From Alphaproteobacteria bacterium (GTDB lineage: Bacteria; Pseudomonadota; Alphaproteobacteria; Rhodospirillales; Magnetospirillaceae): a DNA stretch of 64,000 bases. The translations under genes and the position numbers were made by a program. Below the pieces are notes generated by a model. It was not told the origin of the DNA and ran no database searches. It was given only the letters and a program-made list of their open reading frames with translations. Numbering within the stretch: position 1 is the first letter of the stretch; each line of letters begins with the position of its first letter. The stretch covers positions 1 to 64,000 of the forward strand of contig JAJPHO010000071.1 of NCBI GenBank assembly GCA_021325215.1. Reading direction: 5' to 3'. Positions 1 through 64,000 of the stretch are shown in pieces.

Positions 1-504
1 ACCGAATCGGTGCGCGGTTCGCGCGTCGGCGAGCTGGTGGCGCGCTGCATCGTCGAGACCGGCACCAGTTCCTTCTACACGGCCCTGTCCGAGGCCACCG
101 ACGAGCCGGTGCTGAAGCAGCTGTCCCACCGCATCGCGTCGGACGAGTTCCGCCACTACCGCACCTTCTTCGACGGCCTCGACCGCTATCAGGAGAAGGA
201 GCCGATCACGCTTTTCGGCCGTCTCAAGGTGGTGATCAGCCGGGTGCGCGAAACCGACGACGACGAGCTGTCCTTCGCCTATCACTGCGCCAACGAACCG
301 GCCGGGACGCCCTATGACCGCGAACGCTGCAACCGCGAATATGCCGCCCTCGCCTATGGCCATTACCGGCAGCACCACGCCGAGCAGGTGGTCAACATGG
401 CCTTCCGCGCCAGCGGCCTGAAGCCGCGCGGCTGGCTGGCCAATCAGGTCAGCAAATGGGCCTGGAGAAAGATGCGCAGCCTGGCGGAACGCGCCGCGGC
501 CTGA
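1..504 (+). CDS. Ferritin-like domain protein, 5' end outside the window
   Basis: The reading frame is open from base 1 (T-E-S-V-R-G...) and has no convincing start, so the gene begins before the window; 167 residues are visible. The helical region carries a glutamate in VETGTSSFY and the ExxH motif in DEFRHY about 30 residues later, the spacing typical of ferritin-like di-iron four-helix bundles. A further histidine-rich stretch (YGHYRQHHAEQV) follows, and the C-terminus is basic (WAWRKMRSL). Family knowledge suggests a di-iron protein related to acyl-ACP desaturase or rubrerythrin-like folds; substrate is unknown. It ends directly against the convergent adhesin gene with no spacer, so both 3' ends touch. 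It is probably unrelated to the pilus genes. Confidence 0.7.
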   Translation, partial: TESVRGSRVGELVARCIVETGTSSFYTALSEATDEPVLKQLSHRIASDEFRHYRTFFDGLDRYQEKEPITLFGRLKVVISRVRETDDDELSFAYHCANEPAGTPYDRERCNREYAALAYGHYRQHHAEQVVNMAFRASGLKPRGWLANQVSKWAWRKMRSLAERAAA

Positions 505-3500
505 TTAATTATAGGTTCCGATCTGCAGATTGCGGATCAGCACGCCGCGCGTCGCAGCACCCGCGCCCGACGTAAATCCGGCGATGATGCCGTCGAAGGA
601 CGAAAGCCCCCGGTGGGACGAAGTCCAATTGACCGAGCCGGGATCCGGCGTGCAGTAATTCACAGCGTAGATATAGGTGCCGGCGTAGCTCTTGGCCAAG
701 GGCAAGCCGGACAACGACGCCGTGGCGGTCGCGCCGATTCCCCCCCCACCCGTGAACACTACGGTGGGCGCGCTGGTATAATTGGCCCCCACGTTGGTGA
801 CCGTCACCAAGGTCACTGCGCCGCCGGATACCGTCGCGGTCGCCTTGGCCAACGTTCCGCCGCCGCCGATCAGGGAAACGGTGGGTGCCGAGGTATAGCC
901 GGTCCCACCATTGGTCACCGAGACCGAATAGACCCGCGATCCGGCCATCAGCAGGTTCTGGCTCATATCGTTGCAGGCTTGTCCGCCCAGCGCGGCGGAA
1001 TCGCAATCCATATAGGCCGCGACATGCATATAGCTGGCGCCTTGCGTGCCCTGATTGCCGCATGAGCCGCAGGCCGAATCGCAGTAACGCTGAATCTCGA
1101 CACGCACGGAATGATAGGAAACCCCTGAATTGTTCTGTGTGTCGGCGATCGGACCATTGCTGGTGATGATATTGGTGCCGGCGATGGTGTCGTAGCTGCA
1201 TCCGCCTGCGGTCGGCGTGCTCCTCGTGGCCAAGGCGCCCCCTGTGCTCCCGCCGCCGGCAAGAAACCCGCCATCATGCAGCGAAGCATTGCTGCCGGTC
1301 GCCGAATCACAGCTCGAGCTGATGGTGTAGGCGGTGTTGTTCGTCCCGGCCGGACTGCCCGCCCCCGATGTCGAATAATGGTAGGTGTCGTCATGCTGGA
1401 GGCTGTCGACGATCAGCGCCGCGAGATATTCGGGTACGCAGCTATTGCCGTCGCAGCCGGTATTGTCGTCATGCCGGATGTTGCCGGCGAAACTTTGCGT
1501 GCCGGGATAGGCCTGGGGCATGGCGATCCCGGTTCCGGTGGTATAGGCCCCGCTGCCCTGCACGGTGCTCACGGCGGTCAGCGCCGAACTGATCTGGGCC
1601 GGTGTATAGGAGGCCGCCGCGCTGCTGCCGAAGAAGCCCCAATCGTCGTGATAGCCATAATCCGAATAGAACGGGTCGGTCGGATGGTGATAGGTGCGGA
1701 ATTCGATGCCGAATTTCGGCAGCACGATCGGCGGCGGCAGGGAGACCGCGGTCGAACTGGATTGATATCCCGTCCCGCCGGCGGCGACCTGTATCGCGTT
1801 GACCGATACGTTGGCGCCGGCGGTGCCGGCAAAGCACGAACTGGTGCAGGCCGATGTGGGCGGATCGATGCCGATGCTGGGGATCGCCGTAAAGCTGCCG
1901 CTGTAACCGGTTTTGCCGTTCGTGGTGTCGGCGACCACGCCGAAGACACCCATATTGGTGACATGAGCCGTGGCGGTGATGCAGGACACCGTGCAGGCCG
2001 TCGGTGCCGATATGGTGACCGAGGGAACAAGAGTATAGCCCGATCCATAATAACTTAGCGTCAGGGAAGTAATGGTGCCGGTAGTGCCGATGGTCGCCGT
2101 AGCCAGTGCCGCGGTGACCGTGCCCGTTTCATTCGGGGCCGGGACGATGGTGACGGTCACCGGTGTGGTCGAGCTGAATCCGATCGCGGTGATGGTTCCG
2201 TTGGTGACGATGGCACTTACCGTGGCGGGAACATGCGTCGAATCCTTTACCGGAGCCCAGTTTCCCTTGTCATAGCTGCTGCTGTAACCCGATCCGCCAT
2301 TGGTGATGGAAATCCCGGTAATGCGACCCTGATTATCTGTATTTGCCTGTGCCGTGGCGGCGACGCAATTGCTGGTGCAATTGAGCGGTGCAGGCAAAGT
2401 GAAGATTACAGTCGTGTTGGTGGGATAATTCGCCCCATTGTCGGCCAATTGGACGTCCGACACCGCCCCGCCATTGATGTTGCCGATGGTTGCATAGGCG
2501 ATGCCGCCGCCGGCGATGGTGACGACGACGTTGCTGACATAATTATGGCCGCTGTTGGTGACGGTGACCCCGGTGACGGAACCGCCACTGACGGTGGCGG
2601 TCGCCGTCGCGCCCTGCCCGCCGCTATTGCCCGTGGCGACGCCCGCGATATAGACGCTCGGCGTGCCCGTATATCCGGTGCCGCCGAACTGCGACGACCC
2701 GCCGCTGCCCGAGGACGTCGAATATCCCGCGCCGGGATTGTCGATGGCGAGGCCGAACACCTGCATCGAATTGACCCGGGCAAAGCCGCAGGAACTGGCG
2801 CCCACCGTCTGAGTGCAGGTGTCTTGACTGATATAGAGCCCGGTAACGCTGCCGCCCGCGCTGTTGATGGTGGATGAAGCGCCGATGGCGTCGGCGCAGC
2901 CGGTGCTGCAACCGCTCTCGACGGCGCCCTCCAGCCATACCGACGGCGCCCGCACATAGCCGCTGCCGGGAGACGTCACGGTCAGCTTGGTCACCTGCCC
3001 GTTGGTCACGGTGGCCGTGCCGGCCGCATCGCCGCACCCGACGGTGCAGCCGGTCGCGGCGGCGGATTCGATGATGACGAAGGGCGTAGAGGGATAGCCC
3101 GCCCCTCCGGCCGGCGCGACAATGGCATTGGGAACCACGCTGGTGCCTTCGGCCGCGATGTAGCCATAGCCCGAATAGGTGGCGTTGATGCTATTGATCT
3201 TGGCCGACGAAACGAGAGCCGTGGCCTGGGTGCCGCTGCCGCTGCCGGTGTTGGTGATCTCGACCGGCGGAATATAAAGATATCCGGCCCCCGAAGCGGT
3301 GACGGAGACGCTGGTGACGGGCTTTGTCCCGGTGGTCGAGGCGGTGGCCCCGGCCGCCGCCGAGCCGGTATTGCCGCCGTCGGTGATCTGCTCGAACCCG
3401 AGATAGCTGCCTTCGTTCGTATTGCCGCCGCTGTTCTTGCCGCCGGGCGTCCCGCCGCACGGCGTACTGCCGACCAGATTGGTGGCCCCCGGCAGGAACG

Positions 3501-4530
3501 ACATGGTGAAGCCGTCGCCGGCCGACGTGCCCGCCGTCGAAAACTCGAAATAGGCCCGCAGCGTATGGACGGTGAGAATCAACGGCTCGTTCAGCCAGCT
3601 GCAGGCCTGGGAATCATTGAACATGACCGGCGCCGAGGTGATGCTGGTGGTCGTGGTATTACTGCCCAGCACCAGCACCGACGTGGTGCCGGAAGTGTTC
3701 ATCACCGCGTTCGAACTGACCCCGTTCGGATTGCTGATCTGCGACGATGTGGTCATCGTCATGTTCGACTGGAACACGCCGGCCGCATTCGCAGCACCAA
3801 ACCCGAATCCGCCGCCACCGGGCCCTCCCGAGCCAGGCGGCGTCACCTTGCAATAGAGTTTCTGCGAGCCGTTCAAATCGGCGCAGACCTGCGTGCTGGT
3901 CTCGAACACCAGCCATTGCGCGCCGTTCGCGCCGCTGGACGCGTTTGGCGTGACGAAGGCCGTCGTCAAGCCCCCGCCGGAGATCGCCTGGATATTGGTC
4001 GCTTCGGCCTGGATCTGGGCGCTCGGAAGATTGGACGCCTTGCCCGCCTGCACCGCGTTGCCGGACCGATTGTAGCTGCCGCCGTCAGGGCCGAAGCTCA
4101 TCAGGACATAAGCATAGGGGGTTGCGGCGGCACCGCCGATGGAAACCTGGACCGCGTCGGGCGACGTACTGGGAAAGCTCTTGTAGGGCGTTCCGGTGGT
4201 CAGCCCGGAAGAAACGGCGTAACCGATCATGTTGCCCCAGGCGTCCTGCGCGGCGCTCTGTGGAAGACCCAGCGTCTTCCAGGGCACTACACCCGCCGCC
4301 GGATTGGCCAGGGCGCAGTCCTCGACACCGAGATTGGCGGCGCTGGTGTCGGCGCCGTTGGCCGGACAGGGCAGACGGTAATTGCTGGTGCGCGAGGCAA
4401 ATGTCCAAAGCGACTTCTGGATGACGGACGACATCTGCGCGCTGACGCTTTTCTGATGGGCATAGTCGGTGCGCGGCCCGAGATAGCGCAGGCCGAGGAC
4501 CAGGCTGAACCCGAAAAGGAGAAAAGCCAT
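505..4530 (-). CDS. Giant pilin-like surface adhesin with split lectin-like domain and GSGY repeats
   Basis: A 1341-residue protein counted from the first ATG. The N-terminus is a hydrophobic pilin helix (residues 1-16), then a module with LPCPANG (53-59), a GVEDC motif and PWKTLGL (83-89) that is shared with the divergent minor pilin at 4759. A concanavalin/L-type-lectin-like sandwich follows: LRAYFEF and [11 protein letters not shown] (324-348), then KFGIEFRTY (939-947), VRVEIQRYC and [10 protein letters not shown] (1142-1176), and a C-terminal FDGIIAGFT...LIRNLQIG. Two blocks of GSGY-type repeats, about 405-935 and 1200-1275, are inserted into it. The true start is probably a non-ATG codon further upstream, near 4602, because an in-frame [12 protein letters not shown] pseudopilin leader precedes the ATG. 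I infer a MshQ- or PilY1-like tip adhesin exported by the adjacent pilus machine. The lectin assignment rests on pattern only. Confidence 0.75.
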
Positions 4531-4643
4531 GACGGCGATCAGCAGCGCCGAGCCGGCCTGACGTTCCGTCTGCCGGCGAGGAATATTCGACGTCGAACGC
4601 AGAGTTCCCCCCTACCGTCGCGGACCCACACCAGGACGGCGCA

Positions 4644-4672
4644 AGGATAGAGGAACCGGCCGGAACGGGCAA
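4644..4672 (-). promoter_or_regulatory. Possible sigma70 promoter for the adhesin gene
   Basis: On the minus strand TTGCCC (4672-4667) and TATCCT (4649-4644) are separated by 17 bases, four of six matches each. Transcription would start near 4637, about 35 bases before the proposed CTG start at 4602. It lies back to back with the better promoter of the minor pilin. Weak by itself. Confidence 0.3.
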
Positions 4673-4698
4673 GAACCACCGCCCGAGCCCCGCTTTGC

Positions 4699-4727
4699 TT
4701 GCCAATATTGGCGCCGGCGCGGATAAT
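4699..4727 (+). promoter_or_regulatory. Sigma70-type promoter of the minor pilin operon
   Basis: TTGCCA (4699-4704) and GATAAT (4722-4727) are separated by exactly 17 bases, five of six matches each. Transcription would begin near 4734, giving a leader of about 25 bases with GGGG just before the ATG at 4759. This argues that the in-frame ATG at 4699 is not the start. Confidence 0.55.
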
Positions 4728-4758
4728 GCTTCCGCTCAATTGGGGGGCATCGGGGAAT

Positions 4759-5541
4759 ATGTCGCAGCGAGGCTTCACGCTCATCGAAATGGCGATGGTC
4801 ATGATCGTGGTCGGCCTGATGGTCGGCGGCGGCCTGTTCGCGCTTGCGCCGGTGATCGACAAGGCCCGCGTCAACCAGACCAATGCGACCCTCGACCAGG
4901 TGGAAAGCGCCCTGGAATTGTTCGTCATCCGCAACCAGCGGCTGCCTTGCCCGGCCGATGGGGCGCAGATCAATACCTCGGGAACTTACGGGGTCGAGAA
5001 TTGCGGCCTCGCCACGGAGGCCAATGCGGTCATTCCGTGGAAGACCATGGGCCTGGATGAAAGCTATTCCATCGATGGCTGGGGAACCCGTTTGTCCTAT
5101 TGGCCGTCCGGCACCCTCGGGATCGGATCGTCATTGACCGCGGCGCCCGACATGGAGCGCACCGGCGGCACGAATTATCCTTCGGGAACTTACCTCACCG
5201 TGACCGACGTGGTGAGCAAGCAAACGGTCACCTCGACGACATCGGGCGCGGATCGTGCGGCCTATGTGCTGGTCAGCCACGGCAAGAGCCAATTGTATGG
5301 ATGGAGCAAGACCGGCAAGCAGGTACTTCCCGACAACAGCCTCAATCTGACGAACAAGCAGTGCAACAATAATCCGGCCGGCTGCGCCCTGGGCACCGGC
5401 ACCTCCTTCGCCTCGGGAGGGCCCATCGGCCCCTACCCGCCGCAAACCAACACGCCCACCTATTTCGACGACCTCGTCCGCTGGCGCTCGCCCGCCATGA
5501 TGATCCAGCTGTGCGGGACCGGCTCATGCGGCAACCCCTGA
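4759..5541 (+). CDS. Type IV minor pilin or pseudopilin
   Basis: A 260-residue prepilin. The leader MSQRG is followed by FTLIEM, the classical prepilin peptidase site with Glu at mature position 5, and a hydrophobic helix to about residue 30. The start at 4759 is chosen because it yields this canonical leader, follows GGGG, and lies after the promoter at 4699-4727; an in-frame ATG 60 bases upstream would add an unlikely extension. After the helix come LPCPADG (62-68), GVENC and PWKTMGL, the same module as in the divergent adhesin. The C-terminus has paired cysteines (QLCGTGSC). It heads a plus-strand set with a lytic transglycosylase, PilT and PilU. It probably sits in the pilus tip complex with the adhesin. 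Confidence 0.85.
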   Translation: MSQRGFTLIEMAMVMIVVGLMVGGGLFALAPVIDKARVNQTNATLDQVESALELFVIRNQRLPCPADGAQINTSGTYGVENCGLATEANAVIPWKTMGLDESYSIDGWGTRLSYWPSGTLGIGSSLTAAPDMERTGGTNYPSGTYLTVTDVVSKQTVTSTTSGADRAAYVLVSHGKSQLYGWSKTGKQVLPDNSLNLTNKQCNNNPAGCALGTGTSFASGGPIGPYPPQTNTPTYFDDLVRWRSPAMMIQLCGTGSCGNP

Positions 5542-6734
5542 CCTCCCGCCTGGGCGGCGTGGCATTGTGCGCCTTCGCCGCCTTTGTCTCCGCAGCGCAG
5601 GGCCAGGTGCTGCAAGGCCAGGAAGTCAAAGTCAGCTGCCTGCCCGAACTGGTCGCCGCCGAAGCCCGATACCATGTGCCGGCCGGCCTGCTGCTGTCTA
5701 TGGCGCTGGTCGAGTCGGGGCGGCGCGACCCCGTCACCGGACTGGTCGCGCCCTGGCCGTGGACCATCCAGGTCGAAGGGCATGGGCATTTCTACGAATC
5801 CCCCGCGGATGCCTCCCGCGAGGCGATGACCTTCCTTCAGGCCGGCAACGGCTATGTCGATGTCGGCTGCCTGCAGGTCGATCTGTTCCATCATCCGGAC
5901 GCTTTCCACACGCTGGAACAGGCGTTCGACCCCGTGACCAACATCGATTACGCAGCGAAATATCTGGCCGGCCTGGCTCATAGTCGCGGCTCCTGGCTGG
6001 AAGCGGTGGCGGCCTATAATGCCGGCGACCCGTCTGACGGCATCGCCTATCTTTCCAAGGTCCTCTATCTGTGGAAAGGGGTTCACCTGACCGCCCAGGC
6101 CGCGCAGTCGGCGCCGGACAACCCGCAGCGCGTCGGCTTCACCGTCAAGGAAACCCCGCAGCCGCTCGACCTCGCCGCGGCATTCTACGCGCAGCATGAT
6201 TATCCGGCGGCTCTGGCGCTCTATAACGAGCAGCTTCACCATCATCCCGACGATGTCAGCGCCCTGATCGGCGCCGCCGCCGTGCTGGCGGCGCAAGGAC
6301 ATGCTGACGGCGCGCGGAACCGGCTGGAACTGGCCCTGACCATGGCGCCCGACAACCGCATGGCGCTGGAGGAATTGCTTCGGCAGATCGACGCGCTGCC
6401 GCCCGAACGGCAATTGACCGCGCTGCTGTCGGCCTATCACGCGACACCCGGCATAGCCGAATTGCCGGCTCGCATCGCCCTTCTGCAGGCCGGCACCGGC
6501 CAGATCGACGATGCCGTCGCCAACATGGCCGAAGCAGTCCGCCTGCAGCCGGGCGACCCGATCCACCAGCTGAATTATGCGCTGCTACTCGATCGCGACG
6601 GCTCGAAAGACGCCGCACGCAGCGCCTATAGAACTTTTCTGGAGATCTACCGGCCGGGCCGCTCGCCCACTTTGACGGTGCCTGTCGACCAGATCCGCCA
6701 GCGTCTGGCCTATCTCGACAAAACCTCCCCTTAG
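5526..6734 (+). CDS. Lytic transglycosylase with C-terminal TPR-like repeats
   Basis: A 402-residue secreted protein starting at the ATG at 5526, overlapping the end of the pilin gene by 16 bases; a GTG at 5511 is an alternative. Residues 1-27 form a signal peptide ending in SAAQG. An SLT-type domain follows: VPAGLLLSMALVESG carries the probable catalytic glutamate (E63), and GCLQVDL and AAYNAGDP match the conserved GxxQ and AYNAG motifs. From about residue 205 the protein becomes alpha-helical with repeated ALALYNEQL-like units, resembling tetratricopeptide repeats. The family cleaves peptidoglycan glycan strands; here it likely opens the wall for pilus assembly. The SLT/TPR combination is less usual than a lone SLT domain. 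Confidence 0.85.
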   Translation: MRQPLTSRLGGVALCAFAAFVSAAQGQVLQGQEVKVSCLPELVAAEARYHVPAGLLLSMALVESGRRDPVTGLVAPWPWTIQVEGHGHFYESPADASREAMTFLQAGNGYVDVGCLQVDLFHHPDAFHTLEQAFDPVTNIDYAAKYLAGLAHSRGSWLEAVAAYNAGDPSDGIAYLSKVLYLWKGVHLTAQAAQSAPDNPQRVGFTVKETPQPLDLAAAFYAQHDYPAALALYNEQLHHHPDDVSALIGAAAVLAAQGHADGARNRLELALTMAPDNRMALEELLRQIDALPPERQLTALLSAYHATPGIAELPARIALLQAGTGQIDDAVANMAEAVRLQPGDPIHQLNYALLLDRDGSKDAARSAYRTFLEIYRPGRSPTLTVPVDQIRQRLAYLDKTSP

Positions 6735-6749
6735 CCCCTAGAGGCCGCG

Positions 6750-7967
6750 ATGGAAATCACCGAACTTCTCGCCTTCACCATGCAGAGCAAAGGGTCGGAC
6801 CTGCACCTTTCGAGCGGGTCGCCGCCTTTGATCCGTATCTCCGGTGAATTGCGCCCGCTGAAGGTCGATCCGCTGAACGGCGACGAGGTCAAGGCGATGC
6901 TCTACGCCATCATGACCGAGGAGCAGCGGGCGGAATATGAGCAGGAGCGCGACCTCGATTTCGCCGTCTCCTATGGCGAATCGGCCCGCTTCCGCGTCAA
7001 CGCCTTCAACGTCAATCGCGGCCCGGCCGCGGTGTTCCGCACCATTCCGACGGTGATCCCGTCGCTGGAAGACCTCAATGCCCCGGCGGTGTTCCGTCAG
7101 TTCTCGCAGATCGAGAAGGGCCTGGTGCTGGTGACCGGCCCGACCGGCTCGGGCAAATCGACCACGCTGGCGGCGATGCTCAACGAGATCAACCGCACCG
7201 AGAACAAGCACATCCTGACCATCGAGGACCCGGTCGAGTTCGTGCATAAATCCGACCGCTCGCTGATCAATCACCGCGAGGTCGGCAAACACACCAAATC
7301 CTTCGCCCGCGCCCTGAAGAGCGCCTTGCGCGAAGATCCGGACGTGATCCTGGTCGGCGAAATGCGCGACCATGAGACCATCGGCCTGGCTCTGACCGCC
7401 GCCGAGACCGGCCATCTGGTGATGGGCACGCTGCACACCAGCTCGGCCGCCAAGACGATCGATCGCATCGTCGACGTGTTCCCGGCCGGCGACAAGGAAA
7501 TGGTCCGCTCGATGCTGGCCGGCTCGCTGCAGGCGGTGATCAGCCAGATTCTCCTGAAGAAGATCGGCGGCGGCCGCTGTGCCGCGCACGACATCCTGGT
7601 CGGCACCCCCGCGGTGCGCAATCTGATCCGCGAGAACAAGATCCCGCAGATCACCTCGATGATGCAGATGGGCTCACGCTACGGGATGATCACCATGGAG
7701 GATTCGGTCAAGGCGCTGGTCAATCAGGGCCTGGTCGATCCGTCCGAGATGGAGCGCTTCGCGGTGCCCGGCGACAAGCAGGGCCAGGCGCCCGGACCGG
7801 GACCTGCCGCCGCGCCGCCCCAGCACCAGCCGCAACAGCAGGCCGCGCAGCCTGCCCCGCCGGCCGCCGCGCGAGCACCCGAACCGCCGCCGCCGGAACC
7901 GCCCGCCGAGGCACCGAAATCGAACTCGCTGTTCAAGCGAAGCGGCGTATCGAGCCTGATGAAATAA
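6750..7967 (+). CDS. pilT: PilT-type twitching motility / pilus retraction ATPase
   Basis: A 405-residue hexameric ATPase of the PilT family that depolymerises type IV pili. Visible motifs are DLHLSSGSPP near the N-terminus, Walker A GPTGSGKST (about 129-137), the Asp box TIEDPVEFVH, Walker B VILVGEMRD (about 198-206), the His box GTLHTSSAAKTIDRIVD, and AVRNLIRE, a variant of the PilT-specific AIRNLIRE motif. The core ends near residue 345 and is followed by about 45 residues rich in Pro, Ala and Gln, then a short basic end (FKRSGVSSLMK). That tail is not part of standard PilT. The gene lies 15 bases after the transglycosylase gene and 24 bases before pilU, in one operon. Confidence 0.93.
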   Translation: MEITELLAFTMQSKGSDLHLSSGSPPLIRISGELRPLKVDPLNGDEVKAMLYAIMTEEQRAEYEQERDLDFAVSYGESARFRVNAFNVNRGPAAVFRTIPTVIPSLEDLNAPAVFRQFSQIEKGLVLVTGPTGSGKSTTLAAMLNEINRTENKHILTIEDPVEFVHKSDRSLINHREVGKHTKSFARALKSALREDPDVILVGEMRDHETIGLALTAAETGHLVMGTLHTSSAAKTIDRIVDVFPAGDKEMVRSMLAGSLQAVISQILLKKIGGGRCAAHDILVGTPAVRNLIRENKIPQITSMMQMGSRYGMITMEDSVKALVNQGLVDPSEMERFAVPGDKQGQAPGPGPAAAPPQHQPQQQAAQPAPPAAARAPEPPPPEPPAEAPKSNSLFKRSGVSSLMK

Positions 7968-7991
7968 TCTGACCGCTTTGGGGGAAGCAGA

Positions 7992-9107
7992 ATGAGCCAA
8001 ATTCGCCAATGGCTGGCCGACATGGTCGCCCGCAAGGGTGCCGACATGTATCTCACCTACGGCTCGACGCCGATGATGCGGGGCGATGGCGGGCTGGAGC
8101 CGCTGTCCGACGCCAGGCTGGATGACGCCGCCCTTGCCGCCGCCATCGCAGACTTCACCACGCCGGAGCAGCGCGAAGAATTCGAAAAGGCGCGCGAATT
8201 CAACATGGCGCTCGATCTCGGCGCGACCGGGCGTTTCCGCGTCAATCTGCTGAAGCAGCGCCAGCACACGGCCGCCGTCATCCGCCAGATCACCACCACT
8301 ATCCCGACCCTGGAACAGCTCAGGCTGCCCAAGCTGCTAGGCGAGCTGTGCTGCGAGAAACGCGGCCTGGTCATCGTGGTGGGCGGCACCGGTTCCGGCA
8401 AATCGACCTCGCTGGCGGCGATGATCGATTACCGCAACAAGAAGGAACCGGGTCACATCATCACGATCGAGGACCCGATCGAACATGTGCACGAACACAA
8501 GCAGTGCCTGATCACCCAGCGCGACGTCGGGGTGGATACCCATTCCTTCGACGCCGCCCTGAAGAACGCGCTGCGCCAGAAGCCCGATGCCATCCTGGTC
8601 GGTGAAATCCGCGACGCGCAGGTGATGGAGCACGCCATCAACATCGCCGAGACCGGCCATCTGGCGCTGGCGACCCTGCACGCCAACAATGCCAACCAGG
8701 CGCTGGAGCGCATCCTCAATTTCTTCGAGCGCGAGGCGCACCACCAGATCCTGCTCAACCTGTCGCTCAATCTGCGCGGTATCCTGTCGCAGCGCCTGGT
8801 GCGCACCAAGTCGGGCGGCCGCACCGCCGCCCTGGAAATCCTGCTGAATGAAGGCCTGATCAAGGATCTTGTCCGCAAGGGCGAGGTCAAGGAGATCAAG
8901 GCGATCATGGCCGAGAATGCCGAGCGCGGCATGCAGACCTTCGACCAGGCCCTGTTCACGCTGTGGAAGAATGGCGAAATCGACGAAGAGATCGCCATCG
9001 CCGAAGCCGACAGCCCCGGCGACCTCAAGATGCTGATGCAGCGCGAGAAGCTGGGCGGCGGCGAAGGGCTGAAGGGGATCGATACGTCGAAATTGTCGTT
9101 GGGATGA
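7992..9107 (+). CDS. pilU: PilU-like accessory pilus retraction ATPase
   Basis: A 371-residue PilT/PilU-family ATPase, second in a tandem pair. It has ADMYLTYGSTPMMR at the N-terminus, Walker A GGTGSGKST (about 131-139), TIEDPIEHVHEHK, Walker B AILVGEIRD, and the His box ATLHANNANQALERI. The PilT AIRNLIRE motif is replaced by LIKDLVRKGE, and the C-terminus ends in an acidic then EKLGGGEGLKGID stretch, as in PilU proteins. Known PilU proteins support PilT-driven retraction and cannot replace it. The gene ends 11 bases before the convergent ABC ATPase gene of the long minus-strand pilus operon. Confidence 0.9.
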   Translation: MSQIRQWLADMVARKGADMYLTYGSTPMMRGDGGLEPLSDARLDDAALAAAIADFTTPEQREEFEKAREFNMALDLGATGRFRVNLLKQRQHTAAVIRQITTTIPTLEQLRLPKLLGELCCEKRGLVIVVGGTGSGKSTSLAAMIDYRNKKEPGHIITIEDPIEHVHEHKQCLITQRDVGVDTHSFDAALKNALRQKPDAILVGEIRDAQVMEHAINIAETGHLALATLHANNANQALERILNFFEREAHHQILLNLSLNLRGILSQRLVRTKSGGRTAALEILLNEGLIKDLVRKGEVKEIKAIMAENAERGMQTFDQALFTLWKNGEIDEEIAIAEADSPGDLKMLMQREKLGGGEGLKGIDTSKLSLG

Positions 9108-9118
9108 GAGCGGCCCGT

Positions 9119-9853
9119 TCAGGCCGCCTCGCCCGTGGTGCCCTCGATGGCGGCCAGGAAGGACCGCTCGAGATTGGTTCGCCCGGCCTTCGCGATCAGC
9201 CCCTGGGGAGTGCCGACGAAGATCAGCCGGCCGTCATGCATGACCGCGATACGGTCGCAGATTTCCTCGATGTCGGCCAGAATGTGCGAGGAAAAGAAGA
9301 TGGTGTGACCGGCGCCGCGATAATCCAGCAACCGGTCCTTCAGCATGATGCGGGCGCGCGGGTCCAACCCGCTCATCGGCTCGTCCAGCACCAGCAGCGG
9401 CAGATCGATCAGCATGGTGCCCAGCAGGCCGAGTTTCTGGCCCATGCCCTTGGAATAGGTTCTGCCGCTGCGGTCCAGCGCCGCCGTGTCGAGATCCAGC
9501 CCGGCACACAGGGTGAGCGCCCGCTCGCGGTCCAGCTTGCGGCCGTAATAAGCGAGGGTGAGGGACAGGAATTCCCACCCCTTGAGCAGGGGCGACGGCT
9601 GAAATTTTTCCGGCAGATAGGCAAGCTTGGTGCGGCTTTCCGCCGGACCGCTGGGAACACCGAACAGGCTCGATTTGCCGGTCGGCTTGCCGAGCCCGAG
9701 AATGGCTTTGATCAGCGTGCTCTTTCCCGCCCCGTTGAGGCCGATGAGACCGAAAATCTCGCCGGGTTCCACCGAAAAATTGATGTCATGGATGACGGTC
9801 TTCTTGCCATAGCCGGCCGACAGGCCCTCGACCACCAGCGGTAAAACACTCAC
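9119..9853 (-). CDS. ABC transporter ATP-binding protein of the pilus locus
   Basis: A 244-residue ABC ATPase with Walker A GLNGAGKST, signature YSKGMGQKL (a variant of LSGGQ), Walker B LLVLDEPMSGLDP, and switch histidine in FFSSHILADIEEIC. The GTG at 9853 is chosen because it overlaps the preceding stop as GTGA and gives a normal N-terminus (VSVLPLVVEGLSAGYGKK). It is the last gene of the minus-strand pilus operon; the only ABC-2 permease in the locus is at 17693, so the two probably form one transporter. Myxococcus and Geobacter pilus clusters also contain an ABC transporter (PilG-PilH-PilI) needed for pilus formation. The PilH analogy is inference. Confidence 0.85.
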   Translation of the reverse strand: MSVLPLVVEGLSAGYGKKTVIHDINFSVEPGEIFGLIGLNGAGKSTLIKAILGLGKPTGKSSLFGVPSGPAESRTKLAYLPEKFQPSPLLKGWEFLSLTLAYYGRKLDRERALTLCAGLDLDTAALDRSGRTYSKGMGQKLGLLGTMLIDLPLLVLDEPMSGLDPRARIMLKDRLLDYRGAGHTIFFSSHILADIEEICDRIAVMHDGRLIFVGTPQGLIAKAGRTNLERSFLAAIEGTTGEAA

Positions 9854-10302
9854 GGAACAATTCCCTCCACGATGTCGTTGGAGCGCGCAAGCCAGGTTTG
9901 ATAGGGATGCAGCACGAAGCGGGCGGGCTTGCTGCCGCCGACCGTGATCTCGGCCGCGTCTTCGCTCACCGAAACGACGGAAAAATCCGGCGCCTGGCGG
10001 CCCGGGACGATCCGGTAGCCATTCGCCCAGACCGTCCACGCCCCGTCGCCATAATAGGCCAATCCGGAAACGTAGATGTTCGGAACATCCGGCGGCGGCG
10101 CGGCACTTTCCTCAGCGACGACCCCGGTGTTTTTCATACGGTTATAGTCCGCGATCGCCTTGGCGAGGGCCGCGGCATCCGCCTCGGGGAACAGCAGCGA
10201 CTTGGCCGCCGGCGGCGTGGCGGGCGGCGGGTCCGCCCACAGCCGGAGCGGCAGCGAGCCCGCCAGGAACAGCGCCAGCAGCTTTGCGCCTGTGCGCGAC
10301 AT
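9850..10302 (-). CDS. MshK/PilP-like periplasmic pilus assembly protein
   Basis: A 150-residue protein starting at the ATG at 10302, which overlaps the stop of the preceding gene by one base. An N-terminal hydrophobic segment (KLLALFLAGSLPLRLWA) looks like a signal peptide or anchor. The C-terminal half reads YYGDGAWTVWANGYRIVPG followed by FSVVSVSEDAAEITVGG. This matches the general pattern of MshK, PilP and GspC HR domains: an NG turn, then a valine-rich strand, then a charged loop. Such proteins link the inner-membrane platform to the secretin. Position after the MshJ-like gene fits the order mshI-mshJ-mshK of known MSHA loci. Assignment rests on weak similarity plus position. Confidence 0.6.
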   Translation of the reverse strand: MSRTGAKLLALFLAGSLPLRLWADPPPATPPAAKSLLFPEADAAALAKAIADYNRMKNTGVVAEESAAPPPDVPNIYVSGLAYYGDGAWTVWANGYRIVPGRQAPDFSVVSVSEDAAEITVGGSKPARFVLHPYQTWLARSNDIVEGIVP

Positions 10303-10946
10303 TATTGAGCCTCCTGGTCGAGCGGCCGCACGCCGATCCATTGCATATCGATCTTGGCCTTCAGCAACGAGATGGGTGTGCCGCGCCGGACCGCCCCCAG
10401 AACCACGGGATTGATCTCCTGGACACGCTCCAGGCTGGCTTCCGCCACGCGATAATGTCCATTCGCCTGGGCCAGCAGAGCTTCCCAGAACGACATGGCC
10501 TCGGTATCCAGCAGCCCGCCGCTTTCAAATACGACGCGGTCGATTTCCACCCGGTATTTCGGGCTGTGCTCGCGGTCCCCCGGCTCATCCGCCAGCCGGA
10601 ATCGGAGATCGTTCAAATAATGCTGGGTAGCCTGGCCTTGGGCGAATTGGACGAAGCCCCGCCGGTCGAGCGTCGCCGCCAGACCCGACGAAATCGCCTC
10701 GTCATAGTGATGGCGCAGCTGCGGATAGGAATCCAATTGTTTGCGCAGATCGGCGTTCTGCCGCTTGGCCTCGGTCAGCTGCGCGCGCGCCTGGTCCACC
10801 GCCGCGACCCGTTCCGCCATCACGTCGTCGAGCACCAGATACCCCAGCACCAGCACGAAGAGATCGAAGGCGATGACTCCGCCCAGGACCTTGAGCCGCA
10901 GGGGAAAGCCACGCAGTTTCTTGAGCCAGACATTGAGCGAGTCCAT
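10302..10946 (-). CDS. MshJ/PilO-like pilus alignment protein
   Basis: A 214-residue bitopic membrane protein. A short basic cytoplasmic N-terminus (WLKKLRGFPLRLK) precedes one helix (about 20-42, VIAFDLFVLVLGYLVL), then a coiled-coil segment (VDQARAQLTEAKRQNADLRKQL in part) and a mixed periplasmic domain. Length and layout match PilO, GspM and MshJ, which pair with PilN-type proteins to form the alignment subcomplex between platform and secretin. The stop codon overlaps the start of the MshK-like gene, and the upstream MshI-like gene ends only three bases before it, so the three genes are translationally linked. Confidence 0.7.
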   Translation of the reverse strand: MDSLNVWLKKLRGFPLRLKVLGGVIAFDLFVLVLGYLVLDDVMAERVAAVDQARAQLTEAKRQNADLRKQLDSYPQLRHHYDEAISSGLAATLDRRGFVQFAQGQATQHYLNDLRFRLADEPGDREHSPKYRVEIDRVVFESGGLLDTEAMSFWEALLAQANGHYRVAEASLERVQEINPVVLGAVRRGTPISLLKAKIDMQWIGVRPLDQEAQ

Positions 10947-10949
10947 GAT

Positions 10950-12680
10950 TCAGCCTCTCTTCTGAATCAGATATTCGGCGGTCTGCATCGCCCCCGCCTG
11001 GCGGGCCCCCTCATTGGGGATATTCTCGATCACTTCCTTGCGCAGACTGTTCGTCGGCACTTTGACGGCGCTTACGGCATGGTCGGGAAACAGTTTTCCC
11101 AGACGGTCCTGCAGCTCCTTGGCCTGTTCGAGCGCACTGCGGCCGACCGACGGATTCGGGTCGAACTGAACCACCACCGAAAGCTCATACGCCAGATCGT
11201 CCGCCTTGACCGGCGCCGCACGGCCTCTCACCGGCTTGGGGGGTGCTGCAACGGCTGCCGCCGGCGCGGCGGCATCGCCGGTCGCCAGGGAGGGAATGCG
11301 GAAGACGGCCTTCTGAACCAATTCGCCCGGAGTCAGAGCGCCGGCGACCCGCTGCAACAACTCCTCGATATCCACGGCGCTCTTGGCGATCTTGTCGGCG
11401 GTATTGTCGACCAGCAGCACATCCTCGAGCGACACATCGAGCGAGGCAAGCTTGCTCTTGGTCACGTCGATAGCCTGCCGCTCGGTCGCCAGCTGCTGCA
11501 CCAGCAGATCGGCGGTGGTGGTGGTGTCGAACGCATCCATGCTGAGCGAAACGAGGTCTGAAATGGCAAACAGGGACAACGCCACCGCGGTGGCGAGGCC
11601 GATCTTGAAAACGCGGTCGAACAACAGCCTGTCGCGCAGGGGTTCGGTCGACAGCACCATCATCGGCTTACGCTTGGCCGCCAGCCACCGCGCATGCAGG
11701 ACGTCGGACAGGCCGCTATCCTCCGGCGCCACCTCGCCCAGGCCGAGCAGCAGACCGGCCTGATAGGGGGTATAGGCGGTCAGGGACGAAATGGGCAGAT
11801 CGCGCTCCTCGACGGCGCGGCACACTTCCGGCTCGGCCAGGACGATCAGATCGAGCCGGTCCTGGTCGCTATATCCCAAACGCTTGACGTAACTGATCGA
11901 GGAGCGCAATTCGCGTTCGATCAGCTGCGCGATGGCCTGCGCCGAGAGTTCCGTCGGGGGCCGCTGGGCCAGTCGGGTGACCAGCATCCGGTCCTCGGTC
12001 TCGAAGATCTGACGAAAGCCGCTGGTCGCCTGCTGGGTGACCATCACGCGCCAGGCCTGTCCTCCATCCCCGAGGACGGGTGGCCCCAGTTCGATCGGAA
12101 TGCCGGCCGATTCGAGCGGCATCAGACAGAAGCCGATAACCGGGTTGGTCAGGGATTCGAGAAACTCGATCCACAGGCGGATCGCCTCTGTCTCGGGCAA
12201 CGAGGCGAACAGCACCTTACCCCCGGACTGAGGCAGTGAATCCTTGAGCCGGTCCTGCGGAAAAGCGATGTCGAGCCGGCGCTTGGTGACATTGGCGCGG
12301 TCGAACCGGCCGACCTTGGGCAACTGCTCCTCGCGGTACATCTGTTCGAGCACATCCGCCGCCACCGTCAGGCGGGCGCGCGGATCGCGGGCCAGATAAC
12401 CGCGCAGCACCCCAAGCCCATCTTCCGTCTCGGGTCCGACGAATACCGCATCGACCACCTCTCCGGCCTGCAACTGGACCAGGGTCGCGCCCTCGTCGCC
12501 GATCGTCAGAACGAAGCTCGTGACCGATTCGATCAAGCCCAGCTTTCTGAGGCGGCCGGTGAGCGGACCGAACACCCGTTCGACCGGCCCCCTGAGACTC
12601 GCGCGCAGCCGGGCCGCGGCCTTAACCACCGCGGGATGAAGGGGTATTCGAGCGAAGAGAGGCTTACGACGTTTGGCCAT
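10950..12680 (-). CDS. MshI-like protein: PilM-type cytoplasmic part fused to PilN-type membrane part
   Basis: A 576-residue protein from the ATG at 12680, four bases after the preceding stop; a TTG at 12695 would overlap that gene. Residues 1-350 are soluble and begin with SFVLTIGDEGATLVQL, resembling the actin-like fold of PilM/GspL. A single membrane helix follows (about 365-388, IGLATAVALSLFAISDLVSL), then a coiled coil (LLVQQLATERQAIDVTKSKL) and a periplasmic domain with an Ala/Pro linker, as in PilN. Standard pili use separate PilM and PilN; GspL and MshI combine them. The classical nucleotide-binding signature of PilM is not obvious. Position between MshG-like and MshJ-like genes supports the call. 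Confidence 0.7.
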   Translation of the reverse strand: MAKRRKPLFARIPLHPAVVKAAARLRASLRGPVERVFGPLTGRLRKLGLIESVTSFVLTIGDEGATLVQLQAGEVVDAVFVGPETEDGLGVLRGYLARDPRARLTVAADVLEQMYREEQLPKVGRFDRANVTKRRLDIAFPQDRLKDSLPQSGGKVLFASLPETEAIRLWIEFLESLTNPVIGFCLMPLESAGIPIELGPPVLGDGGQAWRVMVTQQATSGFRQIFETEDRMLVTRLAQRPPTELSAQAIAQLIERELRSSISYVKRLGYSDQDRLDLIVLAEPEVCRAVEERDLPISSLTAYTPYQAGLLLGLGEVAPEDSGLSDVLHARWLAAKRKPMMVLSTEPLRDRLLFDRVFKIGLATAVALSLFAISDLVSLSMDAFDTTTTADLLVQQLATERQAIDVTKSKLASLDVSLEDVLLVDNTADKIAKSAVDIEELLQRVAGALTPGELVQKAVFRIPSLATGDAAAPAAAVAAPPKPVRGRAAPVKADDLAYELSVVVQFDPNPSVGRSALEQAKELQDRLGKLFPDHAVSAVKVPTNSLRKEVIENIPNEGARQAGAMQTAEYLIQKRG

Positions 12681-12684
12681 GCCG

Positions 12685-13896
12685 CTATCCCGCAATCTTG
12701 CTGAGGCTGTTATAGATCGGCCCGATGACCGCGAGGATGATCCAAACCATCATTCCGCCCCCGAATACGGTAAGGATCGGCTGAATCATATCCACCAGCG
12801 CATCCACCGATTCATCGACGTCGCGGTCGTAGAAATCGGTGACGTTGTTCAGCGTCTCGCCAAGATTACCGCTTTCCTCGCCGATTTTGACCATACGAAT
12901 GACCAGGCTGGGAAATTCGCCGGTATTTCTCAGTCCCGACGACAGCGGATTGCCGTCGGCAACGCCGGACCGCACGGTCGCCAGGGACTGCGACAGGCAG
13001 CGGTTGCCGACGACGCGGCTGGCGGTGTCCAGGCAGGTGAGGATCGGAACGCCGCTCTGAAACATGGTGGCGAAGAAATGGGCGAAGCGCGACAACGCGA
13101 TCTTGCGGACCAGTTCGCCGAAGATCGGCAACCTCAACGTATAGAAATCCATCCGATAGGCGACCTTCTCCGAAGAGCGGGCGATCACCTTCAACCCCAG
13201 GAACAGCAGCACCGGGGCGACCACCAGGACATACCAATAGCCCTGAACGAATTCGGAGGTCGCGATCAGCGCGACCGTCATGATCGGCAGTTCCTGGCCT
13301 TCCGCCTTGAGAAAGGTGACCAGCTGCGGGACGACGAACAGCATCATCATCACGAACATGCCCAGCAGCACCAGCAGCATGAAAATCGGATAGCGCGTCG
13401 CCTTCTTGATCTTCTTGTCGACCGCGTCCGTCCATTTCAGATGCTTGACCAGCTGATGGAAGGATTCGGTCAGATTGCCGCTTTCCTCGCCCGCCACCAT
13501 CAGCGACTGGAAGACCGTTCCGAATACGCGGGGATGACGGCCGAAGGCATCTGACAGCGACTGGCCCGACCCCACATCTTCGAAGATTTCGGCCAGCAGG
13601 TCGCGCAAACGGCGATGATCGGTGGAGTCTCGGACATCTGCCAGCCCTTCCATCAGGCTGACGCCGGCCGCCGATAATTGCTGCAGGTGCAGACACATCT
13701 GCACCAGCTCGCGGACCGCGATCCTGCGGCCGAACAAGGCGGACAGACCGCCTCTACCGCTATAAACCTTGGCCGAGATGAGCTCGAGATTGATCTGCTT
13801 CAGCCGCTGAAACAGATCCATATCGTTGTTGGCCGTCATCTGGCCGGCAACACGCCGGCCGGTCTGATTGAGAGCTTTGTAATTATAAAGCGGCAC
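12685..13896 (-). CDS. MshG/PilC/GspF-type inner membrane platform protein
   Basis: A 403-residue polytopic protein. The start MPLYNYKALNQTGRRVAGQM is the typical N-terminus of the GspF/PilC/MshG family. Two GspF repeats are visible; each contains a conserved SGNL-type motif (GEESGNLTESFHQLVKHLK and GEESGNLGETLNNVTDFYD in the two copies). Membrane helices lie around residues 170-192, 205-230 and 375-395. The protein anchors the extension ATPase to the membrane and helps extract pilin subunits. It lies 24 bases after mshE, the usual order. Confidence 0.92.
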   Translation of the reverse strand: MPLYNYKALNQTGRRVAGQMTANNDMDLFQRLKQINLELISAKVYSGRGGLSALFGRRIAVRELVQMCLHLQQLSAAGVSLMEGLADVRDSTDHRRLRDLLAEIFEDVGSGQSLSDAFGRHPRVFGTVFQSLMVAGEESGNLTESFHQLVKHLKWTDAVDKKIKKATRYPIFMLLVLLGMFVMMMLFVVPQLVTFLKAEGQELPIMTVALIATSEFVQGYWYVLVVAPVLLFLGLKVIARSSEKVAYRMDFYTLRLPIFGELVRKIALSRFAHFFATMFQSGVPILTCLDTASRVVGNRCLSQSLATVRSGVADGNPLSSGLRNTGEFPSLVIRMVKIGEESGNLGETLNNVTDFYDRDVDESVDALVDMIQPILTVFGGGMMVWIILAVIGPIYNSLSKIAG

Positions 13897-13920
13897 CGAC
13901 AGGAACTCCGAGCGACTGCG

Positions 13921-15945
13921 CTATAGCCGGTCCGTGATGTCGACGGTCCGGCTCAGGCTGTCCAAAGTCAGATGCCCGGCGAGAATTTTGGCGAAGCCAT
14001 CCTCAATGATCGGAACGAAGCCGAACTTGCGCGCCTCATCTTTCAAATGATTCAAGGATTTGCCGTCGAGGATGATCTCGTCGAGCTGACGGTTCATCGG
14101 CAGCAATTCATGGACCGCCATGCGCCCGCGATAGCCGGTGAAGCGACATTCGCCACACCCGACCGGCTGCCCGACTTCGGGCGGATGATTGGCGTCCAAT
14201 CCCATGATGCGGCACTCCTCTTCATTGGCCGGTCGCTTGGTGGCGCAGGCATGGCAAAGGGTACGCGCCAATCGCTGGGCGATGATCCCGGTGATATTGC
14301 CCGCCAGCAGCTTGGGACTCAGCCCGAGATCGTGCAGGCGGGGAATGACGCCGACCGCGTCGTTGGTGTGCAGGGTGGTGAAGACCTGGTGACCGGTCAT
14401 CGAGGCGCGCAGCGCCATCGTGGCGGTCGGCGTGTCGCGCACCTCGCCGATGAAGATGACGTCGGGGTCCTGGCGCATGATGGCGCGGACACCGTCCGAG
14501 AAATTCATCGCCGTACCGTCGCGCACCTGGCCCTGGCGCATCAGCTGAACCTCGTATTCGACCGGGTCCTCGAGGGTCATGATGTTGCGTTCGAGCGAGT
14601 TGATGTGGCTGAGCACCGCATAGAGGGTCGTCGTCTTGCCCGAGCCGGTCGGACCGGTGACGATGATGATGCCCTCGGGACGCCGGATCAGCTTTTTCAG
14701 CAGGGCGAAATTGCTCTCCGACAGGCCCAGCCTGTCGATGGTGATGACCGAGCGCGATTTGTCGAGCACGCGGATGACGATGTTTTCGCCATGGACCGTC
14801 GGCATGCAGGCGACGCGGAAATCGATCTTGTGGCTGCCGATGGCGAAGCCGAAGCGGCCGTCCTGGGGGTTCAGCTTATCGGCGATGTTCATGTCCGACA
14901 TGATCTTGATGCGGTGCGAAATCGCCGGCCAATGATCCTTGTGGAAGGTACGGATCTGCTGCATCACGCCGTCGATGCGATAGCGCAGGCGCACAAAGGC
15001 GCCTTCCGGTTCGAAATGCAGATCCGAGGCGCCGGTCTTGACGCCATCCAGCATGATCGCATTGACCAGGCGCACCAGCGGATGGACATAGCCGTCGCCG
15101 GACATCGCCGAGGCGGAGACGTCGTGCTTGCCGGTCTCCAGCTCCTTCAAAATGCCGTCGATGGAGAATTCGTAGCCGTAGAACTGATCGATGGCCTGGA
15201 GGATTTCCGCTTCCGAGCTGATCAGCGGAATGATTTCCGAGCCGGGCGGCGCATATTTGCGGGTCTGATCGAGGGCCAGCACGTCATAGATGTCGGCCAT
15301 CGCCAGGCGCAGCGACTTGCCTTCCATCGATACCGGCAGCACGCGATAGCGCAGCGCCACTTCCTTGGGGATGCGCTTCAGCAGCTCCGGTTCGACCACC
15401 GTGCCGCCGAGATCGAATTTCTCGTAGCCGGAACTGGAGGCCAGCACCGCCGACAGGGCCGATTCGGTGATGAAGCCGAGATCGACCAGCAAGGTGCCCA
15501 GCAGCTTGTTGGTGCGTTTGCGCTCATAGAGGGCGACCTGCAGCTGATCCTTGGAGATCAGGCCCATCTCGACCAGACGGTCGCCGATACGGGCGCCGGC
15601 GGGAGAAGCCGCGTTCGCATCGCCCGGATGCGCGCCCTGAGGCCCGCCGCCGGAGGGTTCCTTGCGGGGGGGAGGTGGTGGTGGCGGAGCGTCGCCTCCG
15701 CCACCGGAGCCGCCGCCATTGCCGCCTGAAGAGCCGCCGCCCCCGGAGCCGCCGCCCGCCAACGGCGGAGGAGGACTATCGGCCACAGGTTCGACCATAC
15801 CCTGCTCGAGCGGCGGCGCCGCGGTTGCGGGCGCGGCCGGGATGGGTTCTTCAAGGGTCAGATTGGACGTGGGAACCGGCGCCGGGGCGGGCGTCTCGGC
15901 CTTCGCCTTGTCCTTGCCGACCTGATCGGAAAACTCGAATGCCAT
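13921..15945 (-). CDS. mshE: MshE-like pilus extension ATPase with c-di-GMP-binding N-domain
   Basis: A 674-residue GspE/PilB/MshE ATPase. Residues 1-115 are a low-complexity Pro/Gly/Ser stretch, including a polyglycine run and seven consecutive prolines. A MshEN-type domain follows: block one 119-142 (RIGDRLVEMGLISKD...), a five-residue spacer 143-147, block two 148-171 (LLGTLLVDLGFITES...). This 24-5-24 layout is the known c-di-GMP-binding pattern. Then come Walker A GPTGSGKTT (about residue 432), Walker B DVIFIGEVRD (about 495), His box FTTLHTNDAVGVIPRL, and a four-cysteine zinc site (CHAC near 565, CGEC near 595). It powers pilus extension. The pilin terminator upstream implies that it is expressed by read-through or an internal promoter. 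Confidence 0.93.
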   Translation of the reverse strand: MAFEFSDQVGKDKAKAETPAPAPVPTSNLTLEEPIPAAPATAAPPLEQGMVEPVADSPPPPLAGGGSGGGGSSGGNGGGSGGGGDAPPPPPPPRKEPSGGGPQGAHPGDANAASPAGARIGDRLVEMGLISKDQLQVALYERKRTNKLLGTLLVDLGFITESALSAVLASSSGYEKFDLGGTVVEPELLKRIPKEVALRYRVLPVSMEGKSLRLAMADIYDVLALDQTRKYAPPGSEIIPLISSEAEILQAIDQFYGYEFSIDGILKELETGKHDVSASAMSGDGYVHPLVRLVNAIMLDGVKTGASDLHFEPEGAFVRLRYRIDGVMQQIRTFHKDHWPAISHRIKIMSDMNIADKLNPQDGRFGFAIGSHKIDFRVACMPTVHGENIVIRVLDKSRSVITIDRLGLSESNFALLKKLIRRPEGIIIVTGPTGSGKTTTLYAVLSHINSLERNIMTLEDPVEYEVQLMRQGQVRDGTAMNFSDGVRAIMRQDPDVIFIGEVRDTPTATMALRASMTGHQVFTTLHTNDAVGVIPRLHDLGLSPKLLAGNITGIIAQRLARTLCHACATKRPANEEECRIMGLDANHPPEVGQPVGCGECRFTGYRGRMAVHELLPMNRQLDEIILDGKSLNHLKDEARKFGFVPIIEDGFAKILAGHLTLDSLSRTVDITDRL

Positions 15946-16008
15946 GGCTTCCCCAACACCGCGAACGGTGTTCCCCCACTACTCGGCAGCCCAGTCAAAA
16001 CCACACCG

Positions 16009-16038
16009 AAAAAAAAGAGGCGGGGGTCTCCCCGCCTC
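16009..16038 (-). terminator. Intrinsic terminator after the major pilin gene
   Basis: A perfect 9-bp stem (GAGGCGGGG 16017-16025 with CCCCGCCTC 16030-16038), loop of four, followed on the minus strand by eight T residues (16016-16009). It lies between the pilin stop and the mshE start. It would cap a short pilin transcript and lower expression of the genes downstream. Confidence 0.85.
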
Positions 16039-16069
16039 GTTCTTCAACACTAGAGCGTGGGCTGACGCC

Positions 16070-16855
16070 TTACTGAATCACGAACATCAGATTGCAGTAA
16101 TTGTTGGTCGGCGACCCAGTACCCACGGAATAAGCATTGGCGACGACGCAACTGGTCGTGCTCGATTGCGACTGAGCCAGGATCGAGCCGGTCTGCGGCA
16201 GGCCGTCGTCATATTTGCGGTCGAGATTCGAGGCATCCGCCTCGCGCAGGGCGAACTGGGTAGCCGGCGGAGCGCCGCTCGCTACAGCCTGCAGGCGCGC
16301 CATCACCGCGATGGTGGCTTGGCCACCCGGCGGCGTGGAGGAGAACGTCGCGATGAACAGATAGGTGCTGTTCATCTTGCCGGGATAGCTCAGGGCGGTA
16401 TTGCCGGTGACGCCGTTGGTCAGCAGCGTGTTCGGCGGCAATTGGATACCCGACAGCAGGTTGGCCGCGTCCAGATGCGCCCAGGCGGTGACCGACTCGG
16501 TTCCGAGCTGGCTGGCGGTATCGATCAGGCTCAACTGGCCGGTCGCGGCGATGGCGCCGTTTCCGTCACCATCGGTGCCTTGCACATCGAGCGTATTCGC
16601 CGCGTTCGGATAATCGCCGGGCAGATAGCTGAACTGGTCCTGGAAGGTATAGACAGCCGACTTGACCGCATCGATCTGAGCGACCTGCGTCTTGAGGCGG
16701 GCATTGTTGACCACCTCCTGTCCCTTGAGGATGCCGCCGACGATCAGACCAATGATGGCCAAGACGATCGACATTTCAATCAGCGTGAAACCCTGCTGAG
16801 CGCTAGGTTTGCTTAAGTCACCCGCGCGGATGACCTTACGAATGGCCTGAATCAT
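16070..16855 (-). CDS. Major type IV pilin, MshA-like
   Basis: A 261-residue prepilin. The leader is 22 residues long and basic; cleavage is expected after QQG, before FTLIEMSIVLAIIGL, with Glu at mature position 5. The hydrophobic helix runs to about residue 45. The globular part has a GDYPNAAN and DGDGNGAI region, the latter rich in Asp/Gly and possibly calcium binding as in GspG-like pseudopilins. A late cysteine pair (SCVVANAY... and NNYCN) probably closes the C-terminal disulfide loop. It has its own promoter and intrinsic terminator, consistent with high expression of the main fibre subunit. The long leader is closer to type IVb-like prepilins. Confidence 0.88.
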   Translation of the reverse strand: MIQAIRKVIRAGDLSKPSAQQGFTLIEMSIVLAIIGLIVGGILKGQEVVNNARLKTQVAQIDAVKSAVYTFQDQFSYLPGDYPNAANTLDVQGTDGDGNGAIAATGQLSLIDTASQLGTESVTAWAHLDAANLLSGIQLPPNTLLTNGVTGNTALSYPGKMNSTYLFIATFSSTPPGGQATIAVMARLQAVASGAPPATQFALREADASNLDRKYDDGLPQTGSILAQSQSSTTSCVVANAYSVGTGSPTNNYCNLMFVIQ

Positions 16856-16905
16856 GAAGTGACCCCCTGAAGGAAGCGCATCCCCGCACCTCCAATCGAA
16901 CCGGC

Positions 16906-16934
16906 ATTATACTGACTCCGGGAACTGCAACCAA
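16906..16934 (-). promoter_or_regulatory. Sigma70-type promoter of the major pilin gene
   Basis: On the minus strand a perfect TATAAT (16911-16906) lies 17 bases after TTGGTT (16934-16929). Transcription would begin about 45 bases before the pilin start, and CAGGGGG in the leader serves as ribosome binding site. No sigma54 -24/-12 pair was seen, unlike many type IVa pilin genes. Confidence 0.6.
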
Positions 16935-16964
16935 ATTAAAATCTAATTGCGTTAAAATTTCCCT

Positions 16965-17687
16965 TCACGGCTGCTGATATTTGTCAAATCCCAGCTCGTG
17001 CATGCGCGTTTTGAAATTGCTGGCGACGCGGCGACGCCTTGCGATCATGTCCGGGCTTGCCGCCAGCGCCGCCGCCTTTTCCTTTTCCCCGGCCACGCGG
17101 TAAAGCGGCATTTCCAGCAACGGAATCCAGTCCGGAATATCCGCCGACTGCGGAAGGGTGCTGATGGAATCGGCGGTATTGCGGGCCAGGTCGGGGTCCT
17201 TGACCGTGCGCTGGATCTTGACGGCGGCCCAAACCAGCCAGGGCCATCTGCGGGCCGGGTCCGCGACACCGGCTTCGACGAAATATTGGGCCACCAGCTT
17301 TATCTTCGGAGGCCCCGCGACAGGATCGAGAATCGCGCCGAAATAGTTCGACCCCAGGGCATAGATGGACTGGGAGTTCAGGTCCAGGCCATCGATCAGC
17401 CTCATCCAATCGATGATCCGGCCATAATCATAATCCTTGAGCGGCCTCACGCGGCCGCCGCCATCCCCTACGCTCTGCAGCCAGCTGATTTCCGTGCGGA
17501 ACAGGAATTGATCGTCACCCAGCGCGAGGGCTCTCATCGCCAGCGGGCTGAGCGGATAGGGCATCTCCTCGATAGCGGGACGCAAAGGCCGGAGCGCCAG
17601 GTTCGAACCGATCTGGACCAGCACCAGCAGCAGGAGGGCCCCCCAGAGCAGGACCGTCCCCATGCGTTTCGACCGCCCCGCTTTCAT
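16965..17687 (-). CDS. Single-helix membrane protein of the pilus operon, unknown function
   Basis: A 240-residue protein starting at the ATG at 17687, five bases after the ABC permease stop. A basic N-terminus (MKAGRSKRM) precedes one hydrophobic helix (about 10-30, TVLLWGALLLLVLVQIG); the rest is predicted periplasmic and helical, with ALGDDQFLFRTEISWLQ and YALGSNYFGAILDP as distinctive stretches and an EKEKAAALAASPDMI helix. I do not recognise the family. Its place between the ABC-2 permease and the major pilin suggests a role with the transporter, perhaps like PilG in the Myxococcus PilG-PilH-PilI set. That link is by position only. Confidence 0.6.
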   Translation of the reverse strand: MKAGRSKRMGTVLLWGALLLLVLVQIGSNLALRPLRPAIEEMPYPLSPLAMRALALGDDQFLFRTEISWLQSVGDGGGRVRPLKDYDYGRIIDWMRLIDGLDLNSQSIYALGSNYFGAILDPVAGPPKIKLVAQYFVEAGVADPARRWPWLVWAAVKIQRTVKDPDLARNTADSISTLPQSADIPDWIPLLEMPLYRVAGEKEKAAALAASPDMIARRRRVASNFKTRMHELGFDKYQQP

Positions 17688-17692
17688 CGCGG

Positions 17693-18469
17693 TCAGTACC
17701 GCTTGACGTGCAGATCGCGAATGGTCGCGAGCAGCAGCACGGGAACGATGATGACGGTCTGCAGCCCCAATACGCCCAATCCCCAGCCGCCACCCGGCCC
17801 ATAGACCAGCCAGCGCCCCTGGCCGAACAGGTCCAGCCTGGGCAGGAGCGACGTCAAGGCTTCGATCGTCCAGCGCGCCGCGTGATCGGTCACCGAATTC
17901 GACAGAGTGCCGGTGTGGCCCTCGGCGATGCCCCGGAAGAACGCGCCCAGCCGGCCGAGCAGATAGAGACCGGTGGCGGCCAGCACCGACGCGGTCGCGC
18001 TGCCCAGCGACAGGGCGCAGAACAAAGCGATGGCAACCACGATCAGACATTCGAGCACGAGGCTGGCCTGCCATTCGGCCAGCCCCAGGGCACCCGGAGC
18101 AAACCCGGCCAGAAGCAGCGGCCCGGCAACCAGGGACAGCAGCGCCGCGATGCCGGCATAGCCGGTGAAATAGGCCAGGACGAACGTCGCGCGCGAAATC
18201 GGCCGGGTAAGAATGGCCTCGATCTCGCGGGTTTCCTCCATGCGACGGACATGAAAGCTGATGAAGGTGATCAAGCCCATCACCATCACGCCGCGGAACC
18301 CCTCGCCCGCCATGGCCAAGCCCATAGCCTGCCCTTCGGCCAGCACCGACGACGCCATCAGCGACGCCCCGCCGAGGATGGCGAATTGAGCGACCAGAAT
18401 GGCGGCGACCATGCGGTCGCGGATGGCCGTGATGAGGACGTAGCGGAAGGTGGCGACCAGAGCGTTCAT
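17693..18469 (-). CDS. ABC-2 type permease of the pilus locus
   Basis: A 258-residue membrane protein from the ATG at 18469 (MNALVATFRYVLITAIRDR). About six hydrophobic helices are visible, arranged as in ABC-2 permeases: an N-terminal pair, then a cytoplasmic loop with RRMEETREIEAILTRPISR, then AYFTGYAGIAALLSLVAGPLLLAG, and a C-terminal helix before a basic end (DLHVKRY). The loop sequence with LTRPISR is typical of the family. The likely ATPase partner is at 9119. The gene sits between the secretin and the one-helix protein, so the operon couples this transporter to pilus assembly. Substrate unknown. Confidence 0.8.
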   Translation of the reverse strand: MNALVATFRYVLITAIRDRMVAAILVAQFAILGGASLMASSVLAEGQAMGLAMAGEGFRGVMVMGLITFISFHVRRMEETREIEAILTRPISRATFVLAYFTGYAGIAALLSLVAGPLLLAGFAPGALGLAEWQASLVLECLIVVAIALFCALSLGSATASVLAATGLYLLGRLGAFFRGIAEGHTGTLSNSVTDHAARWTIEALTSLLPRLDLFGQGRWLVYGPGGGWGLGVLGLQTVIIVPVLLLATIRDLHVKRY

Positions 18470-18482
18470 GTGTCGGACCGGA

Positions 18483-20477
18483 TCAGAAAGCCAGCGGCCT
18501 CGGATCATGCACATATTTGTTGTAGGTGTCCTTGTCGGCCCAATCGACCGTCTCGGGCCCACGCACCACCGTCGCCTTGAGGAACACCACCAGTTCGGTC
18601 AATTGCGTCTGGTCCGACGTCGATTTGAACAGATTGCCCAGGACCGGCACATCCGCGGCGCCCGGAACGCCGCTGTCGGACTTGTTGATGATCTCCTGCA
18701 TCAACCCGCCCAGCACCACGACCGAGCCGGACGGCACCGTCACGATCGATTCCATTTCACGCACGTCGACGACCGGAACCGAAGCCGAAGTCACGGCGGT
18801 GGCGATGCTGGCCGGCGAACAGGCGCCGGTGATCGCACCGGAGCAGGCGCTGGCGATACTCAAAGCCACCGCGGGATCGGACACCGTGTCGCCCGGCCAG
18901 GAGGTGACGCTGGGACGCAGGCCCAAGGTGACCAGGCCATGCTCGGGGTCAATGGCGGGCTGCACCGTCATCACCAGGCCGATCGGCAGGGTCTGCAACT
19001 GGCTGTTGTAAGTGGCGGTCTGCGACGCAGGGCTGCCGAACGTCGCCGGAACCGAGGTGATCGTCGCCTGCATTTTGAAATAGACGTGGTTCTGGGCGAC
19101 CTTGAGCGTCGCCGGCTGATTGTTCATCACGGTCAGGCGCGGGCTCGACAATGTCCGCACGTCGCCATACGCCTTGACCAGATTGATCATCGCGGCGAGA
19201 TCGCCGCCGAAGGTGGTGAAACCCGCATTCATGCCGAAATTGCCGAACGGCTGGGGCAGATTCCCCGGCGTCGGCAGAGTGGGCAGCGAGGTCGACGCAT
19301 TGGTGCTGGGCGTCAGCGTGCTGAAGCCGAAGCTTGTCCCGTTCAGGTTCTTGCGCAGGGCCTGCCAATCGACGCCGGTATTGTACTGATCGTTGAGGGT
19401 AACCTCGACGACCTTGGCTTCGATCAGGACCTGGGTGCCGACTTTCGACAGGACCTTGCCGAGATATTCCTGAATCAGCTTCTGCTGCTTTTCGGTACCG
19501 TAAACCGAGAGAAGGCCGGCCTGGCGGTTGATGCTGTAATGCGGGTTCTGCGAAGGCCCGGCTGGTGCCGCCGGTGCGGCGGCGACCGGGGCGGCATCGG
19601 CAGTAGCCGCGGCCGGGGTGGCGGTCGGATCGACCTGTCCGGTGGCAGCCTGGGCAGCCTGAAGAGCCTGATTGACGGTACCGGGCGGCGGTGCCGCCGG
19701 CGGAGGGGCGGGCGCCGCGGTCGGGCGAGGCGCGGGCTGGGGAGCAGGCGGCAACGCGGCGGAAAGGTCGGCTCCCGCAGCCGTCGCACCCGCCGGCGCG
19801 GAATTGACGAGAATGGTCTTGACGTTGTCCTCGACGTCTTTCCACGCATCGAGGGTGGACGATCCCTTGATGTCGGAGGTCGAGGAATTGATGCCTCCAC
19901 CGCCGCCGCTGCTCTGGATCAGCGTGCTGAGACTGAGGCTGTTGGCGAAATCGGTGGTTAAGACGCGCGATGTGTTCAGCATATCCAGATGGTAGATCTG
20001 GTAATGCATCGTGTCGGGTTCGACCTTCAGGACATTGTCATGGAGGCTGTAGCGCAAATTGTCCTGGTCGCAGATTCGGGCGATCACCTCGCCGAACGGC
20101 CGGTCGCGGGCGGTTATGATCACCCCGCCGGTAACCGCCGGATCGAGGTCGATGTCGACACCGACCTTCCGGGCCAGCTCAAGCAGCACGTCGCGCACCG
20201 GAATGTTCGGGTCGGTTACCGAAATACTCACCAGGCGCTGACTCGCGCCCGGCGGCGGCGGCGCAGCGATGATCGGCTGCAGCGACGGAATGGGCGGCGG
20301 CGCGGCCTCGGCGGTATTCGGCACCGACGGCGTGCGCTCCATCAGCTTGTTGAAGTCGCGGCGCGACTGCGAATGCTCGATGTCTTTTTCGACGCAGCCG
20401 GCAAGCAGCACTGTGAGCGCCGCGAAACCAACCGCGCACCGCAGCTTCCGACTGCCCGCAATTCCCCCGAACGCCAT
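18483..20477 (-). CDS. mshL: MshL-like outer membrane secretin
   Basis: A 664-residue lipoprotein secretin. The signal ends with LTVLLAGC, giving lipidated Cys at residue 28. A secretin N-terminal (STN-like) domain lies around 85-170 (VSISVTDPNIPVRDVLLELA). A Pro/Ala-rich linker spans about 240-310. The secretin core follows, with GTEKQQKLIQEYLGKVLSKVG (an N1-like segment), VLIEAKVVEVTLNDQYNTGVDW, the SSPRLTVMNNQPATLKV stretch that is highly conserved in MshL and GspD, and VPSGSVVVLGGLM near the C-terminus. Secretins form the outer-membrane gate for the fibre. Order next to mshM and mshN supports the MSHA assignment. Confidence 0.92.
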   Translation of the reverse strand: MAFGGIAGSRKLRCAVGFAALTVLLAGCVEKDIEHSQSRRDFNKLMERTPSVPNTAEAAPPPIPSLQPIIAAPPPPGASQRLVSISVTDPNIPVRDVLLELARKVGVDIDLDPAVTGGVIITARDRPFGEVIARICDQDNLRYSLHDNVLKVEPDTMHYQIYHLDMLNTSRVLTTDFANSLSLSTLIQSSGGGGGINSSTSDIKGSSTLDAWKDVEDNVKTILVNSAPAGATAAGADLSAALPPAPQPAPRPTAAPAPPPAAPPPGTVNQALQAAQAATGQVDPTATPAAATADAAPVAAAPAAPAGPSQNPHYSINRQAGLLSVYGTEKQQKLIQEYLGKVLSKVGTQVLIEAKVVEVTLNDQYNTGVDWQALRKNLNGTSFGFSTLTPSTNASTSLPTLPTPGNLPQPFGNFGMNAGFTTFGGDLAAMINLVKAYGDVRTLSSPRLTVMNNQPATLKVAQNHVYFKMQATITSVPATFGSPASQTATYNSQLQTLPIGLVMTVQPAIDPEHGLVTLGLRPSVTSWPGDTVSDPAVALSIASACSGAITGACSPASIATAVTSASVPVVDVREMESIVTVPSGSVVVLGGLMQEIINKSDSGVPGAADVPVLGNLFKSTSDQTQLTELVVFLKATVVRGPETVDWADKDTYNKYVHDPRPLAF

Positions 20478-20542
20478 GGCTTCCCTACCCCTTTACAGCC
20501 GCGCAGGATATCTCATTCGCGAAACGGCAACAACCGAACCGT

Positions 20543-21280
20543 TCAGCGGCCAAAACCCAGCAGAACCCCTGCCAACGCCAGGCATAGCGCCGGGCCGAAC
20601 GGGAACACCGCCCCCTTCCCCACGCCGCGCCAGATCAAACCCAGCAGAATTCCGGCCAATCCGGCGATCACCAGATACCGCCCGAATTCCTGCAAGCCGA
20701 GATAAATTCCCGCGACACCCAGAAATTTGACGTCGCCCAGACCCAGCGCATCCTTTCCGCGGAACCGCCGGAAGGCCCAGCGCAGGGCCAGACTGACGGC
20801 AACGCCGAACACCGCGCCCAGTCCGGCATCGATCCAGTCCTGGTCGGTGACATAACGCCACGCCAACGCCACCGGCAGCAGGAACAGCAGCATGACGTCC
20901 GGGATGATACGTTCTTCCAGATCGGCCACCGTGATCACCACCAGGCCGAAACCGGTCAGAGCGAGCAGCACGGCGCGCAGGGGATCGCTGCCGCCGGCGA
21001 TCCAGGCGCCGATGAAAATCAGCGCGGTGACCGCCTCGATCGCCGGATAGCGCCACGAGACCGGCGCGCCGCACTGGCGGCAGCGCCCCCGGTTCAGCAT
21101 CCAGGACAGCAGCGGAACCAGGTCGCGCGCGCCCAGCGTCGCACCGCAGGATGAACAGCGCGACCGGTCGGCGGCGATCGGCAGGCCGCGCGGCAGGCGA
21201 TAGGACAAGGCGCTGGCCAGGCTGCCGAAGATCAGCCCCAGCAGCGCGGCCGCTATGAGCGCGGCCGGCGCGTCGATCAT
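20543..21280 (-). CDS. pilD: Prepilin peptidase / N-methyltransferase
   Basis: A 245-residue A24 aspartic protease with eight or so membrane helices. The first cytoplasmic loop holds two CxxC pairs (C42, C45, C67, C70), the zinc site found in bifunctional PilD/GspO enzymes that also methylate the new N-terminal residue. The catalytic aspartates are in VADLEERIIPD (D120) and GLGDVKF (about D178). It would process the pilins at 4759 and 16070 and probably the adhesin. It overlaps the MshM-like gene upstream by four bases. Having the peptidase inside the operon makes the locus self-sufficient. Confidence 0.92.
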   Translation of the reverse strand: MIDAPAALIAAALLGLIFGSLASALSYRLPRGLPIAADRSRCSSCGATLGARDLVPLLSWMLNRGRCRQCGAPVSWRYPAIEAVTALIFIGAWIAGGSDPLRAVLLALTGFGLVVITVADLEERIIPDVMLLFLLPVALAWRYVTDQDWIDAGLGAVFGVAVSLALRWAFRRFRGKDALGLGDVKFLGVAGIYLGLQEFGRYLVIAGLAGILLGLIWRGVGKGAVFPFGPALCLALAGVLLGFGR

Positions 21281-22470
21281 TCGACCGGTCCGGTGGTGCT
21301 TGGATGCGGCGCGGCGGGGGGAGCGACCGGCGCCGGTGCTGGCACCGGCGGAGCCGCCGCCGCGGGAGGCGGCAGAGGAGCAGGTGCGGGTGACGGAGCC
21401 GGCGCGGGAGCGGCGGCGGGAACAGGCGCCGGGGTTGGCGCCTCTTGCGGCGCAGCCGTCGGAACGGGAGCCGGCGCGGGCGCGGATACGGGCTCGACGG
21501 GGGCCGGCGCGGCGGCAGCCGGAGCCGGCTGCACATGTCCCCGCATCAGATAGGCGCCGCCCGCTCCTGCCGCGATGGCGGTCAGCGCCAGGCCCGCCGC
21601 AGCCACGCCGCGCCAGCCCGGCCGCCAGCCGGGAATGGACACTGCCGGGCCGGTCACCAGGCTCGCGCTATCATCGATGGCGGATTGCGCGTGCGCCTTC
21701 TGTACCGTCGGCGAGCCTTCGGAAAAGGCCACGACCAGGCTCTTGTCGGCGAGAATATTGACGACGCGCGGAATGCCCCCGCTGCGCCGCGCGATCAGCT
21801 CCAGCGCGGCATCGGCATAGATGTCGTAAGTGATCCCCGCCTGGCGCGACACCTGGATGCGGTGCGCGATATAGCGCTTCGCCTCGGCCACGCTGAGCGG
21901 CTGGGTATTGAACGAGAAGACGATGCGCTGATTGATCTGGCGCAGCGACGGATCGGCAAGCAGCTCATCCAGTTCGGTCTGGCCGAACAGGACGATCTGC
22001 AAGAGCTTGCTGCGCTCGGTTTCAAGATTGGAGATCAGCCGGATCGCCTCCAGCCCCTCGGGTCCGAGATGCTGGGCCTCGTCGACCACCACCACCGCCA
22101 GCTTGCCCTCTTCGTGGGTATCGAGCAGGAAGCGGTTCAAGGCGGCGAAGGGCGGCCCGTCCTGCTTGGCATCGGATTCGATGCCGAACTCATCGCACAC
22201 CATGCGAACGATCGTCTTGGCGTCGGCCTGCGGCGCGTTGATATAGGCGACCCGCTCGCTGGCCTCCAGCTTGTGCATCAGCAGACGGCACAGCAGCGTC
22301 TTGCCGGTACCCACCTCGCCCACCACCTTGACGATCCCGCTCTCGCGATGCAGCGCGAAATCCAGCGAGGCCACGATATTGGCGGTCTCCTGGGTGGGAT
22401 AGTAAAAGTCGATATTCGGCGTCAGGGTGAATGGATGCTCCTTGAGGCCGAAATGCGCGAGGTAAGGCAC
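21277..22470 (-). CDS. mshM: MshM-like AAA ATPase (ExeA/GspA family)
   Basis: A 397-residue protein. The start MPYLAHFGLKEHPFTLTPNIDFYY is the classical ExeA/GspA/MshM opening. Walker A is GEVGTGKTLL (about 49-58) and Walker B LAVVVVDEAQHLG; a sensor stretch QRIVFSFNTQPLS follows. A single membrane helix lies around 275-297 (GVAAAGLALTAIAAGAGGAYLM). The last 100 residues are a Pro/Ala-rich periplasmic tail. In ExeA/GspAB systems this ATPase helps the secretin cross the peptidoglycan. It overlaps the prepilin peptidase gene by ATGA and starts three bases after the MshN-like stop. Confidence 0.88.
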   Translation of the reverse strand: MPYLAHFGLKEHPFTLTPNIDFYYPTQETANIVASLDFALHRESGIVKVVGEVGTGKTLLCRLLMHKLEASERVAYINAPQADAKTIVRMVCDEFGIESDAKQDGPPFAALNRFLLDTHEEGKLAVVVVDEAQHLGPEGLEAIRLISNLETERSKLLQIVLFGQTELDELLADPSLRQINQRIVFSFNTQPLSVAEAKRYIAHRIQVSRQAGITYDIYADAALELIARRSGGIPRVVNILADKSLVVAFSEGSPTVQKAHAQSAIDDSASLVTGPAVSIPGWRPGWRGVAAAGLALTAIAAGAGGAYLMRGHVQPAPAAAAPAPVEPVSAPAPAPVPTAAPQEAPTPAPVPAAAPAPAPSPAPAPLPPPAAAAPPVPAPAPVAPPAAPHPSTTGPVE

Positions 22471-22473
22471 CCG

Positions 22474-23787
22474 CTATCTCCTCTCGAGATAAGCCAGGCG
22501 GCGGCGGATCTGGTCGATCGGCAAAGGCAGCCCGGTCGCATTACCCGACAGCAGGTCCAGCGCCGCGCGGTAGGACGCCGCCGCCTCGTCCCCCATGCCC
22601 GCGCGATCCTGCAGGATGGCCAGATTGAGCCGGTACAGGCCGTTGTCCGGCGACAGCTGCACCGCACGGCCCATCGCTTCGATGGCGCCGGGAATATTGC
22701 CCGCCGCCGCTTCCTGGGAGCCAATCTCGGCTTCGATGGGACTGAAACCGGGATTGGCCTGGCGCAGCGCCCGAAGATCGGTCAAGGCGCGCTCGGGAGC
22801 CTGGGTCGCCATCAGGGTCGTCTCGTTGGTCAACGCCTCGCGATTATTGGGTTCGACCGCCAGCACCATGCCATAAGCCTTCTTGGCGTCGGCCAACCGT
22901 CCCAGCTTCTGCAGCGCCGTCGCTTTGCCCAGCAGCAGGGCGGCGTTACGCGGCTCGGCCGCCAGGGCGTGATTGTAATTGCCCAGGGCCTCCTCATAGC
23001 GCCCCTGCAGCAGATCGTCATAGGCGGTATGGGCGGCATCCTGGCCGGCTTGTGACCCGACACCAACCTGGATCGCGCTTCGACCGTCCTCATCGACGAG
23101 GTCGCGCGACGCCACCGCGCGCGCTACCGAAACCGGCTGGGACAGCGCCGGCTCCATCTTCTGGCGGCGCAGACGCGCCAGCAAGGTCGGCAGATCCTCC
23201 TCGACCGGCATGATGGGCGCAGCCGCCTTGGGCTTGCCCGATGGGGCAGCAGGGGCGACGACGGACACTGCAGGCTGCACCGGCGCGGACGCCGTCATGG
23301 CACCGGGACCGGCAGCCTGGGCGACACCAGCTGGCGGCGGCACTACACCTGCCGGGACCGGTGTACCGGACATGGGAGTCAGGGTAACCGCGGGCTGTTC
23401 GCCGCTGGGCACGGCAGCAACCACCGGCCCGCCGAGCGACGGCGCCGGCTGGGGAGCGGAAACGGCGGCGGGTGCCGGAGCGGAAGCCGGAGCAGGCACG
23501 GTGGCGATCTGCGGCGCCGGCGCGGGAGCCGCAACACCCGGCAGGTGCGGGCGCGGTTTAGGAGCCGCCGGACGCGGCGCCGGGCTATCGTCCCCGGCGA
23601 TGAAAAACAGATAGCTGCCACCGGCGGCGCCGACGCAGAGAGCGCCTAGCAGCATCAGCATGCGCTTGTTGCCACCCCGGCTGCCGCCGCGGCTGAGAAT
23701 GGAGGGCTGGCCGATCGGCGCCCCGGCTCCCACGGCCGATTCGCGCGTCTTGGCCGCCCGCGACAATGCCTTGAATAGAACGCTCAT
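22474..23787 (-). CDS. MshN-like TPR protein
   Basis: A 437-residue bitopic protein from the ATG at 23787 (MSVLFKALSRAAK); an in-frame start at 23820 would add an unusual extension. A membrane helix lies around 45-65 (LMLLGALCVGAAGGSYLFFIAG). A Pro/Ala linker of about 120 residues follows, then at least four TPR-like units such as GRYEEALGNYNHALAAEPRN and GRLADAKKAYGMVLAVEPNN. MshN in Vibrio and Shewanella has the same layout: short cytoplasmic part, one helix, linker and TPRs. The periplasmic TPRs probably contact the secretin or peptidoglycan. Confidence 0.8.
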   Translation of the reverse strand: MSVLFKALSRAAKTRESAVGAGAPIGQPSILSRGGSRGGNKRMLMLLGALCVGAAGGSYLFFIAGDDSPAPRPAAPKPRPHLPGVAAPAPAPQIATVPAPASAPAPAAVSAPQPAPSLGGPVVAAVPSGEQPAVTLTPMSGTPVPAGVVPPPAGVAQAAGPGAMTASAPVQPAVSVVAPAAPSGKPKAAAPIMPVEEDLPTLLARLRRQKMEPALSQPVSVARAVASRDLVDEDGRSAIQVGVGSQAGQDAAHTAYDDLLQGRYEEALGNYNHALAAEPRNAALLLGKATALQKLGRLADAKKAYGMVLAVEPNNREALTNETTLMATQAPERALTDLRALRQANPGFSPIEAEIGSQEAAAGNIPGAIEAMGRAVQLSPDNGLYRLNLAILQDRAGMGDEAAASYRAALDLLSGNATGLPLPIDQIRRRLAYLERR

Positions 23788-23836
23788 GATTCCGCCCCTG
23801 TGCCCCCCCAAAAGGCGCAATGGTCCCTACCGGCGA

Positions 23837-24811
23837 TCATTGGTGCGACATCTGCAGTTTGAACACTTCGGGCGGATTAGCAATATTCTTCATCGGCGGC
23901 GTCCCCACGCTCTGGAATCCCGCCTCCACCTTGTTCTTCACATGCTGATAGACGTCGGCGGAAATCGAGATTCCCCCCGGATCGGTGATCGATTCCAGGC
24001 GCGCCGCGATATTGACGCCTTCGCCGAACACATCCTTGGCGGTGACGATCACCTCGCCGCGGTGAATGCCGATGCGCACCAGCAGCTGATCGTTGGCCGA
24101 GCGCGGCTTGTTGAATTCATACAGCGCCTTCTGCATGGCCAAGCCGCAGCGCACCGCGTCGATCGGATTCTGGAACGTCACCATAAAGGCGTCGCCGATC
24201 GTCTTGATCTCCTTGCCGCGATGGGTGCCGATCGCCTTGCGCATGATGATGTTGTGCTGCTTCAGCAGCTCCCAGGTCGCCTTCTCGTCCTTCTCCATCC
24301 GGGCCGAATAGCCCTTGATGTCGGTCATCATGATGACGATCTGCTGCTTCTCTTCCTTGTCGTTGCGCTTGACGTCGAAGGCCTCGCGGCCGGCCCAGCC
24401 TTCGGCCGCGGCCGGCAGCGCCGCCGCCGAAACCTTTGCGCCGCCGCCGCGGCCCAGGATCTTGCGCAGCAGCCAGCCGACCACGGTGATTTCCCACCAG
24501 ACGCCCACGAAGATGATGGCCAGAACGATATAAGCCGAGTTCACATCATCGGGAAAAAGCAGCCGGTATTCCTCGCGCGTCGAGATCGCGTAGAACAGCC
24601 CGGCGTAAATCGCCGTGCGGACCAGCCAACCGAATATTCCGCCAAGGAAAACGCGCAGCAGAAGCAGAAAAAGAACGACGGCGCCGGCGATCGCGGCAGT
24701 CTTCGGCTCGTAAAAATACTGGATGGTTTCCCAGGCCGCCTGCCCATAGTCGGGCGCCGCCTGAAGATAGGGGAGCACGGCGTCGATGACGCCTCGCAAC
24801 TTTCCCTCCAT
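23837..24811 (-). CDS. Membrane-anchored class III adenylate/guanylate cyclase
   Basis: A 324-residue protein. Two to three hydrophobic helices are in the N-terminal 120 residues (AIAGAVVLFLLLLRVFLGGIFGWL and AYIVLAIIFVGVWWEITVV). The catalytic domain runs from about 145 to 320: the metal aspartates are in IMMTDIKGYS and IGDAFMVTF, the substrate region in RIGIHRGEVIVT, and the Asn/Arg pair in GVNIAARLE. All key class III residues appear intact. The lysine of KTIGDAFM fits ATP preference. It is first in the pilus operon, 49 bases before the MshN-like gene, so it may supply cAMP in step with pilus production. It has a good sigma70 promoter. Confidence 0.87.
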   Translation of the reverse strand: MEGKLRGVIDAVLPYLQAAPDYGQAAWETIQYFYEPKTAAIAGAVVLFLLLLRVFLGGIFGWLVRTAIYAGLFYAISTREEYRLLFPDDVNSAYIVLAIIFVGVWWEITVVGWLLRKILGRGGGAKVSAAALPAAAEGWAGREAFDVKRNDKEEKQQIVIMMTDIKGYSARMEKDEKATWELLKQHNIIMRKAIGTHRGKEIKTIGDAFMVTFQNPIDAVRCGLAMQKALYEFNKPRSANDQLLVRIGIHRGEVIVTAKDVFGEGVNIAARLESITDPGGISISADVYQHVKNKVEAGFQSVGTPPMKNIANPPEVFKLQMSHQ

Positions 24812-24840
24812 CGATTACCCCCTGCTTGCAGCCCCCGCGC

Positions 24841-24869
24841 TTTATACAGCGAAGTGCATAAAATGTCAT
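24841..24869 (-). promoter_or_regulatory. Sigma70-type promoter at the head of the minus-strand pilus operon
   Basis: On the minus strand ATGACA (24869-24864) and TATAAA (24846-24841) are exactly 17 bases apart, each five of six matches to consensus. It lies 30 bases before the cyclase start and after the end of the exporter gene at 24888. It probably drives the cyclase and the following pilus genes. Confidence 0.6.
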
Positions 24870-24887
24870 TAAAAGGCCAGGGAATCT

Positions 24888-25496
24888 CTAGAAGAACTCG
24901 GCCGCCAAGGTGCCGGCGATGGTCCACATGCAAATACCGATCAGACCTTCGAGAATGCGCCATGCGGCCGGCTTGGACAGAATGGGCCGCAGAAAGGCCG
25001 CTCCATAGCCCAGGCCGAAGAAGAACACCCATGACGCGGCCATCGTACCGGCCACGAATTCTGCCTGATGACCTGGATATTGCTGTCCGATCGAGCCGAT
25101 CAGCAGCACCGTGTCGAGATAGACATGCGGGTTGAGCCACGTCATCGCGGCGCAGACCAGCAGAGTCTTCGCCAATCCCTGCCCCTCGCCCTGCCCCGGC
25201 ATCAGGGTCTCGCCGTCCTGCAGGGCGCGGCGGAAACTCTTGAAACCGTACCAGGTCAGGAATACCACGCCGAAGGCGCGCATTCCCTGCGACAGCCAGG
25301 GCAGTCCGGCCAGCACCGCGGCCAGGCCGAACACACCGGCCAGCATCAGCACGCCGTCGGACAATGCGCACAGCAGGCAGACGAAGAAGACATGTTCGCG
25401 GCGCAGACCCTGGCGCAGAACGAAGGAATTCTGCGCGCCGATCGGCAGGATCAGCGACAGGCCGAGCGTGAAACCGGCCAGAACCGTGCCGATCAT
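24888..25496 (-). CDS. LysE/ArgO-family amino acid exporter
   Basis: A 202-residue membrane protein from the ATG at 25496, which overlaps the rppH stop as ATGA. It begins [31 protein letters not shown], where [14 protein letters not shown] is the hallmark of the LysE/ArgO family. About six helices are visible, and the conserved [12 protein letters not shown] motif is present. Members export basic amino acids, mainly arginine or lysine. No LysG/ArgP regulator gene is adjacent. Its coupling to rppH is probably only transcriptional. Confidence 0.88.
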
Positions 25497-25978
25497 TCCT
25501 TCATCCGCCGCGCCAGATCGGCGAATTCCGCGGTCACCTGGGCGTACAGCTCGCGCTTGAAGGGGACGATCACATCCATCAGGCGGTCGAATTCCAGCCA
25601 ACGCCATTCGGCGAATTCCGGATGTTCGGTCTCGATGCTGATATCGGCATCGCTGCCGGTGAAGCGCAGGGCGAACCATTTCTGCTTCTGCCCGCGATAC
25701 CGGCCTTTCCAGGCCACGCCGACCAGGTCGGGCGGCAGGTCGTAGGTCAGCCAGCCGGCCGTTTCGCCGACGATCTCGGCCTTGCCGGTGCCGATTTCCT
25801 CTTCCAGCTCGCGCAGGGCCGCCTGTTCCGGCGTCTCGCCTTCGTCGATGCCGCCCTGCGGCATCTGCCAGGCTTCGATCTTCTGGTCGAGACGGCGCCC
25901 GACCCAGACCAGACCTTGCGGATTGAACAGCACCAGCCCGACGCCGGACCGGTATGGCAAAGAATTGGGATCGGTCAT
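25493..25978 (-). CDS. rppH: RNA 5'-pyrophosphohydrolase, Nudix family
   Basis: A 161-residue Nudix hydrolase. The Nudix box is [20 protein letters not shown] (about 46-65) followed by IG, with all catalytic glutamates present. The start [21 protein letters not shown] and the later [15 protein letters not shown]-like end ([19 protein letters not shown]) match RppH/IalA. The enzyme converts 5'-triphosphate or diphosphate RNA ends to monophosphate and so triggers mRNA decay. It overlaps the preceding deacetylase-like gene and the following exporter gene by ATGA. Confidence 0.93.
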
Positions 25979-27408
25979 GATTCAGGACGGACCAGCGCGC
26001 TGACCGGCACCAGGGTGACGTTCTTTTCCGGGAAGCTGGCGATGAAAGCCAGCAGGCGCTCGAAGCTGATCGGCCGCGCCGAAAGATAGACGATGGCACC
26101 GCCGTCGCGCTGCGCCGCCGCCATGACCCGGGCCAGCTTGGCGTCGATGGCGGTGCGGAACGGAGTCTCGTCGGCCACGAGAGTGACCTGGCCCGCCGCC
26201 GGCATGGCCTTGTCGTCGATGCCGACCAGCCCGTCGCCGACCATCAGCAGGCCGCGATCCTTCAGCTCCTGCAGCATCAGCGGCCAGCTTTCGGTGGCGG
26301 TGACCGGCGAGCGCAGGGGCGCGGCCAGGCCGACATAGCCCTGCGCCTTGCCCAGCACCGTGTCGAGATGGCCGAGCGCCTCGCCCGGCGAATGGCTTTG
26401 CAGCACCGCCAGCGGGCCGGCGTCATGGGCCGGGAAATTGACCGGTTCGAGCGGCAGGTCGAGCAGCACTTCGTGGCCGTTGTCGCGCGCCTTCTTCAGC
26501 TGTTCGTTCAAGCCGTTGGCATAGGGGCTGAAGGACAGGCTGATCTCGCCCGGCAGCTTGGCGATGGCGGCGGCGGTGCTTTCGCCGGACAGGCCGAGCT
26601 GGGTCACCACCACGGCGATCTTGGCGCCGGGCTTGGCTTCCGCGCCCGCCACCGGACGGGCATAGGCGCGCCAGGCTTCCTTGCCGCCGGCGCGGATCGG
26701 CAGCGAACCGCCGCCGGCCTGGCGCAGAAGATCGGGCTGCGGCGCGGGCGCCAGCGGCTTGGCCGGCTCCTTGGGCGTCGGCAATTGGGCGAAGGAAGGC
26801 GGCGCCAGCGATTCGCCGCCGGGCGGAATGGCCGGCTCGTCGAGCGGGGGCGGCGGAGGCGGCGCGACGAAACTGGACGAAGGCGGCGCGGCGGGAGCGG
26901 CGGCCGTCTGCTTGGGAGCCTCTTTCGGTTCGGCAGCCGGCACCGGAGGAACCGGCGCCGCCTTTTCGGCTTCCGCCGGCGCGGTGCTGGGCAGGCTGAT
27001 CTGCGGCGGACCAGCCGGAGCCTTTTCCTCGGGCGCGGGAAGCGGGGGAACCGGTGCGGCCTTGTCTTCAGGCGCCGGCGCGGCGGCCGGAGCGGGGGCC
27101 GCGGGAGCGGGCATCTGCCCCCCCGCCTGCGCCATGCGCGGCGCGGCATTGGGCGGGGTCATCAGGGAACCGCCGGGCATGTCGCCGCCGGTCAGAGCGG
27201 GCATCGGCAGGACGATGCGCGGGCCGTGGCTGACGCGATCCGCCATGCCGGTCGGGGTTTCGCCGGTCACCATGTACCAGGCGCCGAACCCCACCGCGAC
27301 CACGGTGAAGGGAACCAGCACGCCGTAGATGAAGATGTTCCCGGCCCCGAACCGGCGTTCCCCGGCGGGCGGCAGCAATCTGTCGTCGGTGGAGAAGGCG
27401 AGCTTCAC
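25975..27408 (-). CDS. Divergent polysaccharide deacetylase family protein
   Basis: A 477-residue protein from the GTG at 27408 ([14 protein letters not shown]); an ATG at 27465 is possible but would run through a strong hairpin. One membrane helix lies around 25-45 ([23 protein letters not shown]). A Pro/Ala/Glu-rich linker of about 190 residues follows. The C-terminal domain (about 240-470) has [27 protein letters not shown] and [16 protein letters not shown], typical of the divergent polysaccharide deacetylase family next to ctpA and envC genes. The IDDLG-type aspartates are replaced by VTQLG, so deacetylase activity is doubtful. Likely an envelope protein. Confidence 0.82.
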
Positions 27409-27418
27409 GTCAGAATTC

Positions 27419-27455
27419 CGTTTCCGGCCCCCGCAAAATGCGGAGTCCGGAAACG
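27419..27455. repeat. Two-tier hairpin between ctpA and the deacetylase-family gene
   Basis: CGTTTCCGG (27419-27427) pairs perfectly with CCGGAAACG (27447-27455). Inside, CCGC (27431-27434) pairs with GCGG (27440-27443) around a five-base AAAAT loop. There is no T-run. It lies 11 bases before the chosen GTG start of the downstream gene, so it could terminate ctpA transcripts, slow translation or protect mRNA. Confidence 0.6.
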
Positions 27456-27502
27456 ATAGAAACACCGAGACTTGTTAATAATCAAGTGATGCTAATCACT
27501 GA

Positions 27503-28957
27503 TCAGTTGGTCTTCGACGCGACGCCCTTGTACAGCGACAGGCCGTGCAGCAGGTCGATGGCCCGCGACAGCTGATAGTCGTTGGTCGGATCGCCAAAAT
27601 GGAGGAAAGCGTCGACCGGGTTTTCCGCCGGCTTGGCATCCTTGTCGCCGTCCTTGCCATCCACGGGCTTGCCGTCCTTGCCGGCATCGGCAACCGGCGT
27701 CTTGTCGTCGGCCGGCTTGCCGTCCTTGTCGGTCTTGTCCTTCGCGTCCTTGTCCTTGCCGTCCTTCTTCTTCAGCGTGTCGTTCTTCAGGGCGCCCTTG
27801 AGCGCCGCCTCGGAGCGGACCGCGAAAGCCGGCTGGTCGATCGCCTCGACCTTCGACGGCAGGACCTTGATGTCGGGCTCGATGCCCAGCGCCTGGATCG
27901 AACGGCCCGACGGCGTGTAATAGCGCGCCGTGGTCAGGCGGATGGCGCCATAGGGCGGGAACGGCATGATGGTCTGCACCGACCCCTTGCCGAAGCTCTT
28001 GGTGCCGAGAAGGATGGCGCGGCGATGATCCTGCAGCGCGCCGGCGACGATTTCCGAGGCCGAGGCCGAACCGTCATTGATCAGCACCACCATGGGCAAC
28101 CCGTCGGTCAGATCCTTGCCGCGCGCGTCGTAGCGCTGGGTGTCCTCGGGGTGGCGCGAGCGGGTCGAGACGACCTCCTTGCCATGGTCGAGGAAATCGG
28201 ACGACACCGCCACCGCCTGGTCGAGCAGGCCGCCCGGATTGTTGCGCAGATCGAGCACGACGCCCTGCAGCTTGCCGTTCGAATCCTTCTTGAGCTGGTC
28301 GAGACTTTTTCTCAGCCCGGCATCGGTCGATTCGACGAACTGGCTGACGCGGATATAGCCGACATTGTCGACCAGCTTGGCGCGCACGGTCTGGATCTTC
28401 ACCACGGCGCGGGACAGCGTCACGTCGAACGGCGCCTGGCCTTCGCGGCGCACGGTGATCTTGATGTCGGTATTGACCGGGCCGCGCATCTTCTCGACCG
28501 CGTCGGTCAGGGTCATGCCCTGCACCGGCTCGCCATCCAGATGGGTGATGTAGTCGTTCGGACGGATGCCGGCGCGCGCCGCCGGGGTGTCGTCGATCGG
28601 CGAGATCACCTTGACGAAGCCGTTATCCATGGTGACCTCGATGCCCAGGCCGCCGAACTCGCCCTTGATCTGGACGGTCATGTCCTTGAAATTCTTGGCA
28701 TTCATGTAGTTCGAATGCGGATCGAGCGACGTCAGCATGCCGTTCAGGGCGGCTTCGATCAGCTGGTCGTCGGTGACCGGTTCGACATAATCATTGCGCA
28801 CGCGCTCGAGCACGTCGCCGAAAAGGCCTAAGAGTCGGTAGGTCTCAGGGCTGTTGTTGGCGGGGGTGTTCTTCGAATCGGCGGCCAGCGCCAGGGACGA
28901 GACGGACAGGGCCAGAGAGGCGCCCAGACCGGCCGAGAGCAGAACTTTCCTAATCAT
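27503..28957 (-). CDS. ctpA: Carboxy-terminal processing protease, S41 family
   Basis: A 484-residue secreted serine protease. The signal peptide is residues 1-25. A PDZ domain spans about 95-175 (GGLGIEVTMDNGFVKVISPID). The catalytic serine is in VLINDGSASASEIV and the lysine in GTKSFGKGSVQT. Unusually, after residue about 400 there is a 60-residue tail made of Lys/Asp/Gly/Pro units (KDGKDKDAKDKTDKDGK and relatives) before a short conserved end, VDAFLHFGDPTNDYQLSRAI. CtpA proteases trim periplasmic substrates, including cell-wall hydrolases. The stop overlaps the EnvC-like start region upstream by ATGA. Confidence 0.93.
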   Translation of the reverse strand: MIRKVLLSAGLGASLALSVSSLALAADSKNTPANNSPETYRLLGLFGDVLERVRNDYVEPVTDDQLIEAALNGMLTSLDPHSNYMNAKNFKDMTVQIKGEFGGLGIEVTMDNGFVKVISPIDDTPAARAGIRPNDYITHLDGEPVQGMTLTDAVEKMRGPVNTDIKITVRREGQAPFDVTLSRAVVKIQTVRAKLVDNVGYIRVSQFVESTDAGLRKSLDQLKKDSNGKLQGVVLDLRNNPGGLLDQAVAVSSDFLDHGKEVVSTRSRHPEDTQRYDARGKDLTDGLPMVVLINDGSASASEIVAGALQDHRRAILLGTKSFGKGSVQTIMPFPPYGAIRLTTARYYTPSGRSIQALGIEPDIKVLPSKVEAIDQPAFAVRSEAALKGALKNDTLKKKDGKDKDAKDKTDKDGKPADDKTPVADAGKDGKPVDGKDGDKDAKPAENPVDAFLHFGDPTNDYQLSRAIDLLHGLSLYKGVASKTN

Positions 28958-30417
28958 CCAGAGACCTTCGCTTTGCGTGCCGTTAACCAGGGCAGCGGGT
29001 TTACGGGCTGACCGTTGTGGCGCAGCTCGACGTAAAGAAGGGGTTTGCCCTCTCCCTGCCCCATTACGCCGACCGGCTCGCCAGTGGTCAGATGCTGTCC
29101 GACCGTGCTGTCGATCCGGGCCATTCCGGCCAGAAGAGTATGATATCCCTCGCCATGCTCGATGATCAAGAGCAGCCCATAGCCGCGGAACTCGCCGGCG
29201 AACACGACCTGGCCGTTATAGGGGGCGATCACCTGGGCGTCGGGACGGGTTTCGATCGAGAGGCCCTTGGACTGGGTCTGGCCTTCGCCTTCCTGGCCGA
29301 ACCGCACCACCACCCGGCCGCGCGCCGGGAACGGCATCTCGCCTTCGGCCCGGCTGAACGGACGGTTGGCGCGCTCGGCCGCCTGCCGCTGGTCGGCGGC
29401 GGTGCGCTCCGCGGCCCGCGCCGCGTCGCGCGCCGCCGCTTCGGCGCGGGCCTCGGCCTCCTTGGCCGCCTTGTCGGCGGCGGCCTGAACTTCCTGGGCC
29501 TTGCGCGCCTCGGCCACTTCGCGCTCGTGCTGTTCCTTGGCCGCCTTGGCCGCCGCCACCTCGGCCTCATGCGCGGCGCGGCGCGCCTGCTCCTCGGCTT
29601 CCTTGGCGGCTTTCTGCGCGGCGATCTGCGCCTCGCGCGCGGCCTTTTCGGCGGCGGCGCGCTCACGCGCTTCCTGTTCGCGGCGCTTGCGCTCCTCTTC
29701 CAGGCGGGCCATCAGGTCGCGCAGATCGCTGGCTTCGGCGGCCATCGCCTTCAGGCGCTGCTCGGCGGCGGCGCGCTCGCTTTCGGTCTGAACCTGGACT
29801 TCCTGCTTCTTCTGATAGAGCGCGGCCAGACGCCGGTGCTCGGCATCGAGGCGACCGGCGGCGGTGGCGATCAGCTGCCTCTGCTTGGCGATGTCGGCCT
29901 TCACCGAGGCCAGGCTCTCGATGTCGGATTTCAGTTCGGCCACCTGCGCTTCGAGGCGCGGCACCACATCCCGCAGCAGGATGGCACTGCGCACCGTGTC
30001 GGCGGGCGAGGTCGGCTGGGCCAGCAGCGCCTCGGTCGGCCAGAAGGCCAGGCGCTCGACCGCGGTCAGCGCGCCGTTGAGCTGCTGGCGCTTGAGGTCG
30101 AGGGCCTTGGATTTGTCATGTTCGAGATTGGTCAGGTCGCCCATCTGGCTTTCCAGCTCGGACAGGCTGTCCTCGTTCTCCTGGACGCCGCGCGCCGAGG
30201 CGACCATCTCGGTGCGCACCTTCTCGGCCGCCTCGGCGGCCGCCTGGGCGCGGCGCTTGATTTCCTGCTGTTCCTGCTGGCCCTTCTGAAGCTCGGATTC
30301 CAGCTCTTTCAGGCGGGCTTCCGGCTTCGGCTGGGGCGGTTGCGGGGCGCCTGCCGCCTGGCCCGCGAGAGCCAGGAGCAGCGCACCCGCCAGACCCTTA
30401 TTCGCCCGCGGCCGCAC
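28954..30417 (-). CDS. EnvC-like murein hydrolase activator (degenerate M23 domain)
   Basis: A 487-residue secreted protein from the GTG at 30417. A signal peptide (LAGALLLALAGQAAGA) is followed by a long coiled coil (about 30-330) rich in Ala, Glu, Lys and Arg. The C-terminal LytM/M23 fold has SIETRPDAQVIAPYNGQVVF and LLLIIEHGEGYHTLLAGM. The metal-binding HxH of active M23 peptidases is replaced (LLYVELRHNG), so it probably activates amidases rather than cutting peptidoglycan. EnvC proteins work with FtsEX at division. The start lies 20 bases inside gpmI, so translation is coupled. Confidence 0.9.
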   Translation of the reverse strand: MRPRANKGLAGALLLALAGQAAGAPQPPQPKPEARLKELESELQKGQQEQQEIKRRAQAAAEAAEKVRTEMVASARGVQENEDSLSELESQMGDLTNLEHDKSKALDLKRQQLNGALTAVERLAFWPTEALLAQPTSPADTVRSAILLRDVVPRLEAQVAELKSDIESLASVKADIAKQRQLIATAAGRLDAEHRRLAALYQKKQEVQVQTESERAAAEQRLKAMAAEASDLRDLMARLEEERKRREQEARERAAAEKAAREAQIAAQKAAKEAEEQARRAAHEAEVAAAKAAKEQHEREVAEARKAQEVQAAADKAAKEAEARAEAAARDAARAAERTAADQRQAAERANRPFSRAEGEMPFPARGRVVVRFGQEGEGQTQSKGLSIETRPDAQVIAPYNGQVVFAGEFRGYGLLLIIEHGEGYHTLLAGMARIDSTVGQHLTTGEPVGVMGQGEGKPLLYVELRHNGQPVNPLPWLTARKAKVSG

Positions 30418-31972
30418 GTTTCACGGTTTCGGCGGCCAGCAGCGAGGTACCGGTCATCGCCGCCGGCTGGGGCAGTCCCATCAGCGACAGCACGGTGGGG
30501 GCGACATCGGCCAGACGGCCGTTGGAGATGGTGTCGATGCCTTCCGGCGCATTGACCAGCACCACCGGCACGGCGCCGACGGTATGGGCGGTGTAGGGCT
30601 CGCCGGTCTCGGGATCGGTCATCATCTCGACATTGCCGTGATCGGCGGTGATCAGCATCGAGCCGCCAACCTTCTCGATCGCCGCCGACAGACGGCCCAG
30701 CGCGTTATCGATGGTCTCGACCGCCTTGATCGCCGCCGCCAGGATGCCGGTATGGCCGACCATGTCGCCATTGGCGTAGTTGCAGACGATCAGGTCATAG
30801 TTGCCGCTTTCGATCGCCGCCACCAGCTTGTCGGTGACTTCGGGGGCCGACATTTCCGGCTGCAGGTCGTAGGTCGCGACCTTGGGGCTGGGCACCAGGA
30901 TGCGGTCCTCACCGGGATAGACCTGCTCTTCGCCGCCATTCAGGAAGAAGGTGACATGGGCATATTTCTCGGTCTCGGCGATGCGCAGCTGGCGCAGCCC
31001 GGCCTTCGACACCACTTCGCCCAGGATGTCCGACAGCTTGTCGGCCGGGAACAGAGCCGGGAACAGCGGGTTCAGCTGGCTGGAATATTCGGCCATGCCG
31101 AGGCACGCCGCATAAGCCGGCAGCGGCGCGCGCTCGATGTCGGTGAAGGCCGGATCGGCCAGCGCATGCAGGATTTCGCGGGCACGGTCGGCGCGGAAAT
31201 TGCCCATCAGCAGCCCGTCGCCATTCTTGATGCCGTCATAGGCGCCGATCACCACCGGCAGGACGAATTCGTCGGTCTTGCCGGCGGCGTAGGAAGCGGC
31301 AACGGCCTTGAGCGCGTCGTCGGCCTTCGGGCCCTTGCCCGAGAGGATGGCGTCGGTGGCCAGGGTCACGCGGTCCCAGCGCTTGTCGCGGTCCATCGCG
31401 TAATAGCGCCCGCCCACGGTGGCGATGGTGACGTCATGGCCGGCCACGTCGGCGATGAATTTCTTCAGGAAGCCTTCCGCCGAGGAGGGCGGGGTATCAC
31501 GGCCGTCGAGGAAGGCATGCACCAGCACCGGGACGCCGGCGTCGGAAATGATCTTGGCCAGCCCGGCCAGATGATCCTGATGGGCATGCACGCCGCCCGG
31601 CGACAGCAGCCCGAGCAGATGGAAGCGCCCGCCCGCCGCCTTGACCGCGGCGATGGCGGAGGTCAGCTGGGAATTCTTGGCCAACGAACCGTCAGCGACC
31701 GCCTGATCGATGCGCGGCAGATCCTGCATCACCACCCGCCCGGCGCCGAGATTCATGTGACCGACCTCGGAATTGCCCATCTGCCCATCCGGCAGACCCA
31801 CGGCCAGGCCCGAAGTTTCCAGCAGCGCATGCGGCGCGCCGGCCAGCAGGCGGTGCCAGTTGGGGGTCTTGGCCATCTCGATGGCGTTGTCGTGGGTGTC
31901 GTGGCGGTGGCCCCAGCCGTCGAGGATGCAGAGCAGGACGGGGCGCGGAGTCTTGGCGGGGTTGGTCATCAT
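30398..31972 (-). CDS. gpmI: 2,3-bisphosphoglycerate-independent phosphoglycerate mutase
   Basis: A 524-residue enzyme starting at the ATG-ATG pair at 31972; AAGG four bases upstream supports this. The N-terminus TPRPVLLCILDGWG is typical. The catalytic serine lies in GNSEVGHMNLGAGR. Metal ligands are in LDGWG, HAHQDH-type stretches (GGVHAHQDHL), DGRDTPP and ITADHGNVEMM. It interconverts 3- and 2-phosphoglycerate with Mn2+. A longer in-frame start at 32038 would add 22 residues with no family match. It heads the gpmI-envC-ctpA group. Confidence 0.95.
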   Translation of the reverse strand: MMTNPAKTPRPVLLCILDGWGHRHDTHDNAIEMAKTPNWHRLLAGAPHALLETSGLAVGLPDGQMGNSEVGHMNLGAGRVVMQDLPRIDQAVADGSLAKNSQLTSAIAAVKAAGGRFHLLGLLSPGGVHAHQDHLAGLAKIISDAGVPVLVHAFLDGRDTPPSSAEGFLKKFIADVAGHDVTIATVGGRYYAMDRDKRWDRVTLATDAILSGKGPKADDALKAVAASYAAGKTDEFVLPVVIGAYDGIKNGDGLLMGNFRADRAREILHALADPAFTDIERAPLPAYAACLGMAEYSSQLNPLFPALFPADKLSDILGEVVSKAGLRQLRIAETEKYAHVTFFLNGGEEQVYPGEDRILVPSPKVATYDLQPEMSAPEVTDKLVAAIESGNYDLIVCNYANGDMVGHTGILAAAIKAVETIDNALGRLSAAIEKVGGSMLITADHGNVEMMTDPETGEPYTAHTVGAVPVVLVNAPEGIDTISNGRLADVAPTVLSLMGLPQPAAMTGTSLLAAETVKRAAAGE

Positions 31973-32034
31973 GCGGCCTTTATAAAACGGGCTGAAACCA
32001 TTCGCTACCGAAAGGCGATCCTTGGGAAACAAAA

Positions 32035-32048
32035 GCACGATATCGTGC
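32035..32048. promoter_or_regulatory. Perfect 14-bp palindrome between gpmI and the DUF1800 gene
   Basis: GCACGATATCGTGC is fully self-complementary. It lies in the 80-base divergent intergenic region and ends four bases before the DUF1800 start at 32053. It may be an operator for a dimeric regulator or may lie in the ribosome binding region. No partner regulator gene is seen. Confidence 0.45.
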
Positions 32049-32052
32049 CACC

Positions 32053-33570
32053 ATGATGCTGAAAACCTGCCTTCTCCTGCTCAGCGTGACCTTTTGCGGT
32101 CTCCCGGCCCTGGCTCAGGACACCGCCCCGCTGCATCTGCCGGCGGCGGCGATGACGGCGGAGGGCGCCCGCCACGCGCTCGACCGCCTGACCTTCGGGC
32201 CGCGCCCCCAGGAGATCCAGGCGGTGCAGAACATCGGCGTCGACCGCTGGCTCGCTTTGCAGCTGAACCCCAACGCCATTCCCGAACCGCCTGCTTTGAC
32301 CCAGGCCCTGGCGGCGTTGCCCAATACCAAACGCTCGGACGCCGATCTCTATCGCCAGGAAGCCCAGCTGCGCCGCGACAAATCCGATGACGGCAAGGAA
32401 GAGCGCAAGGAATTCAACCGGGCCGTGATCCAGGACGTGATGACCGCCCATTTCGACCGGGCGCTGATGTCCGACCGTCAATTGCAGGAATTGCTGACCA
32501 ATTTCTGGTTCAACCATTTCAACGTCTTCCTCAATAAGGGCTTCGACCATATCTGGGTCGGCAATTACGAGAACGAGGCGATCCGGCCCTATGTGCTGGG
32601 GAATTTCCGCACCCTGCTGGAAGCCACCGCCCGTCATCCCGCCATGCTGTTCTATCTCGACAATTGGCAGAATTCGGCCCCCGGCAGTCCCCAGGGACGC
32701 CATGATGCGAAGGGGAAAGAAGACGGCCTCAACGAGAACTACGCCCGCGAGCTGATGGAGTTGCACACGCTGGGCGTCGATGGCGGCTACACTCAGAAGG
32801 ACGTCACCGAGCTGGCCCGGATTCTCACCGGCTGGGGCCTGCGCACCCGGCCCGAGCGGCGCAGTTTCTTCGGCGACATGCGCAAGCCCGACTTCACCTT
32901 CGCCTATGACCCGTCGCGCCATGATTACGGCGACAAGCAGTTCCTCGGCTTCACCATCAAGGGCGAGCGCGAGGGCTGGAAGGAGGTCGAGGAGGCTCTG
33001 TCGATCCTCGCCACCCATCCGTCGACGGCCAGGCATCTGTCCTTTCAGCTGGCGCAATATTTCGTCGCCGACCAGCCGCCCCAGGCCCTGGTCGACCGCA
33101 TGGCGCAGACCTGGATGAAGACGCGCGGCGACATGCCCTCAGTGCTGCGAACGATGTTCGAAAGCCCGGAATTCTGGGCGCCCGAGGCAACCGGCAAGAA
33201 ATACAAGACGCCGTTCGAATATGTCGTCTCGGCCCTGCGCGCCGGCAATGTGACGCCTGCGGACCCGCAGCCTTTGTTCGGCCAGCTGCGTCAGCTCGGC
33301 CAGCCGATCTATGGCATCGAGACGCCGGATGGCTACAAGCAGGTCGAAAGCGCCTGGCTCAATCCCGATTCGATGGCCCGGCGCCTGTCCTTCGCCACCG
33401 CGCTGGGGGCCGGGCGGATCGGCAAGGACACCGTTTCCATCGACGAGGCCTCCGTGCGCAGTACGCTCGGAACCGCCTTGTCGCCGCAGACCGAGAAGGC
33501 GCTGGCCAGCGCCGACCCGCGCCTGCGCACCGCGCTGCTGCTGGGCAGCCCGGACTTCATGTACAGGTGA
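32053..33570 (+). CDS. DUF1800 family secreted protein
   Basis: A 505-residue protein with signal peptide (MMLKTCLLLLSVTFCGLPALA). Family features are RHALDRLTFGPRPQEI near the N-terminus, LTNFWFNHFNVF, HPAMLFYLDNWQNS, NENYARELMELHTLGVDGGYTQ (read in shorter parts) and AQYFVADQPP. DUF1800 proteins nearly always sit next to a DUF1501 protein, as here, and have no proven activity; a role in surface polysaccharide or secretion has been suggested. The stop is five bases before the DUF1501 gene. A palindrome at 32035 touches the start region. Confidence 0.92.
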   Translation: MMLKTCLLLLSVTFCGLPALAQDTAPLHLPAAAMTAEGARHALDRLTFGPRPQEIQAVQNIGVDRWLALQLNPNAIPEPPALTQALAALPNTKRSDADLYRQEAQLRRDKSDDGKEERKEFNRAVIQDVMTAHFDRALMSDRQLQELLTNFWFNHFNVFLNKGFDHIWVGNYENEAIRPYVLGNFRTLLEATARHPAMLFYLDNWQNSAPGSPQGRHDAKGKEDGLNENYARELMELHTLGVDGGYTQKDVTELARILTGWGLRTRPERRSFFGDMRKPDFTFAYDPSRHDYGDKQFLGFTIKGEREGWKEVEEALSILATHPSTARHLSFQLAQYFVADQPPQALVDRMAQTWMKTRGDMPSVLRTMFESPEFWAPEATGKKYKTPFEYVVSALRAGNVTPADPQPLFGQLRQLGQPIYGIETPDGYKQVESAWLNPDSMARRLSFATALGAGRIGKDTVSIDEASVRSTLGTALSPQTEKALASADPRLRTALLLGSPDFMYR

Positions 33571-33574
33571 CATT

Positions 33575-34816
33575 ATGAACCGCCGACATTTCCTGATGAC
33601 CGCCGGGGCTGCTCTGACCCTGCCTTTCGGCCGTTCCGGCTGGGTGCTGCGCGCCGCCGAACCCGCCCACGGCAAGCGCCTGGTCGTGATCTTCCTGCGC
33701 GGCGCGGTGGACGGCATGTCGGTCGTCGTGCCCTATGGCGACGATGCCTATTACGATCTGCGCCGCTCGATCGCGCTGAAGCCGCCCGGCCGCGACAATG
33801 GCGTGCTCGACCTCGACCGCCATTTCGGTCTGCATCCGGCCCTGGCGCCGCTGATGCCGCACTGGCAGGCCGGCACCCTGGCCTTCGTTCATGCCTGCGG
33901 CTCGCCCGATCCGACCCGCTCGCATTTCGACGCCCAGCTTTACATGGAAAACGGCACGCCGGGACGCGGCGCCACCTCCGAAGGTTGGCTCAATCGGCTG
34001 CTGGGCGCCCTGCCCGGCCCGCATAGCGCGGCTCAAGCCGTGTCGTTCGGGCCGCAGATGCCGCGCATCCTGACCGGCCCGCAGCCGGTCGCCAATATTG
34101 CCCTGGGCAACGCCGCCGAAAAGCCGCTGGCGATCGACCGGCCCGCCGTTGCGGACGCTTTCGCCCAGCTTTATGGCGGTGACGACAAGATGAGCCGCAC
34201 CTTCCAGCAGGGAATGGAAGCCCGCAAGCAGATGGCCGCGGATATGGAAGACGATCACGAGCAGATGGTCGCCAATAACGGCGCCCCCCTGCCGCAGGGC
34301 TTCCCCGACGACGCCGCGCGTCTGGCCCGCATGATGCGCCAGGACCCCGCCATCCGCGTCGCCTTCCTGGGCTTGGGCGGCTGGGACACCCACGTCAATC
34401 AGGGCGCCGCCGAAGGCCAATTGGCCAATCGATTGAAGCCTTTGGGTGAAGGCTTGTCCAAATTGGTCACCGGCCTGGGGCCCGCCTATCAGGATACATT
34501 AATTGTCGTGATGTCCGAATTCGGCCGTACGGCGCATGAGAACGGAAACGGCGGCACCGACCATGGCCACGGCAATGTGATGTGGCTGCTGGGCGGCAGC
34601 GTGGTGGGCGGCAAGGTGCATGGCACTTGGCCGGGTCTGTCCCAGGATCGCCTCTATCAGCAGCGCGATCTGGCGGTAACCACCGATTTCCGTGCCGTGC
34701 TCGGCCCGGCCGTGATCAGGCATCTCAATCTGCCCGATGGAACCGCCGCTTCGCTGTTCCCGGGTGCGCTCAACGTCATTCAAGGAGGCGGCGCGCCGGT
34801 TCTCATCAGGGCGTAA
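33575..34816 (+). CDS. DUF1501 family protein with Tat signal
   Basis: A 413-residue protein from the ATG at 33575. The N-terminus NRRHFLMTAGAALTLPFG is a twin-arginine signal. Then LVVIFLRGAVDGMSVVVPYGD, HACGSPDPTRSHFDAQ and GTDHGHGNVMWLLGG are typical of DUF1501, which has an alkaline-phosphatase-like (sulfatase) fold; the metal-like residues in GGWDTH and TDHGHGN are kept. The family is exported folded and its substrate is unknown. It forms an operon with the DUF1800 gene and, 20 bases on, with the YXWGXW-type gene. Confidence 0.92.
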   Translation: MNRRHFLMTAGAALTLPFGRSGWVLRAAEPAHGKRLVVIFLRGAVDGMSVVVPYGDDAYYDLRRSIALKPPGRDNGVLDLDRHFGLHPALAPLMPHWQAGTLAFVHACGSPDPTRSHFDAQLYMENGTPGRGATSEGWLNRLLGALPGPHSAAQAVSFGPQMPRILTGPQPVANIALGNAAEKPLAIDRPAVADAFAQLYGGDDKMSRTFQQGMEARKQMAADMEDDHEQMVANNGAPLPQGFPDDAARLARMMRQDPAIRVAFLGLGGWDTHVNQGAAEGQLANRLKPLGEGLSKLVTGLGPAYQDTLIVVMSEFGRTAHENGNGGTDHGHGNVMWLLGGSVVGGKVHGTWPGLSQDRLYQQRDLAVTTDFRAVLGPAVIRHLNLPDGTAASLFPGALNVIQGGGAPVLIRA

Positions 34817-34835
34817 AGGAAGAGGAGACGCCCTT

Positions 34836-35870
34836 ATGAGAGTTCACCTTCTGGCGGCCGCGGCCCTGATCGGGCTGCTGGCGACGCCCGCGCTGGCCCA
34901 GTTCGAGGTCAGCATCACCGTCGGCGAGGCCCCGCCGCCTTTGCCGGTCTATGACCAGCCGCCGATTCCCGAACCCGGCTATCTATGGACCCCCGGCTAT
35001 TGGGCCTGGAGCCCGGACGGCTATTACTGGGTGCCCGGCACCTGGGTGCAGCCGCCCTCGGTCGGATTGCTGTGGACCCCGCCCTGGTGGGGCTGGATCG
35101 ACGGCCGCTATGGCTTCCACCCCGGCTATTGGGGCCCGCATGTCGGCTTTTATGGCGGCGTGGCCTATGGCTTCGGCTATTCCGGCGACGGCTATCACGG
35201 CGGCCGCTGGGAAGGCGACCATTTCGCCTATAACCACACGGTCAACAATTTCGGCAGCACCCACATCACCAACGTCTATAACGAGACAGTGGTCCACAAC
35301 ACCGTGGTCAACAATGTCAGCTATAATGGCGGCGCGGGCGGTATAAGGGCCCAGCCCAGCCAGGCCGACCGCATGGCCGAACACGAAAACCACGTCCAGC
35401 CGGTCGCCCTGCAGGCCCAGCATCAGCAGGCGGCCCAAGCCGACCGCAGCCTGTTCGCCAATCAGAACCATGGCAGGCCGCCGATCGCCGCCACGCCGCA
35501 GGCGGCGCATTTCAACGCGCCCGGCGCCGCTGCCGCGCATGGCGCCCAGGCGCCGGCGGCGGCACCTCAGCCGCAAGCCCAGCCTCAGCCGCATCCCGCC
35601 GCTCAGGCTCCCGCTCCCGCGCCGCAAGCGCCGCACCCCGCGCCTCAGGCGGCCCCTCCGGCGCGCCAGCCTCCCCATCCGGCACCCCAGACGCCCGCGC
35701 CCCGGCCCCAGCCGGTGCCCCAGGCCCAGCCGCCCCATCCGGTGGCGCCACCGCCGCAACAGCCGCACCCCCAGCCTCCGCCGCAGCAGCCGCATCCGCA
35801 GCCCCAGCAGCAGCATCCCCAGCCGCAGCACCCGCCGCCGGAGCATAAGGAGGAACCCAGGCGTAGATAG
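34836..35870 (+). CDS. YXWGXW-type secreted protein with Pro/His/Gln-rich tail
   Basis: A 344-residue protein from the ATG at 34836, after AGGAAGAGGAG. A signal peptide ends in TPALA. Residues 30-120 carry aromatic repeats: GYLWTPGYWAWSPDGYYWVPG, TPPWWGWIDGRYGFHPGYWG in part, and a Gly/Tyr-rich stretch. An Asn/His/Val-rich segment (NHTVNNFGSTHITNVYN) follows. The last 120 residues are almost only Pro, Gln, His and Ala, with many PHPQP and PHPAPQ units. YXWGXW proteins are secreted or envelope proteins of unknown role; the histidine-rich tail might bind metal. It follows the DUF1501 gene closely. Confidence 0.8.
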   Translation: MRVHLLAAAALIGLLATPALAQFEVSITVGEAPPPLPVYDQPPIPEPGYLWTPGYWAWSPDGYYWVPGTWVQPPSVGLLWTPPWWGWIDGRYGFHPGYWGPHVGFYGGVAYGFGYSGDGYHGGRWEGDHFAYNHTVNNFGSTHITNVYNETVVHNTVVNNVSYNGGAGGIRAQPSQADRMAEHENHVQPVALQAQHQQAAQADRSLFANQNHGRPPIAATPQAAHFNAPGAAAAHGAQAPAAAPQPQAQPQPHPAAQAPAPAPQAPHPAPQAAPPARQPPHPAPQTPAPRPQPVPQAQPPHPVAPPPQQPHPQPPPQQPHPQPQQQHPQPQHPPPEHKEEPRRR

Positions 35871-35883
35871 CGCTGTCCAGGAT

Positions 35884-35901
35884 ATAGACAACGCTGTCTA
35901 T
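35884..35901. promoter_or_regulatory. Operator-like inverted repeat upstream of the GH1 gene
   Basis: ATAGACA (35884-35890) and TGTCTAT (35895-35901) form a perfect 7-bp inverted repeat with a four-base ACGC centre. It lies 89 bases before the GH1 start and 14 bases after the preceding stop. A dimeric repressor site is plausible; a weak terminator is the alternative. Confidence 0.45.
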
Positions 35902-35927
35902 GACGAGGCGCTCTTCTGTGGCATAGT

Positions 35928-35969
35928 CGGGTTCCGCCCCGGGGAGCCAACCCCGGGGCGTGCAACCCG
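35928..35969. repeat. Long GC-rich hairpin before the GH1 gene
   Basis: CGCCCCGGGG (35935-35944) pairs perfectly with CCCCGGGGCG (35951-35960) around a six-base loop. An outer CGGGTT (35928-35933) pairs with AACCCG (35964-35969). It ends 20 bases before the GH1 ATG, just before the AAGGA ribosome binding site, so it could attenuate transcription or cover the site. No T-run follows. Confidence 0.65.
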
Positions 35970-35989
35970 ATAAGCCCGAAGGAACGCCC

Positions 35990-37440
35990 ATGAAACGCCG
36001 TGAATTTCTGCAGTCAGGCCTCGCCCTGACAGGCGGGCTGCTGACCGCCGCCCCCCGACATGCCCTTGCCGCGTCCACCGCTGAAGCCCCCGCCGAATTC
36101 CCGGCCGGCTTCCTGTGGGGCTCGGCCACCGCCGCCTATCAGGTCGAAGGCGCCGCCCGGGAAGACGGGCGCGGCGAATCGGTCTGGGACCGCTTCTCCC
36201 ACACGCCGGGCAAGACCAAGAATGGCGACACCGGCGACGTGGCCTGCGACACCTATCACCGCTACCGCGAAGACGTGGCGCTGATGAAGAAGATGAACAT
36301 GAAGACATGCCGCTTCTCCATCGCCTGGCCGCGCATCCAGCCGGTCGGCACGGGCGCCGTGAACATGAAGGGCGTCGATTACTACAAGCGCTTCATCGAC
36401 GAGCTGCACCAGGCCGGCATCCGCCCCTTCCCCACCCTCTATCACTGGGACCTGCCGCAACCGCTGGAAGATGCCGGCGGCTGGCCGAACCGCGACACGG
36501 CGGGCCGGTTCGAGGACTATGTCGACCTGGTGATGCAGCATCTGGGCGACCGCGCCGGCCAGTGGGCCATCTTCAACGAGCCCAAGACCTTCACCGGCGT
36601 CGGCTATTGGGCCGGCCGCCACGCGCCGGGCAAGACCGACCCGTTGAACTTCGTCAAGGCGACCCACACCGTCAATCTGGCGCAGGGCATGGCCTTCCGC
36701 GTCATCAAGAGCCATCAGCCGAACGCGCAAGTGGGCGGCGCCTTCGACGTCTCGATGATGATGCCGGCCACCGAGAGCGAGGCCGACCGCGCCGCCGCCG
36801 AGCGCTGGACCAAGTTCCAGAACCTGTGGTTCCTCTACCCGCCCCTCCGCGGCCATTACCCCGAGGGCGTGCTGCAGGCCGACCGCCAGAACGAGCTGCT
36901 GGGCTTCAAGGACGGCGACGAGAAGATCATGCGCGCGCCGCTCGATTTCGTCGGGCTGAACTATTATTCGCGCTTCACCGTGTCCGATGCGCCGGAAGGC
37001 AATGGCGTACCCGGCCTCAACACCAAGGCGCTGTGGGCCGATGGTCCGCATGAGAAGACCGATCTCGGCTGGGACATCTGGCCCGAGGGTTTCTACGAAA
37101 TCCTCAAGGTGATGACCAAAGAAACCGGCGGGCTGCCGATCGAGATCACCGAAAGCGGCTGCGCCTACAATACCGGTCCCGACGACCAGGGCCGCGTCCA
37201 TGACAAAAAGCGCATCGCCTATCTCGACGCCATCTGCGCCAGCTGTCGCGCGCCATCAAGGACGGCGTGCCGGTGCGCGCCTATCACTGCTGGAGCCTGA
37301 TGGACAATTACGAATGGGCCGAAGGCTATTCCGCGCGCTTCGGCCTGATCTATGTCGATTTCGAGCATGACCGGAAACGCACCATCAAGGATTCCGGCTA
37401 CTGGTACTCGAAAGTCGCCAAAGATAACCGGATCGCTTGA
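35990..37440 (+). pseudogene. GH1 beta-glucosidase with a one-base frameshift
   Basis: A Tat-exported GH1 glycosidase: KRREFLQSGLALTGG is a twin-arginine signal. The barrel is clear from FPAGFLWGSATAAYQVEGA onward. The acid/base glutamate is in IFNEPKT and the nucleophile in IEITESG. The frame is intact to about 37227 (RIAYLDA). There GACGCCATCTGC lacks one C; with one more C it reads D-A-H-L-R-Q-L and continues in frame through YHCWSLMDNYEW and FGLIYVDFEH to the stop at 37440, giving 484 residues. Without it the protein ends early at 37300 with an alien tail. It may be a sequencing error or a real inactivation. Two hairpins precede it. Confidence 0.85.
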
Positions 37441-37478
37441 CCCGGACGGATCGGTAAGGCTTTCTTCGGCATCTGACC

Positions 37479-38594
37479 ATGCCGAAGATCGTCTATTTCA
37501 TCACCGAAGACTGGGCGTTCCTGTCGCACCGCCTTCCACTGGCCCGCGCCGCGCGCGACGCCGGGTGGGAGGTGGTGATCGCCACCCATGTCACCACCAA
37601 GGCCGAGGTAATCGAGAACGAGGGCTTTCTCCTCGAACCGCTCCCGCTCGACCGCGGCGGCGTCCATCCCTGGCGTGAGTTGAAGGCGCTCGCCGCCCTC
37701 ACCGGCGTGCTGATCCGCCACCGCCCCGACATCCTGCACTGCGTCGCGGTCAAACCGGTCATCTACGGCAATCTGATCGCCTGGCTGACCCGCCAGAAGG
37801 CCACCGTCAGCGCCCTCGCCGGCATGGGCTATGCCTATACCGGCGGCTCGGCCAAGGTAAGGCTGCTGCGCTTCGCGCTGTCTTCGCTGCTGCGCTGGCT
37901 GCTGCGCCGGCCGAACACGCATACGATCGTGCAGAATGACGATGATCGCGCCCTGATGCTGGCTTTGGGCGCGGCGACCCCCGAGACGATCACCCTGATC
38001 CCCGGCTCCGGCGTCGATCTGCAGGCTCTGCCGGCTCTGCCGCCGCCCGACAACACGCCGCCGATCTTCGCCCTGGTCGCCCGCATCCTGGCCGATAAGG
38101 GGGTACGCGAGGCCGTCGAGGCGATGAAGCAGGTCGACGGCACGCTCTGGCTGGTCGGCTCGCCCGATCCGCATAACCCCAGTTCGATCGACGAAGCCGA
38201 AATCCGCGGCTGGGAGAAGGATGGCAAGGTCGAGTGGCTGGGCCACCGCACCGATATCGTCGAGATCTGGCGCCAGGCCGACGTCGCCGTGCTGCCCTCC
38301 TATCGCGAAGGCACGCCCAAGGCCCTGCTGGAAGCGGCCGCCTGCGCCCGGCCGATCATCACGACCGACGTCACCGGCTGCCGCCAGGTGATCGAGAACG
38401 GTACCGAGGGCTTCATCGTGCCGGCCCGTGAATCCCTCGGCCTGGCCGAGGCGATGCAGCGCCTGGCGGTCGAACCGGCTCTGCGCCACAAGATGGGCGC
38501 CGCCGCCCGCCGCCGCGCCGAAGCGCGGTTCGGCCAGGAGCGCGTCGTCGAGATGCATTTCGAGATCTATCGCAGCCTGATGGGAACCCCCTGA
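37479..38594 (+). CDS. GT4-family glycosyltransferase
   Basis: A 371-residue GT-B glycosyltransferase of group 1. The N-terminal domain starts KIVYFITEDWAFLSHRLPLA, where HRLPLA is typical of nucleotide-sugar transferases of the WcaA/PglA-like group. The C-terminal domain has FALVARILADKGV and the family EX7E element in YREGTPKALLEAAACARPI. It is followed after one base by asnB and, convergently, by the Wzm/Wzt exporter, so it probably adds a sugar to a surface polysaccharide. The donor and acceptor cannot be told from sequence. Confidence 0.88.
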   Translation: MPKIVYFITEDWAFLSHRLPLARAARDAGWEVVIATHVTTKAEVIENEGFLLEPLPLDRGGVHPWRELKALAALTGVLIRHRPDILHCVAVKPVIYGNLIAWLTRQKATVSALAGMGYAYTGGSAKVRLLRFALSSLLRWLLRRPNTHTIVQNDDDRALMLALGAATPETITLIPGSGVDLQALPALPPPDNTPPIFALVARILADKGVREAVEAMKQVDGTLWLVGSPDPHNPSSIDEAEIRGWEKDGKVEWLGHRTDIVEIWRQADVAVLPSYREGTPKALLEAAACARPIITTDVTGCRQVIENGTEGFIVPARESLGLAEAMQRLAVEPALRHKMGAAARRRAEARFGQERVVEMHFEIYRSLMGTP

Positions 38595-38595
38595 G

Positions 38596-40512
38596 ATGTG
38601 TGGAATCGCCGGTTTCTTCGATCGCCGCGCCAGCCTCGGCACCGCCGAGGCGCAGCAGACCGCTTTCCGCATGACCGATTCCCTGGCCCATCGCGGCCCC
38701 GACGACCGCGGCGTGTGGACCGACAGTGAAACCGGCATCGCTCTCGGTCATCGGCGCCTGTCGATCATCGATCTCTCGCCGGCCGGCCATCAGCCGATGG
38801 TCGCCAGCGCCGGGCGCTATGTGCTGACCTATAATGGCGAGATCTTCAATTGGCAGGATCTGCGCGCCGAACTGCCGCCGCCGCCGGATGGCTATAAGGG
38901 TCATTCCGATACCGAAATATTTCTGCGCGGCTGTGAGGTGTGGGGCCTGGAAGAGACGGTCCGCCGGCTGATCGGCTTTTTCGCCATCGGTCTGTGGGAC
39001 CGCCAGACCCGCACCCTCACCCTGGTGCGCGACCGGCTGGGCATCAAACCCCTTTATTGGGGCCGCTTCGGCGAGACCGTCCTGTTCGGCTCGGAATTGT
39101 CGGCTTTGCGCGCCCATCCGGCCTGCGAAGCCGAGATCGACCGCGACGCGCTGGCCGCCTATTTGCGCACCGCCTACGTTCCGGCACCGAAATCGATCTA
39201 TCGCGGCATCTCGAAGCTGGAGCCCGGCACGATGCTGACGATCGGCATGGAGGGTGACCCGCGCCATCAGCGTTATTGGGATGTGCGCGACGCCATGCGC
39301 GCCGGCACCGCCGACCGCGCCAAGCCGCTGCCCGGCGACGCGATCGAGCGCTGGGAAGGTCTGCTGGCCGATGCGGTGCAGCGGCGCATGGTGGCCGACG
39401 TGCCGGTCGGGGCGTTCCTGTCGGGCGGCGTCGATTCCAGTGCCGTGGTGGCGCTGATGCAGGCCAATTCGGCGCGCAAGGTGAAGACCTATTCGATCGG
39501 CTTCCGCGAGGCCGGCTATGACGAAGCGCCCTTCGCCCGCGCCGTCGCCGAACATCTCGGCACCGACCACACCGAATTCTATGTCGGACCGCAGGAAGCC
39601 CTGTCGGTGGTGCCGCGCCTGTCGGCCATCTATGACGAGCCCTTCGCCGACAGCTCGCAGATCCCCACCGCGCTGATCTGCCAGCTGACCCGCAACGACG
39701 CGACGGTCGCCCTGTCCGGCGATGGCGGCGACGAATTGTTCGGCGGTTATAACCGCTATCGCCTGGCCGAGCGTCATTGGCCGCGCCTCAAGACCCTCCC
39801 CCATCCGCTGCGCGCCACCCTGGCCGCCGGCCTGACCCTGCCCTCGCCGACCGCCTGGGACAGGCTGCTGGGGCCGTTCCTGCCCAAGGGTCTGGGCCAG
39901 CCCGGCGACAAGCTCTACAAGCTGGCTTCGGTGGCCGGCTCCGCCGATCTCGACGCGCTTTACCGCCGGCTGATCTCGCTGTGGCCCGATCCGGCCAAAC
40001 TGATGATAAGCGGCACCGAGCCCGAACGCCTGCCCTCGGGCTTTCCCGACAGCCTGGGCGCCATGGAGCGCATGCAGGGCTACGACATGCTGACCTATAT
40101 GACCGACGACGTGCTGACCAAGGTCGACCGCGCCAGCATGGCGGCGGCGCTGGAGGTGCGCGTGCCCTTGCTGGATCATCGTCTGGTCGAACAGAGCTGG
40201 CACCTGCCGGCCAATGCCAAGCTGCGCGGCAAGAGCTCGAAATGGCTGCTGCGCCAGATTCTCTACCGCCATGTGCCGCAATCGCTGATCGAACGCCCCA
40301 AGATGGGCTTCGGCGTGCCGATCGACCATTGGCTGCGCGGCCCGCTCAAGGATTGGGCCGCCGACCTGCTCGACCCGGCCAAAATCCGCGCCCAGGGCTA
40401 TTTGCGGGAAGAGCCGATCACGCGCGCTTGGCAGGAGCACCTGTCAGGGCGGCGTAATCACCAATATGCGCTGTGGACGGTGCTGATGTTCCAGGCGTGG
40501 CTGCCCCGGTAA
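38596..40512 (+). CDS. asnB: Asparagine synthetase, glutamine-hydrolysing
   Basis: A 638-residue AsnB. The start MCGIAGFFD supplies the N-terminal cysteine nucleophile (C2) of the glutaminase domain; LAHRGPDDRGVW and LGHRRLSIIDLS follow. The synthetase domain has the PP-loop FLSGGVDSSAVVAL (about 274-287) and ALSGDGGDELFGGYNRY. It converts aspartate, glutamine and ATP to asparagine. Close relatives in polysaccharide clusters (WbpS-like) amidate sugar acids, and this gene overlaps no amino acid operon but abuts a glycosyltransferase, so a sugar-modifying role is possible. Confidence 0.9.
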   Translation: MCGIAGFFDRRASLGTAEAQQTAFRMTDSLAHRGPDDRGVWTDSETGIALGHRRLSIIDLSPAGHQPMVASAGRYVLTYNGEIFNWQDLRAELPPPPDGYKGHSDTEIFLRGCEVWGLEETVRRLIGFFAIGLWDRQTRTLTLVRDRLGIKPLYWGRFGETVLFGSELSALRAHPACEAEIDRDALAAYLRTAYVPAPKSIYRGISKLEPGTMLTIGMEGDPRHQRYWDVRDAMRAGTADRAKPLPGDAIERWEGLLADAVQRRMVADVPVGAFLSGGVDSSAVVALMQANSARKVKTYSIGFREAGYDEAPFARAVAEHLGTDHTEFYVGPQEALSVVPRLSAIYDEPFADSSQIPTALICQLTRNDATVALSGDGGDELFGGYNRYRLAERHWPRLKTLPHPLRATLAAGLTLPSPTAWDRLLGPFLPKGLGQPGDKLYKLASVAGSADLDALYRRLISLWPDPAKLMISGTEPERLPSGFPDSLGAMERMQGYDMLTYMTDDVLTKVDRASMAAALEVRVPLLDHRLVEQSWHLPANAKLRGKSSKWLLRQILYRHVPQSLIERPKMGFGVPIDHWLRGPLKDWAADLLDPAKIRAQGYLREEPITRAWQEHLSGRRNHQYALWTVLMFQAWLPR

Positions 40513-40515
40513 TCC

Positions 40516-40532
40516 TTGCGTCATATACGCAA
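40516..40532. repeat. Short inverted repeat between convergent asnB and wzt
   Basis: TTGCGT (40516-40521) and ACGCAA (40527-40532) form a perfect 6-bp inverted repeat with a five-base centre in the 34-base gap between the two stops. No T-run; a weak bidirectional terminator is possible. Confidence 0.35.
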
Positions 40533-40546
40533 TAGCCGCCGATGGA

Positions 40547-41779
40547 TTAGCCGCTGGTCACCAGGCGAACGGTCGCCGCCTGGGCGTCCTCGTCGGTTTC
40601 CCAGATCATCGGCAGGGCCGGAACCGCCTGGTCCTGGCCGTGCTCGTCCTTCACCAGCATCTCGCGTTCGACCACGGTGAAGGGCAGCTCGGTGGTGATC
40701 ATGGCGTCGCCCTCGGCGATCTGCACCACCAGCTCGTAGGCACCCACTGCCGGCAAGGCCACCGGCAGCTGACAGCGGAACAGGTTGCGGCCGGCACCGA
40801 CCGGAACGGAGGTCCAGCGGCCATGCTCGGCTTCGCCGGCGGCGATCACCTTGCCCCAATTGTCGCGGATCATCGTCGCCATCTTGAGGTGGCCCGGACG
40901 CTGCGCCATCAGGGTGATGCGGCAATCGAGCAGATCGCCCATCGCCAGATTCTCGGCCATCAGCTGGGTGCCGGCGATGTCGATGCTCTGCAGCATCACC
41001 GATTCCGAGGTGGCGCGCTGGCTCTTGCTGCGCTGGCGCAGTTCGAGGCGGTATTGCGCGATCACTTCGCCCGGCTTGCCGTCCATGGTCAGGCGGCCAT
41101 GATCGAGCAGCAGGCAGCGGGTGCACAGGCGCCCGATGGTTTCCAGATTATGCGCGACGATGACGAAGGTGCGGCCCGAGGCGATCAGTTCCTCGATGCG
41201 GTGCCAGGTCTTCAGCTGGAAGGCGTGGTCGCCCACCGCCCAGATCTCGTCGAGGAAGATCACCTCGGCGTCGAGATGGATCGCCACCGACAGCGCCAGG
41301 CGCAGCTTCATGCCCGAGGAATAATGGCGGACGGCCAGGTCCATGAAGCCGTCCATCTCGGCGAAGGCGACGATATCCTCGTACTTTTCATGAATCTCGG
41401 CCCGGGTCATGCCCAGGATCGCGCCGCCGAGATAAACGTTTTCCTGACCGGTCAAATCTTCGTGAAAACCGGTGCCGACTTCCAGCAGCATGCCGACCCG
41501 CCCATGCACCGAGGCGCTGCCCATGGTCGGGTTGGTGATGCGCGTGAGAATCTTCAGCAACGTGCTCTTGCCGGCGCCGTTATGGCCCAATATGCCGACG
41601 ACCTCGCCCTTCCGGATGTCGAAGCTGACATCGTCCAGCGCCCAGAAATGGGTCGCCTTGGCGTCCTTGCCCCTGCCGAATCGACGAGCGACCCTGGCGG
41701 CGAGCTCCGACATCCCGCCGACGTCGCGGAGCCGGTATTGCTTGCCCAGGCCTTTCGCTCTTATTGCGAATTCGCTCAA
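40547..41779 (-). CDS. wzt: Polysaccharide ABC exporter ATPase with carbohydrate-binding C-domain
   Basis: A 410-residue Wzt. Walker A is GHNGAGKST, signature YSSGMKLRLAL, Walker B VIFLDEIWAVGD and switch histidine IVAHNLE. Residues above about 250 form an extra domain of beta strands (SVMLQSIDIAGTQLM, GRWTSVPVGAGRNLFRCQL) like the Wzt C-domain that recognises the end of a finished polysaccharide chain. It is downstream of wzm by 19 bases and works with it. Its presence means that the polymer of this region uses the ABC route, separate from the Wzx/Wzy cluster at 50719-64000. Confidence 0.92.
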   Translation of the reverse strand: MSEFAIRAKGLGKQYRLRDVGGMSELAARVARRFGRGKDAKATHFWALDDVSFDIRKGEVVGILGHNGAGKSTLLKILTRITNPTMGSASVHGRVGMLLEVGTGFHEDLTGQENVYLGGAILGMTRAEIHEKYEDIVAFAEMDGFMDLAVRHYSSGMKLRLALSVAIHLDAEVIFLDEIWAVGDHAFQLKTWHRIEELIASGRTFVIVAHNLETIGRLCTRCLLLDHGRLTMDGKPGEVIAQYRLELRQRSKSQRATSESVMLQSIDIAGTQLMAENLAMGDLLDCRITLMAQRPGHLKMATMIRDNWGKVIAAGEAEHGRWTSVPVGAGRNLFRCQLPVALPAVGAYELVVQIAEGDAMITTELPFTVVEREMLVKDEHGQDQAVPALPMIWETDEDAQAATVRLVTSG

Positions 41780-41798
41780 AGTTCCCTCCCCAAGGAAC

Positions 41799-42629
41799 TC
41801 ATAAAGTGTCCACCAGCGTACCCTGAACTTTCTGGAAGAACAGGACGCCGACGACGAACATGGTTATCGAAACTCCGGCCGACATCGCCAGGATCACCGT
41901 GGCCGGCGGATCGCCGACACCCAGGATCATCCAGCGGAAGGCCTCGGTCAGCCCGACCATCGGATTGACCGAATAGAGAAGCCGCCACTTCTCCGGAATA
42001 TAAGAGATCGGATACATCACCGGCGTGCAGAACATCCACACCTGAATCATCAGGGGCACCGCATGCCTGATGTCGCGGTAGCGCGCATCGACGGCGGCGA
42101 GGATCGAACCGCACCCCATCGAGAACATCAGCGTGAAGAGCAGGACGAACGGCACCAGCAGGGTGGTGGCCTTGGGCGTGATGCCGTAGACCGCCATCAG
42201 CACGACCATCAGGACCGAGGTGATGAAGAAATCGAACAAGGTGCCGATCACGAACGAGGCCGGCGCGATGATGCGCGGAAAATAGACCTTGCCCAGCATC
42301 GGACCGAAATAGATCAGGCTGGTCGACCCCAGGCTCAGCGAGCGGCTGAACAGCTGCCACAGCAGCAGGCCGCCATAAGCGAACACCGGATAGGGCAAGG
42401 GGCCGATATAGCGCGCGAAGATGCCGCCGAAGAACACCGTGAAGACAAGCATCATGGCCAGCGGCTGCAGCACGTACCAGGCTGCGCCGATCAGAGTGTT
42501 CTTATACCGGACGATGATATCCCGCCAGATGAACAGGCCGATCAGCCGGCGGAAGAACCAAATCTCCCTGACGAACTCACGAGACAGCAACGAAGTCGGT
42601 TTGACCTCGTAGCCGGTACTGACCGTCAT
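41799..42629 (-). CDS. wzm: Polysaccharide ABC-2 exporter permease
   Basis: A 276-residue membrane protein from the ATG at 42629 (MTVSTGYEVKP); the open frame continues upstream but has no family match. It has about six helices and the ABC-2 permease stretch LIGLFIWRDIIVRYKNTLIG in the first part. Other conserved parts are GPMLGKVYFPRIIAPAS and FCTPVMYPISYIPEKW, the latter typical of Wzm/KpsM/TagG. It moves undecaprenyl-linked polysaccharide across the inner membrane with Wzt. Confidence 0.9.
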   Translation of the reverse strand: MTVSTGYEVKPTSLLSREFVREIWFFRRLIGLFIWRDIIVRYKNTLIGAAWYVLQPLAMMLVFTVFFGGIFARYIGPLPYPVFAYGGLLLWQLFSRSLSLGSTSLIYFGPMLGKVYFPRIIAPASFVIGTLFDFFITSVLMVVLMAVYGITPKATTLLVPFVLLFTLMFSMGCGSILAAVDARYRDIRHAVPLMIQVWMFCTPVMYPISYIPEKWRLLYSVNPMVGLTEAFRWMILGVGDPPATVILAMSAGVSITMFVVGVLFFQKVQGTLVDTL

Positions 42630-42753
42630 GAAAACACATCCCTGCTGCGCATGATGCGATCTTATAACACGGGGAGACAGGCGGAAAAAAAGGAAAACGG
42701 CGCTGCAATGCCGCAGAGCGCAAGGAAATAACTGATATCTCAGGAAGGAATTC

Positions 42754-42785
42754 GGCGGACGGCCCGAAGGGGAGAGCCGCCCGCC
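42754..42785. repeat. GC-rich hairpin upstream of wzm
   Basis: GGCGGACGGC (42754-42763) and GCCGCCCGCC (42776-42785) pair with one mismatch around a 12-base loop. There is no T-run on either side. It may be a leader structure or a remnant terminator. Confidence 0.4.
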
Positions 42786-42894
42786 TGCAAGTTGAGGTGT
42801 CTTCTCAAGAGTATCGTTTTTTCTCAACGACGAGTGATGCTCGTCACAGTCACCATGACCGTGTTTCTACAAGAACGCAATCATTTTATGTCTA

Positions 42895-42914
42895 TTGTCA
42901 CCTGGTTGTGACAA
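42895..42914. promoter_or_regulatory. Operator-like inverted repeat TTGTCAC-N6-GTGACAA
   Basis: TTGTCAC (42895-42901) and GTGACAA (42908-42914) form a perfect 7-bp inverted repeat with a CTGGTT centre inside the AT-rich part of the intergenic region, 266 bases before wzm and 320 before glyQ. The layout resembles a site for a dimeric helix-turn-helix regulator. Regulator unknown. Confidence 0.5.
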
Positions 42915-43233
42915 AAGACGTTAATTCGAAACAAATTGTCTTTAATTGCGGTGGGGCAGCCTCCCTCCGGTCCATTCCAGACGTCGGCTTCGCCGCCGCC
43001 CGGAACCTTGGGACCTTCGCCCCCACACCCCACCTTGGCTTTGCCGAGAATCATTCAAGTTTGCATGCGCAGCATGCGGGGTCGCGCGCTTCGCTCCTCC
43101 AGCGCGGCCAATCCCGCGATTATTGTGTCCCCCGATAACGTTTTCCCCACCCCTCATGCTGCACTGCGCTTGACCCGCCCCGGCAGCGGCCAGTAAGTTG
43201 TCGCGCTCTTTCACAAAACCCCCAAAATCCGCC

Positions 43234-44091
43234 ATGCCAGCGCCCTCTTTCCAGTCATTGATCCTGACCTTGCAGGCCTTCTGGGCCGAACAGGGGTGCG
43301 TCATCCTGCAGCCCTATGACATGGAAGTCGGCGCCGGCACCTTCCATCCGGCCACCACCCTGCGCGCCCTCGGCCCGAAGCCGTGGAAAGCCGCCTATGT
43401 GCAGCCTTCGCGCCGCCCCAAGGATGGCCGCTATGGCGAGAACCCCAACCGCCTGCAGCATTATTACCAGTTCCAGGCCCTGCTGAAGCCCTCGCCGGCC
43501 AATGCGCAGGAGCTGTATCTGGAAAGCCTGAAGCGCCTGGGCGTCGATCCGAACGCCCATGATATCCGCTTCGTCGAGGACGATTGGGAAAGCCCGACCT
43601 TGGGCGCCTGGGGCCTCGGCTGGGAAGTGTGGTGCGACGGCATGGAAGTGACCCAGTTCACCTATTTCCAGCAGGTCGGCGGCATCGAATGCAATCCGGT
43701 CGCGGTCGAGCTGACCTATGGCCTGGAACGCCTGGCCATGTACATCCAGGGGGTCGAGAACGTCTATGACCTCGATTTCAACGGCAACGGCGTCAAATAT
43801 GGCGACGTGTTCAAGCGCGCCGAGGTCGAATATTCGCACCACAATTTCACTTACGCCGACACCGAGATGCTGCTGCGCCATTTCGAAGACGCCGAGAAGG
43901 AGTGCCAGTCGCTGCTCGACGCCAAGCTGGCCCTGCCGGCCTATGACCAGTGCATCAAAGCCAGCCACCGCTTCAACCTGCTGGATGCGCGCGGCGTGAT
44001 CTCGGTCAGCGAGCGCCAGGCCTATATCGGCCGCGTCCGCACCCTGGCCAAGGCTTGCTGCGAAGGCTGGCTGGCCGGTGAGGAGGCGTAA
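43234..44091 (+). CDS. glyQ: Glycyl-tRNA synthetase alpha subunit
   Basis: A 285-residue class II synthetase subunit, from the ATG at 43234 ([20 protein letters not shown]). Signature stretches are [40 protein letters not shown] and [16 protein letters not shown]-like text ([19 protein letters not shown]), all typical of GlyQ. It carries the active site of the alpha2-beta2 enzyme that charges tRNA-Gly. Two bases separate it from glyS. The start lacks a strong ribosome binding site. Confidence 0.97.
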
Positions 44092-44093
44092 GA

Positions 44094-46145
44094 ATGGCTG
44101 AGTTTCTGCTCGAACTCTTCTCGGAAGAGATCCCCGCCCGCATGCAGGCGCGCGCCGCCGCCGATCTCGCCCAGATGATCGGCGACGGCCTGTCCAAGCA
44201 GGGCCTGACCTTCAAGGCGCCGCAGTCTTACGTCACCCCGCGCCGCCTGGCGCTGGTGATCGACGGCCTGCCGGAAGCCACCCCGGATATTTCCGAGGAA
44301 CGCCGCGGCCCGCGCGTCGGCTCGCCGGAACAGGCGCTGGAAGGCTTCCTCAAGGGCGCCGGCCTGACGCTGGACCAGTGCGAACAGCGCGACACCGGCA
44401 AGGGCATTTTCTATTTCGCGGTGATCCAAAAGACCGGCCGCCCGACCGCCGAGGTGATCAAGGAAGTGGTCGAACAGACCATGGCCGCCTTCCCCTGGCC
44501 GAAATCCATGCGCTGGGGCACCGGCACCGTGCGCTGGGTCCGCCAGCTGCAGAGCATCCTCTGCCTGTTCGCGGGTTCGGTGGTGCCGGTCGAGTTCGGC
44601 GGCGTCGTTTCGGGCAACGAAACCCGCGGCCATCGCTTCCTGGCGCCGGTCCCCTTCGCCGTCACCGGCGCCGCCGATTACCGGAGCAAGCTGGCCAAGG
44701 CTTCGGTGATGCTCGACCCGGCCGAGCGCCGCCAGGCGATCCTCGACCAGGCCCGTGAAGCCGCCTCGAAGGCCGGCCTGACCCTCAAGGAAGATGACGG
44801 CCTGCTGGCCGAGGTCACCGGCCTGGTCGAATGGCCGACGGTGATGACCGGCACCTTCGACGAAGGCTTCATGGCGGTGCCGGACGAGGTGCTGGTCACC
44901 TCGATGCGCTCGCACCAGAAATATTTCTCGCTGCTGAAGAGCGACGGCACGCTGGCCAACCGTTTCCTGGTGGTGGCTAACATGCCTAAGTCGGCCGAAG
45001 CGCAGATCGTCTCGGGCAATCAGCGCGTCCTGCGCGCCCGCCTGTCCGACGCCAAGTTCTTCTGGGATACCGACCTCAAGCATCCGCTGGAGGCTTGGGT
45101 GCCCAAGCTGACCGACCGCCTCTATTACCAGGGCCTCGGAACGGTGGCCGACAAGGCCGCCCGCCTGTCCAAGTTGGCCGCCCATATCGCCGGGCTGACC
45201 GGCGCCGATGCGACCCAGGCCGCCCGCGCCGGATACCTCGCCAAGGCCGATCTGTCGTCGGACATGGTCGGCGAGTTCCCGGAACTCCAGGGCATCATGG
45301 GCCGCTATTACGCGCTGAAGGACAAGGAAACCGCGGCGGTGGCCGACGCCATCGGCGATCATTACTCGCCGCTCGGCCCGACCGACGCCTGCCCGACCGG
45401 GCCGGTCTCGGTGGCGGTGGCGCTGGCCGACAAGATCGACACGCTGGCCGGCTTCTTCGGCATCGGCGAAAAGCCGACCGGCTCGAAGGACCCGTTCGCC
45501 CTGCGCCGCGCCGCGCTGGGCATCATCCGCCTGATCCTGGAAAACGGGGTGCGGATCAGCTTGCGCGAAGCACTTATGTTCGCGCACGGCCTCTATGCCG
45601 CACTGCCCACCGATGCCACAACCGTGGCCAACGAGCTGGCGCTATTCTTCGCCGACCGTATGAAGAACCATCTCCGCGACAAGGGCGTCGGCCATGACCG
45701 CATCACCGCGGCCTTCCGTGGGGCCGACGACGATCTCTACCGGGTTGAGGCGCGGGCCAAGGCGCTGGACGCCTTCCTGGCCAGCGACGACGGGCGCAAT
45801 CTGGTCGTCGCCTATCGCCGCGCCGCCAATATCGCGCGGATCGAGGGGCAGAAGGACGGGACCGATTATATTTCGACGCGGCATGATTTCACCGGCGGCT
45901 TGACCGAAGAAAACGCCCTCAACGACGCCCTGACGCAGGTCAAGGCCGAGACTGCGGCGGCGGGTGAGGATTTCACCGCGGCGATGGGCTCGATGGCCAA
46001 GCTGCGCGCGCCGGTCGATGCCTTTTTCGACAAGATCACGGTCAACAGCGCCGTGGCCGAGGAAAGGCAGCGCCGCCTCGGTTTGCTGGGCCGGATTTGC
46101 GACTTGATGAACAACACCGCCGATTTCTCGGCGATCGAAGGATAG
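44094..46145 (+). CDS. glyS: Glycyl-tRNA synthetase beta subunit
   Basis: A 683-residue GlyS, starting [18 protein letters not shown], the standard opening. Other family parts are [27 protein letters not shown], the HD-like region [14 protein letters not shown], and [19 protein letters not shown], followed by a C-terminal anticodon-binding-like domain ([20 protein letters not shown]). It binds the tRNA and acts with GlyQ. The gene ends 23 bases before ppdK, which has a strong AAGGAG site. Confidence 0.97.
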
Positions 46146-46168
46146 CGTAAGCTTAAGGAGCAACGCAG

Positions 46169-48832
46169 ATGAGCAAGTGGGTCTATCGGTTCGGAGACGG
46201 TACCGCCGAGGGGCGGGCCGACATGAAGAACCTGTTGGGCGGAAAAGGCGCCAATCTGGCGGAAATGGCCAATCTCGGCCTGCCGGTGCCGCCGGGTTTC
46301 ACCGTCACCACTGAGGTCTGCACCTATTATTACGCCAACGGAAACCAGTATCCGTCCGACCTGAAGGACCAGGTCAAGGCCGCCATGGCCGAGATCGAGC
46401 GGATCATCGGCGCCAAGTTCGGCGACACCGCCAACCCGCTGCTGGTCTCGGTCCGCTCGGGTGCCCGCGCCTCGATGCCGGGCATGATGGACACCGTGCT
46501 CAATCTCGGCCTCAACGACCAGACCGTCGAAGGTCTGGCCAAGGGGTCGAACGATCCGCGTTTCGCCTATGACAGCTATCGCCGCTTCATCCAGATGTAT
46601 TCGGACGTGGTGCTGGGCGTCGACCACCACCATTTCGAGGACATCCTCGAAGAGGTGAAGCAGGACGGCGATCTGCGCCTCGACACCGACCTGTCGGCGG
46701 ACGATTGGAAGAACGTCGTCGCCCGTTACAAGGACAAGGTGGCCGAAGAACTCGGCAAGCCGTTCCCGCAGTCGGTCGAGGACCAGCTGTGGGGCGCCGT
46801 CGGCGCCGTGTTCGGCTCTTGGATGAACAACCGCGCCATCACCTATCGCCGCCTGCACGACATCCCCGCCGAATGGGGCACCGCCGTCAACATCCAGGCC
46901 ATGGTGTTCGGCAATATGGGCGACGATTGCGCGACCGGCGTCGCGTTCACCCGCAATCCCTCGACCGGCACCAAGGAGTTCTACGGCGAATTCCTCGTCA
47001 ACGCTCAGGGCGAGGACGTGGTGGCGGGCATCCGCACCCCGCAATATCTGACCAAGCAGGCCCGTACCGAAGCCGGCGCCACCGCGCCGTCGATGGAAGA
47101 AGTGATGCCGGCGGTGTTCGCCGATCTGTGCGCCGTGCGCGACCGCCTGGAAAAGCACTTCGCCGACATGCAGGATCTGGAATTCACCGTCCAGCAGTCG
47201 AAGCTGTGGATGTTGCAGACCCGTTCGGGCAAGCGCACCGCCGCCGCCGCTCTGAAGATCGCCGTCGAGATGGCCGATGAAGGCCTGATCGACAGGAAGA
47301 AGGCGGTCACCCGCGTCGATCCGATGGCGCTCGACCAGCTGCTGCACCCGACGCTGGACCCCAACGCCCCGCGCAAGACCATCTCGCGCGCTTTGCCCGC
47401 TTCGCCGGGCGCCGCGTCGGGCAAGGTGGTGTTCACCGCCGAGGATGCCGAAAGCTGGGCCCAGCGCGGCGAGAAGGTGATCCTGGTCCGCGTCGAGACC
47501 AGCCCCGAGGATATCGGCGGCATGCATGTCGCCCAGGGTATTCTCACCTCGCGCGGCGGCATGACCAGCCACGCCGCCGTGGTGGCGCGCGGCATGGGCC
47601 GTCCCTGCGTGGCCGGCGCCGGCGATCTGCGCATCGACACGCGCGGCAAGCAGATGGTCGTGCGCGGCGAAACCATCAAGGAAGGCGACGTCATCACCCT
47701 GGACGGCTCGACCGGCGAGATCATGCTGGGCGAGGTTCCCACCGTGCAGCCCGAGCTGACCGGCGATTTCGCCACGCTGATGGGCTGGGTCGACGAAGTG
47801 CGCACCTTGAAGGTCCGCGCCAATGCCGAAACCCCGCTCGACGCCCGCACCGCCCGCAAGTTCGGCGCCGAAGGCATCGGGCTGTGCCGCACCGAGCATA
47901 TGTTCTTCGACGCCGACCGCATCGTCGCGGTGCGCGAGATGATCCTGGCCGGCGACGAAGCCGGGCGCCGCGCCGCCCTGGCCAAGATCCTGCCTTTTCA
48001 GAAGGACGATTTCGTCGAGCTGTTCGACATCATGCAGGGCCTGCCGGTGACGATCCGCCTGCTCGACCCGCCGCTGCACGAGTTCCTGCCCACCTCGGAA
48101 GCCGAGATGGAGGAAGTCGCCAAGGCCGCCGGGGCCGATCTGGCCACCCTGCGCGCCCGCAACGCGCAGCTGCATGAAGCGAACCCGATGCTGGGCCATC
48201 GCGGCTGCCGCCTCGGCATCACCTATCCGGAAATCTACGAAATGCAGGCGCGCGCCATTTTCCTGGCCGCCGTCGAGGTCTCGAAGAAGACCGGCAATCC
48301 GGTGATGCCCGAAGTGATGATCCCGCTGGTCGGCACCAAAAAGGAGCTCGACCTGATGAAGGATGCGGTCGATCGCATGGCCGAAGAGGTCTTCAAGGAA
48401 GCCGGCACCCGTATCGACTATATGGTCGGCACGATGATCGAACTGCCGCGCGCCTGTCTGCAGGCCGCCCAGATCGCCGAGACCGCCAGCTTCTTCAGCT
48501 TCGGCACCAACGACCTGACCCAGACCACGCTCGGCATGTCGCGCGACGATTCCGGCCCGTTCCTGGAAATCTACCGCCAGAAGGGCATCTATGAGCACGA
48601 TCCCTTCGCCAGCCTGGATCAGGAAGGCGTGGGCGAAATGATCGAGATCGCCGTCGAGCGCGGCCGCAAGACCCGCCCGGACATCAAGCTGGGCATCTGC
48701 GGCGAGCATGGCGGCGATCCGGCCTCTATCGGCTTCTGCCAGAAGGTCGGGCTGAATTATGTGTCCTGCTCGCCCTACCGTGTGCCGATCGCCCGTCTCG
48801 CCGCTGCCCAGGCGGCCTTGGCCCAGTCCTGA
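46169..48832 (+). CDS. ppdK: Pyruvate, phosphate dikinase
   Basis: An 887-residue PPDK. The nucleotide-binding domain begins KNLLGGKGANLAEMANLGLP and includes VRSGARASMPGMMDTVLNLG. The phosphohistidine is in GGMTSHAAVVARGMG (about residue 470). The C-terminal barrel has the PEP/pyruvate site with CRTEHMFF and LGICGEHGGDP, the latter with the catalytic cysteine. It interconverts pyruvate, ATP and phosphate with PEP, AMP and pyrophosphate. AAGGAG eight bases before the ATG is one of the best ribosome binding sites in the window. It probably belongs to the glyQS operon. Confidence 0.97.
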   Translation: MSKWVYRFGDGTAEGRADMKNLLGGKGANLAEMANLGLPVPPGFTVTTEVCTYYYANGNQYPSDLKDQVKAAMAEIERIIGAKFGDTANPLLVSVRSGARASMPGMMDTVLNLGLNDQTVEGLAKGSNDPRFAYDSYRRFIQMYSDVVLGVDHHHFEDILEEVKQDGDLRLDTDLSADDWKNVVARYKDKVAEELGKPFPQSVEDQLWGAVGAVFGSWMNNRAITYRRLHDIPAEWGTAVNIQAMVFGNMGDDCATGVAFTRNPSTGTKEFYGEFLVNAQGEDVVAGIRTPQYLTKQARTEAGATAPSMEEVMPAVFADLCAVRDRLEKHFADMQDLEFTVQQSKLWMLQTRSGKRTAAAALKIAVEMADEGLIDRKKAVTRVDPMALDQLLHPTLDPNAPRKTISRALPASPGAASGKVVFTAEDAESWAQRGEKVILVRVETSPEDIGGMHVAQGILTSRGGMTSHAAVVARGMGRPCVAGAGDLRIDTRGKQMVVRGETIKEGDVITLDGSTGEIMLGEVPTVQPELTGDFATLMGWVDEVRTLKVRANAETPLDARTARKFGAEGIGLCRTEHMFFDADRIVAVREMILAGDEAGRRAALAKILPFQKDDFVELFDIMQGLPVTIRLLDPPLHEFLPTSEAEMEEVAKAAGADLATLRARNAQLHEANPMLGHRGCRLGITYPEIYEMQARAIFLAAVEVSKKTGNPVMPEVMIPLVGTKKELDLMKDAVDRMAEEVFKEAGTRIDYMVGTMIELPRACLQAAQIAETASFFSFGTNDLTQTTLGMSRDDSGPFLEIYRQKGIYEHDPFASLDQEGVGEMIEIAVERGRKTRPDIKLGICGEHGGDPASIGFCQKVGLNYVSCSPYRVPIARLAAAQAALAQS

Positions 48833-48846
48833 GCGGACTGACCGAG

Positions 48847-49728
48847 TTGAGGGCCGGCGGCAAACCGGCCCTGGCGCGCGCCTTGGCGCGTCTCGAAAGC
48901 CAACCCGACGATCCGGCCATGCTGGCCTTGTTGTCGGAGGCTTACGCTGAACCGCGCGCCGAGGTGGTCGGCCTGACCGGACCGCCCGGCGTCGGCAAAT
49001 CCACTTTGATGGACCAGCTGATCCGGCGCTGGCGGTCGCAAGGCCGCACGATCGGCTGCGTCGCCGTCGATCCCAGCTCGCGCCGTTCGGGCGGAGCGCT
49101 GCTGGGCGACCGTACCCGACTGACCACCGACCCCGAGGATCAGGGCGTGTTCGTCCGCTCGATGGCCGCGCGGGATCGCCTGGGCGGCCTGGCCGCGCTG
49201 ACCGTTGGGGCAATGGTGCTGATGCGGGCGCTCTACGACCGCGTGCTGATCGAGACGGTCGGTGTCGGCCAGTCGGAGACCGACATCGCCGACATCGCCG
49301 ACCTGGTGCTGTTCTGCGTGCAGCCCGGCTCGGGCGACAGCCTGCAATTCATGAAGGCCGGCATCGCCGAAATTCCCGACATCGTCGTCGTCACCAAGGC
49401 CGATCTCGGCGCCGCCGCCCAGCGCGCCAAGGCCGATGTGCACGGCGCCCTCGGCCTGTCGGGTGGAGAAACCTGCCCGGTGCTGCTGATATCCAACGCC
49501 GATCCCACCGGTCTGGCCGCCCTCGACGACCAGATCGACGCCGGTCTCGCCGCCCGCGCCGCGGCCCGCCCCGAGCGCCGCCGGCGCCAGGCCGAGCATT
49601 GGCTGCGCGAGGCGGTGCGCGACCGGTTCGGCCGCGACGGGCTGGCCCGTTCAGGGCCCTTGACATTGGCAGCGGGAGCCTCACCTTTTGCTGCTATGCG
49701 AAAGGTGGCGGAAAGGTTGGTTCGGTGA
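48847..49728 (+). CDS. meaB: MeaB/ArgK-type G3E GTPase
   Basis: A 293-residue GTPase from the TTG at 48847; a CTG at 48838 is the only other upstream choice before the ppdK stop. Walker A is GPPGVGKSTL (about 43-52), then VDPSSRRSGGALLGDRTRL and the switch VLIETVGVGQSETDIADIAD, which are clear ArgK/MeaB signatures; the base motif is VTKADL. MeaB proteins load or protect adenosylcobalamin-dependent methylmalonyl-CoA mutase. No mutase is in the window. It is somewhat shorter than usual (about 320-330), mainly at the C-terminal dimerisation arm. It overlaps the next gene by GTGA. Confidence 0.88.
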   Translation: MRAGGKPALARALARLESQPDDPAMLALLSEAYAEPRAEVVGLTGPPGVGKSTLMDQLIRRWRSQGRTIGCVAVDPSSRRSGGALLGDRTRLTTDPEDQGVFVRSMAARDRLGGLAALTVGAMVLMRALYDRVLIETVGVGQSETDIADIADLVLFCVQPGSGDSLQFMKAGIAEIPDIVVVTKADLGAAAQRAKADVHGALGLSGGETCPVLLISNADPTGLAALDDQIDAGLAARAAARPERRRRQAEHWLREAVRDRFGRDGLARSGPLTLAAGASPFAAMRKVAERLVR

Positions 49729-50216
49729 AGAAGTTCTTATGCGTTCTGGTATTGGCCGCTGTCTTCGCCTCCGCCGCCCAGGCCCGCATCCTTTACTGGC
49801 AGGGTTTCGACACCCTCGCCGAGGGCGACCGCGACCTGGCCGAAGCGGCCCTGGCCGACGAATTCGGCGCCGATCCCCGTCAATGGCCGGAGTGGCTTAC
49901 CGACGCGGACGCGCTTTACGCGCCCACCGGACATGTCGATTTCGTCTTCATCGTGCGCCGCCCGGTGCATGAGCCCTGCGGGCAGTACAGATTCACCATC
50001 TATGGAACGGTGACGCCCGATCTGCGGCGCGACAAATGGGGTGAGTTCTGCGGCGGCGAAGTGACCCCGATCCGGGTGCCGGGCCGCGATCTGCCCGATC
50101 TTTATGTCGAATATGGCCGGCAGGAGGACGCCAACGGCGTCTGGCAGCGGAAAGACCAGCGCATGCGCTGGGATAACGGCCAGTGGTTCATCGTTCTCAG
50201 GCCTGAATCCTCGTAA
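49725..50216 (+). CDS. Secreted protein of unknown function
   Basis: A 163-residue protein from the GTG at 49725, overlapping the GTPase stop as GTGA. A signal peptide (KKFLCVLVLAAVFASAAQA) is followed by RILYWQGFDTLAEGDRDLAE. The mature part has WPEWLTDADALYAPTGHVDF, one cysteine pair (PCGQYRF and GEFCGGE), and an end MRWDNGQWFIVLRPE. No family is recognised. Translational coupling suggests co-expression with the GTPase, not necessarily shared function. Confidence 0.7.
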   Translation: MKKFLCVLVLAAVFASAAQARILYWQGFDTLAEGDRDLAEAALADEFGADPRQWPEWLTDADALYAPTGHVDFVFIVRRPVHEPCGQYRFTIYGTVTPDLRRDKWGEFCGGEVTPIRVPGRDLPDLYVEYGRQEDANGVWQRKDQRMRWDNGQWFIVLRPESS

Positions 50217-50228
50217 CGCATGACCTGA

Positions 50229-50260
50229 CCCGGCCCCCCATGGTCGGACGGGGGGCCGGG
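50229..50260. terminator. Strong hairpin between convergent genes
   Basis: CCCGGCCCCCC (50229-50239) pairs perfectly over 11 bp with GGGGGGCCGGG (50250-50260), loop of ten. It lies between the stops at 50216 and 50273 of two convergent genes, so it probably ends transcription from both sides, although no T-run follows either arm. Confidence 0.55.
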
Positions 50261-50272
50261 CCGGTTCATCGC

Positions 50273-50536
50273 TTACTTCTTGGCGGTCGGAGTCGCGCTG
50301 CTCTCGGTGCTGGGCGCGGCGGCCTCCTTGGTGGCCTTGGCCTTGACGACGTGATGGCTGGTGGCCTTCACGGTCTCCTTGGCCGGGGTGGCGGCGGGAG
50401 CTGTCGAGGTCGTGGTGCTCGCGGTCGCGGCGACCGGGGCGGTAGTGGCGGGAGCGCTGGTCTGGTCGGCGGCGAAGCTCGCGGTGCCCGCCAGAAGGGC
50501 GGTGACGGCCAGGGCGGAATACACGGTCTTCAACAT
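50273..50536 (-). CDS. Small secreted Ala/Thr/Lys-rich protein
   Basis: An 87-residue protein with GGAG eight bases before its ATG. The signal peptide (LKTVYSALAVTALLAGTASFAA) is followed by a low-complexity mature part of Ala, Thr, Pro, Ser and Lys with one HHVVKAKATK stretch. The composition resembles acid-shock (Asr-like) or other small envelope proteins of unknown function. It stands alone, divergent from hddA, and convergent to the secreted protein at 49725. Confidence 0.65.
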   Translation of the reverse strand: MLKTVYSALAVTALLAGTASFAADQTSAPATTAPVAATASTTTSTAPAATPAKETVKATSHHVVKAKATKEAAAPSTESSATPTAKK

Positions 50537-50718
50537 GGCTGGTGCTCCATTTCTTGGTGTCTCGGGATCATCCCGTCGACGCCATTAGAATTAGAGGCCG
50601 CCCATGTCTTCTTTACGATGGAAGCAAGGTATTTGGGCCGCAATTGCGGCGGCTTCGCCTTCATTACGGCGCCGGCAGCACGTATGATGGCTTTCCTGTC
50701 GATGATGCGGGGTAGTCA

Positions 50719-51768
50719 ATGTATTCAACGGTGGTTTTCCGGGCCCGCGCGCCGCTGCGGCTGGGTCTGGCCGGCGGCGGCACCGATCTTTCCCCCTATA
50801 GCGACGATTACGGCGGAGCCGTGCTGAACTGCACCATCGACCGCTATGCTTTCGCCTTCCTCAATCCCCGCCAGGACAACCGCCTGGTCCTGAAAGCGAA
50901 GGATCTCGGCGAGGAGGAGGAGTTCGACGATCCGAGCGGCATCGCCGATTCGAAACTGGCCCTGCATCGCGGCGTCTATCAGCGGATCATCCGCGACTAT
51001 AACGGCGGGAAGCACATCCCCCTGACCATCACCACTTCGGTCGACGCGCCGATGGGCTCGGGCCTCGGCTCCTCCTCCGCCCTGGTGGTGGCTTTGGTCA
51101 GCGCCTTCCGCGAGATGCTCGATCTGCCGCTCGGCCAATATGACATCGCCCGCCTGGCCTTCGATATCGAACGGCGCGACCTGAAATTGTCGGGCGGCAA
51201 GCAGGATCAATATGCCGCGGCGTTCGGCGGCGCCAATTACATCGAGTTCCTGCGCGACGACCGCGTCATCGTCAATCCGCTGCGCATCGCCCAATGGATC
51301 GGCGACGAGCTCGAATCCAGCATGGTGGTGGCCTTCTCCGGACAGTCGCGCAGCTCCAAGGAGATCGTCGACCGGCAGAAATCCGCCCTGGAGACGCACA
51401 ATGAGGCGGCCCTGCAGGCGATGCACCAGCTGAAGCAGGACGCCACCGAGATGAAAAGCCTTTTGCTGAAAGGCGACATCGAGGGCATGGGCGCCATCCT
51501 CAATCATTCCTGGATCTCGAAGCAGGCGACCGCCACCGGCGTCACCAATGCGCGCATCGACGAATTGTTCGAGATCGCCCGCGGCAAGGGCGCCTATGCC
51601 GGCAAGGTGTCCGGTGCGGGCGGCGGCGGCTTCATCATGTTCCTGGTTCGCCCCGAGGAGCGGATCGACGTGATCGAGGCCCTCAACGCCGCCGGCGCCA
51701 TCGCGTCGCCGGTCAAATTCACCAACAAGGGGTGCGAGTCGTGGCAGGTAAAGCTGGCCAAGCGCTGA
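50719..51768 (+). CDS. hddA: D-glycero-D-manno-heptose 7-phosphate kinase-like GHMP kinase
   Basis: A 349-residue GHMP kinase. Visible motifs are APLRLGLAGGGTDLSPYS at the N-terminus, the ATP loop PMGSGLGSSSALVVAL (about 111-126), and the C-terminal KVSGAGGGGFIMFLV. The GGGTD and GLGSSS signatures match the HddA subgroup, which phosphorylates D-glycero-D-manno-heptose 7-phosphate at C1. HddC-like nucleotidyltransferase follows directly, so a GDP-heptose is likely made for the surface polymer. The partner genes gmhA and gmhB are not in the window. L-fucose kinase-like relatives are the main alternative. Confidence 0.85.
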   Translation: MYSTVVFRARAPLRLGLAGGGTDLSPYSDDYGGAVLNCTIDRYAFAFLNPRQDNRLVLKAKDLGEEEEFDDPSGIADSKLALHRGVYQRIIRDYNGGKHIPLTITTSVDAPMGSGLGSSSALVVALVSAFREMLDLPLGQYDIARLAFDIERRDLKLSGGKQDQYAAAFGGANYIEFLRDDRVIVNPLRIAQWIGDELESSMVVAFSGQSRSSKEIVDRQKSALETHNEAALQAMHQLKQDATEMKSLLLKGDIEGMGAILNHSWISKQATATGVTNARIDELFEIARGKGAYAGKVSGAGGGGFIMFLVRPEERIDVIEALNAAGAIASPVKFTNKGCESWQVKLAKR

Positions 51769-52490
51769 TTCTGTGCGGCGGGCTGGGAAGCCGGCTGGGA
51801 TCTCTGACGGCCTCGACCCCCAAACCGCTGCTGCCGGTCGCGGGGCGCCCCTTTCTCGACGTGCTGCTGTTCGAACTGGGGAGGCACGGCATCCACGACG
51901 TGGTGCTGCTGGCCGCCTTCGCGGCACCCAAGATCGCCGCTTATGCCCAGGACAATCCCGTCGCTGCCCGCTTCGGCATGACACTGACCGTCGCCGTCGA
52001 GCCGGACCGGGCCGGGACCGCCGGGGCGCTCCATCACGCGCGCAGTCTGGTGCATGGCGATTTCCTGATGATGAATGGTGACAGCTGGCTCGCTTTCGAT
52101 CTGCACACCCTGCCCAAAGCCCCGTTGCGGGACGAGTGCGATGCCATTCTGACCCTGCGCCTGCTGCCCGACGCGTCGCGGTCCGGCGTGGTGACCCTGG
52201 ATGGAAACAAGGTAACGAGCTTCCTGGAACGCCCGCTTGGTCCCGGTCCCGGGCTGGTCAATGCCGGGATCTACCGGTTCAGCCAGCGGATCTTCGACGC
52301 CCTTCCGGCCACCGGCTCGCTCGAACGAGACGTGCTGCCCGTCCTGTCGGCCCAAGGGAAGGTGCAGGGTGTCGTCCGCGAGGGATATTTCATCGATATC
52401 GGGGTGCCCGAGACCTATGAACGGGCCCAGACAGAGATTCCCGAACAGCTCGCTTTGCTCAGCGGGAGAGATCCCGCACGACCGCGATGA
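51732..52490 (+). CDS. hddC: Sugar-phosphate nucleotidyltransferase, HddC-like
   Basis: A 252-residue nucleotidyltransferase from the GTG at 51732, overlapping the end of hddA by 37 bases (GTG at 51741 is an alternative). The nucleotide-binding motif is LCGGLGSRLGSLTASTPKPL followed by LPVAGRPF; the metal aspartate is in LMMNGDSWLAFD. The later NAGIYRFS and GYFIDIGVPETYERA stretches are typical of the family, which makes GDP-heptose, GDP-mannose or dTDP-glucose type donors. Pairing with hddA points to D-glycero-alpha-D-manno-heptose 1-phosphate guanylyltransferase. Its end overlaps the convergent glycosyltransferase by 32 bases. Confidence 0.85.
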   Translation: MRVVAGKAGQALILCGGLGSRLGSLTASTPKPLLPVAGRPFLDVLLFELGRHGIHDVVLLAAFAAPKIAAYAQDNPVAARFGMTLTVAVEPDRAGTAGALHHARSLVHGDFLMMNGDSWLAFDLHTLPKAPLRDECDAILTLRLLPDASRSGVVTLDGNKVTSFLERPLGPGPGLVNAGIYRFSQRIFDALPATGSLERDVLPVLSAQGKVQGVVREGYFIDIGVPETYERAQTEIPEQLALLSGRDPARPR

Positions 52491-53208
52491 CGAACAGAAC
52501 GCTCGAGCTGACATAGCGCCAGATCAAGCGGCGCGGTTCGAGCATCATCCGCCAGGCCCATTCGAGATTGAATTTCTTCACGGCGACGGGCGGCGTGGGG
52601 GTGAGGCCCAGCGCCATCTTCACCGCCTGGCCGATGCACAAGACCCAGCAGGGCGGCAGCTTCGCGCGGTAAAGATCGGCGAAGACCTCGCTTTTCGGCG
52701 AGCCCAGCCCGAGGAACAGAACGGTGGTGCCGTGCTCGCGGATCGCCGTCGCCAGGGCCTCGCTTTTCCCCACATCGCGCTCGAAGCCGAAATCCGGCAC
52801 GGCGGCGGCGACCCGGTCGCCCAATCCGCGCTGAACAGCCCAATCCCGCACGGCGCCGGCCAGACTCTCGGTCGCGACGACGAAGAAGAAGCGGTGCCGA
52901 TCGGGAAAGGACGTCCGGCTCATGATCAGATTTGTGATGTCGGTTCCGGTGACGCGCCCGGCCGAAGGACAGCCGCGCAGCAGGGCATAGTAATGCACCG
53001 GAAACCCGTCGCAGACCGTGATCGCGGCGCGGTCATAGGCGGCGCGCGACGCGGCATTTTCATGGATCAGCGCGATATTCTGGATATTCGGCGTGACGAT
53101 CAGGCCGAGCGTGGCGCCGGGCGGCGGTTCCTCGATCACCTTGCGGGCGACATCGGCGGCGGTGAACGGACTGATCTCCAGTCCGAAGATGCGGGGCGGC
53201 TGGGTCAT
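52459..53208 (-). CDS. WecG/TagA/CpsF-family glycosyltransferase, copy 1
   Basis: A 249-residue GT26 enzyme from the ATG at 53208, which overlaps the neighbouring copy by four bases. Motifs are IVTPNIQNIAL, TVCDGFPVHYYALLRG, GRVTGTDITNLIM and VLFLGLGSPKSEVF. The family transfers N-acetylmannosaminuronic acid, N-acetylmannosamine or glucose onto lipid-linked intermediates. Here the usual PKQE motif is PKSE. A hydrophobic C-terminal end (VSSSVLFVIAVVRDLSR) may attach it to the membrane. It is a clear paralogue of the gene at 53205. Confidence 0.9.
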   Translation of the reverse strand: MTQPPRIFGLEISPFTAADVARKVIEEPPPGATLGLIVTPNIQNIALIHENAASRAAYDRAAITVCDGFPVHYYALLRGCPSAGRVTGTDITNLIMSRTSFPDRHRFFFVVATESLAGAVRDWAVQRGLGDRVAAAVPDFGFERDVGKSEALATAIREHGTTVLFLGLGSPKSEVFADLYRAKLPPCWVLCIGQAVKMALGLTPTPPVAVKKFNLEWAWRMMLEPRRLIWRYVSSSVLFVIAVVRDLSR

Positions 53209-53957
53209 TCGGTGCGGGCCATATCCAGGGCGACGGCGGCCAGGAAACCCGGCACCGACACGCTGCAGCGCGCGGCGATGCGGACCGGCTCCTGGGTCAG
53301 CCACCAGAGCCATTCGAGATTGAATCGGGTGAAAACCTTCGGCGGACGGCGCACCAGCCCCAGCGCCGTCTTGACCGCCCGGCCGATGCAGAGAGCCCAG
53401 CAGGAGGGCAGCAAGGCGCGGTGCAGATGGACGAATATCTCGCTTTTCGGCGCCCCCACAGCCATGAACAGAAGCGTCGTGCCATGGTCGCGGATCGCCT
53501 TGGCAAGTGTCTCGCTCTGGCCGGCATCGTGCTCGAAGCCGAAAGGCGGCACCGCCGTCGCGATCCGGCCGGACAGCCCGCGCTGCCCGGCCCAATCGAG
53601 CACCGCATCGACGGTGGCCTGGCTGTCCACGACGAAGAACAGGCGGTGGCTTTCCGGAAATCCGCTCAGCGCCATCACGGCGTCGGTGATGGCGCATCCG
53701 GTCACGCGGCCCGCCGTCGGCACACCGCGCAGCCGCGCATAATAATGAACCGGAAAGCCGTCGCAGACGATCACCGCGGCGCCGTCATAGGCGGCGCGGA
53801 AGGCCGGATCGCGCCCCAGCAGGGCGACATGCTGGATGTTGGGCGTCACCACCAGCCCAACTCCGCCGCCGGGCGGCGCCTCGCCGATCACCGTGTCGCG
53901 GATCTCTTCCGCCGACAGCGGGCTGACCGCGAAACCGAAGATGCGCCGACGGCTCAT
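53205..53957 (-). CDS. WecG/TagA/CpsF-family glycosyltransferase, copy 2
   Basis: A 250-residue GT26 enzyme from the ATG at 53957. Motifs match copy 1 in order: VVTPNIQHVALL, IVCDGFPVHYYARLRG, GRVTGCAITDAVM, LLFMAVGAPKSEIF and FTRFNLEWLWWL. By eye the two copies agree at more than half of positions, so a tandem duplication is likely. The two may add successive or alternative sugars. The start overlaps the small secreted gene at 53954 by ATGA, keeping the four genes 52459-55353 in one operon. Confidence 0.9.
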   Translation of the reverse strand: MSRRRIFGFAVSPLSAEEIRDTVIGEAPPGGGVGLVVTPNIQHVALLGRDPAFRAAYDGAAVIVCDGFPVHYYARLRGVPTAGRVTGCAITDAVMALSGFPESHRLFFVVDSQATVDAVLDWAGQRGLSGRIATAVPPFGFEHDAGQSETLAKAIRDHGTTLLFMAVGAPKSEIFVHLHRALLPSCWALCIGRAVKTALGLVRRPPKVFTRFNLEWLWWLTQEPVRIAARCSVSVPGFLAAVALDMARTE

Positions 53958-54385
53958 TGGGTGACCTGCTGTCCCTGGCTGATCGCGCAGGCGCGCTTCA
54001 GCCCCTCGCAGATGCTGGGGGTCCCGTGCGGACCGCACACGCTGTCGGACCGCGTCTCCGACAGATTGAGCACGCCATAATGATGAAGCGACCAGTCGAT
54101 CAGGATCGGCGGATCGGCGGCGAATTTGTCGCAGGCGGAATAGCGCCCGTGCGGTGCGCGGTAGGTGGCGAAACGGCTGTTGTCGGCATAGGCATTGTCC
54201 CAGCCGAACGCGCCATAGCCGTCCCATACCGATTTGGGATCGAACTGGCTGCAATTCAGGCAGCCGAGATAGTCGCGGTGCAGCGGCCCGGCATAGATCT
54301 GAAATTGCTGCTGGATGGTCGCGTCCTGAGCCCAGGCCGCAGCCTGAAGTCCCAGCAGCAGCACGAGAAACCGCGCCCGCATCAT
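53954..54385 (-). CDS. Small cysteine-rich secreted protein of unknown function
   Basis: A 143-residue protein with a signal peptide (RARFLVLLLGLQAAAWA). The mature part has six cysteines, with LGCLNCSQFDPKSVWDGYG, GWDNAYADNSRFATYRAPH and SDSVCGPHGTPSICEGLKRAC as distinct blocks. The dense aromatic and cysteine motifs suggest a folded periplasmic or secreted protein. I do not recognise its family. It overlaps both neighbours by ATGA, so it is co-expressed with the polysaccharide transferases. Confidence 0.7.
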   Translation of the reverse strand: MMRARFLVLLLGLQAAAWAQDATIQQQFQIYAGPLHRDYLGCLNCSQFDPKSVWDGYGAFGWDNAYADNSRFATYRAPHGRYSACDKFAADPPILIDWSLHHYGVLNLSETRSDSVCGPHGTPSICEGLKRACAISQGQQVTQ

Positions 54386-55353
54386 GGCCCCCGGTGCAGG
54401 AGGCCCAGAACGCGGCGGGCCACGGCCGAGTAAAGTTCGCGGGCCTGCAGACCCAGGCTCTGGTGGCGGTCATAGGGCTGGATGGTGATCGGGAAATAGG
54501 GCTGCAGCTTCTCGACCACCCGCTTCGGCTCGACGAAGGTGTTGCTCTGGATCACGGCGAACAGGCCGTCCGCCTCCTCGGCGAAATGGCGACCCGCATC
54601 CCACCCTTCGAAATTCTCGACGTTCCACACGCTTTCCGAGGCGTGCATCGAGCGCTGGCCGGGCTGCGCCACCACATGATACTGGTCGAGCAGCCCCTCC
54701 CGCTCGGCGTTCAGCCAATAGAGCGTATATTCGGTCCAATCGATCATGTAATTGGACAGCAGGGTCCGCATCCAGTCCCGCTCCGGATACAGCTCTTCCA
54801 GCCGGCGGTGTAGATGGCGGCACAGGGTCGAGGACAGGATGGTCGGCGTCCACCAGACGCCGTCGCGCTCGACATGGGCATCCTGCTTCAGCAATCCGGC
54901 CGACGGGCGCCACAGATGCGGCTCGCGCAGGCGCGGCTGCAGATAGGTCAAGGCGCGGCCGCCCGGCAGCAGGGTGTCGGCGTCGAAGTGGTGGGTAGCG
55001 AACACGTCGGGGTCGAACACCATGAAATATTCGGTGTCGATCAGCGCCGGCGTGTAGAGCTTGATGATCTGCTGGCGGTGCCAGGGCCGGATCTGGTGCG
55101 GCTGGCTGAATTCCTTGAAGGCGCCGAAATGCTCGGCCTCGTCGATCACTTCGACGGGGAAATCGCTCCACGCCTTGGCGTAGCCCTGCGCCTCGGCGAA
55201 TTCGTCATGCGGGACGATGATCAGGAATTTCGAAAACACGTCGGGCGTGGTGAACTTCCGCAGCGACGAGAACAGGATATCGCACCGCGCAATATTGTCG
55301 GCGTAATGCCGGCCCTTGGTCTTGACCGGCAATATGGCGCTGATCTTGCTCAT
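54382..55353 (-). CDS. DUF6492-like putative glycosyltransferase
   Basis: A 323-residue soluble protein. It starts KISAILPVKTKGRHYADNI and carries EYFMVFDPDVFATHHF, where the DxD-like FDPDVF resembles the metal-binding site of GT-A transferases. Other blocks are LSNYMIDWTEYTLYWLNAE and AVIQSNTFVEPKRVVEKLQPY. The pattern resembles DUF6492 proteins found in polysaccharide clusters; I recall that family by pattern only. It lies between the co-polymerase and the secreted protein, so transfer of a sugar is the likely role. Confidence 0.65.
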   Translation of the reverse strand: MSKISAILPVKTKGRHYADNIARCDILFSSLRKFTTPDVFSKFLIIVPHDEFAEAQGYAKAWSDFPVEVIDEAEHFGAFKEFSQPHQIRPWHRQQIIKLYTPALIDTEYFMVFDPDVFATHHFDADTLLPGGRALTYLQPRLREPHLWRPSAGLLKQDAHVERDGVWWTPTILSSTLCRHLHRRLEELYPERDWMRTLLSNYMIDWTEYTLYWLNAEREGLLDQYHVVAQPGQRSMHASESVWNVENFEGWDAGRHFAEEADGLFAVIQSNTFVEPKRVVEKLQPYFPITIQPYDRHQSLGLQARELYSAVARRVLGLLHRGP

Positions 55354-55372
55354 GGCGGCGGCCTCCGCGGCA

Positions 55373-57598
55373 TCACAGGAAGCGGTAGACGAACGAAGGA
55401 ATGTAGCTGTGGCGATAGGTCATCGCCACGCCGACGATCCGCCCGCCCGTGTCGAGAACCTGCGTCTTCATCGACAGCGCCACCGGCTTGCGGGTGGCTT
55501 CGGCGCGCACGCCCAGCACGGTGGCGTCGGCCAGGATCGCCGCCTCGATGCCGGCGAAGGACTGGCTGACCGGCGGCACGCGCAGCACGATGTAATCATG
55601 CGCCTGGCGCAGGGACTCGAACAGGCCCGAACTCTGCCGCCCGCTGGGCAGGAAGCTGCCCGGACGGCGGCGGCCGACGATGATGTAGCGCCCTTCGACC
55701 GCGTTGAAGGAGAACACCGCTTCGGCATCGGCGCTGCTGGAGGGACGCTTGTCGGTGCCGCGCCAGGACGGCGCCGGACCCGGCTCGCCCGGCCAGGACA
55801 GCAGGCCATCCTGGTCGGGTTGGCCGTAAAGCTCGCCCTTCGGCGTCAGATCGAGGATCAGCACCGGGCGGGTCGAGCGGCGTTCGAGCTCTTCGGCCAG
55901 CGCCACGGTCAGTTCGTCCATGCCGTCATCGGCGCGCGAGGACAGCAGCAATACGGTATGCGAGACGCCGTCGGTGCCGATCGTGCTGTTGTTGATGGCG
56001 GACACCATGCGGCCCAGCTCTGCGCGCGGCATCCTGCGGGGCGGCAGAGGCGGCGCCGATACGGCACCCTCGCGGTTGAAGCGGCGATACAGCCAGGCGA
56101 AGCGCTGCCCGACCTCGCGCACCATGGGCGGCGGCGCCTTGTCGGGGTGGATCGGCGCGCTCAGCACCGTCAGGCCCAGCGAGCGCTCGATCTCTTCCGG
56201 GCTGAGGAAGGTTTCGCGCAAAGAAGTCCGCACCAGCACCGAGATACCGGCCGCCATGATGCCCGCCACCAGGCTGGCGGCCAGGAACAGGATCGGCGGA
56301 TTGCTGCGCTGGGTGGGTGGAACCGGCGCCTGGATGATGCGCACATTGGTGCTGCTCGACGTATCGGCCTGATTCTGCTGGATGCGGGCCTGCTCGACCT
56401 CGCGCGAGAAGCTCTTGAAGCTGTCGGCCAGCAGGTCGCGGTCGATCTCGAGGCGGTGCAGCTGATTGGCGGTGGTGATCAGGAATTGCAGGCGCTCGTC
56501 GGCTTCCTTCAGCTGGTCGTCCAGGGTCTCCTTGCGGGCCTGTTCGCCGGCAACATCGGAGGTCAGGCGGACGATGCGGTCCTGCACCGTATCGTAATAG
56601 GTGTTGTGGCCGTAGCGGACGGCGTTGATCACCCCGGATTTATGCTGGTCGATCGCCTTCTGCACGTCGGCGATCTGTTCGTCGATCTGCTCGACGAAGG
56701 GCGATTCCGCCATATAGCGCGACAACAGGTCGGCCCGGCGCGACTGCAGCTGCAGCAAGGTCAGCTGCATGGTGTCGATGGCGTGGGCCGCCTCGGTATT
56801 ATCCTCGAACAGCTCGATCTTGGCGGGAACCGAGGCCGATTCCTTCTTCAAACTGTCCAGCGAGCCATTGTCCTGGATCAGCGAGGCCTGGTTCTCCAGA
56901 GCGCGCTGCTTCAACAGGGCGTTCAGCGACACGGCGCTGGCGATCTGACCGTCGATGTCGACCACGTCGCGGCTGCGCTGGAAGGCGATCAGTTCGGCGT
57001 TGGCTTTGTCCAGCTGGGTGCGGACCTTGTCACGGTGCTCGACCAGGAAGGCGACACGGCCCTCGGTGAAGACGCCGGCGCGCTGGCGGAAATAATGCTC
57101 GATCAGACGGTCGAGGGTCTTCGATGCCCGGACCGGATCGCTGTCGCTGTAGGACAATTCGATGACGTTGGCGGTCTCGACCTTCTCGATCGACAGATGG
57201 CTCTCGAAGCGGCGCACGGCGCGGTCGAGCGCCTCCTGGCTGGCCGACGGCCCCAATTCATCCTGCACGATGGCGCGGTGCAGTTCGGGGCTGGACAGGA
57301 TCTGCGCCTCGACGCTGACGATCTGGCCCGCCGCGAAGTCGGCGGTCCCGCCGCGGCCGCCCGCCTGGTCCAGCTGCATGTTGTAATAGCCGGCATAGAG
57401 CGTCAGCAGGCGCGCCTCGGCACGGTAGGAAGCCGGCACGGCCACGGCGACCAGCAGGCCCAGTCCGAGCATCGCCAGGATCGCGGAGGTCGCCGTCCAG
57501 TGGTAATAAAAGAAGGTATTTAGGAAATCGCGGGTCGCGAGTCGCGGCGGGGCCGACACAGTCTTGCTGGCGGCGATCGTCTTGGGAGAAACGGGCAT
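55373..57598 (-). CDS. Wzc-like polysaccharide co-polymerase with degenerate kinase domain
   Basis: A 741-residue PCP protein. Helix 1 lies around 33-52 (ILAMLGLGLLVAVAVPASY) and helix 2 around 415-435 (ILFLAASLVAGIMAAGIS). Between them is a Wzz domain with long coiled coils (LVEHRDKVRTQLDKANAELI). The C-terminal part has the shape of a bacterial tyrosine kinase, with HTVLLLSSRADDGMDELTVAL and PVLILDLTPKGELYG, yet the Walker A lysine is missing. The end has only three scattered tyrosines (YRHSYIPSFVYRFL). It likely controls chain length with the divergent Wza-like lipoprotein, without kinase activity. Position and length fit. Confidence 0.88.
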   Translation of the reverse strand: MPVSPKTIAASKTVSAPPRLATRDFLNTFFYYHWTATSAILAMLGLGLLVAVAVPASYRAEARLLTLYAGYYNMQLDQAGGRGGTADFAAGQIVSVEAQILSSPELHRAIVQDELGPSASQEALDRAVRRFESHLSIEKVETANVIELSYSDSDPVRASKTLDRLIEHYFRQRAGVFTEGRVAFLVEHRDKVRTQLDKANAELIAFQRSRDVVDIDGQIASAVSLNALLKQRALENQASLIQDNGSLDSLKKESASVPAKIELFEDNTEAAHAIDTMQLTLLQLQSRRADLLSRYMAESPFVEQIDEQIADVQKAIDQHKSGVINAVRYGHNTYYDTVQDRIVRLTSDVAGEQARKETLDDQLKEADERLQFLITTANQLHRLEIDRDLLADSFKSFSREVEQARIQQNQADTSSSTNVRIIQAPVPPTQRSNPPILFLAASLVAGIMAAGISVLVRTSLRETFLSPEEIERSLGLTVLSAPIHPDKAPPPMVREVGQRFAWLYRRFNREGAVSAPPLPPRRMPRAELGRMVSAINNSTIGTDGVSHTVLLLSSRADDGMDELTVALAEELERRSTRPVLILDLTPKGELYGQPDQDGLLSWPGEPGPAPSWRGTDKRPSSSADAEAVFSFNAVEGRYIIVGRRRPGSFLPSGRQSSGLFESLRQAHDYIVLRVPPVSQSFAGIEAAILADATVLGVRAEATRKPVALSMKTQVLDTGGRIVGVAMTYRHSYIPSFVYRFL

Positions 57599-57753
57599 TC
57601 TCGCTTAATCTTCGCTCGGTTCCGCTTAAAGAATTCTAACTTGTCAAATTTTGATCACGGCCGGTTTGCAAAAGTGCCATAAGGCCTGAGTGACAAGGAA
57701 TGTGTTACATCGACATCTATTAAAATTCTACCACCTCCCGCAAGGATTTTGCT

Positions 57754-58542
57754 ATGAGGTTGCTTGTTGTCATGTATTTGCCGGGCCGGGCCATGAAGGA
57801 TTTTTTGCGTATTGCGACGGTAATTTCGCTATTTTCCCTCGCTGCCTGCGGCCCGGAAGTCTCTCCCCGCTATCAGCAGACCGATGCATTCGACTCGATG
57901 ACCGAGGCCCCGCCGCCTTACATCATCGGCCCGGGCGACGATCTGTCGGTGGTGTTCCCCTTCAATGCGGAACTGAATTACGAGGGACCGGTCGGTCCCG
58001 ACGGCAGCTTCACCCTGCCGGTCGCCGGTACCGTCTCGACCACCGGCCGCACCTCGGCCCAGGTCGAGGAAGCCATCTCGCAGGCTTTGACCGACCGCAA
58101 GATCGCGCGCAAACCCTCGGTGTCGATCAGCATCCGCCGCTATGCCCAGGTGATCTATGTCGGCGGCGAGGTGAAGAACCCCGGCGTCATTCCGCTGCAG
58201 AACAAGATGGACCCGCTGCAGGCCGTGCTGGCGGCGGGCGGCGCGCTGGACAGTGCGCGCACTCATTCGGTGGTGATCGTGCGCCGCGGTCCGGACGGCA
58301 AGACGCTGCTGCGGGTGGTCGATCTCGACGAGCTGATTCATACCGGCGACAAGACCCAGGCGGTCGCGCTGCGGCCGCAGGACACCATTTTCGTGCCCAA
58401 GACCACCATCGCGGAAGTCGATCTGTGGATCGACGAATATATCAACAAGGCCCTGCCCTTCCAGCGCGGCTTCAGCTACACGATCAACAACAATACGAAT
58501 CCCAATCCGGGCGCCAACACGACCACCACCACGACGCCCTGA
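57754..58542 (+). CDS. Wza-like polysaccharide export lipoprotein
   Basis: A 262-residue outer-membrane export protein. AAGGA seven bases before the ATG at 57754 supports this start; the ATG at 57793 gives a more usual signal (MKDFLRIATVISLFSLAAC) but lacks a site. The lipobox is SLAAC. The Poly_export part is PYIIGPGDDLSVVFPFN and the SLBB-like part VIYVGGEVKNPGVIPLQ. The C-terminal end is Asn/Thr/Pro-rich instead of the amphipathic pore helix. It is divergent from the co-polymerase gene, which usually partners it. Confidence 0.9.
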   Translation: MRLLVVMYLPGRAMKDFLRIATVISLFSLAACGPEVSPRYQQTDAFDSMTEAPPPYIIGPGDDLSVVFPFNAELNYEGPVGPDGSFTLPVAGTVSTTGRTSAQVEEAISQALTDRKIARKPSVSISIRRYAQVIYVGGEVKNPGVIPLQNKMDPLQAVLAAGGALDSARTHSVVIVRRGPDGKTLLRVVDLDELIHTGDKTQAVALRPQDTIFVPKTTIAEVDLWIDEYINKALPFQRGFSYTINNNTNPNPGANTTTTTTP

Positions 58543-58560
58543 AGCCGGAACCTGAGCAGC

Positions 58561-59883
58561 ATGGCCGTTGAGTCACTCGATGCCGAACCGCTGAACGAGG
58601 TCGAAGAGGACGAGTCCGGCGAAGAATACGGCGACACCCGGCTGGCGGCGGACGCAGACAGGACGCCGCTGCGCCCCGGCGTGATGGCGGTGCTGCTGGT
58701 GGCGTTGCCGATGTTCGGCCAGATCTTCCACTACATGAAGGATCTGATACCGCTGTGGTCGCTGTCCAAGGCGTTCCCGATCCTTTCGCTGCCGCTGGTA
58801 TTCGTCGTGTTCCGCCATCCGGTGGTGCCGATGACGCGCCAGGTGCTGGCCTCCTTCCTGTGGCTGATGCTGGTGCCGAGCTTCGCCGCCATCTTCACCT
58901 TCGACCAGGATTTCTTCACCGGCCTCACCGCCCAGGTGAAGCTGCTGCCGATGCTCTATTTCTTCTCGTTTCTGGGGCTGCTGCTTCTGTTGCAGCCGAC
59001 CTTGCGCGAATTGATGGCCGGCTTTCTGATCCTGGGCATCATCACCTTCGTCAGCCTGGTGATCATCTGGGCCGTGGTGCCGCAATCCTGGTACAGCGAT
59101 AATTATCCGATCGGCGCCTCGCCGATCCTGACCACCGACAATCGCGGCAACCGCGTCCGCATGCCGATGTATTTCTCGATGGTCGCCATCTTCTATTTCT
59201 ATCGGCGCTTCCTGCAGCGCCCCTCCTTCCGCCCGCTGCTGGCCACCGCGATCGGCATCGCCATCACCATGGGAATCGTCAAGACCCGCGCCATGCTGGT
59301 CGGCATCGCCGGCGTGGTGGTGCTGAACGGTTTCTTCGTCACGCGGGGCTTTCTGCGCTACGCCGTTTCGGGCATCGCCCTGGCCGGCGTGGTGGCCAGC
59401 TTTTCGTTCGGCTATCTCTCCAGCATCTTCCGCACCGATCCCTCCTCAGGCTTCAGTGTGCGCTGGGAAACCATCCTCAAGGCCACCGCTTTTCTCGGCA
59501 TCAATCCCCTCCACTGGCTGCTCGGCGTCGGCACCATCAGCCCGACCAGCAAGGACAGCCTGTCGGCTTTTTTCGATCATGCCTTCTTCCTGGCCGACAT
59601 CACCTGGCTGGGCATCGTCTTCGAATTCGGCATCATCGGCGCACTGATGTTCATAGCTTATGAAGTGCGCGGCATGCTGTTCTATCAGCGCCAGCTGAAA
59701 CCGCGCATCGACAGCCTGTTCCTGGCCGCCCTGCAAGATTATCTGCTGTACGTCCTGCTGATCTCCAACCTCTACCCCCCAACCTTGACGCCCGGGGAAA
59801 CCGCTGTGATTCTCGCCATCTACGCCTATGTCTGGCAGTGGCTGCAGCAATACGACGCCGAGCGAACGGAGGAGTCCGAATGA
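58561..59883 (+). CDS. O-antigen ligase / Wzy-like polymerase
   Basis: A 440-residue membrane protein with about ten to twelve helices. The first 40 residues are acidic (EEDESGEEYGD). The large periplasmic loop typical of Wzy/WaaL is near 175-200 (WYSDNYPIGASPILTTD), and WETILKATAFLGINPLHWLLGVG with FFDHAFFLADITWLGIVFE matches the O-antigen ligase domain pattern. It probably polymerises the exported repeat units. It overlaps the GH44 gene by ATGA. Confidence 0.83.
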   Translation: MAVESLDAEPLNEVEEDESGEEYGDTRLAADADRTPLRPGVMAVLLVALPMFGQIFHYMKDLIPLWSLSKAFPILSLPLVFVVFRHPVVPMTRQVLASFLWLMLVPSFAAIFTFDQDFFTGLTAQVKLLPMLYFFSFLGLLLLLQPTLRELMAGFLILGIITFVSLVIIWAVVPQSWYSDNYPIGASPILTTDNRGNRVRMPMYFSMVAIFYFYRRFLQRPSFRPLLATAIGIAITMGIVKTRAMLVGIAGVVVLNGFFVTRGFLRYAVSGIALAGVVASFSFGYLSSIFRTDPSSGFSVRWETILKATAFLGINPLHWLLGVGTISPTSKDSLSAFFDHAFFLADITWLGIVFEFGIIGALMFIAYEVRGMLFYQRQLKPRIDSLFLAALQDYLLYVLLISNLYPPTLTPGETAVILAIYAYVWQWLQQYDAERTEESE

Positions 59884-61502
59884 AGGCCCGCATGCGTCTC
59901 CCGATCCTCGTGCTGGCGCTGGCGGCGCTGTACCCGCCGCTTGCGCAGGGCGCGGAGACGGTGATTGTCGCGATCGACACCCAGGCGGACCGCAAGCCGA
60001 TCAATCCGCTGATCTACGGGCTCAATTTCGCCACCACCGCGCAGCTGACCGAGCTGAATGTGCCGCTCAACCGCACCGGCGGCGACAGCGCCACCCGCTA
60101 TAACTGGCGGATCAACGCCCGCAATGCCGGCCGGGACTGGTTCTTCGAAAGCACCGCCTGCGGCGACGACATCTTCGATCAGCATGGCGACGGCTTCGTC
60201 GCTTTGACCAAGGCGGCCGGGGCCCAGCCGATGCTGACCGTGCCGATGATCGGCTGGGTCGCCAAACTGGATCGCGACCGCAAGACGCTGGCCAGTTTCG
60301 CGATCGGCAAATACGGCCTGCAGCAGGATTTCGACGAGCACGGCTTCACCGACGCCGGCAACGGCAAGACCCTGGACGGATCACCCATCGTCGGCAACGA
60401 CCCGACCGACGCCAATCAACCCGACAGCCCGGACGACGAGAAAGGCTGGATCGAGGCGCTGACCGCGAAATGGGGAACCGCCGACAAGGGCGGCGTCCGC
60501 TATTTCCTGATGGATAACGAGCCGGGCTATTGGCACGGCATCCACCGCGACATCCATCCGGTCGGGGCGCATGCCAAGGAAATCGCCGACAAGGTACGGG
60601 ACTATTCCGCCATGGTGAAGTCGGTCGATCCGGGTGCGCAGATCGTCGCCCCGGAGGAATGGGGCTGGGGCGCCTATCTGCATAGCGGCTTCGACCAGCA
60701 ATATGCCGACGAGCACGGCTTCGACAACGCGCCCGACCGGCGCGACCAGACCAAGGGCATGGATTACCTGCCCTGGCTGCTGACCCAGTGGAAGCAGGCC
60801 GGCCATCCGGTCGACGTGATCAGCGTGCATTACTATCCGCAGGGCGGCGAATATCACGACGACCGCGACGATGTATCGAAGGCCATGCAGCTGCAGCGCA
60901 ACCGCTCGACCCGCGATCTGTGGGACACTGCTTACAAGAACACCACCTGGATCAACGATACGGTGGCGCTGATCCCCCGTTTGCGCAAATGGGTCGACAC
61001 CTATTACCAGCCGGGCACGCCGATCGCCGTTACCGAATATAATTGGGGCGGCGAGAACACCAATAATGGCGGCACCACCCAGGCCGACATCCTCGGCATC
61101 TTCGGGCGCGAAGGCCTGGACATGGCGACACGCTGGGCGACGCCGCCGACCGGCAGCCCGACCTATCTCGCCTTCAAGCTCTACCGCAATTACGACGGCA
61201 GGAACTCGACCTTCGGCGACACCAGCGTGCGGGCTAGAACGCCCGATCCCGACACGGTGTCGGCCTTCGCCGCCCTGCGCAAGGACGGGTCCCTGACCGT
61301 GGTGGTGATCAACAAGCAGCTCGACGCCCCGGCCTCGGTCAAGCTCGACCTCGCCCATTTCAGCGATCATGGCGACGCCGAGGTCTATCAGCTGGCCGAC
61401 GGCCATATCGCCGCCCTGCCCGCCTTCCGCTTCGGCGGCAACGCCGTCACCCTGCCCCCGCAGAGCGCGACTTTGTTCGTCCTGCACGGCGCCGCCGGCT
61501 GA
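59880..61502 (+). CDS. Glycoside hydrolase family 44 protein, secreted
   Basis: A 540-residue protein from the ATG at 59880, ATGA-coupled to the polymerase gene. A signal peptide ends in LAQGAE. The barrel begins with PINPLIYGLNFATTAQLTE and has NRTGGDSATRYNW, FLMDNEPGYWHGIH (acid/base glutamate in NEP), VISVHYYPQGGEYHDD, and VTEYNWGGEN (nucleophile glutamate). A C-terminal beta domain follows (SLTVVVINKQLDAPASVKL). GH44 enzymes cut beta-1,4-glucans or xyloglucan. Inside a polymer export operon it may trim, release or modify the cell's own polysaccharide. Confidence 0.88.
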   Translation: MKARMRLPILVLALAALYPPLAQGAETVIVAIDTQADRKPINPLIYGLNFATTAQLTELNVPLNRTGGDSATRYNWRINARNAGRDWFFESTACGDDIFDQHGDGFVALTKAAGAQPMLTVPMIGWVAKLDRDRKTLASFAIGKYGLQQDFDEHGFTDAGNGKTLDGSPIVGNDPTDANQPDSPDDEKGWIEALTAKWGTADKGGVRYFLMDNEPGYWHGIHRDIHPVGAHAKEIADKVRDYSAMVKSVDPGAQIVAPEEWGWGAYLHSGFDQQYADEHGFDNAPDRRDQTKGMDYLPWLLTQWKQAGHPVDVISVHYYPQGGEYHDDRDDVSKAMQLQRNRSTRDLWDTAYKNTTWINDTVALIPRLRKWVDTYYQPGTPIAVTEYNWGGENTNNGGTTQADILGIFGREGLDMATRWATPPTGSPTYLAFKLYRNYDGRNSTFGDTSVRARTPDPDTVSAFAALRKDGSLTVVVINKQLDAPASVKLDLAHFSDHGDAEVYQLADGHIAALPAFRFGGNAVTLPPQSATLFVLHGAAG

Positions 61503-61503
61503 T

Positions 61504-62772
61504 ATGGAAACCGCCGCCGGCCGGGGATTGATGCGCGGATCGCTGGTCAGCGTCGGCGTCCGCCTGCTCGATTTGCCCAGCCGCTATGGCTTCCATCTGC
61601 TGGTGGCGGCGCGGCTGGGGGTCGACCGGACCGGCGATTTCTACATCGTCTTCAGCCTGATGACCCTGCTGGCCGGCCTCGGCCGCCTGGGCATCGACAA
61701 GGCCATGACCCGTCAGGTGGCGGTAGCGCGCGCCGAGAGCCGGCCCGGCGATGTGCGGCGTATTTTGGCGCGCGGCTATCTGCAGATCGCCATCGCCTCG
61801 GCCCTGGTCGCCGCCGCCCTCGCTCTGGCAGCCCATCCTTTGGCCAGCTGGATTCTCGCCAAGCCGAACCTCGCCCTGCCGATCGCCCTCGGCGCCCTCT
61901 CGATCCTGCCGCAGAACCTGTCCACCGCGGCGGGCGGCGGGCTGGCCGGGCTGAAGCGGGTCGGGTTCGCCCAGATGGTCTATTCCTGGCTGTGGCCAGC
62001 CCTGTTCTGCGGCATGACCTGGCTGACCGCCGGCGGAATCGTCGAGACAGTGTTGCTGATCGCCGGCTGCTTCGCCTTCGCCGCTTTGGCCGGCACCCTG
62101 CTGCTGCTGCGCTTCGCCGATCCCTCCGCCCCCGGCGCGCCGCCTCCGCCCTTGCTGCGGCCGGGCCTGTCGCTGTTCACGCTGGAATTGACCCAGCTGT
62201 CGATCTCGTCGGCGCCCGCCCTGATTCTCGGCATGGTCGCCGACAGCGCGCGGGTCGGCCTGTTCGCCCTGGCCTGGCGCATCGCCCTGCTGACCAATGT
62301 GCTGATCAGCGGCGTGGCGGGCATGGCGGCGCCGACCTTCGCCGAACTGCATGCCGCCGGCGACGGGCCGGGCCTGGCGCGCGCCGCCGGCCACGCTGTG
62401 AAATTGGGGCTGGGGCTGACGATCGGGCCGGTGCTGGTTATGCTGGCGGTGCCGGCGATGCTGCTGGGTTTGCTGGGACACGGCTTTGCCGATGGCGCCC
62501 TGACCCTGCGCATCCTCGCCCTCGGCCAGCTGGGCGCCGCCTGTTTCACCGCTCTGCCCGAATTGCTGGGCATGACCGGCCACCTTGCCGATCTGCGGCG
62601 GGTCAATCTGGCCGCGCTGGCCGCCCTGCTGGCCGGCTGCGCGCTGCTGTCGCCGCTGTGGTTCAATGATGGCGCCGCCCTGGCCGCCGCCCTGGCGATC
62701 CTGGTCAATGGCGTCGGCGCGGCAATGGCCGCCCGGCGCACCCTCGGCATCGTCCCCTGGAGCACGGCATGA
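61504..62772 (+). CDS. Wzx-like polysaccharide flippase
   Basis: A 422-residue membrane protein starting two bases after the GH44 stop. About twelve helices are visible. The N-terminal part (RGSLVSVGVRLLDLPSRYGF) and the middle LSLFTLELTQLSISSAPALILG are typical of the MOP/MATE-type polysaccharide flippase family. It would flip undecaprenyl-linked repeat units for the Wzy-like polymerase. The composition is extremely rich in Ala, Leu and Gly. It overlaps the next gene by ATGA. Confidence 0.85.
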   Translation: METAAGRGLMRGSLVSVGVRLLDLPSRYGFHLLVAARLGVDRTGDFYIVFSLMTLLAGLGRLGIDKAMTRQVAVARAESRPGDVRRILARGYLQIAIASALVAAALALAAHPLASWILAKPNLALPIALGALSILPQNLSTAAGGGLAGLKRVGFAQMVYSWLWPALFCGMTWLTAGGIVETVLLIAGCFAFAALAGTLLLLRFADPSAPGAPPPPLLRPGLSLFTLELTQLSISSAPALILGMVADSARVGLFALAWRIALLTNVLISGVAGMAAPTFAELHAAGDGPGLARAAGHAVKLGLGLTIGPVLVMLAVPAMLLGLLGHGFADGALTLRILALGQLGAACFTALPELLGMTGHLADLRRVNLAALAALLAGCALLSPLWFNDGAALAAALAILVNGVGAAMAARRTLGIVPWSTA

Positions 62773-63158
62773 CCATCCGCTTCCTGATCCTGCTGGCTCT
62801 GCTGGGCACCGCGCCGGTCCTGGCGGACGAGCGGCCGCCGCGCTACGACCTGGACGGATTGTGCAGCCGCCGGGCCAACACGCCGGACGGTCTTTCAGCG
62901 GAAACCATGGCGAATTGCCTGGCGGCACAAGGGGACGCGCTGGAATCGGTCCGCCGGGTCTGGCCCGGCGCGCAGGATTACATCCAGCGCGACTGCGATC
63001 TGCGGGCCAAGGTCGACCGCGAAGGGGATTACGACATCCTCGACCGCTGCGTCCGCGCGCAGCTCCGCCAGGAGGAAGCCGGCCAGGCGGAATCGACCCG
63101 CCCCAAGGCGAAACCGAAGCCCAAATCCAAACCGGCCGCTACGCCGCCACCGAATTGA
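62769..63158 (+). CDS. Small secreted protein of unknown function
   Basis: A 129-residue protein with signal peptide (TIRFLILLALLGTAPVLA). The mature part has LCSRRANTPDGLSAETMANC, a YIQRDCDLRAKVDREGDYD stretch and a CVRAQLRQEE helix, with four cysteines. The end is a Lys/Pro tail (KAKPKPKSKPAATPPPN). The family is unknown. It overlaps the flippase gene by ATGA and the convergent epimerase gene by 20 bases. Confidence 0.65.
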   Translation: MTIRFLILLALLGTAPVLADERPPRYDLDGLCSRRANTPDGLSAETMANCLAAQGDALESVRRVWPGAQDYIQRDCDLRAKVDREGDYDILDRCVRAQLRQEEAGQAESTRPKAKPKPKSKPAATPPPN

Positions 63159-64000
63159 TCCAGGCGGCGGTCTCGGCCAGACCGGCCGCCAGATCGCGCC
63201 AGACGATGCCCAGCTCCGCCTCGGCCCGGGCCGGCGACAGGCGAATCTCGTGCCGCCAGGTTCGCACCAGCGACGGCGGTATGGGCGGCGGAATCAATCG
63301 GGCGAGACCGGCCTTGCCGGCCAGAATCTCGAGGATCTTCAGAGGCGCCGCCACCAGCTTGCTTTCCAGCGTCATGCGCTTTTCCGACAGCCGGACGATC
63401 GGCACCGCGCCCAGCGCGCGGGCGAAGTCGAGGAAGTAATCGTTCCAGCTCGGCGCGCCGTCCATCGCCAGATTATAGGCCCGTCCCTGCGCGGCGGGCA
63501 GGCGCAGCCCGGCCAGCGCCGCGGCGGCCACGTCCGACACATGCACCAGATTGCTGCATCCATCGCCGCCGGCGCCGAGATCGCCGATCCGCCGCGCCCG
63601 CAGCAGCCGCGCGATGCGCAGGCTCCATTGCGTGCTGCCCGGACCATAGACGCAGCCCGGCCGCAGGATCACCGCGCGCGGATAGGCGGCGGCCAATTTT
63701 TCCGCCTCGGCCTTGGCCTGGGCATAGGGTCCGGTATCGGCCTTGAGCGGCGCGTCCTCGGTCACCAGCCCGACGGCCGAGCCATAGACCGCCATCGAGC
63801 TCAGATGCACCACCGGAACGTCGATGCCGGAAGAAAACAGGTTCCGCGCGACATCGACCATCGCCCCGCCGGCGATGCAATCGACCACGCCGTCGACACC
63901 GTCCAGCGCCCGTTTCAGCGCTGCGGCATCGGTCGCGTCGAGCTGAATCCGCTCGGTTCCCGGCGCTGCCGCGCGGGCGCGGCGCCCGGCCGCGACCGGC
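63139..64000 (-). CDS. NAD-dependent epimerase/dehydratase, 5' end outside the window
   Basis: The frame is open to the right edge of the window, so the start and the GxxGxxG nucleotide loop lie outside. Visible parts are VPVVHLSSMAVYGSAVG, the catalytic YAQAKAEAEK (YxxxK) and VILRPGCVYGPGSTQW, all typical of extended SDR sugar epimerases/dehydratases. LVHVSDVAAAALAGL follows. It probably makes a nucleotide sugar for the nearby polysaccharide, though some relatives act on other substrates. The stop overlaps the convergent small gene by 20 bases. Confidence 0.85.
   Translation of the reverse strand, partial: PVAAGRRARAAAPGTERIQLDATDAAALKRALDGVDGVVDCIAGGAMVDVARNLFSSGIDVPVVHLSSMAVYGSAVGLVTEDAPLKADTGPYAQAKAEAEKLAAAYPRAVILRPGCVYGPGSTQWSLRIARLLRARRIGDLGAGGDGCSNLVHVSDVAAAALAGLRLPAAQGRAYNLAMDGAPSWNDYFLDFARALGAVPIVRLSEKRMTLESKLVAAPLKILEILAGKAGLARLIPPPIPPSLVRTWRHEIRLSPARAEAELGIVWRDLAAGLAETAAWINSVAA

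Follow-up and report, generated by a model that had tools for sequence, protein, structure and literature searches.

Sequence comparison identifies the product of the gene at positions 505 to 4530 (minus strand) of the window, the 64,000-nucleotide stretch of alphaproteobacterial DNA analyzed here, as a modular prepilin of the type IV class, encoded in a cluster for an MSHA-type pilus, with incorporation into the pilus predicted. Its C-terminal half reads as a single L-type lectin domain whose loops carry two repeat arrays, and the repeat, here called GxGY, is shared with structural proteins of phages. We propose that the protein is, with good probability, a tip adhesin pilin in which a degenerate lectin scaffold displays phage-type modules.

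The prepilin gene and its pilus cluster

From a listed ATG at 4530 the frame runs without a stop for 1,341 codons (1,341 aa); this ATG falls inside the prepilin hydrophobic stretch and cuts off the leader. Upstream of this ATG the frame stays open to 4611, with no ATG, GTG or TTG in frame between 4530 and 4611. The likeliest start is a CTG at 4602, preceded by AGGGGGGAACT (AGGGGGG upstream), which would take in the prepilin leader and give a gene of 505..4602 (minus strand). An ATT at 4584 is a second start option that would restore the leader. The putative leader (4531..4602, minus strand) could be aligned with leaders of the same kind in homologues (QSGQATLLGVMAV, QRGAALLLTVLVL and QSGSALMIAVLSV). 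It lacks Glu5, as do PilX/GspK-type subunits. From the putative start codon, the in-frame upstream sequence ends in a small residue (G) before the cut and runs into a hydrophobic stretch, which agrees with the rule used for class III leaders (a G or A end, then a hydrophobic stretch; PMC10191384). The ATG form of the protein had no pilin match in Pfam or NCBIfam, and since a mechanical ATG start drops the leader, automatic annotation would miss the pilin identity of this gene.

The N-terminal domain (residues 1-236, 3823..4530, minus strand; RLPCPANGA...) is 39-44% identical to its counterparts in relatives, and this head is common to short pilins of the relatives and to the neighboring gene. 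In the 505-4530 protein, the head is fused to an extra module, the lectin, as in modular pilins. The neighboring pilin gene (4759..5541, plus strand) is transcribed divergently from the 505-4530 gene; its product (MSQRG/FTLIEMAM) carries Glu5 and a related head (RLPCPADGA...PWKTMGL).

This pilin gene is followed on the plus strand (5511..9107) by a gene for a lytic transglycosylase-TPR protein, assigned by family search, and by genes for two PilT/PilU-like ATPases (6750-7967 and 7992-9107), named from their translations. Family matches place MSHA-type pilus machinery on the minus strand at 10302..23820. It comprises a PilC/GspF-like platform protein (12685-13896), an MshE/PilB-like ATPase with an MshE-type N-terminal domain (13921-15945) and an MshL-like secretin (18483-20477) that scored 212 bits with the MshL model, below the curated cut-off of 250. 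An AAA gene (21277-22470) and a TPR gene (22474-23820) were named MshM-like and MshN-like by position and domain type. An MshL-type secretin, an MshE-type ATPase, a platform protein and MshM/MshN-like genes are thus all found within the next 20 kb, as in MSHA-type systems.

A lectin domain split by two repeat arrays

To characterize the C-terminal half, we used a lectin profile built from 13 uninterrupted relatives, with the 505-4530 protein and its closest relative left out. The profile matched the 505-4530 protein with an overall E of 1.2e-32, in colinear pieces. Segment 1 (residues ~250-381, 3388..3783, minus strand) ends in GSYLGFEQ and aligns profile positions 12-122 with residues 262-385 (E 1e-15). 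Segment 2 (residues ~937-1199, 934..1722, minus strand; KFGIEFRTY...), in which the metal motif is degenerate, has two profile matches: a weak one (positions 113-141, residues 919-951, iE 0.39), with the metal strand aligning by eye, and a strong one (positions 210-264, residues 1130-1193, E 8e-13). Segment 3 (residues 1276-1341, ending in GVLIRNLQI, plus the stop codon; 505..705, minus strand) aligns positions 260-317 with residues 1278-1340 (E 3e-8). When both GxGY arrays were cut out, the profile score rose from 102.9 to 127.6 bits. Colinear pieces and a higher score without the arrays indicate that the arrays sit inside one lectin domain, at two of its loops.

The array-free core of the 505-4530 protein had no match in Pfam, and its assignment as an L-type lectin runs via the profile of the uninterrupted relatives, which are themselves directly similar to this class. 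Single members of the uninterrupted set match the legume lectin families PF00139/PF18483, and a profile of 15 uninterrupted relatives retrieved only legume-type lectins from the PDB at E <= 0.01 (41 chains). The best of these PDB matches had an E of 2.2e-5, with an alignment spanning the E-x-D ... DPxxxH region. AlphaFold2 modeling of the whole C-terminal region from a three-row alignment reached a pLDDT of only 34, most likely reflecting the shallow alignment, and the single sandwich therefore rests on the sequence profiles. The original prediction had described lectin-like strands in separated parts of the protein, and the independent profile pieces fall close to them. Its central claim, one L-type fold built from separated segments on a pilin, with repeats in the loops, is supported by the uninterrupted homologues and by the stronger match without the arrays.

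Array 1 (residues ~382-936, 1723..3387, minus strand) lies before the strand LPKFGIEF, and array 2 (residues 1200-1275, 706..933, minus strand) consists of two copies; together they add ~630 residues. The motif G-x-G/N-Y/F occurs 16 times in the protein, compared with a mean of 2.6 and a maximum of 9 in 2,000 shuffles. When a repeat profile made from viral sequences alone was run on array 1, the score was 37 bits, whereas none of 200 shuffles exceeded -4. With this profile, eight copies were detected in array 1 (residues 405-925) at E <= 0.05, and both copies of array 2 were recovered (1200-1239, E ~1e-17; 1239-1275, E ~1e-14). Inspection of array 1 by eye gave ~11-12 units, several of them degenerate, so that the earlier estimate of about 12 repeats is a fair one. 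The G-x-G-Y and P-x-V positions are kept in the array copies. A recent acquisition of the arrays was considered and rejected, as their G+C and third-position G+C resemble those of the rest of the gene. A search of a plasmid collection gave no match.

The GxGY repeat, that of array 1 included, matches families of phage baseplate wedge, virion structural and tail fibre proteins (phrog_708, E 7e-25; phrog_701, phrog_19630, phrog_460 and others). It was found in at least 342 stretches of a viral contig collection, and phages of Escherichia and Serratia have it in their tail proteins as well. An AlphaFold2 model of the two array-2 repeats (residues 1199-1279, with 29 viral units in the alignment) had a pLDDT of 95 and a pTM of 0.82, with three strands per repeat, and superposed on phage proteins in BFVD with a TM of 0.88 and an rmsd of 0.5 A. 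Sequence and fold searches of the PDB with the GxGY repeat gave no match, and a literature search by repeat motif found nothing relevant to it among the papers listed. One solved structure of a GxGY repeat would inform both the 505-4530 pilin and many phage virion proteins.

Relatives with an uninterrupted or differently split lectin

Relatives found by way of the pilin head come mostly from metagenome genomes of Rhodospirillales and of other alpha- and betaproteobacteria. The uninterrupted relatives in whole genomes are 404-645 aa long, most of them with the same architecture. Lectin pilins are uncommon: 20 of the 317 genomes of the order carry one, while the sample of the class (385 genomes) has them only in the source genome and one other, and that of the phylum (398 genomes) in the source genome and two others. 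A pilin-head search of genome contigs returned only three lectin-bearing loci.

The relative L032/L093 (Rhodospirillales JOPF122; 1,360 aa) shares the first insertion site with the 505-4530 protein and likewise has a GxGY array there, with a similar linker; this first-site array is probably common to the two proteins by descent. The second GxGY array of L032/L093 lies in the third lectin loop, before the VRVE strand, and L032/L093 has none at the site where the 505-4530 protein carries array 2. Three further relatives (L078, L079 and L080) hold six copies of an unrelated ~62-residue repeat (FTVxGDRTAxFxxGA...) in the third loop, and the lectin homologue L088 (5291-7643) has a ~90-residue Arg/Asp-rich insert there. 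Three unlike third-loop inserts are thus found in different lineages. With close relatives in which the fold is unsplit or split elsewhere, the loops of the lectin seem to act as docking points where this pilus family takes up acquired modules.

In L078, L079 and L080, short WLESG/WMEAG pieces lie between the copies and look like the loop segment of the lectin itself, as though that edge had been duplicated together with the repeat. Two loci (L033 and L277, on contigs C355 and C418 of the relative G006) represent a second modular pilin there, apparently split over two contigs (common end TPNQGDI). This pilin has GxGY repeats too, in a module not recognized as a lectin of the 505-4530 type. An orthologous modular pilin (L039/L094; 1,205 aa, running off the contig) contains another type of tandem repeat (SISGTGISAGTTISAV...).

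Proposed role and comparison with known systems

The E-x-D and H that align with the metal ligands of legume lectins are invariant in the 15 uninterrupted relatives, and both are kept in L078-L080, which bear the unrelated repeat. In the 505-4530 protein and the array-bearing L032, EFRT stands in place of E-x-D and the H is absent. Owing to this loss, we file the lectin of the 505-4530 protein as a degenerate L-type relative and not as a functional member, and classical metal-dependent sugar binding by it is doubtful. The lectin fold itself would be kept as a scaffold.

In the mechanism that we propose, the N-terminal helix would be assembled into the pilus. The protein would probably cap the pilus or sit at its tip, given that it has no Glu5 and that its bulk would not fit into the shaft, and a location at the tip also fits the general model of a tip complex capped by a subunit without Glu5 (PMC10191384). 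A role in adhesion is suggested by two analogies: Streptococcus sanguinis PilC, a tip pilin that bears a lectin and binds glycans (PMC9934059), and modular pilins in general (PMC8179133). The lectin core would serve as a scaffold holding the arrays out from the tip, with the ~11 units of array 1 opening the loop before the metal-binding strand and the two units of array 2 placed before the last strands. Since the sandwich has lost its canonical metal site, the arrays may make most of the contact with a surface or glycan, or share it with the sandwich.

More tentatively, and with the odds somewhat against it, the loops of the L-type lectin in this pilin family could be landing sites for the gain and loss of unrelated repeat modules, some of them shared with phage tail and virion proteins. 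In members with large GxGY arrays, the ancestral metal-dependent sugar site would then have been abandoned and recognition moved to the arrays, and the pilus would change its target by swapping loop inserts.

The original prediction placed a sugar-binding site at the pilus tip and took the repeats for stalks or loops projecting from the lectin core. The lectin might indeed still be a working sugar binder, with a rebuilt or metal-independent site and with the arrays as spacers only; the lectin fold is clear, the GDG loop-A Asp, which varies across the family, is kept at residue 339, and S. sanguinis PilC is a precedent for a lectin pilin that binds glycans (PMC9934059). However, ligands that are invariant in the 15 uninterrupted relatives are gone both here and in the array-bearing relative, and a spacer should separate pilin from lectin, whereas these arrays are inserted into sandwich loops. 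We therefore regard this as unlikely. Slightly less probable still are neutral arrays, drifting as low-constraint insertions in the loops of a large surface protein and having no binding role. Many array-1 copies are degenerate and the array sites differ between relatives, as such drift would allow, but 550 codons have kept an intact frame, the copies conserve their G-x-G-Y and P-x-V positions, and loops of different lineages have been filled by two unrelated types of repeat. That the lectin-like pieces are separate small domains joined by the arrays as ordinary linkers is highly improbable, since they match, in order, parts of a single profile that runs unbroken through 13 relatives, and the lack of a sandwich in the whole-protein model is uninformative at its low pLDDT. 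Among these readings we favor a tip adhesin that displays arrays on a lectin scaffold, and the uninterrupted relatives allow a direct test of what the arrays do.

Among the closest known systems, S. sanguinis PilC (PMC9934059) likewise has a lectin module, of concanavalin-A-like type, after its type IV pilin head and is modelled at the pilus tip. PilC differs in having Glu5 and an Ig-like module, and its lectin, which was superposed on galectin-7, is uninterrupted, whereas the 505-4530 pilin lacks Glu5 and has a legume-type lectin opened by arrays. Legume/L-type lectins (PF00139, PF18483) match the uninterrupted relatives (PDB E down to 2e-5), including the E-x-D ... DPxxxH metal motif of those relatives, while in the 505-4530 protein the metal ligands are lost and the fold has taken up the inserted repeats. 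In ComZ of Thermus thermophilus (PMC6561018), also proposed to be a tip pilin, a large beta domain likewise interrupts another fold between its strands; there a beta-solenoid is inserted in the pilin domain, whereas here repeats are inserted in the second module, the lectin. MshQ of Vibrio cholerae (PMC7096442) is a putative adhesin of an MSHA-type system and is comparable by its putative role; the 505-4530 protein differs in being a prepilin. As MSHA systems can thus have another putative adhesin, another protein could be the adhesin here as well. With the GxGY repeats of phage virion and tail proteins (phrog_708, phrog_701, phrog_19630 and others), the arrays have both sequence and predicted fold in common, but there the repeat is part of phage structural proteins, while here it is nested in the lectin of a bacterial pilin.

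Our limited search of the literature found no description of repeat arrays nested in a pilin lectin. Lectin-type modular pilins are known; the filling of lectin loops by phage-type repeats is a new variation. It extends the diversification of pilus adhesins beyond the addition of a domain at the end, in that the binding domain itself has been opened and filled with arrays, repeatedly, in different loops and with unrelated repeats.
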